From NCBI GenBank assembly GCA_016218925.1, contig JACRCR010000014.1:1-42867 (forward strand): a stretch of DNA of 42,867 bases. Direction: 5' to 3'. The stretch's first letter is position 1; each line of letters begins with the position of its first letter. The DNA is from Deltaproteobacteria bacterium (GTDB lineage Bacteria; Desulfobacterota; Binatia; UBA1149; CAITLU01). A program made the position numbers and the translations under genes. The notes beneath the pieces are model-generated. The model did not search any database, was not told where the DNA came from, and saw only the letters and a program-made list of their open reading frames with translations. Below are positions 1 to 42,867 of this stretch, in pieces.

Positions 1-274
1 CGATGTTATTGATGAACAGGCCGTAGTTCAGCGTCACCGCGCCTGCCTTCTGCGCGACGTCGAGGGCCGCGTAGGGCCCAGGTGTAGCGCCATCCTTCAG
101 CACCACGTAGAGGTTGCTGAAATCGACGCCGCCGAGCAGCAGGCCGATCGGTGGCATCAACACGTCGGCGACCATACTGGCGATGATCTTGCCGAACGCG
201 CCGCCAATGACGATACCGACGGCCATGTCGACGACATTGCCGCGCATCGCGAATTCCTTGAACTCTTTGAACAT
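1..274 (-). CDS. mscL: Large-conductance mechanosensitive channel MscL (C-terminus cut by window edge)
   Basis: The reading frame begins [20 protein letters not shown], the typical MscL N-terminal amphipathic helix running into TM1 ([26 protein letters not shown]). The loop [12 protein letters not shown] and the start of TM2 ([10 protein letters not shown]) follow before the sequence leaves the window. MscL is a homopentameric inner-membrane pore that releases solutes on hypo-osmotic shock. The ATG at 272-274 is preceded by a strong Shine-Dalgarno (AAAGGAG), which fixes the start. About 91 residues of a usual 130-150 are visible. Identity is by recognisable family sequence and is secure. Confidence 0.95.
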
Positions 275-350
275 CGCAGTCTCCTTTCGAGGCCCGACAT
301 CCGTCTGCTGCGGCGGCACATCGCCGGCGACGGTGCGCGCAAGGTGCCGC

Positions 351-1277
351 TCAGCCGCACACGGCGCGTTCTTCGAACTCCTCGGTCTCGAGCTGAATGG
401 TAACGTGCGTGATGCCGAAGCGCTGCTCCAGCATTGCCCGCACCGCGCAAAGAACCTTCTGTGAATCGGCCTCCGGCTGGATGACGACGTGCCCGGAAAG
501 CGACTCCATTCCGCTGGTGATCGTCCATACGTGCAGGTCGTGCACGCCCTGCACCGACTCGACCGCGGCGATCGAAGCATGGACCTGTGCAACATCGATG
601 TGACGAGGAGTGCCTTCCATCAGGACCCCGATCACCTCCCACAGCAGCGACAGGGCCGAGTAGACGACGAGCGTGGCGATCAGCACCGAGGCCGCCGGAT
701 CGGCCCAGCGCCAGTCGGCGATCCAGATCGCGCCGGCGGACACCATCGCGCCGATGCTTCCCAGAGCATCGCCGAGTACGTGCAGCCAGGCGCCGCGCAC
801 TCCGATGCCGTCTTCCTTGTGGCCGCCGAGAATGACCAGAGCGGCAACGTTTACGACCAAGCCTCCGGTAGCGATCGCCAGCGCGGTCGGCGCGCCGACC
901 TCGGGAGGCGCACCGAAACGGCGAAACGCCTCGAGGAAGATCCCGGTCGCCACCACTACCAGCGCGACCGCATTGACGAGCGCGCCGAGCACCTCCGCGC
1001 GGTGGTAGCCGTATGTGTGCGACGCGGTGGGTGCGCGGCGGGCGGCGCGCAGACCCGCCAGCGAGATCGCCAGCGCGGCGACGTCGGAAAGCATGTGCCC
1101 GGAATCGGCGAGCAGCGCCAGCGAGTTCGTGATCAGTCCGCCGGCCGCCTCGGCGAGCATGTAGACGAACGCGAGAACCAGCACCAGGCGAAGACGTGCC
1201 GACGTCTCGCGCTTGCTCGTGTCGCGCCGGGATCCGTTTGCGTCGTCGTGACCGTGGCAGGCGACGTGGTCGTTCAT
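351..1277 (-). CDS. Cation diffusion facilitator (CzcD/ZitB-type Zn/Co/Cd efflux)
   Basis: This 308-residue protein is a proton-coupled divalent metal exporter of the inner membrane. It has a short His-rich N-terminus ([12 protein letters not shown]) and about six hydrophobic segments. Both metal-site motifs are present: HMLSD in the second helix ([21 protein letters not shown]) and HVLGD in the fifth. The cytoplasmic ferredoxin-like C-terminal domain contains [20 protein letters not shown], typical of the CzcD subfamily. An open frame continues upstream, but the ATG at 1275-1277 is chosen because it gives normal CDF length and overlaps the stop of the upstream VWA gene (ATGA), implying translational coupling. 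The metal cannot be read from sequence; zinc is the usual substrate of this subfamily. Confidence 0.93.
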
Positions 1278-4200
1278 GGGCCGAGCATCGCGTCGACTTC
1301 GGGCCGGATCTCGCGCTCGATCGCCAGCGCCTCGTCCAACCGCTCCTGCACCTTGCCGCAGAAGTCGGGAAGCACGTCTCCCACGTTGCCGATCACCAGC
1401 GCCTTCTTCTTCAGGTCGATCACGATTTCGAGCCGGCTGACCAGCGCGTGACGGTCCCCCTCGGGCACCGAAACCGCGGTGCGCACTATCTGCAGGATAC
1501 GGCGCAACGCCAGCAGCGAGGCTTTGAGTTCGTCGACGCCTGCAGCCGCGTCGTCCGTGCAAACCAGCGCTCGGGCCTTCTCTTGCGCCTCGATAGCAGC
1601 GGTGAACGACCCGCCGCTGCTATGTCGACTGTCCTTGGAATCGCAGAAATCGGGGATCAGATCACCATCGCTGTCGCCGACTCCCTCGATGCGGTCGAGC
1701 AGTTCGTCATTGTCCGAGTCAGTGTCGAAGCGGTTCGGAGTGCCGTCGCCGTCGCTGTCGTTGCCGCATCGGTTCTCGACGACGTTGCGGATCCCGTCTG
1801 CGTCGCAGTCGCTGCTCGAGCAGGGCGGCGGGTCTCCGTCGGCCAGGAAGAACGATGCGGTCGTGCTGCGGTGAAACGGGACGACCCTTACCGGTGCACG
1901 CGCGGCACCGTCGAAGATCGCTTCGCCGAGCGCCGGCCGTGCGCGCTCGCCTACTTCGGCATCGACTCGCACCTCGTAAAGTCCACGCCCCGCCCACTTG
2001 TCGAAAGGTGCCTGCCAGCCCCGCGTGAACGGGTCGCGACGCAGCGGCACTTCCACATCGCTGCCGTCAGGCCCGTGCACGCGAGCGGTCACCACTACGT
2101 CGTCCTCGAGATCGGTCTCGTAAACCGGCGTCGCGCTGATTCGCACCACCGAACGCACCGACGCCAGTCGCGGCAGGACATCGGCCGACAGATCGGCAGC
2201 GTCATTTTCTACGAAGGCGACGAGTTCGCTCGCTTGAACTCCCGGCGCTCCCGCCAGCACGCGAAGACGCCAGCGGCCGGAATGCGGATCGGAGATTCGT
2301 ACCACCACGAAACCGGGCTCGGAACTGGTCTGCGGTGAAATGTCGTCGATGCGTTCGCCACCGGGACCTTTGAGGTCGAAGAGAAGCCGCCACGAATCGA
2401 TGCGGGTATTGCGCGTGCCGAGAAAAACGACGAGTTCGGAGGCTTGTTCCTCGACCTCGATGTCGAACTCCTTGGCGGTGGTCGCTCCGGCGCGTTTTCC
2501 TTCCCCGTCGCCAGGCCTGGCCACTGCGAACTGTGAGCGCGGCATCAACAGCGCCTCGCCGCGATGGCGAGCTGCGAGTTCGGCATAGACACCGGGAAGA
2601 TCGGTGGCTTCGGGGGCGGAGTACGTCATGCCCCCGCTGCGCGCAGACAGCGCCGACAGCGTCATCAGATCAGCGGAGCGATCCAGGCCCACCGTGAACA
2701 GCCGCAGCCGTGACGGCGACAGCAGTTGTTGCTCCCGACCCGGCGCAATGCCGACGTTGCTCGCGCCGTCGGTGAGAAACACGACTGTGCGGCTGCGCCC
2801 GAGCCTCTGCACGTCGGCGAGAGCTTCCTGCGTGCGCTCGAGTGCGGTGCCGAACGCCGTGTCACCGTCGGCGGTGAGGTTGCCGAGCACTGCGCCGAGC
2901 GCAGCGCGCCGCGGCGTCGTCAGGTCCTCCACCTCGGCGACGATGTCCGCGTCGGTGTGCAAGGCTACCATTCCGACCTGCACCTTGCGGCCCTGCTCTA
3001 GAGCCAGGAACGCGCGCAGCGCCAGACGCGCGAAATCCAGCCGCGAGTTCGAGCAAAGCTTCTCGTCGACGTTGCCGTCACCGTCATCATCGCGCCCGTT
3101 GTCGCACAGTTCGCCGACGTGCGGATCGGCCGCCGCGGCCATGCTCAGCGACGTGTCGATCACCAGCACGACCTGGTCGCTCCCCATCACGTCGTTGATG
3201 AAATCGGGAGCAGCGCGACACGCCGCCGGCGGGTCGATGGAAGGGAGACCGGCTGGAGCCGCAAGGAATGGGTAGTTGGCCACCAGCGTTTCCCAGTCCG
3301 AAACCCCACCGTGCAGCAGACTCTGCTCCGTCGTCTCCCAGCGGCCGGTGCGCGAGTTCCAACTCGTGGCGCAGTGAGGCGCGCCGCAACCCGGGAGCCC
3401 GTCGAACGTCATCGCCACCTTGACGTTTCCCGCTCCCACCATCTGCAATCCGTCGAACCCGGTACCCGGACCCGTGACACCGCTGGCGTCCAGCGTCCCC
3501 ACATCGACGGCGACGTCGAACGGCACTCCGTCCGAGCGCGCCGTCAACTTGAACGTGAGCGACGGCGGCGTGACGCCAGCGAGCGAAAAATCGTCATTGA
3601 ACCGCAGCGTCCACGTTCGTAGCACGCGCACTTCGCCGCGCTTACCGCCGAGGTCGCCGCCATCGGCTGCGATGCTGAGCTGCCAGACCAGCGGCTCCAC
3701 GTGCGTCAGATAGGAAAACAGCTGATACCCCGGCAGCGTACCGCTCGAGTCGACTGCCTCGACCTGCTGATACCAGCTCGACGTCGCGCGCGCGGTGAGG
3801 AAGTCCGAGGAATCGAAGCGCGTGAGTGGCTCGGCGGTCTTCGGGAGCAGACCGCGAAACTGGATACGCGAGAGCGACTGCGGCCGCGGGCATGCGTCGC
3901 CTTCACCGCGCAGGCGATCGTGGTTGGCGGCCACACTGAACTCGCTCGCCAGTGCCGCCGTGCACGCGGCCCCTCCGCACTCGTCGCTGCGCAGGCACGA
4001 CTGTCCGGCCAGCGGCCCATCGGCGCAGCGCATACCGCCGGCGGACTGCATCAACGAATGGTTGACCTCGCTCAGCGTGTCGGCCTCGAAACCGGGGCCG
4101 ATCCCGCAGGCGCCGCCGCGCCGGCGCTGCTCGTCATACTGATCGCCAAGACCGAACGCGTGGTGGCCCAGCAGGTGGGCGAGTTGGTCGGGCCTTGCCT

Positions 4201-4597
4201 GCGCCGGCCAGAACACGTCCATGTGACTGCCGAAGCGGCGCAGCCCGCTACCGTCCGCGAAGTAGGATCCGCCCGAGCGCGCGCTCTGGGGCAGGAACCA
4301 GAACCCTGCCAGTTCCTCATCCGCCGGCGAAGTGGAGAAGCGGACCTCGCCGATGCGTACCTGGGCCTCGGTGGCGTCGCAGACGAGGTCGGCCATGTGA
4401 GTCAGTGCGGCCTGGGCCTCGGCGAGCTGCTGGTAGGTGGGCGTGTAGCGGAACGCGACCTGCAGGGTGGCACGTCCGCTCGGATCCTCGAGCCCCGCCG
4501 ACCCCGCCAGCGAGCTCGACACGCCAAGCGCAACAACCGCCGCCGCGACCGCGGTCAGACGAACCGCCGGCGACAGCGTCCCGACCCGCGCCGACAC
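1274..4597 (-). CDS. Secreted VWA-domain protein with degenerate CLCA-like metalloprotease motif and TSP3 calcium repeats
   Basis: The protein is about 1107 residues from the GTG at 4595-4597; the open frame extends to 4795. The GTG is preferred because GAGGGG lies just upstream and it puts a signal peptide (RLTAVAAAVVALGVSSSLAGSAG) near the N-terminus. Near residues 137-153 is AHLLGHHAFGLGDQYDE, which matches the HExxHxxGxxDEY signature of CLCA-type proteases but has Leu for the catalytic Glu. A VWA domain follows with MIDAS residues DTSLS (about 480), DGDTAFG and LTDGAS (about 610). A loop CDNGRDDDGDGNVDEKLC is inserted right after the first MIDAS motif. Residues about 929-980 carry TSP3/EF-like DxDxDG loops, followed by a helical C-terminus with two Cys. 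No LPXTG, PEP-CTERM or MYXO-CTERM signal is visible. A calcium-binding adhesin or scaffold role is inferred. Confidence 0.85.
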   Translation of the reverse strand: MSARVGTLSPAVRLTAVAAAVVALGVSSSLAGSAGLEDPSGRATLQVAFRYTPTYQQLAEAQAALTHMADLVCDATEAQVRIGEVRFSTSPADEELAGFWFLPQSARSGGSYFADGSGLRRFGSHMDVFWPAQARPDQLAHLLGHHAFGLGDQYDEQRRRGGACGIGPGFEADTLSEVNHSLMQSAGGMRCADGPLAGQSCLRSDECGGAACTAALASEFSVAANHDRLRGEGDACPRPQSLSRIQFRGLLPKTAEPLTRFDSSDFLTARATSSWYQQVEAVDSSGTLPGYQLFSYLTHVEPLVWQLSIAADGGDLGGKRGEVRVLRTWTLRFNDDFSLAGVTPPSLTFKLTARSDGVPFDVAVDVGTLDASGVTGPGTGFDGLQMVGAGNVKVAMTFDGLPGCGAPHCATSWNSRTGRWETTEQSLLHGGVSDWETLVANYPFLAAPAGLPSIDPPAACRAAPDFINDVMGSDQVVLVIDTSLSMAAAADPHVGELCDNGRDDDGDGNVDEKLCSNSRLDFARLALRAFLALEQGRKVQVGMVALHTDADIVAEVEDLTTPRRAALGAVLGNLTADGDTAFGTALERTQEALADVQRLGRSRTVVFLTDGASNVGIAPGREQQLLSPSRLRLFTVGLDRSADLMTLSALSARSGGMTYSAPEATDLPGVYAELAARHRGEALLMPRSQFAVARPGDGEGKRAGATTAKEFDIEVEEQASELVVFLGTRNTRIDSWRLLFDLKGPGGERIDDISPQTSSEPGFVVVRISDPHSGRWRLRVLAGAPGVQASELVAFVENDAADLSADVLPRLASVRSVVRISATPVYETDLEDDVVVTARVHGPDGSDVEVPLRRDPFTRGWQAPFDKWAGRGLYEVRVDAEVGERARPALGEAIFDGAARAPVRVVPFHRSTTASFFLADGDPPPCSSSDCDADGIRNVVENRCGNDSDGDGTPNRFDTDSDNDELLDRIEGVGDSDGDLIPDFCDSKDSRHSSGGSFTAAIEAQEKARALVCTDDAAAGVDELKASLLALRRILQIVRTAVSVPEGDRHALVSRLEIVIDLKKKALVIGNVGDVLPDFCGKVQERLDEALAIEREIRPEVDAMLGP

Positions 4598-4661
4598 CCG
4601 CCCCCTCAAGCCCTGTCTCCGTCTGGTTCCATTCGGCGCAACGACACGCCGACGATAGAAG

Positions 4662-4677
4662 CCCCACCGCAGTAGGG
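4662..4677 (-). promoter_or_regulatory. Shared upstream element CCCTACT..GTGGGG (copy 1)
   Basis: Read on the minus strand this is CCCTACTGCGGTGGGG, an imperfect dyad about 65 nt upstream of the chosen GTG of the VWA gene. A very similar string (CCCTACTTGTGGG) lies upstream of the neighbouring DUF4215 protein at 7909-7921. Being in front of two functionally similar surface-protein genes suggests a shared regulator or sigma factor, but only two copies are visible and no binding protein can be named. Confidence 0.3.
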
Positions 4678-4825
4678 CAAGCACGCGTCCCAAGAACGCG
4701 GCAGTCCGTTCACAACGGTCCAGATGGAAGGCGGAGGTCGATCCTGGGCGGCGGAGGCGTAGAGCTACGTCGTAGCGCCCGGGGACGACGTCCAACGCCG
4801 CAGCCGGGCCTCTCTCGACGGACTG

Positions 4826-7800
4826 CTATGGTTGCTGAGTCAGGAATGGATCGGTATCGACCGGACCCCTCACATGGCTCTGCGGATCCATCGTGCACCA
4901 GTAGTTGTTCTCGGCCATGATCGTGTTGACGGTCACGTTGTCGACCTCGCGCGGGTTGCCTTGCGGGGCGAGATTGTCGCACAGCACGTTGCGGCCGGGA
5001 CTGCTCACCACCTGGCCGTCGATCGTGATGCTTCCGCCTCCGAGATCGAGCTGGGCGGTGTTATCCATGCCCACGCCGCCCAGGCCCAGGTCGGACGTGC
5101 TCAGACCGCCATTGTAGCGAACCACATTGTCCCACATCGAAACGCGCGAATTGGCCTGGGCCAGCAGGCCGCGGAACTCGTTGTTGACGAAGGTGTTGCC
5201 CCACACCAGGCCCTGCACGTCACCGTCGAAGCGCACGCCGTTGTCGCAACCGTCCAGTTCCGATCCCGTCATGTGCACGACCTGCGTGTCGCCGGGGCCG
5301 GTGCTGAACCTGGGACCCAGGCAGCGGAAAATGCCGGAGGCATAGAAGCCTTCCATCCGCGTGTACTCGATCAGATACCGTCCTGCGTTGGTCATCCGGA
5401 TCGGCTGCTGGCAATCGGTGAAGAGACTGTCGCGCACGATCGCGTTGTAGTGGTCGCGCAGTTTCGGATCCGAGGCGGTCGCCGAGAACACGCCGTAGTT
5501 CTGCATGCACTTGCCGCACGCGGTCTTGGCCCAGATGCCGGTGTACAAGTTGCCGACTCCCGAGTTGTTGCCCATCGAATCGTCGCAGACGCGCTCGAAG
5601 GTCATGTTCTCTACGGTGTTGTCGTTGCCGCCGGTCTTGATGCCGTCGAAGAAGTAACGCACCGTCAGGTTGCGCACCGTCATGTTATTGCCGTTCAGGG
5701 CCATGAACAGGGTGCCGCTGTTGACGTTCGGGCACGAACAGGTGCCGTCGGGATCGAGCGGAACGCGGCAATCGCCGGCCGGAATCGTGCGGCCCCAGCA
5801 CTTGGGATCCATCTCGAAGGTGATGTTGCGATCGAGTCCATCGACTACCAGCCCGTTGCAGCTGTTCTGGCGCGGGCCGTTGCCGGTGTCAGCGATCAGG
5901 ATGGTGGTGTTGGAGCAATCGAACGTGATCGCACGGCCCGCGCCGCCGCAGCTCTGCAGCGCCGTGTGGAACGCGGCTTCGGTACACGCGATCGGGCACG
6001 CGTAGGTTCCGGGCAGATTGTCGCAGGGGTTGGCACCGCACGGATTGCTCGCGCACTCGTCTATGTCCTGACACGTAGAACCCACCAGCGTGTAGCCCGC
6101 GTTGCAGGTACACGCGGTGTAGCCGGCGTTGGGGCTGGATCCGGCCGGGCAGTACATGCACGCAGCGACGCCGCCGACCAGTCCGCAAGTCTCGCGCTGG
6201 CACGACGCGGAGCAGCCGTCCGCGCTCACGGCGTTGCCGTCGTCGCATTCTTCGAGGACCTGCCGGCGCCCGTCGCCGCAGGACTCGAGGTGGCAGATGT
6301 CGTTGCATCCGTCGTTGGGGGTCGTGTTGCCGTCGTCGCACTGCTCGCCGAGAGTCGCGTTGACGGTGCCGTCGCCGCAAACCGCGGGAGTGCAGTCGGA
6401 GTCGCAGGTAGCGGACTCGCCGCCATCGTCGCACTGCTCGCCGGCCAGGCCGTTGAGCGTTGCGTCGCCGCAAACCGCGAGCGTGCAGTCGGCGTCGCAG
6501 CTCGCCGAAGCGCCGGCGGTGTCGCACTGCTCGCCGGCCGCGGCGTTCGGAGTTGCGTCGCCGCAAACCGCGGTCGTGCAGTCGGAGTCGCAGGCGGCCG
6601 AGTTACCGGCTGTATCGCACTGCTCACCGGCCGCGGCGTTGAAGGTGCCGTCGCCGCAGACCGCGTTCGTGCAGTCGGCGTCGCAGGTGGCCGAAGCGCC
6701 CGCGGTGTCGCACTGCTCGCCGTGCGCCGAGTTGAAGGTACCGTCACCGCAAACCGCGGGGGTACAGTCGGAGTCGCAGGTCGCCGAGTTGCCGGCGGTG
6801 TCGCACTGCTCACCGGCCGCAGCGTTGAAGGTGCCGTCGCCGCAAACTGCGCTCGTGCAGTCGGCGTCGCAGGTGGCCGAAGCGCCCGCGGTGTCGCACT
6901 GCTCGCCGGCGGTCGTGTTGGGCGTCCCGTCACCGCAGGCCACCGGCGTGCAGTCGACGTCACAAGTCGCGCTCTCGCCGCCGTGATCGCAGATCTCGCC
7001 CGACTGCAAGACTGCGTTGCCGCACTCCTCGATGATGCAGTTCTGATCGCAGCCGTCGCCGTTGGCCAGGTTGCCGTCGTCGCACTCTTCGTTGTTGTCG
7101 ATCTGAACGACGCCATTGCCACAACGCAGCGTGAACGTGCAGTCGGGCTCGCAGCCGTCGCCGCTGACCTGGTTACCGTCGTCGCACGACTCGAAACCGG
7201 CGGCGACACCGTCCCCGCAGTTCACATGCAGCAAGGCCCCCTGGGCATCGATCGCGTCTTCGACGCCCGCGGCAACCGTCGCAAAATCGCCGGTCGTGCA
7301 CGCCGCCAGCAGGCCGGCTTTCGTCCACGAACTACTGAACGCCGCGCGCGGCTTGGCTGCGCACGCATCTAGTTCCTGCGGGGTCGAACCGAAGCCGCGC
7401 CGGACGCAGGTCGCGTACTTGCCGGCGTACTTGGACAGCGCCAGCGAACGCTTCTGAACGCACGGATTCGGCAGCGTATTGGACGCGAAGATCGCCGAGG
7501 TCACCAGGCCGTCCTGCCAGGCGGCGGGTCCGTCCAGGGCCAGGCTCTGCAAATCGCCGGGACAAGTGAAAGCTGAGTCGGCGGCGCTCTCGTCGGCCAG
7601 TCCGATGCGGAAGTCGGCACCGGCCGCTGCGCTGGCCATGCAGCTATTGAATGTGGAGACCGAGCCGCCCTTGGCGAGCCCGCCGTGGCAACGGCCGAGG
7701 CTCTTGGCGTGATAGAGCGAAGCGCCCATCTTGCCCGAATAGCACCGCAACTCTTCGCTGCTCTGTGCCATGGCCCCGGTCGCACCGGCCAGCGTTGCGA

Positions 7801-7879
7801 CGCCAGCGACGACGAGAGTCGCCGCCCACGTCAGTTGGTACCTACGCCCTTTGTCCGCCCCGTGTCTGGTCATCATCAC
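4826..7879 (-). CDS. Secreted DUF4215-repeat / EGF-like / beta-helix surface protein
   Basis: The protein has 1017 residues. A signal peptide (TWAATLVVAGVATLAGATGAMAQ) ends near residue 38. A Cys-containing helical region follows to about residue 220. Residues about 225-600 hold Cys-rich DUF4215-type repeats (VSGDGCEPDC, CDDGNLANGDGCDQNC), including six near-identical 31-residue units built on CGDGTxNxxAGEQCDTAG. An EGF-like calcium motif (DIDECASNPCGANPCDN) lies near residue 605. From about 640 to the end is a right-handed parallel beta-helix of the pectate-lyase fold type with NNMTVRNLTVRYFFDGIKTGG and NTVENMTFERV. No enzyme active site was recognised. A shorter paralogue with the same domain order lies at 27915-29993. 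The start has three consecutive Met codons, so the exact first residue is uncertain. The cell-surface or extracellular role is inferred. Confidence 0.88.
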   Translation of the reverse strand: MMMTRHGADKGRRYQLTWAATLVVAGVATLAGATGAMAQSSEELRCYSGKMGASLYHAKSLGRCHGGLAKGGSVSTFNSCMASAAAGADFRIGLADESAADSAFTCPGDLQSLALDGPAAWQDGLVTSAIFASNTLPNPCVQKRSLALSKYAGKYATCVRRGFGSTPQELDACAAKPRAAFSSSWTKAGLLAACTTGDFATVAAGVEDAIDAQGALLHVNCGDGVAAGFESCDDGNQVSGDGCEPDCTFTLRCGNGVVQIDNNEECDDGNLANGDGCDQNCIIEECGNAVLQSGEICDHGGESATCDVDCTPVACGDGTPNTTAGEQCDTAGASATCDADCTSAVCGDGTFNAAAGEQCDTAGNSATCDSDCTPAVCGDGTFNSAHGEQCDTAGASATCDADCTNAVCGDGTFNAAAGEQCDTAGNSAACDSDCTTAVCGDATPNAAAGEQCDTAGASASCDADCTLAVCGDATLNGLAGEQCDDGGESATCDSDCTPAVCGDGTVNATLGEQCDDGNTTPNDGCNDICHLESCGDGRRQVLEECDDGNAVSADGCSASCQRETCGLVGGVAACMYCPAGSSPNAGYTACTCNAGYTLVGSTCQDIDECASNPCGANPCDNLPGTYACPIACTEAAFHTALQSCGGAGRAITFDCSNTTILIADTGNGPRQNSCNGLVVDGLDRNITFEMDPKCWGRTIPAGDCRVPLDPDGTCSCPNVNSGTLFMALNGNNMTVRNLTVRYFFDGIKTGGNDNTVENMTFERVCDDSMGNNSGVGNLYTGIWAKTACGKCMQNYGVFSATASDPKLRDHYNAIVRDSLFTDCQQPIRMTNAGRYLIEYTRMEGFYASGIFRCLGPRFSTGPGDTQVVHMTGSELDGCDNGVRFDGDVQGLVWGNTFVNNEFRGLLAQANSRVSMWDNVVRYNGGLSTSDLGLGGVGMDNTAQLDLGGGSITIDGQVVSSPGRNVLCDNLAPQGNPREVDNVTVNTIMAENNYWCTMDPQSHVRGPVDTDPFLTQQP
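6390..6950 (-). repeat. Six 93-bp tandem coding repeats, alternating two types
   Basis: Six 31-codon units lie head to tail inside the DUF4215 protein gene. Each reads approximately CGDGTxNxxxGEQCDxxGxS, then ATCDxDCT. Reading along the protein, units alternate between a type ending ATCDADCT and a type ending ATCDSDCT, so the repeating unit is effectively a 186-bp dimer. This is a coding repeat, not a CRISPR array: spacing is constant, and the frame and Cys pattern are preserved. Confidence 0.8.
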
Positions 7880-7908
7880 GCGGGCGATTTAAGCCCCGAT
7901 CCCGTCAG

Positions 7909-7921
7909 CCCACAAGTAGGG
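7909..7921 (-). promoter_or_regulatory. Shared upstream element CCCTACTTGTGGG (copy 2)
   Basis: On the minus strand this reads CCCTACTTGTGGG and sits about 30 nt upstream of the DUF4215/beta-helix gene start, within its likely promoter or leader. It resembles the string upstream of the VWA gene at 4662-4677. Its function is unknown. Confidence 0.3.
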
Positions 7922-7958
7922 TATTCGCGAAACGCGCACGAAATCCAGAGCTTGGCGC

Positions 7959-7972
7959 TTAACATCCGTTAA
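7959..7972. promoter_or_regulatory. Small inverted repeat in the divergent intergenic region
   Basis: TTAAC and GTTAA arms are separated by ATCC, in the 160-bp divergent gap between the DUF4215 protein gene and the peroxiredoxin gene. The local sequence is AT-richer than its surroundings, as expected near promoters. It could be an operator, but 5-bp arms are weak evidence. Confidence 0.2.
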
Positions 7973-8039
7973 ATTGCAGTAGCGCTTGAGAACCCCGGAC
8001 TTCTCGCCGACACTGTGCGCCGCACCAGGAGAACGCAGC

Positions 8040-8480
8040 ATGCTTCAACCAGGCACCAAAGCCCCCGACTTCACTGTCAAAGCCCACAACGGTCGCACCG
8101 TCAGCCTGAGCGATTACACAGGCAAGAAGGTCGTCTTGTGGTTCTACCCCAAGGCCGACACGCCCGGTTGAACGGTCCAGGGGAACGGGTTCCGTGACCA
8201 ATACAAACAGTTCGAGTCCCGCGGCGCAGTGATCCTCGGCTGCAGCTTCGATTCCGTAAGCGACAACAAGGCCTTCGCCGACAAGTTCGGCTATCCGTTC
8301 GCACTGCTTTGCGACACCGACCGCAAGATCGGCCTCGCCTACGGAGCCTGCGACGAGGCCGATGCCGGGTACGCCAAGCGCATCAGCTACGTGATCGACG
8401 AGAAGGGAGTGATCACGCACACGATGCCGAAGATCGACCCGACCACGCACACGGCTAAAGTGCTGGCGATGGTGAGCTGA
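8040..8480 (+). CDS. Peroxiredoxin of the BCP/PrxQ family, probable selenoprotein (UGA at codon 44 = Sec)
   Basis: This 146-residue thiol peroxidase reduces hydroperoxides. The ATG at 8040 has AGGAGA 7 nt upstream. The frame is MLQPGTKAPDFTVKAHNG and onward to WFYPKADTPG, then an in-frame TGA at 8169-8171, then TVQGNGFRDQYKQFESRG with normal peroxiredoxin sequence to the TGA at 8478-8480. In BCP proteins the motif is TPGCTxxxxxFRD with the peroxidatic Cys exactly where the TGA falls (Cys45 in E. coli BCP). Reading TGA as selenocysteine restores a full-length, motif-perfect protein, and a hairpin suited to a bacterial SECIS follows at once. The resolving Cys five residues on in E. coli BCP is Asn here; Cys residues remain in VILGCSF, ALLCDTD and YGACDEAD. 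Alternatives are a nonsense mutation or a base error, which would coincide with the catalytic codon by chance. Confidence 0.85.
8172..8200 (+). promoter_or_regulatory. Putative bacterial SECIS hairpin directly after the UGA codon
   Basis: Immediately 3' of the UGA the RNA can fold with an outer stem GGTC (8174-8177) with GACC (8196-8199), an internal loop, and an inner stem GGAA (8182-8185) with TTCC (8190-8193) closed by the tetraloop CGGG. The apical loop lies about 15 nt after the UGA and has a G in its first two positions, as expected of sites recognised by SelB. This distance is at the short end of the known range. The fold was made by eye, not by energy calculation. Confidence 0.6.
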
Positions 8481-8522
8481 CCCGCGGGTGCCTCGCCACG
8501 CGGGCGCGGAGCGAGGCGAGTC

Positions 8523-11027
8523 ATGACTTCGAGACCCGAAACGACGGCGCGAGTGGGGGCTGTCCCGCGAGACGGCGAGCAGGAAGGCCCGCTCGGCGCG
8601 GCCGAACTGGCCACCTTGGACGCCTGGTGGCGCGCGACCAACTACTTGGCAGTGGGAATGATCTTCCTGCGGGCCAACCCGCTGCTGCGCGAGCCGCTAG
8701 CGCCGGCCCACATCAAGCACCGCCTGCTCGGCCACTGGGGCTCGAGCCCCGGGCTGAGCTTCATCTATACGCACCTTGGCCGCCTGATCCGCCGCGACGA
8801 CTTGGACGTCCTGTTCGTGGCCGGCCCCGGCCATGGGGCCCCCGGGGTACTCGGGCCGTTGTACCTGGAGGGCACCTACTCGGAGGTCTACCCCGAGTGC
8901 AGCGAAGACCTCGAAGGGCTCGCGACGTTCTTCAAGCAGTTCTCGTTTCCCGGCCACATCGGCAGCCACATGACACCGGAGACGCCGGGGTCGATCCACG
9001 AGGGAGGCGAACTCGGCTACAGTCTCTCGCACGCCTACGGCGCAGCCTTCGACAATCCGGATTTGCTGGTGGCGTGCGTGGTCGGAGACGGCGAGGCCGA
9101 GACCGGCCCGCTGGCCACGGCCTGGCATTCCAACAAGTTCCTGAATCCCGCGCGCGACGGCGCAGTGCTGCCGATCCTGCATCTGAACGGGTACAAGATC
9201 TCCAACCCCACCATCCTCGCGCGCATCTCGCGCGACGAACTCGCCTCACTGATGCGCGGCTACGGCTACGAACCGTATTTTGTCGAAGGCACCGAGCCCG
9301 AAGCGATGCACCAGCGCATGGCGGCGGTGCTCGACGAAGTGATCGCGAAGATCCGCGCGATTCAGTCGCAGGCACGCCGCGGCGGCGCAAGCTCGGCCGG
9401 AGCTGCGACATCACACGCTCACGCGCCGGGAGACAGACCGGTGTGGCCGATGATCGTGCTGTGCTCGCCCAAGGGCTGGACCGGCCCGAAGAGCGCGGAT
9501 GGACACCACATCGAAGGCTCATGGCGCGCCCATCAGGTTCCGCTTCCCGGCGTGCGCAGCGATCCGCGCCAACTCGCGATTCTCGAAGCGTGGATGCGCA
9601 GCTACCGTCCCGAAGAACTTTTCGACGAGAGTGGGCGCCTGGTTGCCGAGCTGCATGCACTGGCGCCGCGCGGCGCGCGGCGCATGGGATCGAGCCTCCA
9701 CGCCAACGGCGGTCTGCTGCGTCGCGATCTTCACCTTCCGGATTTTCGCGACTACGCGGTGACGGTTGCCGAGCCGGCGGCGTTCAAGACCGAGAACACG
9801 CGGCCGCTGGGCGCCTTTCTGCGCGACGTGATGCGCAAGAACCCCGGCAGGTTTCGCGTCTTCGGACCCGACGAGACGGCTTCCAATCGGCTGCAGGCGA
9901 TCTACGAAGTCAGCAAGAAGACCTGGATGGCCGAGAGCCGTCCCGAAGACGCCGACGGCGGCGAACTGGCCGCGGACGGGCGCGTGATGGAGATGCTCTC
10001 CGAGCACACCTTGCTCGGCTGGCTCGAAGGCTACCTGCTCACCGGACGCCACGGTTTCTTCCACACCTACGAAGCCTTCGCCCACGTGATCGATTCGATG
10101 TTCAACCAGCACGCCAAATGGCTCGACATCGCCACCAACCACGTGCCGTGGCGCGCCTCGGTCGCATCGCAGAACCTCCTGTTGTCGTCTACGGTGTGGC
10201 GCCAGGACCACAACGGCTTCTCGCACCAGGATCCCGGATTCCTCGACGTGGTGACCAACAAGAGCCCGAGCGTCACGCGCCTGTATCTGCCGCCCGACGC
10301 CAACTGCCTGCTGGTGGTGGCAGACCACTGCCTGCGCAGCACCGACTGCGTCAACGTGATCGTCGCCGACAAGCAGAGCCATCGCCAGTTCCTGACCATC
10401 GACGAAGCGATCGACCACTGTGCCAAGGGTGTGGGCATCTGGCACTTCGCCAGCAACGACGACCGTGGCGGCGAGCCCGGCCAGCCCGACGTCGTGATCG
10501 CATCGTGCGGCGACGTGCCGACACTGGAAGCACTGGCCGCCACCGCGATCCTGCGCGAAGAGATCCCGTGGCTGAAGGTCCGCTTCATAAACGTGGTCGA
10601 CCTCTTCAAGATGATGCCCGCCGACGCCCATCCCCACGGCATGAGCGACGTCGACTTCGACAGCCTGTTCACCACCGACCGGCCGGTGATCTTCAACTTC
10701 CACGGCTATCCGTGGCTGATCCACAAACTGGCATACCGGCGCAGCAATCAGGAACGCATCCACGTTCGCGGCTACAAGGAGAAGGGCAACATCAGCACGC
10801 CGCTGGAGCTGGCGATCGAGAACCAGATCGACCGCTTCGATCTGGTGATCGACGTCATCGATCGGGTGCCGTCGCTCGGCTCGGCCGCCGCGCACATCAA
10901 GGAACGAATGAAGAACGCGATCCTCGGCCACCTGCGCTACGCGCACGAGCACGGCACCGACAGCGACGAGATCAACGCATGGCGCTGGCCGGCGCCGACC
11001 GTGGCACCGGCCTCAGCGACGCCGTGA
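8523..11027 (+). CDS. xfp: Xylulose-5-phosphate/fructose-6-phosphate phosphoketolase
   Basis: This 834-residue cytoplasmic thiamine-diphosphate enzyme cleaves xylulose-5-P (and often fructose-6-P) with phosphate, giving acetyl phosphate plus glyceraldehyde-3-P (or erythrose-4-P). Diagnostic sequences include [39 protein letters not shown], the ThDP/metal motif [20 protein letters not shown], and the C-terminal [20 protein letters not shown]. Length matches the family (about 790-830). The ATG at 8523 begins a somewhat longer N-terminus than usual before [18 protein letters not shown]. The stop overlaps the GTG of acetate kinase (GTGA), so the two are translationally coupled. Substrate preference between X5P and F6P cannot be read by eye. 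Confidence 0.96.
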
Positions 11028-12334
11028 GCGGTTCCGGACGACGGCGTGGCGCGCCGCAGACGAACCGCGACGGTGGGGCGCGAGATTCGCGGCCGCGCAT
11101 CGCGGTCATCAACTGCGGAAGTTCGTCGATCCGTTACCAGGTATTCGACGCGGACAGCGGAGCCCCGCTGGCGCGCGCGGTGCTGGACAACATCGGAGCA
11201 GCGCGCGCCGGCCTTCAGCTCCGGTGGCGCGAGCGCGTCGCCGCGGGCAGCGAGCCCGGCGAGCGACGCGAACTGAGTCAGACTGCCCCGATTGCCGATC
11301 ACCGCGAAGGCTTCGCGTGGCTGCTGGACGCCGCGCGGCAAGTTGAAGAGCTGGCGCCGGGTCCCGGTCTGCTCGGTTTCGGGCACCGCGTGGTGCACGG
11401 TGGTGAAAGATTTCGCCAGCCGACGCGGGTCGACGACGAGGTACTCGCCGCCATCGTCGCGTTGTCACCGCTGGCACCGCTGCACAACCCGGTCTGCGCG
11501 CTCGGCATCGAGGTTCTGCGGCGTCTGGTACCTCACCTTCCGCACGTGGCCGTGTTCGATACCGCGTTCCACCAGACGCTGCCCCAGCACGCGTTCCGCT
11601 ACGCGCTGCCCGACGCGCTCTACCGTGAGCACGCGGTGCGCCGCTACGGATTCCACGGCACCTCGCATTGCTACGTCGCAGGCCGCGCCGCCGCTCACCT
11701 CGGAATGCCTGCAAATGAGCTGCGCGCCGTCTCGCTTCACCTCGGCGCCGGGGCCAGCGCCGCCGCCATCGATGGCGGGGCCAGCGTCGACACCACGATG
11801 GGAATGACCCCGCTCGAAGGCCTGATGATGGGAACGCGCTGCGGCGACATCGATCCCGCCCTCCCGTTCTACCTGGCGCGTCACACACGGATGCCGCTCG
11901 ACGAGATCGAAGCTCTGCTCTCGCATCGCAGCGGACTTCTCGGCGTCGGCGGCAGCGCCGACATGCGCGAAATCGAGCGCCGCGCCGCGGCCGGCGACGC
12001 CGCCGCGAGTCTCGCCTTCGAGATGTTCTGCTATCGCGTCAAGAAGACCATCGGCGCGTACGTGGCGGTGCTTGGCGGCGCCGATGCACTGATCTTCACC
12101 GGCGGCATCGGCGAGAACTCGCCGCGCGTGCGAAGCCGGGTCTGCCAGCGGCTTGGCGCTCTCGGCATCGTCATCGACGAAGAGCGCAACGCCGAGGTGA
12201 ACCACGACGACGGCCGTGCTCGCGGCGCCGTCACCGGCATCCATCGCGACGACAGCATCGTCAGGATCCTCGTCATCCCCACCGACGAAGAGGCCGAGAT
12301 CGCGCGCCAGGCCCTGGCAACGATACGGCACTGA
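11024..12334 (+). CDS. ackA: Acetate kinase
   Basis: This 436-residue ASKHA-fold enzyme makes acetate and ATP from acetyl phosphate and ADP. Visible motifs are [14 protein letters not shown] (phosphate-binding Asn-Gly-Ser), [70 protein letters not shown] and [13 protein letters not shown]. The GTG at 11024-11026 is chosen because it overlaps the phosphoketolase stop as GTGA. An ATG at 10979 in the same frame is possible but would overlap xfp by 49 bp. The first roughly 25 residues before IAVINCG are basic and non-conserved. With xfp it forms a two-step ATP-generating acetate branch. Confidence 0.95.
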
Positions 12335-12398
12335 CGGCGCCGCGCACTGAAGAAGCCGCTCGGGGGTTGCCGATGCGATTCCGGGGCACGGACCGGAC

Positions 12399-15248
12399 TC
12401 AGCGGGTCGAGACCTCGAGCGAGATCGACGCCGTCGCCGCAGTGCCGCTTCGGCCGCCGTCGAGAATCTGCGCCGTGACGACTCGGATCGGCCCCGCCGG
12501 AGTCGACGCTTTGAGTCTCGCCTGTACTTTGAGCAGGAGCGTCCGGTTCCGAGTAGGCGGCAAGTTGCTGACACTCACCAGGCAGTTCTGCCAGACCTGC
12601 ACTTGGATCGCCGCTATCTCGGCGGCCGACAACCGGCTGTCTACCAGGATCGGCAGCGAGATTTCCCACCCCGGACCCCCGCTACAGAAGTTGACGTCGA
12701 TCGTTCCGGACCCGATCAGCCCGCTGTAATAGATCCCGAACGGGCCGTACGGATCACCTGGCTTCACCGCAACCGGCGGCGTCTTCCAGCCCAGGTCAAG
12801 GGGCAGACCGACTTCGGTCAGCGCGATGATGTCGCCGGTTGCGCGCACGCCGCGAGCAACGCTGTTGTCCACCAGTGCGGCCGACCAGTGCGCGAAGCCA
12901 TCAGGCAGCCCGCTGAAAGAGCCGCGGATCCGCAGCTTGCCGCTCGGTGCCGGCAGGTTCGCCCACGCCAGCTTGGTGTCGTCGCCGTTGAGAACGCCGC
13001 CGGCCAACCCGCTCGGAATCAGCAGCTTGAAAATCGCGAGGCCGGCGCCGTCAACCGGAAGCGCGAGCGTGAGCTGGTTGGTATTGCCGGCAACACTCGG
13101 ATCGCTGACGCCGGCGTAAGACAGTTCGCACGACACGTCTGCGGAACGGTTCTTGTTGAAGTCCCACGCGACGTGATCGGGACACGCCAGCCGCAGCGAC
13201 AATCCCGTGCCGCTGCGGTCGACTCCCATGATCGTGAAGCGCACCTTCGCGGATGCAACCATGGCACCGGCAATACGAAGTTCCGCGCGGTTGGTGATGA
13301 CGGCACCGACCGCGACCGTGTCGCTGATGCGCGTGTGTACGTGCACCAGGACGGTTCCGCGGTACGGGGCGAGGTCGAGCGAGAGAACCCCGTCGGCGCC
13401 TGGGGCCGCAGGCGCCGTCTTCAGCACTTCGGGAGGGTCGACCTCAACGGACTCGAACACCAGATCTGGCGGCAGCATGTCGCGCAGCACCGAGGGGTTG
13501 GTTTCCAGGCCCTTGCCGGTGATCTTGATCTGATACGCCACGCGCGCGCCCGGCAGCGGGTCGTCCTCGATCCGCTTCTGCATATTCATGTGAGCTGCCA
13601 CCGGCCGCGCGCCGGGGCAGCGCTTGAGCGCCGCCTCCAGAGCGCGCCCGCGATCTCCGGCGGCATGTTTGTGATGGACGAACACCGCCTTGTTGGGATT
13701 GTCCGAGGTGCGACAATCTCCGTGCGCCGCCGGCCCCTCCACGTGGATTCCCAGCACCGACCCGTCCGGCAAGACCAGCGGCGATCCGGAGGTGCCCGGC
13801 TCGGTATCGACGAAGTGATCGATGACGTCCGAGTCCGACTCGCGAATCGCTCTGCCGGAGGCGCTCTGCTGCATCACATCCATCTGTCTGGGACCGCTGT
13901 CGGATCCGTGGCCGATCACGACCGCGCCTTCGCGGTCGCCGAACGCATCGCTGAGTCCGAACGCATCATGCTGAACGTTGGGACGTACTTGGAGCAGCGC
14001 CCAGTCGTGCGGCGCGCCCGACTGGCCGGGCAGCGTGACTTCCAACTGTTCGCCGTCGAGAAGCTTTGCCCGGTACTGCTCAAGCCCACCTCCGAGAGTC
14101 TGGTCCGTGCAGGACTTGCCCGCGTGCAGACCGGCGGGACAGGTGTGCGTGGCCATGTTGCAATCGATCGGCTTGCCGTCGCCATCGAGGCCGCAGCCGT
14201 ACACTCCGCAGATCAGCGTGGCAGAAAGATTCCGCTGCCGGGGATAGCTCTTCCCTTCTTGAAACATCAGGTGGCCGGCAGTCAGCAGGCACAGATTCTT
14301 GTTGATTCCGGGTTCGATGAAGAACGCCGTGCCGACGAAGGTCCGTGCCACGCAGCGGGGATCAGCGGAGTTCGCGACCGGACAAACGACGGCACCGCAG
14401 GCAAGCCCGGCACGGGTGCCTCCCTGGCATATGTTATCGCGGCAGGCCTCGGGCGCTCCGCCGGTGCTGGAGGGACACCAGCACTCTACCGAGGTGTCCA
14501 TCCCGCAGACACCCCGCTCCGCGACCAGCAAACAGACGCGATCGTTGTAGGAGGCAACGCGGCTATCGCGCTGATCACAGATCGAGCGCGGCGTGGGCAC
14601 GAGCGAGCGATCGCCGGCGTAGCCGTGCTGGACTTCGGCAACGACGAAGCGTGAGACGCGCGCGTAGGGTCCGACGAACAGGGCGACGGAGACGGAGCCC
14701 GTTCCCAGGTAGCGCGACGCGCCGCGGCCCGCGCGGAAGTCTCGGCGGGTGAGCACGTCGAATTCGCCCGAGGCGTCGGTAGCCCGGATTTCGATGCGGT
14801 CGCCGCGCACCAGCACGACGTTCTCGAAGTGCAGGCGCAGCCACGGCGCCCCCTCCACTTCGACGACATCGTCGAAGATCCGCGTCGGTCCCGCGGCGCT
14901 GGCGGCGTGCGCGCCCGAATCGATCCGGACTTCGACGCGCTCGCCGACCTGCGGCGCCGCCTGTTGGGCGCCGCCGCAGTCCGGCGCTGCGGTGAAGCCG
15001 GCTCCTTCGGACATCGATGCCGGCCGGCTTGCAGCATCGTCGGGTGCCAGGCAGCGCCCGGCATCGGTCAGACACAACGCCGGCTGACCCGGACCAGTCG
15101 CGGCCTGCCAGCGCAGCGCCCAAGCCGCCGCGGGCGCCAACACCAGTGCCGCAAGCGTCACAAGGACGACGCCGGCCACGCAGTGGCGCGGCCCTCGTAC
15201 GGCATTCCAGCCTGCAAACCCGGTGTGCAACGCTGCTCGAGTCTTCAT
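12399..15248 (-). CDS. Secreted trypsin-like serine protease with C-terminal Ig/DUF11-like domains
   Basis: This 949-residue protein has a signal peptide (VAGVVLVTLAALVLAPAAAWA). The ATG at 15246-15248 follows a very strong GGAGGT Shine-Dalgarno. The N-terminal 270 residues are Cys-containing and of unknown family. A trypsin-fold domain follows with the triad readable as LLTAGH (His near 326), HDWALLQV (Asp near 413) and GTSGSPLVLPDGSVLGIHVEG (Ser near 485). After about residue 540 come beta-sandwich segments: VAYQIKITGKGLETNPSVLRD looks like the DUF11/isopeptide-type repeats of surface proteins, and the last 350 residues resemble further Ig-like modules. It is probably an exported protease or protease-like adhesin. 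The substrate is unknown and no anchor signal is seen. It is convergent with ackA. Confidence 0.8.
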   Translation of the reverse strand: MKTRAALHTGFAGWNAVRGPRHCVAGVVLVTLAALVLAPAAAWALRWQAATGPGQPALCLTDAGRCLAPDDAASRPASMSEGAGFTAAPDCGGAQQAAPQVGERVEVRIDSGAHAASAAGPTRIFDDVVEVEGAPWLRLHFENVVLVRGDRIEIRATDASGEFDVLTRRDFRAGRGASRYLGTGSVSVALFVGPYARVSRFVVAEVQHGYAGDRSLVPTPRSICDQRDSRVASYNDRVCLLVAERGVCGMDTSVECWCPSSTGGAPEACRDNICQGGTRAGLACGAVVCPVANSADPRCVARTFVGTAFFIEPGINKNLCLLTAGHLMFQEGKSYPRQRNLSATLICGVYGCGLDGDGKPIDCNMATHTCPAGLHAGKSCTDQTLGGGLEQYRAKLLDGEQLEVTLPGQSGAPHDWALLQVRPNVQHDAFGLSDAFGDREGAVVIGHGSDSGPRQMDVMQQSASGRAIRESDSDVIDHFVDTEPGTSGSPLVLPDGSVLGIHVEGPAAHGDCRTSDNPNKAVFVHHKHAAGDRGRALEAALKRCPGARPVAAHMNMQKRIEDDPLPGARVAYQIKITGKGLETNPSVLRDMLPPDLVFESVEVDPPEVLKTAPAAPGADGVLSLDLAPYRGTVLVHVHTRISDTVAVGAVITNRAELRIAGAMVASAKVRFTIMGVDRSGTGLSLRLACPDHVAWDFNKNRSADVSCELSYAGVSDPSVAGNTNQLTLALPVDGAGLAIFKLLIPSGLAGGVLNGDDTKLAWANLPAPSGKLRIRGSFSGLPDGFAHWSAALVDNSVARGVRATGDIIALTEVGLPLDLGWKTPPVAVKPGDPYGPFGIYYSGLIGSGTIDVNFCSGGPGWEISLPILVDSRLSAAEIAAIQVQVWQNCLVSVSNLPPTRNRTLLLKVQARLKASTPAGPIRVVTAQILDGGRSGTAATASISLEVSTR

Positions 15249-16266
15249 GATCCACCTCCCGTGCGGAAGTTCCGTAGCGGCGGAAGCCGGTCGCCTCGCC
15301 GCCGGGCGCGAGGAGGTGGGGGAGGAGATGCGACCGGCCGAGCGCGGCGCGCGTTCCCGGCGGTGATCGTCTATTGCGCGGGCGGGGCTGCCACGGCTAT
15401 CCGGCGGCGCGCGGCGCGTGCAACCGACGACGTTGACGCACTTTGTCTAGGCCGCTGCGCACGGCTTGTCCATGAATCGAGCCTTTTCGGCGCCGGCCAC
15501 TGCGGCGATTCACAGCGTCGCGGCTGCACAACCGCGGATTTGCCGCCGATCGCGGCCGCGCCTCGGGAAATACCTCGAGTCGCACGCACTGGCCCACGTC
15601 TGGGGGTTGGTTGTCGCTGCATGACGGCGGCTCGCGGCGGGCTGCCCAAGAAGCACTCCGCCGCGCTCGCCTCGTTCCATTTGCGATCGCTACCGCAGCG
15701 CCGCTGACCGGTTTCAGTGGTCTCCTCTGCAGCACGCGGCTGCATTCTGCCGCCGCGGCTGGAGTCCGAAACGAGCCTTTCCCGCCAGCCGATACGCGAC
15801 CGCCACATCGCTCGGCTCGAGGGGAATGGCCTTCTCAGCCGCGCACCGAGACCATCTGATCTACAGTCCAGTCGTGCGGGCCGGAAAACATCCGAAGCGT
15901 CCTTCGCGCTCAGCCGGTTTCGCGCTCGCGGTCGACCGCCACACGCGCACCGGTCGGGCAGCATGTCTCATCAGATGCCGGGAAAGTCCCGGCGCGGCCG
16001 GCGCAGCATCCAAAGCTCAGGAATATTCCTGTCGTCTGTCGTTTCTCGTGCCGCTTCTTGCGAGGACGGTCGCCGGGTCGTGAAATGCAGGGAAGCTTGC
16101 GGAACAAAGAAGCGATATTGCTGCTGCTCGCGCAACTGCCGCGCAGCATGAGTCGGCATGCGCACAGCATGGACGGGAGCACAGGCGAGCGGCCGCGACC
16201 AGAAGAAGATCGCCATCGACCGATAAGGAAGCGACGCGGCAATCATCACGCGGCAGCGAAGACGAC

Positions 16267-16281
16267 GTGACGTTCCGTCAC
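16267..16281. promoter_or_regulatory. Perfect 6-bp dyad GTGACG/CGTCAC upstream of the PKD/NHL-cytochrome genes
   Basis: GTGACG and CGTCAC arms are separated by TTC, about 180 nt upstream of the first gene of the module. The size and symmetry suit a dimeric transcription-factor site. No regulator can be assigned. Confidence 0.3.
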
Positions 16282-16411
16282 ACGAGCGGCACGAGTCCGT
16301 TCGCTGCAACGAGCGCGACCGCCCAATGTGTCGCGTGAGAGTTGATTGTCCTCACATCGGTGTTATCCGTCGCGCGAACAGTCGATTGTGATCTGTTCGT
16401 TCCTACCGATG

Positions 16412-16440
16412 CGATGGTGTCGGTTCGACACCTTCCATCG
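16412..16440 (+). promoter_or_regulatory. 5'-leader hairpin just ahead of the PKD/NHL gene ribosome site
   Basis: GGTGTC (16416-16421) can pair with GACACC (16427-16432) around a GGTTC loop, and outer CGAT/ATCG arms can extend the stem with a TTCC bulge. The hairpin ends a few nucleotides before the AGGAGG ribosome-binding site, so it may affect mRNA stability or initiation. The fold was made by eye. Confidence 0.35.
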
Positions 16441-16458
16441 GTTCAGGAGGAAGGGGAG

Positions 16459-19400
16459 ATGGAAAGGATCGGCCTCGCGGCTTTCCTGCCTTCCATTTTG
16501 CCGGTCGTTGTTTCCGACTCCAGCGAGCGACGAGGACGCTGCACGGCTGCGCGGCGCGGGCTCTATCGAGCGTTGCTGATCGTGCTGGCCGCCGGCGCGG
16601 CCTTCGATTCGCCGCCGGTGTTCGGCTTCGGAATGGGCAACAAGTCGCCGGTCGTCGACTCCGTCAGTGTCTCTCCGAGCCCTGTTCCTGCAGACGACAA
16701 CGCTACGATCACCTGCGCCGCCCACGACCCGGACGGACAGATCGTATCGATGGAGCTCAGCGTTTCCGCCGGTGCGCTGCCCGGCGGCGTAGCCAGCGCG
16801 CCGGTCGCGATCACACAGGCACCTTCGGTCGTCGGGACGCTTGGGTGGAGCACTCCGGGGCCGGGCTCCTACACCGTGCGCTGCGACGTGAAGGACAACG
16901 GTGGGCTCTTCGGCGGCTCGGCCGGCGCCTCCAAACTGATCGACGTCGAGATCACCGAGGCGGCGAGCCGAGCCCCGACCATAGAATCGTTCAGCGCAAC
17001 CGCGACCAGCGCGTTGAGCGGAGAAACCATCACCGTGTCCGTTGTAGCGAGCGACCCGGAGGGCGCCGCACTCGCCTATGAATGGACGGCCACGGGTGGA
17101 ACTCTGGCGGAGTTCGGCGCGACCGCGCAGTGGACCGCCGCCTGCGACCCTGGGCTCTACGAGGTGAGCGTTGTCGTCACCGATCCTGACGGCCAGAGCG
17201 CGGCAGCGTCGCTGCATCTGCAGGTCGCATTCGCCATACCGGGCCAGAGCATGCCCCAAGGCATGTCGGGCAACTTCCGTCCAACGCGTCTGGTCGTCGA
17301 TGGAGCCGGCTATGTCTACGCGGCCGACCCGGTGTCGGGCACCATCGAGGTCTTCACGCCGCTTGGTACCTGGCTTCGCCGTATTCCGGTTGCGGGACGG
17401 CCGAGCGCGGTGGCGGTAGACGGCGAGCGCACTCTTTACGTCGCCGACGCCGAGCGCGGTCAAGTCTTCATTCTCGATCTCGATGGAATCGTGGACGCCG
17501 GAGCTTCTCCACGCGGCGTGCTCGGGACGGGACGCGGCGAGTTCGAAGCGGTTACCGACATGGCCGTCGATCCGGCCAGCGGCGACGTCTACGTCGCCGA
17601 CGCAGGCGCGGCCGTGGTGGCGGTCTATGACGAGACGGGCGCGAAGATCCGCACGATCGCAATGCCCGGCAGCTATCCGGGCGGCCTCGCGCTCGGCCCC
17701 GGCGGGGACCTCTATGTGAGCGACGTGCGTCACGGCAGCGTGACGCGCTTTTCTCCCACCGGCGTGTTGCTCGACACCGCCGGCAGTTTCGGCGGCCACG
17801 CCGGTCAGCTCACGCGCGTCAACGGCGTTGTCGTGGCCGCGGACGGGTACATGCTGGCCGTCGATACCTTCCAGTCCCGACTCGGCGTGTTTGCCGGCAC
17901 CCAGTTCGTCGCGTTCCTGGGATCCCACGGAATCGGCGCAGGTGAGCTGAGCGTTCCGATCGATGTGGCCGTCGATCGGTGGGGACGCGTCCTGGTCACC
18001 AACACCGACAACGGACGCATCGAGGTGCTGCTGCGCTCGAGTGACAGCGTGCCCGAGTGCTCGAGCGACAGCGACTGCGACGGGATCACTGACGCCGCCG
18101 AGCTTGCTCGCGGGCTCGACCCCTTCGATGCGCGCGACGCCTACGCCGACGACGACGGCGATGGCGTGACCAACACTGCCGAGATCGCGCTGGGAACCGA
18201 TCCTGCCGCTGCCGACAGCGACGGCGACGGCGTCAGCGATTTCAACGAGGCTTGCGAAGGCACCGACCCTATGGACCCGCGTGACCAGGGGTTCTGGGTC
18301 GATGCCGGCGCAGACTTTGCCACTGCGCCGACAGTCGTCGCGATGGACGCGAGGGCCTCGCGCGTACACGGCAACGCGCCGGTGACGTTTGGGTGGTCGC
18401 AGGTCGACGGTCCCGAGACCGTTACAATAAACGGTGCCGATAGCGCCATGCCGTGGTTCGTGGGCCGCAAGCCCGGCTCGTACCAGTTCCGGTTGTTCGT
18501 CGGCGACGGCAGCCGCTGGAGCGGCGAGGGTCGAGTGAAGATCGAGATCCTCGACGTTGCGCCGACCGCCGACGCCGGCCCGGACGTCGCCTACCTTGAT
18601 CCACACGGCACCCGCAAAATCACCCTCGACGGCCGCTACAGCTCCGATGCCAACCAGGACGAGCTGAGCTACTCGTGGGTGCAGACCTCCGGCCCCGCCG
18701 TCCAACTGCGCGATACCGAGACTGCGCGGCCGAGCTTCAAACCGGGGCAAGCCGGGCTCTTCGCCCTGGATCTCACGGTGAGCGACGGCGGGCCGGGGCC
18801 CGGCAGCACCGATCGCGTATATGTAGTCGTCGAAAGCAGAACCGAGCACATTCCGGTGGCCGCCGCTCCCGACGCACTGCGTGCGATCGCGGGCACCCTG
18901 ATCAACTTGGACGCAAGCGAGAGCGTCGACATCGACGGTGACTCGCTCACGTACTCGTGGAGACAGCTTGGCGGACCCGCCGTGACGCTGGCCGATTCCG
19001 GCTCGGCGGTCGCTTCGTTCCGGCCGACCGAGAGCGGGCTGTACGACTTCGAGCTTCGCGTCAACGATGGTCGCCACGACAGCGTTCCTCACGTCACCGT
19101 GGTCGCGGTTCACGATGCGAGCGGCAGCGGTCCCTCCGCGAACGTCGAGCGCGAGATCCGCAGCGGCGCCGTGCTCGACCCGATCATCCTGGGCTGTCCG
19201 ATCACCGGCGCTGCCGATGCGACCTGTGCCTGGCGGCAGATCGAGGGCGTGTCGGTTCCGATCTCGGGCAGTGGCGCTGCCAGCGCTTTCGTTGCCACCG
19301 AGTCGGGAACCTACGTGTTCGAGCTCGAACCCTTCGATAGCAGCGGACCCGGTGTTCCGGCGCGGCTGTGGTTCTCGCTCGACGATCCCGACGGCAATCG

Positions 19401-19698
19401 CGTGCCTTCGGCGACGGCAACCGCCCATGCCGACACCTGGCGCGTGGGCGCAAAGATCGCGCTGCGGGCGACCGAGATCGTCGACGACGGCAGGAGAGGC
19501 AATCTCGACTACGTGTGGACGCAAGTCACGGGGCCACCGGCGCTGCTGATGCATCCGAACCGGCGCCGAGCCAGGGTTACAGCGCTGCTCGCGGGCCTCT
19601 ACGCCTTCGAGCTGAGAGTCAGCGACGGAATCGACCGCAGCCCTGCTTTCTATGTGGAGTACGTCATTCCAACGAGCGACCGCGGAGGTGAACAGTGA
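16459..19698 (+). CDS. Secreted PKD/NHL-repeat protein with calcium loops, partner of the giant cytochrome
   Basis: The protein has about 1079 residues. The ATG at 16459 is preferred over the upstream end of the frame at 16342 because AGGAGGAAGGGGAG lies directly before it. A hydrophobic export segment (YRALLIVLAAGAAFD) lies at residues 36-50. Order of parts: two PKD/Ig-like domains (about 62-255), an NHL-type beta-propeller of about six blades (about 270-530; blades such as PSAVAVDGERTLYVADAERG), TSP3/EF-like calcium loops (about 533-608; DADDDGDGVTNTAEIALGTD in pattern), then four or five PKD/REJ-type domains (LDASESVDIDGDSLTYSWRQ type) to the end. The stop overlaps the GTG of the cytochrome gene. 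NHL proteins often accompany multihaem cytochromes in metal-reducing Deltaproteobacteria. A scaffold or docking role is inferred. Confidence 0.85.
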   Translation: MERIGLAAFLPSILPVVVSDSSERRGRCTAARRGLYRALLIVLAAGAAFDSPPVFGFGMGNKSPVVDSVSVSPSPVPADDNATITCAAHDPDGQIVSMELSVSAGALPGGVASAPVAITQAPSVVGTLGWSTPGPGSYTVRCDVKDNGGLFGGSAGASKLIDVEITEAASRAPTIESFSATATSALSGETITVSVVASDPEGAALAYEWTATGGTLAEFGATAQWTAACDPGLYEVSVVVTDPDGQSAAASLHLQVAFAIPGQSMPQGMSGNFRPTRLVVDGAGYVYAADPVSGTIEVFTPLGTWLRRIPVAGRPSAVAVDGERTLYVADAERGQVFILDLDGIVDAGASPRGVLGTGRGEFEAVTDMAVDPASGDVYVADAGAAVVAVYDETGAKIRTIAMPGSYPGGLALGPGGDLYVSDVRHGSVTRFSPTGVLLDTAGSFGGHAGQLTRVNGVVVAADGYMLAVDTFQSRLGVFAGTQFVAFLGSHGIGAGELSVPIDVAVDRWGRVLVTNTDNGRIEVLLRSSDSVPECSSDSDCDGITDAAELARGLDPFDARDAYADDDGDGVTNTAEIALGTDPAAADSDGDGVSDFNEACEGTDPMDPRDQGFWVDAGADFATAPTVVAMDARASRVHGNAPVTFGWSQVDGPETVTINGADSAMPWFVGRKPGSYQFRLFVGDGSRWSGEGRVKIEILDVAPTADAGPDVAYLDPHGTRKITLDGRYSSDANQDELSYSWVQTSGPAVQLRDTETARPSFKPGQAGLFALDLTVSDGGPGPGSTDRVYVVVESRTEHIPVAAAPDALRAIAGTLINLDASESVDIDGDSLTYSWRQLGGPAVTLADSGSAVASFRPTESGLYDFELRVNDGRHDSVPHVTVVAVHDASGSGPSANVEREIRSGAVLDPIILGCPITGAADATCAWRQIEGVSVPISGSGAASAFVATESGTYVFELEPFDSSGPGVPARLWFSLDDPDGNRVPSATATAHADTWRVGAKIALRATEIVDDGRRGNLDYVWTQVTGPPALLMHPNRRRARVTALLAGLYAFELRVSDGIDRSPAFYVEYVIPTSDRGGEQ

Positions 19699-22600
19699 GA
19701 GCGCGCATCGCGAGCGTTCCCGTCGCAGCCGCGACGCCAGGTCGCGCGGCCGCCGCGTGCGCCGTGGTCGCGGCGCTGCTCTGCCTCGCTCACCCGACCG
19801 CGGCGAGCGACCTTCCGCACTGGGGTGAGAACTTCCCCAACACTTGCCAGGACTGCCACAGCGCGCACAACGCGGCCGGAATGAGTCTCACCAACAGGGA
19901 AGGCAACGCCAACCTGTGTCTGACCTGCCACGCGTCGTTCGGCATGGTGTGGAGTTCGTCCCACCAAGCCGTGCCGGGAGTGGGCGGAACCTCGCACCGC
20001 TGGGACGCCGCCGCCGATCAACCCGCGCGCGGCGCGTCGTTGCCCGGCGACCACGAGATGTTCGTACGCCTGGACGGCGGCACCAACCTCATGTGTTCGA
20101 CCTGCCACGACGAGCACTCGCAGAGGAACGCGCCTGCCGATCCGCTTGCGCCCACGACCCCGGGACAGCCCGGACGCCACTTCCTGCGCAAGGACAACTC
20201 TGCCGACGGTCTGTGTCTGGAGTGCCACAGCGCGCTGGAAGGAGCGCCGGGCACTGCTCGCGCCTGGACCGGCGATGCGTTGCCGCATCCGACAGGAGCC
20301 GACCTCGTCGGCGATTCGATGTTCTTCTCTCCGCCCAACGACATTGACGGGCGACCGCAGGTCTCGGGTTGGTCGGGAATCGCCACCGGTGGTTCCACGA
20401 CCGCGTTGCGCGACGACACCGCCAGTTGGCCGGACCTGGTCGGGCAGGTGGTGCGAATCACCAGCGGCGGCAATGCCGGCGAGACGCGCACCGTCGAATC
20501 GATGACAGGCGCCGACCAGATCCATTTCGAGGCCCTTCAGTCCGCCGTCACCTCCGGCGCGCGTTACGAAATCGACAGCGACGGCAACGTCTCCAACAAC
20601 CTGGTTCTGCTCGACGCCGGCGGCGCGAACTACACCAGCGGGAAGGTGAGCTGTTCGTCGTGTCACTCCGTGCACTTCGGCGACTCGAATCCGAACACCT
20701 ACGACGACGCCACCTCCGAAGGCGGTGACGGCTATCTGTTGCGGCGAGGCCGCGACGATACCACCTGCCAAGGCTGCCACCACGTGCTCACGCACAGCAG
20801 CGCCACTACCAGCGACCGCTACGGTACCTGGGGGGAGAGCTTTACCTGCCTGACCTGTCACGGTGTCCACGACTGCACCAACGTCGCTTTGATCAACGAC
20901 GTCGTCGCCACTCCGTACAGCGGCAGCCGCAGCGTGGACCTGCGATCGATCTCGGGCGGCGTCGAGCCTCATGGGTTGGTCGACAGCCAGTCGCCGGGAA
21001 ACGGCATCTGCGAGGTCTGTCACACCAGAACCCGCAACTCCGCGCCCCACACCGCCGGGACGGCGAATTTCACGGCTGGCCAGACTTCGGTCACCTGTGC
21101 CGGTGACTGCCAGTGGCCTGGCGACATCGTCGCCAACTGGGAGATCCGCCGCGCTGCCGACCCACCCTCGGCCGACACTGCCGTCGCGTCGGTCAGCGCC
21201 ACCGAGATCACGCTGGTTCAAGGGTACCTCGGCACCACCGCGAGCGGATCCGAGTACCTGGCCGTCAATCCGCGTTTCCAAAACAACGGCCAAGGTCGCG
21301 GCGCCTCGGGAAACGAGCACTACTCGGGCGACTGCCTCGCCTGTCACAGCCACCAGAACGGATTCGGACACGGCGGCGGTGGCTCCGGCAGTTGCGCCGA
21401 CTGCCACGGGCACGACGACGGCTACGACAGTAGGGAGTACTTCGGGTCCACACACAGCCACTCCACCCACACCGACGACGACGCAGACGACGCGCGCGGC
21501 CCCGCTCTGGCCTGCGACGCCTGCCACGACACCAGCTACTTCCCAGCTTTCAAGTCCGGCACCGACAGCGACGGTAGCGGGCACTACGAACTGGACGAAA
21601 CCGACGTGTGCGACGCCTGCCACAGTTCCGGCGGCAGTTATGACGGAGTGAACGATCCGGTGCTCGGCGCCAAGCCGAACTGGGACAGCGGCATCTATTC
21701 GGGCGCGCGGCCGACCGCAGGCAAGGAAAAGTGGTGCGCTACTTGTCACGACGAGGCGCCGTCGCAGATCTACGGCGTCGTTGCACCTGACGTCGTTGGC
21801 GACGAGAACGGCGCTTACACCTACGGCACCGGGTGGGGATACTTCAAGACCGGCCACGGCCTGGCGGTCGGCCAGAACTACCCGTCCAAGGGCGGAGTCG
21901 AGACCGTGTCGGGGCGGCCGCTCTACTGCGACACTTGCCACGACTACTCCACCGATCACGTCGACGGACTCGCCCGCAGCTACGACGACGGCGACAGCGT
22001 CGCGACCGATCCGAGCCTCTACCGCATTGGCTACCGCCTCAATCTGGTAGGCGGCCAGGAGCCGATGCGTGTGCCGCTTCCCGCCAACACCGGCAATACC
22101 GCGGACAACTACAGACTCTGTGCGCAAAGCGGTTGTCACGCGGCGGGGCCGTTCACCGATTCGGCGAACATGAACACCAACCTGGTGACCGACGGGGTCA
22201 ACCGGCACCAGGAGCACCTGGTGCTGAACAACCAGGCGATCTATCCCAGCGATTGGTCGGGAAGCCACAACAGCCGGATCAACTGCGTCGCCTGCCACGA
22301 CGTACACGGCTCGACACGCCTGGCGATGGTGCGCGACGGCAATCTGATCGGCGCTCAGCCCGGCGTGCAAATCTGGTACAAGAACGACGCCATAACGGTC
22401 TTCAGCACAGCGAACTCCAACCCGCCCGAGCCCGAGGCGCTGCCGCTGTCGGCCAGCGACGGGACGGTCTGGATCGGCCTGAGTTCGGGCAACCTGTGCA
22501 CGCACTGTCACGGAAACGGCAACGCATGGGGCGAAGACCGGGAGCCGTTCCAGAACGTCGAACAGACTCCGACCTTGGCGTGGATAGACGAGCCCGGCTA

Positions 22601-25600
22601 CGGCTCCGACGGCGCCGACCCAGATAGCCGAGCGTCCGCGGGTGTATTCAACTTCAAGGTTTCCTACACCGACCTGAACAACGATGCTCCCGGCTCGATC
22701 GAGTTGTGGATCGATCTCGACGATGACGCCGTCTATGCGCCGACCGAGAAGTACGCGCTCACGCAGCTCGAGGTTGGGGACGCCGACTTCACCAACGGCA
22801 AGATCTATGGGATCGCGCTCGCGGTCGCGGTCGCGCGCGTCGGCGACGGCGTCGTTCGTTACCGTTTCTTCGCGTCGGACGGGAAAGCCGACGCCGATGG
22901 TCCACCCACCGGTGACAGCACCATCGTTGTACTGAATGGCGCGCCGGTTCTCGATTGGACGGGAGAAGCTCAGTTCGTCGGCGATGGTGTGAACCCGAAC
23001 GCCGGTGGCAGCGGGTCGTCTTTCGAGTTCCGCATCGACTACCTCGACGCCGACGACGAACCGCCGACCTCGATACAGGTTTGGGTGGATGAGAACGACA
23101 ACGATCTCTACGAGGCAGGCGAGAAGTACGCCATGACCGGAGTAGACGCCGACACGACCTACACCGACGGCAAGCGCTACTCGAGAAGTCTGAACCTCGC
23201 GCACGCGGGCGACGGGTACCTGAGCTACCGCTTCTATGCGTCCGACGGCTTGGCTGTCGCTGCTGGAGAGGCGACCGCGAACGCCGTCGTGGCGGTGCTG
23301 GCCGGAACCAATAGTCCGCCTTTCCTCGAGTTCATCGAAGCATCGTGCACGACCGACGGAGTCAGACCGGCGGTGGGCGCCGATGGCGCAGACTTCGCGT
23401 TCAGCGTCATGTACACCGACCCGGACAGCCAGTGCCCGCCCGCGGCCGGCGATATCCAGGTTTGGGTGGACGCGGACGATTCGGGAACTTTCGAGGCCGG
23501 CGAGAAACATGATCTGAGCCCGGTCGACCCGGGGGACGTCACTTGCTCCGACGGCAAGGCGTACAGCCTGACGCTGGGGTTATCGGCGGCGGGCGACGGT
23601 TCGCTCGCGTATCGCTTCTACGGCTTTGACGGCACCGACACGGCGATCGGGGATCCTGCGGGCGAGTTCGCCGTGATGGTGACCAATGCCCTGAAGGTTC
23701 GCAGCTCCGGCGGCGCCGGCTGGTATGACAGTATTCAAGCCGCCGTCGATGCCGTGAACGGCGCGCACACGGTGCTCGTCTACGAGGGCACCTACTACGA
23801 GAACATTCTTTTCAACGGCGCCAACGACGCCGATACCGTCGTGCGCTCGGTGTGCGGGCCACAGGCTACCACCATCCGCGGCACGGCTGCGGTGGTCATG
23901 TTCCAGAACAACACCGGGAATCTGCTCGACGGCTTCGAGCTCACCGGTGGCACCACCGGTGTCTATTTCAACGGCGCGCACGCGACCGTCAACGACTGCC
24001 GGATCCATGGCATCAGTGGAGGGACAGGCGCCGTCTACACGTCGAACTCAGCTTCTTCGATGGCGCTCGCCAATTCGCAGGTCTACGGCAACACCAGAAA
24101 CAGCGGAGCCGGGATCCTGATCAACGGCGGGACCGGACACACGATCACCAACAGCACGATCCACCAGAATTCGGCCGTCCACGACGATGACTATTCCGGG
24201 TGGGGCGGCGGTCTGTTCGTGCAGAACGCCGACCTGGTCGTCACCGACACCGTCGTGCGTGACAACACCGCCTCGCGAGGCGGCGCCGGCATCTACAACA
24301 ACGGCTCGACCGTGCGGCTGGTTCGCACCACCGTCACCGGCAACGTTGCCTCCGGAGCCGGAGGCGCGCTGTACCTGACCAACGCGTCCTCGAGCGCCTC
24401 GCTGGAGAACTGTATCGTCGCCGGCAACGAAGCCTCGCAGGCCGGCATGGCCTACGTCAACGGCGGCGCCTTCGATGTCGTCAACACCACCATCGCCGAC
24501 AACCGCGCCACCAGCGGCAACAGCGGTGCCATCTTCAACCAGAACGCCACCTCCACGATCCGCAACAGCATCGTGTGGGGCAACGTCGCCGCTGCGGGGG
24601 GGCATATCGCGTACCTGAACGGCGGTTCGATGCTGCTCGGCGACTGCGTCATCGCCAGCGGCGGCGACGGCAAGTTCACCAATGTTCCGTACTTTGACGG
24701 GAACGTGACGCCGATCGTCAGCGGCTACGCCTCGCAGCGCGACCCGCGATTCGTCGGCGGCGGCAACTATCATCTCCAAGCGTCATCGGACGGCGTGGAC
24801 CACGCCGACGGCGCCGTCGCGCCGGCCGAGGACATCGACGGCCAGAGCCGGCCGCAGGGCGAGGCCGACGACATCGGTGCCGACGAGTACCTATCGGCAG
24901 GCGATGCTCCGGCGTTGTCCTGGACCGGTGAGAGCGGCTACGCCAGCGACGGAGTCGACCCGAACAGCGCTGTTGGCGGTGCAGCCTTCACGTTCCGAGT
25001 GGATTACACGGACGCCGGCAACGATCCGCCGCTGTCGATCGAAATCTGGGTGGACAGCGACGACAACGGCGCGTACAGCAGCGCGGAGAAACACCACCTC
25101 GATGCGACCGACGGCGGCGACGACGACTACACCGACGGCAAGCGTTACAGCACGACACTGGTGCTGACCCACGGCGGCGACGGCGCGCTTGCGTATCGCT
25201 TCTATGCGACCGACGGCAGCTCCGACGCGTCGGGAGCGCCGGCGGCCGACTCGCTGGTAGCTGTGGGCAACAACGTCCCGGCGTTGAACTGGACCGGCGA
25301 GGCTGACTACCTCGGCGACGGAGTCCATCCTAACAGCGCCGCCGGCGGCTCCGTATTTGCGTTCCGCATCGACTATTCCGATGCGGACAACGCTCCTCCT
25401 GCTTCGATCCAGGTCTGGGTGGACGAAAACGACAGCGGCCTCTACGACGCCGGCGAGAAGTACGACCTGGTGGCGACAGACGGCGGCGACGACAACTGCG
25501 CCGACGGCAAGCGCTATGCGAAGTCGTTGGCGTTGAGCTTCGCCGGAGACGGCGCTTTGCACTACCGGTTCTTCGCCAGCGACGGGACCGACGACGCCAG

Positions 25601-27674
25601 CGGCGCTGCCACGGCGAATTCGACAGTGACCGTCGTCGACAACGTGCCGGTGTTGTCGTGGACCGGCGAGGCCGGCTACGGCGCCGACGGCGTGAGCCCG
25701 GATTCCGGCAACTCCGGCGCGGTCTTCACGTTCCGCGTGGATTTCTCTGACGCCGACAACGCGGCCCCGGCCTCGGTGCAGGTGTGGGTGGACTCGGACG
25801 ACGACGACGCCTACGCGGCCGGCGAGAAACACGACCTGATCGAAACGGACGGCGGTGATCACGACTACACCGACGGCAAGCGCTACAGCGCGGATCTGGT
25901 CTTCGGCTACTCGGGGGACGGAGTTTACCGTTACCGGTTCTTCGCTTCCGACGGCAGCGCCGCCGCAGTCGGCGATCCGACCTCGGACCAGACGGTGACG
26001 GTACTAAACGTGGCGAACAACGCACCGACTCTGAGCTGGTCGCCGGCCGCGTGCAGGAGCGAAGGAGTGAGGCCTCCAGCGGGCTCGGCGGGCGCCGACT
26101 TCCAGTTCCTGGTGAACTACACCGATGCCGACGGCCAGTGCGCTGTGAGCATCCAGGTGTGGATCGACGAGAACGACGACGCGACGTACGCAGCGGGCGA
26201 GAAGTACAACCTGCTAGCGACCGACGGCGGCGACATCGACTGCACCGACGGCAAGCTCTACGCAATGACGCGAACGCTGTCCCAGGCGGGCGACGCAGTT
26301 CTGACCTATCGCTTCTACGCCAGCGACGGAGTGGACCCCGCCGGTGGCGCGCCTGCGACTGGCGGCGAGGTCGGCGTGCATGGCGGCCTCACGGTCCGGC
26401 CTTCGGGTAGCGCGCTTGCCTACGACTACACGTCGATTCAGACGGCGGTGGACAATTCCTCGAGCGGAGACACGGTCGTAGTCTATCCGAACGACGACTT
26501 CTCGGCGGCTTCCTATGGTGCGGTGTTGGTAGGCAGTTCCAAGAACAACCGCACGATCCTCGGCGCTTGCGGTGCGGAGCTCACGACCATCTCGGGCGGC
26601 GCCTATCCGGTCACGTTCCAGGACAGCACTTCGTGCGTGCTCGACGGGTTCAGTCTTACCGGCGCAGGCAGCTACGGGATGCGTTTCCTACGTGCCCATT
26701 CCGGTCTCATTCGCAACAGCCGGATCTTCGGCAATTCCAGCGGCATCGAAGTCAACGACTCAAACCCGGCCGGCGTGCAGAGTTGCCTGATCTATGGCAA
26801 CAGCAGCCGAGGGCTCTTCTCGGGATACGCGACCAGCACCGTCAACATCTCGGACTCGCAGATCTATCAGAACGGCGGCGCCAGCAGCCAAGGTGCGGGT
26901 CTGATGATTCAAGATGGCGTGGCAACCGTCAGTGACTCGATCATCCGCGACAATCCGGCCAGCGGTTCGGCGTCGCTCGGAGGCGGGGTCTACCTGCTCC
27001 GAAGCAAGACCGGCACCACCTTCACGCGCACCACGATCGAGGCGAACCGCGCGACCAATGGCGGCGGCGTCAACACCAACGCGGCTGTCGCGAGCTTCGA
27101 CAAGTGCACCATCGCAGGTAACGTGGCCGTCACGAGCGCGGGAGCGGTCTACGTCGGTAACTCCACCGTGAACCTCACCAACACCGTCATAGCCGACAAC
27201 CAGGCGGGCAAAGCGGGCGCGTTCTACATGAACGCCGGCGCACTGCTCTTCGACAATACGACTTTCGCCGGCAACCACGCCACCAGCGGCAACGGCGGCG
27301 TGTTCGCGGTCTGCAACCTGACGTCATTGACCGTCCGCAACAGCATCTTTTGGAACAACACGGCCAGCGCGCAGGGTCACAACGCGTACAAGGAGTGCGG
27401 CGGTTCCAACGGCTATATGACGGTACTGGACTCGGACGTTTCGACCGGTGCAGGCTACTTCGACGGCAAGAGCCCGGCGACGGGCGGAGACATGATCGAT
27501 CCCGCCCAGGATCCATTGTTCTTTGGAGGCGGCGACTACCACATCCAGAGCGGCTCTCCGGTCATCGACAGAGCCAACAATTCGTACGCGCCGGCCGACG
27601 ACCTCGACGGCGACACGCGGCCCCGCACCGTTGGCGACCCGGCCGACATGGGCGCGGACGAGTACGTTCCTTGA
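19695..27674 (+). CDS. Giant multihaem c-type cytochrome fused to Ig-like repeats and two beta-helices
   Basis: The 2659-residue product starts at a GTG with GGAGGTG upstream, overlapping the previous stop (GTGA). A signal peptide ends at TAAS near residue 38. Sixteen CxxCH motifs lie at Cys 51, 75, 134, 174, 320, 358, 385, 439, 547, 567, 607, 639, 681, 745, 864 and 935. A CX4CH motif (CAQSGCH) lies at 809, and a haemless CAGDCQ at 468. Residues about 958-1333 are three Ig-like repeats (WTGExxYxxDGV to GDGxLxYRFxASDG). Residues 1334-1735 form a beta-helix ending in DDIGADEY. Residues 1737-2230 are four more Ig-like repeats, and 2231-2659 a second beta-helix ending in DMGADEY. The helices resemble right-handed helices of 'choice-of-anchor Q' proteins. 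Periplasmic or extracellular electron transfer is inferred; substrate and partners are unknown. Confidence 0.88.
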   Translation: MRARIASVPVAAATPGRAAAACAVVAALLCLAHPTAASDLPHWGENFPNTCQDCHSAHNAAGMSLTNREGNANLCLTCHASFGMVWSSSHQAVPGVGGTSHRWDAAADQPARGASLPGDHEMFVRLDGGTNLMCSTCHDEHSQRNAPADPLAPTTPGQPGRHFLRKDNSADGLCLECHSALEGAPGTARAWTGDALPHPTGADLVGDSMFFSPPNDIDGRPQVSGWSGIATGGSTTALRDDTASWPDLVGQVVRITSGGNAGETRTVESMTGADQIHFEALQSAVTSGARYEIDSDGNVSNNLVLLDAGGANYTSGKVSCSSCHSVHFGDSNPNTYDDATSEGGDGYLLRRGRDDTTCQGCHHVLTHSSATTSDRYGTWGESFTCLTCHGVHDCTNVALINDVVATPYSGSRSVDLRSISGGVEPHGLVDSQSPGNGICEVCHTRTRNSAPHTAGTANFTAGQTSVTCAGDCQWPGDIVANWEIRRAADPPSADTAVASVSATEITLVQGYLGTTASGSEYLAVNPRFQNNGQGRGASGNEHYSGDCLACHSHQNGFGHGGGGSGSCADCHGHDDGYDSREYFGSTHSHSTHTDDDADDARGPALACDACHDTSYFPAFKSGTDSDGSGHYELDETDVCDACHSSGGSYDGVNDPVLGAKPNWDSGIYSGARPTAGKEKWCATCHDEAPSQIYGVVAPDVVGDENGAYTYGTGWGYFKTGHGLAVGQNYPSKGGVETVSGRPLYCDTCHDYSTDHVDGLARSYDDGDSVATDPSLYRIGYRLNLVGGQEPMRVPLPANTGNTADNYRLCAQSGCHAAGPFTDSANMNTNLVTDGVNRHQEHLVLNNQAIYPSDWSGSHNSRINCVACHDVHGSTRLAMVRDGNLIGAQPGVQIWYKNDAITVFSTANSNPPEPEALPLSASDGTVWIGLSSGNLCTHCHGNGNAWGEDREPFQNVEQTPTLAWIDEPGYGSDGADPDSRASAGVFNFKVSYTDLNNDAPGSIELWIDLDDDAVYAPTEKYALTQLEVGDADFTNGKIYGIALAVAVARVGDGVVRYRFFASDGKADADGPPTGDSTIVVLNGAPVLDWTGEAQFVGDGVNPNAGGSGSSFEFRIDYLDADDEPPTSIQVWVDENDNDLYEAGEKYAMTGVDADTTYTDGKRYSRSLNLAHAGDGYLSYRFYASDGLAVAAGEATANAVVAVLAGTNSPPFLEFIEASCTTDGVRPAVGADGADFAFSVMYTDPDSQCPPAAGDIQVWVDADDSGTFEAGEKHDLSPVDPGDVTCSDGKAYSLTLGLSAAGDGSLAYRFYGFDGTDTAIGDPAGEFAVMVTNALKVRSSGGAGWYDSIQAAVDAVNGAHTVLVYEGTYYENILFNGANDADTVVRSVCGPQATTIRGTAAVVMFQNNTGNLLDGFELTGGTTGVYFNGAHATVNDCRIHGISGGTGAVYTSNSASSMALANSQVYGNTRNSGAGILINGGTGHTITNSTIHQNSAVHDDDYSGWGGGLFVQNADLVVTDTVVRDNTASRGGAGIYNNGSTVRLVRTTVTGNVASGAGGALYLTNASSSASLENCIVAGNEASQAGMAYVNGGAFDVVNTTIADNRATSGNSGAIFNQNATSTIRNSIVWGNVAAAGGHIAYLNGGSMLLGDCVIASGGDGKFTNVPYFDGNVTPIVSGYASQRDPRFVGGGNYHLQASSDGVDHADGAVAPAEDIDGQSRPQGEADDIGADEYLSAGDAPALSWTGESGYASDGVDPNSAVGGAAFTFRVDYTDAGNDPPLSIEIWVDSDDNGAYSSAEKHHLDATDGGDDDYTDGKRYSTTLVLTHGGDGALAYRFYATDGSSDASGAPAADSLVAVGNNVPALNWTGEADYLGDGVHPNSAAGGSVFAFRIDYSDADNAPPASIQVWVDENDSGLYDAGEKYDLVATDGGDDNCADGKRYAKSLALSFAGDGALHYRFFASDGTDDASGAATANSTVTVVDNVPVLSWTGEAGYGADGVSPDSGNSGAVFTFRVDFSDADNAAPASVQVWVDSDDDDAYAAGEKHDLIETDGGDHDYTDGKRYSADLVFGYSGDGVYRYRFFASDGSAAAVGDPTSDQTVTVLNVANNAPTLSWSPAACRSEGVRPPAGSAGADFQFLVNYTDADGQCAVSIQVWIDENDDATYAAGEKYNLLATDGGDIDCTDGKLYAMTRTLSQAGDAVLTYRFYASDGVDPAGGAPATGGEVGVHGGLTVRPSGSALAYDYTSIQTAVDNSSSGDTVVVYPNDDFSAASYGAVLVGSSKNNRTILGACGAELTTISGGAYPVTFQDSTSCVLDGFSLTGAGSYGMRFLRAHSGLIRNSRIFGNSSGIEVNDSNPAGVQSCLIYGNSSRGLFSGYATSTVNISDSQIYQNGGASSQGAGLMIQDGVATVSDSIIRDNPASGSASLGGGVYLLRSKTGTTFTRTTIEANRATNGGGVNTNAAVASFDKCTIAGNVAVTSAGAVYVGNSTVNLTNTVIADNQAGKAGAFYMNAGALLFDNTTFAGNHATSGNGGVFAVCNLTSLTVRNSIFWNNTASAQGHNAYKECGGSNGYMTVLDSDVSTGAGYFDGKSPATGGDMIDPAQDPLFFGGGDYHIQSGSPVIDRANNSYAPADDLDGDTRPRTVGDPADMGADEYVP
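22562..23691 (+). repeat. Coding Ig-like repeats, block 1 (three units)
   Basis: Three units of about 120-130 codons share VWVDxxDxxxYxAGEKY, TDGKRYS and GDGxLxYRFxASDG. The third unit is distinct: it has GVRPAVGADGADF and three Cys (EASC, SQCP, VTCSDG). The acidic VWVDENDNDLYEAGEKY-like loop may bind calcium. Confidence 0.75.
24905..26383 (+). repeat. Coding Ig-like repeats, block 2 (four units)
   Basis: Four further units of the same family as block 1 lie after the first beta-helix. The last unit again carries GVRPPAGSAGADF and three Cys in matching places (PAAC, GQCA, IDCTDG), like the last unit of block 1. A duplicated repeats-plus-helix block explains the pattern best. Confidence 0.75.
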
Positions 27675-27914
27675 GCGCGGTTCTCGCCGCAATCCGTAGC
27701 CGTGCCGATCGAGGACATTACGGTTGTCGGGTTGCCCCCCGATCGGCGCGAACCTGCCAGAGCTGCTCCTCGTAAAGGCCAGCCCGGGCTCTTCGCCCAA
27801 CGTGGGCGCCATGCACACACAGTAGCCTCGGTATCTGCGACGCGGCCCTCACTGGTTGCACGCGCGACCTCGCACGTGCATCGCGGGAACCGCGACGGCG
27901 CAGCGTCTCGCAGA
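27675..27914. other. Convergent intergenic gap
   Basis: This 240-bp gap lies between the stops of the cytochrome gene (plus) and the second beta-helix protein gene (minus). It holds one small hairpin, CGCCC/GGGCG at 27794-27808, without a U-tract, so it is a poor candidate for an intrinsic terminator. No gene was recognised. Confidence 0.5.
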
Positions 27915-29993
27915 CTACGGCGCTCGCTCCAGGTACGGCATCACGTCGACCGGCCCGTTGACTCTGAGCGACGGCGACTCCTTGGTGCACCACCAATTGT
28001 CCTCCGCCGCGACCACGCCGGTCGAGACGTTGTCGACATCCCTGCGAGCACCGCCTGGTTCGTAGTTGTCGCAGATTGAATTGGCGCCCGGACTGACGAC
28101 GGTCACGCCGTCGATGTCGAGACCAGCTCCGCCAAGATCGACGCGCGCATCTCCCGAGGCAGCCACGCCGCCGAAGCCGTACTCCGACGAGCCTTTCCCG
28201 CCGTTGGCGCGCACGTCGTTGGCCGACAGCGAAACCCGCGCATTGCCTCCCGCCCAGACGCCGCGCAGCGCGCACGCCTGGATCGAGTTGCCGTCCAGAA
28301 TCCCGGCGGCGTAACGTCCAAAACGCACCCCGCGGCGGCACGACGTGACCGTGCTGCGCCGCATCTCGACGACGAGACCGCCGGGTGCGGCGCCCGAAAA
28401 ACGCGGGCCGTCGCATGCAAAGGAACCATCGGCACCGGGACCCATGCGGGCGTCCTCGACGCGGAAGCGCCCGCCCTGCGCCATGCGCAGCGGAGTGCGG
28501 CAACCGATGAAGTCGATGTTCGAGAAGATCGCGTTGTAGTGCTCGCGAACGCGTGGATCCGTATCGGTGGTCGCGAGGCTTCCGCTGTTCTGCGAGCACT
28601 TGTCGCACCCGTCGCGCACCTCCAGGTTGCGGAACACGTTGGCCACTCCGGCACCGACGCTGCCGAAAGCATCGTCGCAGATGCGCCCGAAGCGCACGTT
28701 CTCGACCACGCCGCCGACGCCCTGGGCACGGATCCCGTCGAAGAACCCGGTGACGGCGATGTTGCGCACCACGTCGCCGTCGCCGGCCAGCAACAGGAAA
28801 GTGGTGCCGCTATCGACGTCGGGACACGCACAGGTGCCGTCATCCTCGAGCCCGGCTGCGCACTGACTCGCCTCGACGGGAATGCGCCAGCACAGCGGGT
28901 CCATCTCGAACGAGATGTTGCGATCGAGTCCGTCGATGACCAAGCCATCGCAGTCGACACGACGCGGGCGGGTGCCGCTGGCGTGCGCGATCGGGATGAC
29001 GGTGTCGCGACAATCGAACGTGATGTGGCCGCTCGGCGCTCCGCACGACGTGATAGCCTCTTCGAAGGCTTGCTCCGTGCATGGAATCGCGCACGAGAAG
29101 GAACCGGGGACGTTGACGCAGGCACGGCCCTGCGGGCATGACGCCTCGCCGCTCAGGCACTCGTCGATGTCCTGGCACGAACCCGGCTCGCCGCCAAAAC
29201 CCGCCGCGCAGCGGCCCCGCGCCGCTGCGTAGTCGGGCTCCGAGTCCGCGGGACACGCAATACAATGCACCTCCGCGTCGACCCTGGCACAGGTCTCGCT
29301 AAGACAGGTCGCACTGCAGCCGTCCGCGTCCCGGACGCCGCCATCGTCGCAGGCCTCGAACCCTTCACGACGGCCGTCGCCGCAGCGCACCCGCAGACGT
29401 GCGGCGTCGGCTTCCACTTCACTCTCGATCCGCGCGGCGACATCGTCGGGGGCGATGTCGCCGCGACAGCCCTCGGCAGCGCCCTCGCTCCACGCGCGCT
29501 CGAACGAACGGCGCTCGCGCTCGGTGCACGCCGCGGCGTCGCTCGAATCTTCCTGGTCGCTGACCGCGCGACACTGCACGTAGGTCGACGCATAGCCAGC
29601 CACCGCGCGCGCTCGCGTTCGCGCGCAACGCGGAGCCACCGCCAAATCTCCGGCGATGGTCTCTTCGAACACGTCCATCGGCCAGGTCGCCGCGCCATCC
29701 AGCCCAAGGCTCTCGGCGCCGGCCGGGCATACAAAGCCCTCGGCCGCAGCGGCGACCTCGGCGGCTTCGAGCATCGCGGCGATGCGCAGTTCGGCGCGCT
29801 CGCGACAGCGCGCCGTTCGATCGGCGGTGGACGGCGCCGCAGCGCAGCGCAGCAGTCGCGCCGTTCCCCAACGCACCGCAGCGAGTTTGGATCGGTAGCA
29901 GTCCAGCGCCTGGTCGGACTGCGCGCGACAGGCCGGGGCTGCCACCAGCAGCAGACACAGAAGCGAACTCAGGCGCCGCTTCGTGCTTCGCAT
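27915..29993 (-). CDS. Secreted Cys-rich / EGF-like / beta-helix protein, short paralogue of the 4826-7879 product
   Basis: This 692-residue protein starts at the ATG 29991-29993, which gives the export signal LSSLLCLLLVAAPACRAQ at once and avoids overlapping galK; the open frame itself runs to 30128. The Cys in the signal (PAC) could also make it a lipoprotein, though the context is not a clean lipobox. Order of parts: a Cys-containing helical region (LDCYRSKLAAVRWG), one DUF4215 motif (CGDGRREGFEACDDGG, ADGCSATC), an EGF-like stretch (CQDIDECLSGEASCPQG), then a right-handed beta-helix (DGDVVRNIAVTGFFDGIRAQG and repeats). The region ITFDCRDTVIPIAHASG to DGLDRNISFEMDPLCW is nearly collinear with the larger paralogue. 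The main difference is the loss of the 31-residue repeat array. Surface location is inferred. Confidence 0.85.
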   Translation of the reverse strand: MRSTKRRLSSLLCLLLVAAPACRAQSDQALDCYRSKLAAVRWGTARLLRCAAAPSTADRTARCRERAELRIAAMLEAAEVAAAAEGFVCPAGAESLGLDGAATWPMDVFEETIAGDLAVAPRCARTRARAVAGYASTYVQCRAVSDQEDSSDAAACTERERRSFERAWSEGAAEGCRGDIAPDDVAARIESEVEADAARLRVRCGDGRREGFEACDDGGVRDADGCSATCLSETCARVDAEVHCIACPADSEPDYAAARGRCAAGFGGEPGSCQDIDECLSGEASCPQGRACVNVPGSFSCAIPCTEQAFEEAITSCGAPSGHITFDCRDTVIPIAHASGTRPRRVDCDGLVIDGLDRNISFEMDPLCWRIPVEASQCAAGLEDDGTCACPDVDSGTTFLLLAGDGDVVRNIAVTGFFDGIRAQGVGGVVENVRFGRICDDAFGSVGAGVANVFRNLEVRDGCDKCSQNSGSLATTDTDPRVREHYNAIFSNIDFIGCRTPLRMAQGGRFRVEDARMGPGADGSFACDGPRFSGAAPGGLVVEMRRSTVTSCRRGVRFGRYAAGILDGNSIQACALRGVWAGGNARVSLSANDVRANGGKGSSEYGFGGVAASGDARVDLGGAGLDIDGVTVVSPGANSICDNYEPGGARRDVDNVSTGVVAAEDNWWCTKESPSLRVNGPVDVMPYLERAP

Positions 29994-30037
29994 CGCGATT
30001 TCGGCGGCGCCCATCCGGGGGCGGTCAGTCAACCAGG

Positions 30038-31243
30038 TCACGTGTAACCGAATCTTCCCAGAGAATCGCCGGCGAAGGAACCTCGATTCTTCACGCACGC
30101 ACCGGCTGCCACGAGCGCCACCGCGCACCCTCCAAAACCGCCGCCGGTCATCCGGGCTCCGTAGGCGCCATCCGCAAGCATGCTCTCGACGAGACTGTCC
30201 ATCTCGGGACGGCTCACTTCGTAGAGATCGCGCGCAGATGCGTGGCTCTGCGTCATCAGCTTACCCAGATGGGTCCAGTCGCACGCCTCGATCGCCTCAA
30301 CCGCGGCCAGTGTGCGGGCGTTTTCCTCGACTACGTGGCGGGCGCGGCGGTAGAGCCGATCGTGGCCACCGCGCCGCAACGCTTCCACGCTGTCGGAGGT
30401 CGCGTCGCGCAGCGAGCCGAGTCCCAGAAGGTGCGCCGCCAGTCGGCATTCGCCCACCCGCCGAGCGAACTCGCCGCCGCCGAGATCGTGGGGCAGCTCG
30501 GAATCGACGACGACGATGCGAACTTCGCTGCTCGGCAACTCCACGCGGCGCCAACTCTCGCTGCGACAGTCGATCAGCAGCAGATCGCCGCCGCAGGCAA
30601 GGCAGGCCGCCATCTGGTCCATGATGCCGCACGGGACACCGGCGTAGCGCTGCTCGGCGCGGCGGCACGCCCTGGCTTTGACGACCGGGTCGAGAACTCG
30701 ACCGCACAGCGCTTCGATCACGCCGGCGAGCGCGACTTCCAGGGCCGCGCTGCTGGAAAGCCCGGCACCGACCGGAACGTCAGAGTCGATCCACGCATCG
30801 AAACCGCCCGGGTCGAGCCCTTCGGCGCGACACTCGGCGACGACGCCGCGAACATAGTGGGCCCAGCCCTGCGTGCGTGGCGTGGTGGCGACGCCGAGGC
30901 CGTCGAGATCGAGTTCGACGGCGGCGTGGTCCGTTCGCGCGACGACGTCAGTGGTCATGCTAGCGACGCCTCGCGCCGTTCCATCGATGCGTTCAGCGGC
31001 GATACCCGCGCTGAACAGCCTCACCCGCCGATCGCCGCGCGGCGCGGCGGCGACGCCGGTGCGCCGTGCGATCGCGAACGGCAACACGAAGCCTTCGTTG
31101 TAGTCGGTGTGCTCGCCGATCAGGTTGGCGCGGCCCGGCGCCGACGCGTAGAAGTGCGGCTCGGCGCCGTAGCGGCGGCGAAAACCGAGTTCGGTGCGGC
31201 CTCGCAGCGCGCCCTCGTCGGCGGGGCTGACGATGCGCGCCAT
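30038..31243 (-). CDS. galK: Galactokinase (GHMP kinase) with atypical C-terminus
   Basis: This 401-residue protein phosphorylates galactose to galactose-1-phosphate in the Leloir pathway. Clear motifs are APGRANLIGEHTDYNEGFVLP (galactokinase signature), VPVGAGLSSSAALEVALAG (GHMP phosphate loop), CGIMDQMAACLACGGDLLLIDCRS and MTGGGFGGCAVALV. After GGFGGC, E. coli GalK has 43 more residues, but here only 28 follow, and the tail (ACVKNRGSFAGDSLGRFGYT) does not resemble family members. This points to a frameshift or a 3' rearrangement. The gene starts 4 bp after the stop of the acyl-CoA ligase. Catalytic residues are intact, so activity is possible. Confidence 0.88.
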   Translation of the reverse strand: MARIVSPADEGALRGRTELGFRRRYGAEPHFYASAPGRANLIGEHTDYNEGFVLPFAIARRTGVAAAPRGDRRVRLFSAGIAAERIDGTARGVASMTTDVVARTDHAAVELDLDGLGVATTPRTQGWAHYVRGVVAECRAEGLDPGGFDAWIDSDVPVGAGLSSSAALEVALAGVIEALCGRVLDPVVKARACRRAEQRYAGVPCGIMDQMAACLACGGDLLLIDCRSESWRRVELPSSEVRIVVVDSELPHDLGGGEFARRVGECRLAAHLLGLGSLRDATSDSVEALRRGGHDRLYRRARHVVEENARTLAAVEAIEACDWTHLGKLMTQSHASARDLYEVSRPEMDSLVESMLADGAYGARMTGGGFGGCAVALVAAGACVKNRGSFAGDSLGRFGYT

Positions 31244-31247
31244 CGCG

Positions 31248-32900
31248 CTAGGATTTCGCCTTGGGCCCGCGCAGGTCGGGGAGCAGATACCCTCTGTCTT
31301 TGAGATCCGCGCGCAGCACCTTCTTGTCGAGCTTGCCGGTCGAGGTCAGCGGCAGCGCATCGACGAACAGCACCTCGTCGGGAAGCTGCCAGTTCGCGAA
31401 ATGCCGGCCGAGGTGTTCGATAACCTGCTGCTGGGTCAGCTCGGCGCCTTTGGCGGTCACCACCAACGCTACCGGGCGCTCATCCCATTTGGGATGCGGC
31501 TGCGCCACCACCGCCGCCTGCGCAACGCCGGGCAGTGCGACGATGGTGTTCTCGAGATCTACCGACGAGATCCATTCGCCTCCCGACTTGATCAGATCCT
31601 TGGAGCGGTCGGCGATGATCAGGTACTGGTCGCGGTCGATCCTTGCGACGTCGCCGGTGACCAGCCAGCCGTCATGGAACTTGTCGGGTTGCGGATCCTT
31701 GTAGTATTCGGATGCGATCCAGGGGCCGCGAATCAACAGCTCGCCGACCGCTTCTCCGTCGTGCGGCAGCGGCTGCCACTTGTCGTCGACGATTTCGATG
31801 TCGATGCCGGGGATGGCAAGACCCGCCTTGGCGGCGTTCGCGAACTGCTGGTCGAGCGACAGCTCGAGTTGCGAGCGCTTGGCCACGCGACGCGAGATGG
31901 TACCGAGCGGGTTGGTTTCGGTCATGCCCCAGCCCTGGATCATCTCGACACCGAGGCTGTCCCAGTACCAGCGCATCAGCGAGACCGGCGGCGCCGAGCC
32001 TCCGCAGGTCAGACGGCTCAGCTCGCCCAGATCCCAGCGCGACGGCTCGGCCTCATAGGCGGCGCGCACCGCCTGCCAGATCGTCGGAACCCCGGCCGAA
32101 ATCGTCACCTTCTCAGAGACGAACAGGTCCAGAAGACTCTTGGCGTCCATGAAGCGGTGGGGCAATACCTGTTTGGTCCCCAGCATCGTCGCGGTGAACG
32201 GCAGGCCCCAGCTCATCGCGTGGAACATCGGCACGATCGCGCAGGTGCTGTCCTTGGCCGACAGCTCCAGCGAATCGGTCATCGCCGAGGCCATCGTGTG
32301 CAGATAGGTGGAGCGATGCGTGTACATCACACCCTTGGGATTGCCGGTGGTGCCGCTGGTGTAGCAAAGGCCCATCGGCGCGTTCTCGTCCAGCTCGGGC
32401 CAGGCGTACTTCTCGGGCTTGCCGGCCAGGAACTCCTCGTAGTCGATCGCGCCTTTGAGCGAGGTCTTCCACGCGCCGGTCTGCGAGCAGATGACGTAAC
32501 GCTCGACGGCCGGCAGCCGCTCGGCGATCTCTTCGAGCTTGGGCAACAAGTCGTCGTCGATGAAGATCACCCGGTCGCCCGCGTGATTGGCGATGTAGGC
32601 GAGGTCGGCGGCGCCCAGGCGGATGTTGAGGGTGTGCAGCACCGCGCCCATCGACGGCACCGCGTAGTCGAGCTCGAGATGGCGGTGATTGTTCCACAGG
32701 AAGCTCCCCACCCGATCCCCGACCGCGATCCCGTGAGCGGCCAGCGCGTGCGCCAGTTGGTGAGAACGGCGCCGCAGGTCGGCGTAGCTCTGGCGGTGCA
32801 CGCCGCCGTCGGTGCGGGTGACGATCTCTTCATCGGGTGTGAGCAGGGGGCCGCGTTCCATCAACCTCGAAAGCAGAAGCGGCGTGCGTTGCATGGTCAT
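31248..32900 (-). CDS. Acyl-CoA ligase of the AMP-forming (ANL) superfamily
   Basis: This 550-residue enzyme activates a carboxylic acid with ATP and CoA. The AMP-binding P-loop-like motif is CYTSGTTGNPKGVMYTHRS. Also visible are GWGMTETNPLGTISRR (A5), LVTGDVARIDRDQYLIIADRSKDLIKSGGEWIS (A7-A8 hinge) and the catalytic Lys region STGKLDKKVLRADLKDRG near the C-terminus. Overall similarity is to medium/long-chain fatty-acyl-CoA synthetases (MQRTPLLLSRLMERG is a usual N-terminus). The substrate cannot be fixed from sequence. galK follows in the same direction; the metabolic link between the two is not obvious. Confidence 0.92.
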   Translation of the reverse strand: MTMQRTPLLLSRLMERGPLLTPDEEIVTRTDGGVHRQSYADLRRRSHQLAHALAAHGIAVGDRVGSFLWNNHRHLELDYAVPSMGAVLHTLNIRLGAADLAYIANHAGDRVIFIDDDLLPKLEEIAERLPAVERYVICSQTGAWKTSLKGAIDYEEFLAGKPEKYAWPELDENAPMGLCYTSGTTGNPKGVMYTHRSTYLHTMASAMTDSLELSAKDSTCAIVPMFHAMSWGLPFTATMLGTKQVLPHRFMDAKSLLDLFVSEKVTISAGVPTIWQAVRAAYEAEPSRWDLGELSRLTCGGSAPPVSLMRWYWDSLGVEMIQGWGMTETNPLGTISRRVAKRSQLELSLDQQFANAAKAGLAIPGIDIEIVDDKWQPLPHDGEAVGELLIRGPWIASEYYKDPQPDKFHDGWLVTGDVARIDRDQYLIIADRSKDLIKSGGEWISSVDLENTIVALPGVAQAAVVAQPHPKWDERPVALVVTAKGAELTQQQVIEHLGRHFANWQLPDEVLFVDALPLTSTGKLDKKVLRADLKDRGYLLPDLRGPKAKS

Positions 32901-33010
32901 GAGCGGATGTACTCCCGCGAAACAAAATGCCGGCAGCGGACGACGATGGCAGGGCTCGTCGCCGCCTGCTCGTCCTTCTTAGACGAAGGCACCTGCAGAA
33001 AGAAGGAGGG

Positions 33011-33036
33011 GGGGTCAAGTCGCGGCTTGCGACTTG
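33011..33036. repeat. REP-like palindromic unit, copy 1
   Basis: GGGGT is followed by a perfect hairpin: CAAGTCGC pairs with GCGACTTG around a GGCTT loop. A second copy begins 46 bp downstream. It lies in the gap between the acyl-CoA ligase and glycosyltransferase genes. Pairs of short palindromes like this resemble REP sequences mobilised by RAYT (Y1-type) transposases. No such transposase is in the window. Confidence 0.6.
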
Positions 33037-33056
33037 CTCCCCTCGACCTGCGGCAA

Positions 33057-33082
33057 GGGGTCAAGTCGCGGCTTGCGACATG
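33057..33082. repeat. REP-like palindromic unit, copy 2
   Basis: The first 23 bases are identical to copy 1, and the 3' arm carries one mismatch (GCGACATG). The 46-bp period holds one spacer containing CCCCTCGACC. The rest of the 32901-33166 gap shows no gene. Confidence 0.6.
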
Positions 33083-33166
33083 CCTCCTCGACCGGTCGGA
33101 GCAGAGACGGAGGGGAGCGCCGACACGACGTCAACGTCGCGGCTGGCGTCGAAACGCCGCTGCGCG

Positions 33167-34234
33167 TCACGCCGCGACCACGAAGTCGGCGCCTTCCCTC
33201 CATCGCCAGCGCGCCAGTTCGGCGCGAACCCTCGCGCGGGCGGCCGCGCCGGCCACCGCGCTGACGGCAAAGGGGCGCGGCTCCTTGCCTCGCAGCAGCG
33301 AGTGCTCGATCACCGGCCATGACCTCGCGCCGTCGCGTACGACGCCGCCGATCTTGCGCGAATCCACGTCGGCAAGACCGGCGATCCCCAATCCTTCATT
33401 GGCGAGCGCCTTGACCAGCGTCTTGCCCACCGGTCCGGCGCCGAGAATCCACAGCGCGCGACCGTCACCGACATCGGACCGCAGCGCGCGGGCCAGGAAG
33501 TGCGCCCGCGCCGCCAGCAGCGCCGCCTCGCTGTAGCGATCATCTGTGCGCGTGGCCTGCGCGGCGTGCAGCCGCCATTCGAACAGCAGCTCGGGAAGTC
33601 GCTGCAACCGCAGACCGCTCTCGAAGGCGCGCAGAAACAGATCCCAATCCTCCGGCCAGCCCGCGTCGCGCCACCCGCCCAGACTGTGGCGCAGCGGCTC
33701 GGTGCGCATCATCACCGACGGATGCAGCAGCGGACTCTCGATGAAGCGGTCGCGCGCGAGTTCCTCGGGAGCCACCAGCCCGTTCTGCCATTCCAGGTAG
33801 GCGCGCATGCCGTCGCGCAGCTCCTCGTCGGGGAACGCCCGCGCACGGCACGACACGCCGAACAACTCGCTGTCGTCGTCGAGCGCGGCCACTTGCATCG
33901 CCAGCCGGCACGGATGCATCCGATCATCGGCGTCCATCCGTGCGACATACGGCGCACGTGCAACCTCGAGCGCGAGATTGAGCGCTTCGACGATGCCGCG
34001 ACCGCCGCCGCGAGTGGACAGCACTTGAACGCGCCGGTCGCGCCGCGCGTAGTCCGCCAGCATCGCGGCGCTTGCGTCCGTGCTGCCGTCGTCGACCGCG
34101 ATCAACTCAAACGACGGCTCGCTCTGGACCAGCACCGAGTCGACGGCCTCTGCCAGCCAGGGCTCGGCGTCGCGTACCGGCAGCAGCACGCTTACGCGGA
34201 CATCGCGAGGCATCGCGGAATCGCTACTGATCAC
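33167..34234 (-). CDS. Family 2 glycosyltransferase with fused C-terminal Rossmann-like domain
   Basis: The 355-residue frame begins at a GTG (34232-34234); an ATG seven codons in (34211-34213) is equally plausible. Residues about 13-230 are a GT-A fold: VSVLLPVRDAEPWLAEAVDSV, ELIAVDDGSTDASAAML and the nucleotide-sugar/metal motif YVARMDADDRMHP. It probably transfers a sugar to a surface polysaccharide or lipid. From about residue 255 a second module appears, WILGAGPVGKTLVKALANEG then GIAGLADVDSRKIGG, with the GxGxxG turn and distal Asp of a nucleotide-binding Rossmann half. It resembles the N-terminal PglD/NeuD-type domain. No other polysaccharide gene is adjacent. Confidence 0.85.
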   Translation of the reverse strand: MISSDSAMPRDVRVSVLLPVRDAEPWLAEAVDSVLVQSEPSFELIAVDDGSTDASAAMLADYARRDRRVQVLSTRGGGRGIVEALNLALEVARAPYVARMDADDRMHPCRLAMQVAALDDDSELFGVSCRARAFPDEELRDGMRAYLEWQNGLVAPEELARDRFIESPLLHPSVMMRTEPLRHSLGGWRDAGWPEDWDLFLRAFESGLRLQRLPELLFEWRLHAAQATRTDDRYSEAALLAARAHFLARALRSDVGDGRALWILGAGPVGKTLVKALANEGLGIAGLADVDSRKIGGVVRDGARSWPVIEHSLLRGKEPRPFAVSAVAGAAARARVRAELARWRWREGADFVVAA

Positions 34235-34265
34235 GACAGCGGCCGCACTGCGAGCTCGCGTCCGT

Positions 34266-34685
34266 CTACCCGACTCCGAGCTGGGCGAGCAGCGCCGCCA
34301 TGTTGGAGAAGTGGTAATCCTCGATCACCAGGCCGTCGGGACCCAGACGCGAGAATGTCGCGCCTTCGATACGCACCGCGCGGCCGGTTGGCGGTATGCC
34401 GTAGAGGTCGCCGAGGTGAGTGCCGGTCAGGATCCAGCGATCGGCGTGACGGTCGCCGTCGATTACCAGTTCGACGCGTTCGAGGCGGAAGTCCGGGAAG
34501 GCCGCCAGCAGCGCCTCGGCTCTTGCGCGCACGCCGTCGCGTCCTCTCACCTCCATCGGACTGCCGACTTCGCGCGCAACCGCATCTTCGGCGAACACCG
34601 CCGCGACCGCCTCGGCGTCGTGCGCGTTCCATGCCGCGTAGGTCCTGTCGTTGACGTCCTGGGTGCAGGCCCGGTAGTCGATCAT
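34266..34685 (-). CDS. SnoaL-like (NTF2-fold) protein
   Basis: This is a small alpha+beta-barrel protein of 139 residues from the ATG at 34683-34685. That start is preferred to the ATG three codons upstream because the GAGG ribosome site would abut the upstream codon with no spacing. The sequence DRTYAAWNAHDAEAVAAVFAEDAV, VRGRDGVRARAEALLAAFPDFRLE and TGTHLGDLYGIPPTGRAVRI is typical of the SnoaL-like polyketide cyclase / ester cyclase group. In this group sequence rarely predicts the reaction, so no substrate is proposed. It lies upstream of the glycosyltransferase on the same strand. Confidence 0.85.
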   Translation of the reverse strand: MIDYRACTQDVNDRTYAAWNAHDAEAVAAVFAEDAVAREVGSPMEVRGRDGVRARAEALLAAFPDFRLERVELVIDGDRHADRWILTGTHLGDLYGIPPTGRAVRIEGATFSRLGPDGLVIEDYHFSNMAALLAQLGVG

Positions 34686-34863
34686 CGCTTCCATCCTCGT
34701 TCGCTCGATGCGCCGTCTTGAGGGCTCGCCGGCGCAACGGCGCGCAACCTAGCAACCGCCGCGCGGGCTCTCAACACCGGCGGCCGGCGTGACCGACAGC
34801 GCCGCGGCGGCCGCCGCGGCCCGCCGACTTGCAACCCCGACGCTCGAATGCGAAGGGCCAACC

Positions 34864-36477
34864 ATGAGCACGAGACGTCGCAAGTTCTGGGGCTGGGGCT
34901 ACGAGGACGAAAGCCTCTCACTCGATCATCAGCGGGCCATCGGCGCGCTGATGGCCGCGCGCTTCGGTATCGAGCCGCCCGAGCCTCTGGCCGAGCCGCG
35001 CATCGAAGAGATCACGCTGCGTGCGCCGCGCGTGAGAGCTCCGTCCGCGCTGCAAGACATGGTATCGAGTGCGCCACTGGAGCGCGCCTCGCATACCTAC
35101 GGCAAGGCGTTCCGTGACATCGTGCGCGGCTTTCGTCGCGACTTCAGCGCGGCTCCCGACCTGGTCGCCTTCCCCGGCAGCGAGCAGGACGTCGTCGCAC
35201 TGCTGGACTGGTGCAGTGGTGCGCGCGTCGCGGCCATCCCGTATGGCGGCGGCTCCACGGTGGTGGGCGGCGTCGAAGCCCGCGGCCTAGGCGACTACGC
35301 TGGCGTGGTTTCGATCGATCTGATGGGACTCGGGCGCGTGCTCGAGATCGACCGCAGTTCGCGCGCGGCGCGCGTGCAGGCCGGCATCTACGGCCCGGCC
35401 CTCGAAGACGTACTGCGCCGCGAAGGCCTGACGCTGCGACACTTCCCGCAGTCGTTCGAGTTCTCGACGCTCGGCGGCTGGATAGCGACGCGCTCAGGCG
35501 GTCACTACGCCACGCTCTACACTCACATCGACGACTTCGTCGAATCGCTGCGCGTGGTGACCCCGGCCGGCGTGATGGAAACCAGGCGCCTGCCCGGATC
35601 AGGGGCCGGTCCGAGCCCCGACCGTATGCTGATCGGCTCGGAGGGATGTCTCGGCATACTCACCGAAGCGTGGATGCGACTGCAGGATCGCCCGAAGTAT
35701 CGCGCATCGGTGAGCGTCAAGTTCACCGATTACCACCGCGCGGTCGGCGCGGTGCGCGCGATCGGACAGGCAGGGCTGTATCCCACCAACCTGCGTCTGC
35801 TCGACGCCGAAGAAGCGATGACGAGCGGAGCCGGCGACGGGCTCTCGAACATCCTGTTGCTCGCGTTCGAGTCGGCCGACCACCCGCTCGACGGCTGGAT
35901 GGCCAGAGGGCTCGAACTGGTGCGCGATCACGGCGGCCAGGTTCCCGAAGGCGCCGGCAAGACCCGCACCGATGAAAGTGCGACACGCGAAGGCGCGGCC
36001 GGCGCCTGGCGCGACGCGTTCCTGCGCGCGCCGTATCTGCGCGACGCTCTTGTCGGACTCGGCGCAATCAGCGATACGTTCGAGACCGCGATCACGTGGG
36101 ATCGCTTCGAAGCATTTCACACCGGCGTCACCGAAGCGGTGCGCGACGTCCTGGCGCGTCGCTGCGGCGGCGGCAGCGTCACCTGCCGTTTCACGCACGT
36201 GTATCCGGACGGACCGGCGCCGTACTTCACCGTGATCGCGCCGTCCAGACCCGACCGGCAACTCGAAGACTGGGATGCCATCAAGACCGTGGCCGCCGAT
36301 ACGGTGCTGCGCCTGGGCGGCACCATCACGCACCATCACTCGGTCGGGCGCGACCACCGTCCCTGGTACGACCGCCAGATGCCGGGGCTGTTCGTCAAGG
36401 CGCTGGCCGCGGCCAAACGCGAGCTGGATCCGGCCGGCGTGATGAACCCGGGCGTGCTGGTGGATCCGCTGCGCTGA
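34864..36477 (+). CDS. FAD-linked oxidase family, alkyldihydroxyacetonephosphate synthase-like
   Basis: This 537-residue protein starts at MSTRRRKFWGWGYEDE; RKFWGWGYED is a hallmark of AGPS-like bacterial enzymes, so the ATG at 34864 is taken rather than the longer frame from 34789. The FAD_binding_4 (PCMH) domain has AIPYGGGSTVVGGVEA and TLGGWIATRSGGHYATLYTH. IGSEGCLGILTEAW follows. The C-terminal FAD-oxidase domain includes RFTHVYPDGPAPYFTV and a three-His motif ITHHHSVGRDHRPWY, equivalent to the HHH of AGPS. AGPS exchanges the acyl chain of acyl-DHAP for a fatty alcohol in ether-lipid synthesis. Whether this protein does so or is a related glycolate/lactate-type oxidase is not certain. It stands alone, divergent from the SnoaL-like gene. 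Confidence 0.82.
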   Translation: MSTRRRKFWGWGYEDESLSLDHQRAIGALMAARFGIEPPEPLAEPRIEEITLRAPRVRAPSALQDMVSSAPLERASHTYGKAFRDIVRGFRRDFSAAPDLVAFPGSEQDVVALLDWCSGARVAAIPYGGGSTVVGGVEARGLGDYAGVVSIDLMGLGRVLEIDRSSRAARVQAGIYGPALEDVLRREGLTLRHFPQSFEFSTLGGWIATRSGGHYATLYTHIDDFVESLRVVTPAGVMETRRLPGSGAGPSPDRMLIGSEGCLGILTEAWMRLQDRPKYRASVSVKFTDYHRAVGAVRAIGQAGLYPTNLRLLDAEEAMTSGAGDGLSNILLLAFESADHPLDGWMARGLELVRDHGGQVPEGAGKTRTDESATREGAAGAWRDAFLRAPYLRDALVGLGAISDTFETAITWDRFEAFHTGVTEAVRDVLARRCGGGSVTCRFTHVYPDGPAPYFTVIAPSRPDRQLEDWDAIKTVAADTVLRLGGTITHHHSVGRDHRPWYDRQMPGLFVKALAAAKRELDPAGVMNPGVLVDPLR

Positions 36478-36492
36478 GACGGCCGCCGATCG

Positions 36493-37692
36493 TCAACGGC
36501 GCCGGCGTTTCGCGGTGCCGGTGCTAGGTTTCGCTTTGCGCGTCGCCGTCACCAGGGTCTTCGCCTTCGTGTTCGTCTTCGTTCTTGCCTTCGTCTTGCT
36601 CGCTGCCGTCGCCGTAGTCGCCTTTCCCGCCGTCCTTGCCTGCGCCTCCGTCTTTGCGGTCGCCTTCGCCTTCGCCGTCGCCCGGGCCGTCGTCCCCGCC
36701 TTCACCGCGACCTTCTTAGCGGCGCTCCCCCTCCGCGACCGTTCCGTAGCGTGTGGCTTCGCCGATACTTGCCCGCCGTCATCCATATCCCGGGCGTCCG
36801 GCTCGGCCAGCGCGATGCGGCGCGCCCTCTCTGCGGCAGCGCGTATCAGCGGCGCCAACAGATCGATCGGAGACATCTCGGCGTTCCATGCCGAAGGCAC
36901 GCCGAGTTGCCTGAGCACCGCACCGTGCGTGACAGGTTCGTCGAACGAAAGGTGCAGCACCGGCATGTCGCCTCGCGCCCGGTCGTAGTCGGCGGCGCTC
37001 AGCTTGCCGAGCCTGACCTTCGGTATTTCGGCTTCAGCACTCGCGCTCGCGGCTTTCGCAGCCGGCCCGCTATGTCCCTTCGCCGGCGCATCACCTACGC
37101 GCGCGGCACGTAGCTCCCCGAGCACCTGGTCTTTGGTCCGGCCGCGTAGCTCGAAGAGCAGGAACGGGTCGCGATCGAGCGCCTCGCCGAGCACGTAGTG
37201 CGTGGCCGCGACGTGCTTGCAGGGATCGCCCCAGTCCGGGCAAGTGCAGCTCGTAACGAGGTCGGATCGCTTTGCCGGGAACAAACCGGCGTCGCGTTCG
37301 CAAAACACCTCGCCGATGTCCTTCGGCATGCTCCCGGAAAGCAACTCGGCCGCGAACTGGGCCTTCCGCGCCATGCCCGCGATTGCCTTCTTCCACGCGA
37401 CGTCCGGGAGCTGCGCAAGCTTGATCGTCACCTTGTACGGTGTCGCCCGCGAGCCCGTGACTTTGGCGGTGACCTGTCCGCCTTTGATGACCAGGTCGTG
37501 GGTGCGCCCCGCACGCGCGTAGGTTCGGCCACGAGCCAGACGAGCAGAGTCGCCGCGAAGGACGACTTCGAGCGCTTCCATCCAGCGCTGGCCCCACCAC
37601 GTCGTCCCGATCTTCTTGACCTTGATCCCGCGTTCGGGCGGCGGACGCTTGGGCGGCGCGTGGTACCAATCCGAGTAGCCCCGGCGGCTCAT
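36493..37692 (-). CDS. SWIM zinc-finger protein with histone-H1-like basic tail
   Basis: The protein has 399 residues. It begins MSRRGYSDWYHAPPKRPPPERG and contains a SWIM finger CTCPDWGDPCKH (CxCx7CxH) near residues 146-157, a zinc-binding module for protein or DNA contact. Proteins of this type are commonly encoded next to SNF2 helicases and probably act with them. The last roughly 80 residues are almost entirely Lys, Ala, Thr and Arg (KAKATAKTEAQARTAGK and similar, ending KRRRR), resembling bacterial histone-H1-like tails that bind DNA non-specifically. The start overlaps the helicase stop as ATGA, so the two are co-translated. It is convergent with the AGPS-like gene, 15 bp away. Confidence 0.9.
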   Translation of the reverse strand: MSRRGYSDWYHAPPKRPPPERGIKVKKIGTTWWGQRWMEALEVVLRGDSARLARGRTYARAGRTHDLVIKGGQVTAKVTGSRATPYKVTIKLAQLPDVAWKKAIAGMARKAQFAAELLSGSMPKDIGEVFCERDAGLFPAKRSDLVTSCTCPDWGDPCKHVAATHYVLGEALDRDPFLLFELRGRTKDQVLGELRAARVGDAPAKGHSGPAAKAASASAEAEIPKVRLGKLSAADYDRARGDMPVLHLSFDEPVTHGAVLRQLGVPSAWNAEMSPIDLLAPLIRAAAERARRIALAEPDARDMDDGGQVSAKPHATERSRRGSAAKKVAVKAGTTARATAKAKATAKTEAQARTAGKATTATAASKTKARTKTNTKAKTLVTATRKAKPSTGTAKRRRR

Positions 37693-40600
37693 GCTCGCAC
37701 CTGCGCGTTGGCCGAGATTACCGCCCGTTTTCGAGACGCGGGAGTCTTCGCGCCGCTTCGAGAACGGACCGCGCGCTCTTCGCCGTTCCCCTCCTCATCC
37801 ATTTCGTCGGCTTGGTCGCCGCCTACCACCGCGTCCTTCGACAGTGCGAACAGATCGCGCAACTCGCTATTGCCCATCTCGGTGATCCACTTCTCACCGC
37901 TGCCGACGACCTTTGCCGCTAGCTCGCGCTTCTGCTCGAGCAGCCGGTCCACTTTCTCCTCGACCGTTCCGGCGCACACCAGTTTGTGAACCTGCACGGT
38001 CCGCTTCTGCCCGATACGGTAGGCGCGATCGGTAGCCTGGTCTTCAACGGCGGGATTCCACCAGCGGTCGTAGTGAAAAACGTGGCTGGCGGCCGTCAGG
38101 TTGAGGCCGGTGCCGCCGGCCTTGAGCGACAGTACGAACACGCGCGGTCCGCGAGGCTCCTCTTGAAAGCGCCTGACCATCTCGTCGCGGGCCTTCTTGG
38201 GTGTGCCGCCGTGCAGGAACACGACCTCGCAGCCGAGACTCGTTCCAAGGTGTGCCACCAGCCGGTCACCCATCTCGCGAAACTGGGTAAAGACCAGCGC
38301 CTTGTCGCCGGCCGCAATGGCTTCTTCGAGCATCTCGGTAGTGCGGGCCAGCTTGCCCGAGCGTCTGGCCAACGGTCCGCTCTCCGAGAGATAGTGGGCC
38401 GGGTGATTGCATATCTGCTTGAGGAACAGCAGCAACGCCAGCACGCGGCCGCGGCGCTCGATGCCATCGGCGTCTTCGATGCGACGCATCTCTTCGTCGA
38501 CCACGGCCTTGTAGAGGGTCGCCTGCTCGCGAGTCAACGTACAGATGACCTTCATCTCGTTCTTGGCGGGAAGATCCTTGATGACCGCGGGATCGCTTTT
38601 CAGACGGCGCAGCAGAAATGGACTCACGATGCGCCGCAGACGCTCGGCCGCGTCGTCGTCTCCGTAGCGCTCGATCGGCATCGCGAATTCGCGCCGAAAC
38701 GTCTCGAGCGGACCGAGCAACCCCGGGTTGGCAAACTCCAGGATCGACCACAGCTCGGCGAGGCGGTTCTCCACCGGCGTGCCGGTGAGCGCGAAGCGAT
38801 GACTGGCGCGCAGCGTCCGCGCCGCTCGCGCGGTGGCCGAAGCCGAGTTCTTGATGTTCTGCGCTTCGTCGAGCACGACGGTGGACCAATCCACTTGGGC
38901 GAGAAGTTCGGCATCGCGACGCAGCAGCCCGTAGGTCGTCATCACCAACGAACCCGGCTTCCTGGGAAAATCCTTGGCGCGGCGAAGGCGCTCGGCTCCG
39001 TAGTGCGGCACCAGCCAGAGGCTCGGAGCAAAACGCTCGACCTCGCGCTCCCAGTTACCGACGACGGAGGTCGGCGCAACGAGCAGCGTCGGGCGGGCGT
39101 CCTTGGCAGCCTCCCCCGCGCGCCGAAGCAGGAACGCCAAAAGCTGGATCGTCTTACCCAGGCCCATGTCGTCGGCCAGGCACGCGCCGAGACCGAGCGA
39201 GCCCATCGTCGCGAGCCACGCCAGGCCCCGTTGCTGATACGGCCGCAGCGTGGCTCGCAGCGATGCAGGCGCCGTCAGATCGGCGGACGCGCCGTCTCGC
39301 ATGCGGCCGAGCATCTCGGCAAACGAACCGGTCGCCGACACCAGCGCGCACAGCGAGCCCTGGCGGGTTTCGCCCGCCAGGGCCGCGAGCACCGCCTCGC
39401 GCATTGGCACGCGAGTCTGCCCCGCGGCGATGCGCCTGCGGATCTCGGCCAACTCGCGCGGGTCTATCGCAACCCACGCGCCGCGATAGCGAACCAGAGG
39501 CGCCTTCTGCTTGGCCAGCGCTGCCAGTTCTGCGGCGCTCACCGCGTCGTCACCGATCGCAGCCTGCCAGTCGACGGCGAGCAATTCGTCGAGACCGAGG
39601 CCCGCCGCTCCCGCGACCGCGCCAGCCGCCTTCGAGTTCGATCCGACCCGCATGCGAAGACGCAGGCGGCGTTGCCCGGCGGCAGTGAGTTCGCCGGGCA
39701 CGATGACGCCGAAACCGGCTTCCGCGAGCACTGCGGCACCGTCGCCAAGAAATTCCCATGCTGCGACCGGATCGAGGCCGAGCAACTCAGGCTTCGCGGT
39801 CGCAAGCGCGCGCTCGATCGGGCTGAAGAGCCGCGCCGCGCGACCGAGCGCTTCGAGCAACGATTCCTGTGGATCGCGAAAGGCTCGGCCGAATTTCTCG
39901 AGGCTACGCCCCTTGGTCTTCCAGACATCCGATGCCGCAACGAGCAGACTCGGATCATCGGGAGACTGGAGCAGGAAGCGCAGCACGAACCGATCACCGT
40001 CGCGTTCGGGTAGCTCGAGACGGAAGCAGGCGCGCAGGCGATCGCGCGCGCCGAGCGCAGGCTCGCTCCAGCGCTGGAGATCATCGACGACCGAACGCTC
40101 GGCGAAGCCTTGGGCTTCAAAGGCACTGTGCTGACCTTCGAGAGCGCTGCGCCAGCGCTGCTCCCACGCCGCCGGCGCCGCAGCGTCGCTGCGACGTGCG
40201 GAACGAACGCGCGGCGATGGCAACTCCGGGACACCCTTCGCTGATCGCACGAGACCGTCAACGATCGCGTCGAGGTACGCGCGCAGCAGCGCCTCTGGAG
40301 CCCAGACGTCGCGATCCACTCCAGCCGCGACCGGTACCGCATGAGCGGCCGGCGGCATGCTGCGCGCGAGATCCGCGACCATGGTGGCGTCTTCGCTCGC
40401 CGACAGCGCGGCTGCCCATCGCGCCTGAATGCTTCCGGCGTGGCGCACGATCGTCGGAACAACGCGCTCGCGCGCGACCAGTTCGATTGCCAGCTTGCTC
40501 GCCAAGACCCAGGTCGCGAGCGACGCGGGAAGCGTGGCTACCGTAGCCGCCGGTACGGCCGCAAGCGTCGCCATCGTCTCCACGAGTGGTAGCTTCGCGC

Positions 40601-40745
40601 CCTCGACGACGCGGCGCCCCGCAGGTGTGACCAGTTCGGCACTGGCCGGCTCGGCGCCGCGGGAGAGCGCCGGGACGTCGCCCATCGCGGCGACATCGTC
40701 CCACAGGAAAAAGGCATTTGAATTCGGCAAATAGAGGAGCGGCAT
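37689..40745 (-). CDS. SNF2-family helicase/translocase (DEAD/DEAH-like, SF2)
   Basis: This 1018-residue ATP-driven double-strand DNA translocase starts MPLLYLPNSNAFFLWDD. The N-terminal half (to about 480) is the poorly conserved bacterial SNF2-associated region. The motor begins at LRPYQQRGLAWLATMGSLG, with Walker A DDMGLGKTIQLLAFLLR near 523, Walker B-type DEAQNIKN near 626, TGTPVENRLAELWSI, and in the second lobe VFTQFREMGDRLVAHL, GGTGLNLTAASHVFHYDRWWNP and DRAYRIGQKR. Its partner is the SWIM protein downstream. These pairs are widespread in bacteria; roles in transcription, repair or defence are suggested, but none is proven for this one. Confidence 0.93.
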   Translation of the reverse strand: MPLLYLPNSNAFFLWDDVAAMGDVPALSRGAEPASAELVTPAGRRVVEGAKLPLVETMATLAAVPAATVATLPASLATWVLASKLAIELVARERVVPTIVRHAGSIQARWAAALSASEDATMVADLARSMPPAAHAVPVAAGVDRDVWAPEALLRAYLDAIVDGLVRSAKGVPELPSPRVRSARRSDAAAPAAWEQRWRSALEGQHSAFEAQGFAERSVVDDLQRWSEPALGARDRLRACFRLELPERDGDRFVLRFLLQSPDDPSLLVAASDVWKTKGRSLEKFGRAFRDPQESLLEALGRAARLFSPIERALATAKPELLGLDPVAAWEFLGDGAAVLAEAGFGVIVPGELTAAGQRRLRLRMRVGSNSKAAGAVAGAAGLGLDELLAVDWQAAIGDDAVSAAELAALAKQKAPLVRYRGAWVAIDPRELAEIRRRIAAGQTRVPMREAVLAALAGETRQGSLCALVSATGSFAEMLGRMRDGASADLTAPASLRATLRPYQQRGLAWLATMGSLGLGACLADDMGLGKTIQLLAFLLRRAGEAAKDARPTLLVAPTSVVGNWEREVERFAPSLWLVPHYGAERLRRAKDFPRKPGSLVMTTYGLLRRDAELLAQVDWSTVVLDEAQNIKNSASATARAARTLRASHRFALTGTPVENRLAELWSILEFANPGLLGPLETFRREFAMPIERYGDDDAAERLRRIVSPFLLRRLKSDPAVIKDLPAKNEMKVICTLTREQATLYKAVVDEEMRRIEDADGIERRGRVLALLLFLKQICNHPAHYLSESGPLARRSGKLARTTEMLEEAIAAGDKALVFTQFREMGDRLVAHLGTSLGCEVVFLHGGTPKKARDEMVRRFQEEPRGPRVFVLSLKAGGTGLNLTAASHVFHYDRWWNPAVEDQATDRAYRIGQKRTVQVHKLVCAGTVEEKVDRLLEQKRELAAKVVGSGEKWITEMGNSELRDLFALSKDAVVGGDQADEMDEEGNGEERAVRSRSGAKTPASRKRAVISANAQVRA

Positions 40746-40985
40746 CGGCGCTCGGTCATTGCACGTCGGCGGCGGTTGGGAAACCGGCGCGGTGCAGAGG
40801 TGCGCGTCGGCGGCGGGATCGGCTATGCCGCGTTCTTCGCCGCGGTGTCTGCTGCCTGAGCATACGGCCCGGTACCCTCGCCCGGCGCCGTTGCGCCTCG
40901 GCCCTGAGATCGCCTGCAGCGCTCCACCACCTCCATCCGTCGACTGAGGTTAGCGAACGAACGACCGGGCCGACCTTGGGAGGCG
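40746..40985. other. Divergent gap between the SNF2 helicase gene and the truncated regulator
   Basis: The 240-bp gap should hold the helicase promoter. I see no gene or clear repeat. The N-terminal AlbA_2 part expected for the adjoining pseudogene is not recognisable here in any frame. Confidence 0.4.
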
Positions 40986-41555
40986 ATGGACAGTGGCGTG
41001 CCGCGCGCCGCGGTCGCGCCCGACAAACTACAGCGTTTTGTCGACGTCATCCGCGCGTCGGATCGCGTGAAGGATTCGGTGAAAGAGAAAAGCGCCGACG
41101 AACTCCTCACGCACTACGGAATGGCGCAAGGGCGAACCCTGACGCGCGTCGGCGTCTTGCTCGCGGGCGAGACGGCTGACCGAAGGGCGCTCGGCGCCGC
41201 ACCGCTGGTGCAGGCCATCAAGTACGACGCCCAAGAACAGAAGATCAACAAGTGGGTGTGGGACGATTGCGCACTGTCGCCGGTGGAACTCGTGGATGCC
41301 GTCTGGCTCGAAGTACCGGACTTCCGCGAAAGCTACGAGGTGGCCGAAGGCCTCTACCGGCGTCAGGTCCCAGCCTACGACGAAAAAGTAGTGCGCGAAC
41401 TGCTGGTCAACGCGTTGGTGCACCGGCCGTACACGCAGCTCGGTGACATCTACCTCAATCTGCACCCGGACCGGCTCGAGTTGGTCAGATCGGGAGCGGC
41501 TATCATGGAAGGGCAGCGGAGCGCGGCCCGCTACCGCTCGAGGGAGGAGCCATGA
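40986..41555 (+). pseudogene. Remnant of an AlbA_2/RecG-like ATP-binding regulator, truncated at both ends
   Basis: The 189-codon frame reads PDKLQRFVDVIRASDRVKDS, ADELLTHYGMAQGRTLTRVG and VVRELLVNALVHRPYTQLGD. These are the middle of the 'RecG-like helicase-related / putative transcriptional regulator' family, which normally has an AlbA_2 (Schlafen-type) domain before this part and about 200 residues of HATPase_c_4 and winged-helix sequence after it. Here the N-terminal domain is absent and homology stops after HPDRLELV near 41490, followed by an unrelated 20-residue tail (MEGQRSAARYRSREEP). It is therefore called a pseudogene. These proteins often sit in defence islands, which fits the neighbours. 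Confidence 0.75.
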
Positions 41556-41716
41556 AGGGCATTGTTTGGAGCAAAGGCAGGGAAATCCTGGCCGGACGAC
41601 TGCCGAACCGATCCAAAGCCGGTCTGGGGAGGCAGTGTAACCCGAAGTCTGAGCAGTGTTTTTGTGAGAATCAGGCTCTTCGAATGAGCCAAAGCCGATC
41701 CAAACGATTGACCTAA
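41552..41716 (+). other. Small open frame of 54 codons with a strong ribosome site (uncertain)
   Basis: An ATG at 41552 follows GGGAGGAG at good spacing and encodes MKGIVWSKGREILAGRLPNR onward, Cys- and Ser-containing, to a TAA at 41714-41716. No family is recognised. It sits in the junction between two broken genes and has lower GC than its surroundings. CCGATCCAAA occurs twice, at 41608-41617 and 41695-41704. It may be a real small gene or only debris of an inserted element. Confidence 0.3.
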
Positions 41717-41723
41717 ACGGCCC

Positions 41724-41860
41724 ATGGCGCTCACCGACACAAACAGCGAGGACCGGTTGGTACAGCAGACCTTCGCCGAACACCTGGAGGGTACTGGGCT
41801 GGGAGAGCGTCTACGCCTACGACACGGAGACATCCCGGCCACGACATCGAGCCAGTGAGT
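41724..41860 (+). pseudogene. N-terminal remnant of a type I restriction subunit (hsdR), frameshifted
   Basis: The ATG at 41724 begins MALTDTNSEDRLVQQTFAEH, the conserved start of HsdR proteins. After EHLEG the expected sequence continues only in the next frame (LGWESVYAYDTET, then RASE near 41860), so one base has been gained. Beyond RASE the homology ends abruptly and AT-rich promoter sequence begins. HsdR is the ATPase/nuclease subunit of type I restriction systems; only about 45 of roughly 1000 residues remain, so no function is left. Confidence 0.75.
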
Positions 41861-41874
41861 ACACCATTTTCCCT

Positions 41875-41895
41875 TAATTGCTTGACGCGCAATTA
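41875..41895. promoter_or_regulatory. 7-bp inverted repeat, probable AbiEi operator
   Basis: Perfect arms TAATTGC (41875-41881) and GCAATTA (41889-41895) flank TTGACGC, which itself contains the -35 box of the abiE promoter. AbiEi antitoxins carry an N-terminal winged helix and, in the characterised streptococcal system, repress their own operon by binding inverted repeats in the promoter. The position here fits negative autoregulation. Confidence 0.6.
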
Positions 41896-41909
41896 GCGTG
41901 AAATAGGAT
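41882..41909 (+). promoter_or_regulatory. Sigma70-type promoter of the abiE operon
   Basis: A -35 box TTGACG (41882-41887) and a -10 box TAGGAT (41904-41909) are 16 bp apart. The predicted transcription start falls at about the GTG start codon (41916), so the mRNA could be leaderless or nearly so. Confidence 0.55.
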
Positions 41910-41915
41910 ACCGCC

Positions 41916-42719
41916 GTGAAGCGAGCACTGGGCAACCTGGAGCGGCAGCTATTCGCCTACGCCCAGATGCGTAGGCTGCGGGCCTTGCGCACGCGCGATC
42001 TCACCGGTCCGCTTGGCATCTCCGACAAACAGGAGCGCGAGTTACTGAATCGGCTGGCGCAGGCCGGCATGATCACTCAGGTCCGACGCGGGCTCTACCT
42101 GGTCCCGCCGCGGCTGCCGCTAGGGGGCAAGTGGAGCCCCGAGGAAGCCTTGGTGCTCGACACGTTGATGGATGACCGTGACGGCGGGCGCTATCAGATC
42201 TGCGGACCCAACGCCTTTAACCGCTACGGCTTCGACGAACAGATCCCGACCCGGGTCTACGCGTACAACAACCGCATTTCCGCGGAGCGTGTCATCGGAA
42301 CTGTGGCCTTGACGTTGATCAAAGTGGCCGACGAACGGCTCGGCGACACGGAAAACGTGGAAACGGCCGGCGGCCTGACCGCCGTCTACTCATCGCGCTG
42401 CCGCACGTTGGTGGACGCGGTGTACGATTGGTCGCGATTCAACAGTCTGCCGCGGGCGTTTGAGTGGATCCGAGCGGAACTGAGCTCGGGGCGGGTCGGC
42501 GCGGCCGAGCTGGTCCGGAGCACGCTGCGCTACGGCGACATCGGGACGATCCGGCGCATGGGTGCATCGCTCGATCGCGCGGGCGTGACCGTCGCGCCGT
42601 TGCGGAAACTGGAGCGCGCGCTCGAGCCCACCTCCGGCCTGATCGCGTGGAACCCGACGCGGCCGAAGCGCGGGACTCTCGACCGGCGCTGGGGTGTCGT
42701 GTGGAACGACCATGAATGA
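41916..42719 (+). CDS. abiEi: Type IV toxin-antitoxin system antitoxin AbiEi
   Basis: This 267-residue protein starts at a GTG. The N-terminal winged helix is readable as LRALRTRDLTGPLGISDKQE to RRGLYLVPPRLPLGGKWSPEE (the AbiEi_4-type HTH). The body contains YQICGPNAFNRYGFDEQIPT, VYAYNNRISAERVIG and TLVDAVYDWSRFNSLPRAFEW, typical of AbiEi family C-terminal domains. It represses the operon and counteracts the AbiEii nucleotidyltransferase in an abortive-infection phage-defence module. The frame is full length. Its end overlaps abiEii by 8 bp. Confidence 0.88.
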   Translation: MKRALGNLERQLFAYAQMRRLRALRTRDLTGPLGISDKQERELLNRLAQAGMITQVRRGLYLVPPRLPLGGKWSPEEALVLDTLMDDRDGGRYQICGPNAFNRYGFDEQIPTRVYAYNNRISAERVIGTVALTLIKVADERLGDTENVETAGGLTAVYSSRCRTLVDAVYDWSRFNSLPRAFEWIRAELSSGRVGAAELVRSTLRYGDIGTIRRMGASLDRAGVTVAPLRKLERALEPTSGLIAWNPTRPKRGTLDRRWGVVWNDHE

Positions 42720-42867
42720 GTCGCTACCGATCCGCATCCACCAGGACCCCGCGCTGTTCCGGGAAGCTGTGAATTACACCGCCGCGGTAACGGGCTTCTC
42801 CTCCAGGCTCATTGAAAAGGACTATTTCTGCACCGTGCTCCTCCAGCACCTGGCCGGTGCCGGATGC
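42712..42867 (+). CDS. abiEii: AbiEii toxin, nucleotidyltransferase (N-terminus only, cut by window edge)
   Basis: The frame from the ATG at 42712 reads MNESLPIRIHQDPALFREAV, then TGFSSRLIEKDYFCTVLLQH, the typical AbiEii/AbiGii N-terminus (IEKDYF motif). It overlaps the antitoxin by 8 bp, as expected for co-translated TA genes. A second ATG at 42716 overlaps the antitoxin stop as ATGA but is out of this frame and gives no family sequence. The family modifies RNA, tRNA in some members, to halt growth. The active site lies beyond the window. Confidence 0.82.
   Translation, partial: MNESLPIRIHQDPALFREAVNYTAAVTGFSSRLIEKDYFCTVLLQHLAGAGC

Follow-up and report, generated by a model that had tools for sequence, protein, structure and literature searches.

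This analysis suggests that a protein of 2659 residues (termed here the giant) is an exported relay of 17 haems that works with an NHL partner protein and that carries, in the same chain, an Ig stalk and surface- or glycan-binding beta-helices; the probability of this reading is put at roughly 0.6. The giant is encoded at 19695-27674 (+) of the window, that is, of the whole stretch of DNA that was analysed: a 42,867-nucleotide contig assigned to a Deltaproteobacteria bacterium. An electron carrier with an adhesive part is the best reading of what is described below: a single open frame, haem sites and candidate distal histidines conserved in relatives from other phyla, tails that vary in a modular way across the family, a linked and sometimes fused NHL gene, and an association with OmcE-type cytochromes both in genomic context and in the N-terminal module of the giant itself.

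The original prediction, made from the sequence alone, described 16 CxxCH motifs and one CX4CH motif in the N-terminal third, followed by Ig-like repeats and two right-handed beta-helices. The motif count proved exact, and the tail is borne out by Pfam Beta_helix matches, by an AlphaFold2 (AF2) model of residues 924-1735 and by the identity between its two modules. The HMM search of the regions that it proposed returned, from Pfam and NCBIfam, doubled CXXCH, Beta_helix and choice-of-anchor Q matches, and the proposed search for relatives of the same architecture found colinear ones in Calditrichota, in Chlorobiota/Bacteroidetes and in the giant's own phylum; neither of its two concerns, namely that the frame might be a chimera and that cytochrome and helix might be separate genes in relatives, was borne out. 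That prediction did not cover the NHL partner, the connection with OmcE nanowires or the doubling of the tail module.

Results

The haem part

The frame contains no internal stop, and its GC3 is uniform (0.78-0.86 over the whole frame), which fits one coding unit. The CxxCH motifs start at residues 51, 75, 134, 174, 320, 358, 385, 439, 547, 567, 607, 639, 681, 745, 864 and 935 and the CX4CH motif (CAQSGCH) at residue 809, all 17 lying inside residues 51-939; when the first 1000 residues were shuffled as a chance control, CxxCH occurred 0.07 times on average and at most twice. Pfam matches to the giant comprise Beta_helix (E 5e-29, four stretches), doubled CXXCH (PF09699, 4e-5) and a single GEVED match, and NCBIfam adds choice-of-anchor Q in two stretches. 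The features are listed in Table 1.

Table 1. Features of the giant, its partner gene and the paralogue cluster (window positions unless a contig is named; residues are those of the giant)
Feature	Position	Strand	Basis or remark
NHL beta-propeller + PKD + TSP3 protein, secreted (partner gene)	16342..19698	+	Pfam; true start codon uncertain
Predicted signal peptide, residues 1-38	19695..19808	+	By eye; no lipobox seen
OmcE-like tetrahaem module, residues 39-200; haems 51, 75, 134, 174; invariant His 42, 58, 101, 141	19809..20294	+	hhalign, alignments
Non-haem insert, residues ~205-310, between haems 4 and 5	20307..20624	+	Alignments, AF2 model
Haem segment, residues 311-450; haems 320, 358, 385, 439	20625..21044	+	Motif scan
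Haem segment, residues 541-760; haems 547, 567, 607, 639, 681, 745	21315..21974	+	MtrC/MtrF domain II/IV-like in relatives
Last haem segment, residues 765-945; CX4CH 809, haems 864, 935	21987..22529	+	Motif scan, alignment
CX4CH motif CAQSGCH	22119..22139	+	CxxCH in relatives
Ig-like repeats 1-3, residues 957-1333	22563..23693	+	AF2, Foldseek, sequence; acidic loops of calcium-binding type
Beta-helix 1 and anchor-Q segment, residues 1334-1735	23694..24899	+	Pfam Beta_helix, AF2, NCBIfam choice_anch_Q
Ig-like repeats 4-7 (second module), residues 1736-2231	24900..26387	+	Sequence, module identity
Beta-helix 2 and anchor-Q segment, residues 2232-2659, with stop codon	26388..27674	+	Pfam Beta_helix; NCBIfam choice_anch_Q 2615-2657
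Own-genome paralogue cluster (L111)	G000:C18:1-16900		18-haem, NHL, 13-haem paralogue, NHL, OmcE-like tetrahaem, 9-haem, 671-aa, 11-haem, cytochrome b561-type

The CX4CH motif is very likely a haem site, because it aligns with CYSCH or CVQCH in relatives. Two sequences of the giant's own phylum (L150 and L151, which lack haems 1-2) show the spacings CX5CH and CX3CH at two further sites, and expanded motifs thus recur at conserved haem sites. Between the giant and its Calditrichota relative (see below) the haem sites correspond one to one (17/17) and 18 other histidines are conserved; judged from the alignment, these candidate distal ligands would suffice for bis-His ligation of every haem. The haem segment at residues 541-760 is 52-53% identical to relatives, and PF22113 was matched in this central segment of the Calditrichota and Chlorobiota homologues.

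For the haem part as a whole, AF2 gave a model too poor for use (mean pLDDT 44, from an alignment of 29 rows), and a Foldseek search with this model gave no match at E <= 0.001. The best phmmer match of the haem part among PDB sequences, to an octahaem nitrite reductase (E 0.0036), is uninformative, and the haem-part alignment profile matches many multihaem chains (3OV0 best); these profile matches are taken to support a multihaem fold only. The non-haem insert is modelled with pLDDT mostly >90 and, in the alignments, is common to the Binatota relatives P0003 and P0004 and missing from P0002, P0005, P0006, P0007 and P0008; its top Foldseek matches are phage tailspikes and depolymerases, and are weak (E >= 0.01).

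The tail

The tail consists of three Ig-like repeats, a right-handed beta-helix, four further Ig-like repeats and a second helix, each helix closing with an anchor-Q-type segment; the start motifs of the seven Ig repeats lie at residues 972, 1097 and 1221 and then at 1752, 1875, 1998 and 2123. The AF2 model of residues 924-1735 (mean pLDDT 78, with the Ig and helix parts mostly at 80-95) has three beta-sandwich repeats and, after them, a beta-helix, and the assignment of helix 2 is based on direct Pfam Beta_helix matches and on 44% identity between the two modules. Foldseek matched the Ig array to tandem-Ig proteins, among them the bacterial adhesins SiiE and FdeC, and the acidic loops of Ig repeats 1-3 may bind calcium. 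An enzymatic role for the tail was considered and rejected, inasmuch as a Pfam search gave no match to a polysaccharide-lyase or glycoside-hydrolase family.

Relatives and modular tails

Relatives were sought across GTDB r220, with each species represented by one genome. End-to-end relatives were found in a Calditrichota MAG (L033; 1564 aa, 17 CxxCH) and in Chlorobiota and Bacteroidetes MAGs (L036 and L038; 1978 aa and 26 CxxCH, mutually 92% identical), while two more genomes of the giant's phylum encode versions of 1526-1530 aa with 11 CxxCH. The cytochrome-tail junction is colinear in all of these relatives, which have one Ig-helix module as against two in the giant, and within 395 genomes of the phylum together with the relatives' genomes the full Ig and helix tail was matched only in haem-bearing frames. 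That the giant is an assembly chimera of two genes is therefore rejected as next to impossible: the identical junction recurs in independent genomes from several phyla, and the frame has no stop and a uniform GC3.

Other members of the family carry other tails. The giant's own genome encodes, on contig C147, a paralogue with 20 CxxCH and a LamG tail; a genome of the same class encodes a member with 16 CxxCH and LamG; and a deltaproteobacterial member (L042:12276-23696) combines 15 CxxCH with four LamG stretches in >3800 aa, its frame being open at the locus end. A KSB1 member has 21 CxxCH and 13 cadherin-like stretches, and a Myxococcaceae member has MopE-type repeats. A same-family relative (G003) has two tandem NHL-cytochrome pairs without a helix, followed by ResB- and CcsA-type genes. 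NHL and giant-cytochrome homologues also occur in a cultivable relative, Anaeromyxobacter oryzisoli SG63 (L083). In a Nitrospirota protein (L056:11243-17128) a helix-like match stands ahead of 14 haems, an order opposite to that of the giant and the same as that of ANME MHC-C.

A tree built from the central haem part is compatible with one origin each for the helix types and the LamG types. By path length the closest sequences to the giant are those from Chlorobiota, Calditrichota and Bacteroidetes, and not L150 and L151 of its own phylum; this position suggests, with modest tree support, transfer between phyla.

The NHL partner and its surroundings

The NHL gene lies directly upstream of the giant (Pfam: NHL 4e-15, K319L-like PKD 2e-48, TSP3_bac 3e-11), and the two frames overlap by 4 bp, which suggests translational coupling. 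Of 63 unfused family genes, 45 have an NHL homologue immediately upstream, compared with 4 of 57 that have one downstream, and at two loci (L035:6621-14474 and L043:3434-10747) NHL/PKD and a multihaem cytochrome are fused in one open frame. The Calditrichota NHL partner ends in a Por-type sorting (secretion) tail; that gene pair is preceded by genes that, judged by their sequence starts, resemble a Rieske/cytochrome b complex and by more multihaem cytochromes, and a link to quinol oxidation in Calditrichota is plausible on this basis.

Among the Pfam-annotated frames of the 42.9-kb contig, no porin, OmcE, mtrA, mtrB or other cytochrome gene was found. Divergently from the NHL-cytochrome pair, 12399-15248 (-) encodes a large protein of secreted type in which Pfam recognises a trypsin-like domain (Trypsin_2, E 1e-9). 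Large surface-type proteins are encoded at 1274-7879 (-) and 27915-30128 (-), and have between them a VWA domain, DUF4215/EGF-like matches and a calcium-binding EGF match with a weak beta-helix match.

The OmcE link

Elsewhere in the same genome, the paralogue cluster on contig C18 resembles the Uet (undecahaem electron transfer) gene cluster; its 671-aa protein, which is without a Pfam match, may be a porin. The four-haem protein of this cluster, beside the 13-haem paralogue, is a homologue of OmcE (7TFS, E 7e-22; family profile, 4e-58), encoded at G000:C18:6616-7275 and hence on a different contig from the giant. Of 78 family loci, 27 have a full-length OmcE-like gene at a distance of about 10 kb or less. 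Among the 395 genomes of the phylum, an OmcE homologue (cut-off, E below 1e-30) is present in 7 of the 8 genomes that have the N-terminal module versus 38 of the 387 others (p about 1e-6), part of which a common EET lifestyle could explain. The genomes of L150 and L151 give only weak OmcE matches. The 16-chain PDB entry 9YUQ, a 'Putative multiheme cytochrome c', is likewise an OmcE homologue. Within the collection of papers searched, there was nothing on EET in Binatota nor on a combination of nanowire and NHL protein.

The N-terminal module is itself similar to OmcE. An hhalign comparison with the OmcE-like family (98.8%, score 112) spans all four haems, as against scores of 37-52 for the controls, namely three other haem segments of the giant and the 18-haem protein; with haem residues masked, the match shrinks to the segment of haems 3-4 (about 36 columns, 85%; controls below 1%). 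In the alignments, four histidines outside the haem motifs are invariant or almost so in both the module and OmcE, and their order among the motifs is the same (H-CxxCHxxH-CxxCH-H-CxxCHxxH-CxxCH). In both OmcE and OmcS a ligand histidine comes from the neighbouring subunit (PMC9473688, PMC12307469).

Discussion

Proposed function and its alternatives

From these observations we infer the following general mechanism. The giant would be one of a widespread group of multihaem cytochromes of the doubled-CXXCH kind. These would act outside the cell alongside an NHL-propeller protein, in organisms whose genomes as a rule encode OmcE-type cytochrome nanowires too. Its haem part, with 17 predicted c-haems, would relay electrons between an outer conduit or nanowire and an outside partner, and the Ig stalk and beta-helices would hold this relay on a polysaccharide, a matrix, a mineral or another cell; in other members LamG or cadherin-like tails would take the place of this tail. 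Several lines of evidence support the relay and adhesin reading: the one-to-one haem sites in the Calditrichota relative; the end-to-end relatives in other phyla and the interchangeable LamG, cadherin-like and MopE tails; the upstream linkage or fusion of the NHL gene and the Por-type tail of the Calditrichota partner; the OmcE homologue of the same genome and the OmcE-like genes at family loci; and the Ig and helix fold, with its matches to SiiE and FdeC. Counted against it is the lack, on this contig, of a porin, OmcE or other cytochrome gene.

A more specific idea, which is tentative and on balance rather unlikely, is that the giant forms an end-adaptor of a nanowire: its OmcE-like head would cap or seed an OmcE filament, with His42 as a shared axial ligand; the tail would be an adhesive tip or base anchor; the NHL propeller would help assembly; and the interchangeable tails would set what the wire plugs into. 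This idea draws on the module similarity and the gene association. The haems and invariant histidines of the module follow the OmcE order and its hhalign match outscores the controls, although little beyond haems 3-4 remains after masking; adjoining OmcE or OmcS subunits share a histidine ligand, as the idea would require of head and filament; and OmcE is concentrated in genomes with the module, while the sequences lacking haems 1-2 come from genomes with weak OmcE matches. Yet the OmcE and giant genes of this genome are on different contigs, and the co-occurrence may stem from a shared EET lifestyle.

The tail could also serve only for matrix retention, or it could be removed by proteolysis. 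A narrower version of the best explanation would have the tail do no more than keep the cytochrome within the matrix or envelope of its own cell, without recognising any substrate or partner outside. This is a possibility to be taken seriously, though a doubtful one; anchor-Q segments, and partner proteins rich in Ig and PKD domains, are what one typically sees among surface and matrix proteins, and nothing direct speaks against it. Quite improbable, by comparison, is that the tail acts as a pro-domain or as a block on assembly, to be cleaved off by a protease so that the mature cytochrome works without it. There is a precedent in the OmcZ precursor, whose C-terminal Ig domains are cut off by a serine protease before polymerisation (PMC9473688, PMC12307469), and the secreted trypsin-like protein is encoded nearby; but a mere block would hardly keep the conserved Ig and helix cores of a 1700-aa tail, duplicated here, and the variation in the kind of tail across the family fits binding better than blocking.

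The anchoring of nanowires and the points at which electrons enter and leave them constitute a key open problem (PMC12307469). A conserved gene pair that unites an OmcE-like head with additional haems and an exchangeable tail for binding is, in several phyla, a concrete candidate for such a contact point. Should the general relay and adhesin reading alone be true, bacteria, like ANME archaea, would still encode electron-carrying adhesin-like proteins, here with a modular tail; if the giants do act as end-adaptors, they would be the missing end-pieces of OmcE-type nanowires.

Comparison with known systems

The original prediction called such an architecture unusual. Its rarity holds, but the wording is tempered by cytochromes with pectin-lyase-like, Ig or fibronectin domains that are already published, namely ANME MHC-C, the OmcZ precursor and OetF. 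Compared by description, ANME MHC type C likewise joins a very large multihaem cytochrome and a pectin-lyase-like (beta-helix) domain, proposed to serve partner-cell recognition, in one chain (PMC9012536); it is, however, archaeal and its helix is N-terminal, whereas the giant's helices are C-terminal, and an NHL partner and an Ig stalk are not described there. OetF of syntrophic sulfate reducers (PMC10553843), again compared by description, is an EET-cluster cytochrome with adhesive-type (fibronectin) domains, which differ from those of the giant. The OmcZ precursor of Geobacter (PMC9473688) shares with the giant a multihaem N-terminal part, C-terminal Ig domains and one expanded-loop haem motif, but it has eight haems and no beta-helix, and its Ig tail is removed before polymerisation.

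The outer-surface cytochromes MtrC and OmcA resemble the giant insofar as the central haem segment of its relatives matches Pfam MtrC/MtrF domain II/IV; they are decahaem lipoproteins, whereas the giant has 17 haem sites, no lipobox seen and no mtrA or mtrB on its contig. The likeness to OmcE of Geobacter (PDB 7TFS) is confined to the N-terminal module, where four haems and histidines stand in the same order and profile similarity is significant; OmcE is a stand-alone protein of about 230 aa with four haems that polymerises, unlike the giant of 2659 aa with 17 haem sites. In the Uet pathway of Tenderiales and Gallionella, UetJ occurs with the NHL proteins UetHI (PMC10734462). UetJ has 11-12 haems, as against 16 CxxCH and one CX4CH here, and a tail like the giant's is not reported for it; moreover, the 42.9-kb contig is without the UetA tetrahaem, UetC porin and UetDEG trihaem genes. 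Both systems nevertheless combine, as far as a comparison by description goes, a doubled-CXXCH multihaem cytochrome with an adjoining NHL gene (in the giant, PF09699 and an overlapping upstream NHL gene), and the paralogue cluster on C18 also has an extracellular-type tetrahaem cytochrome and a possible porin.
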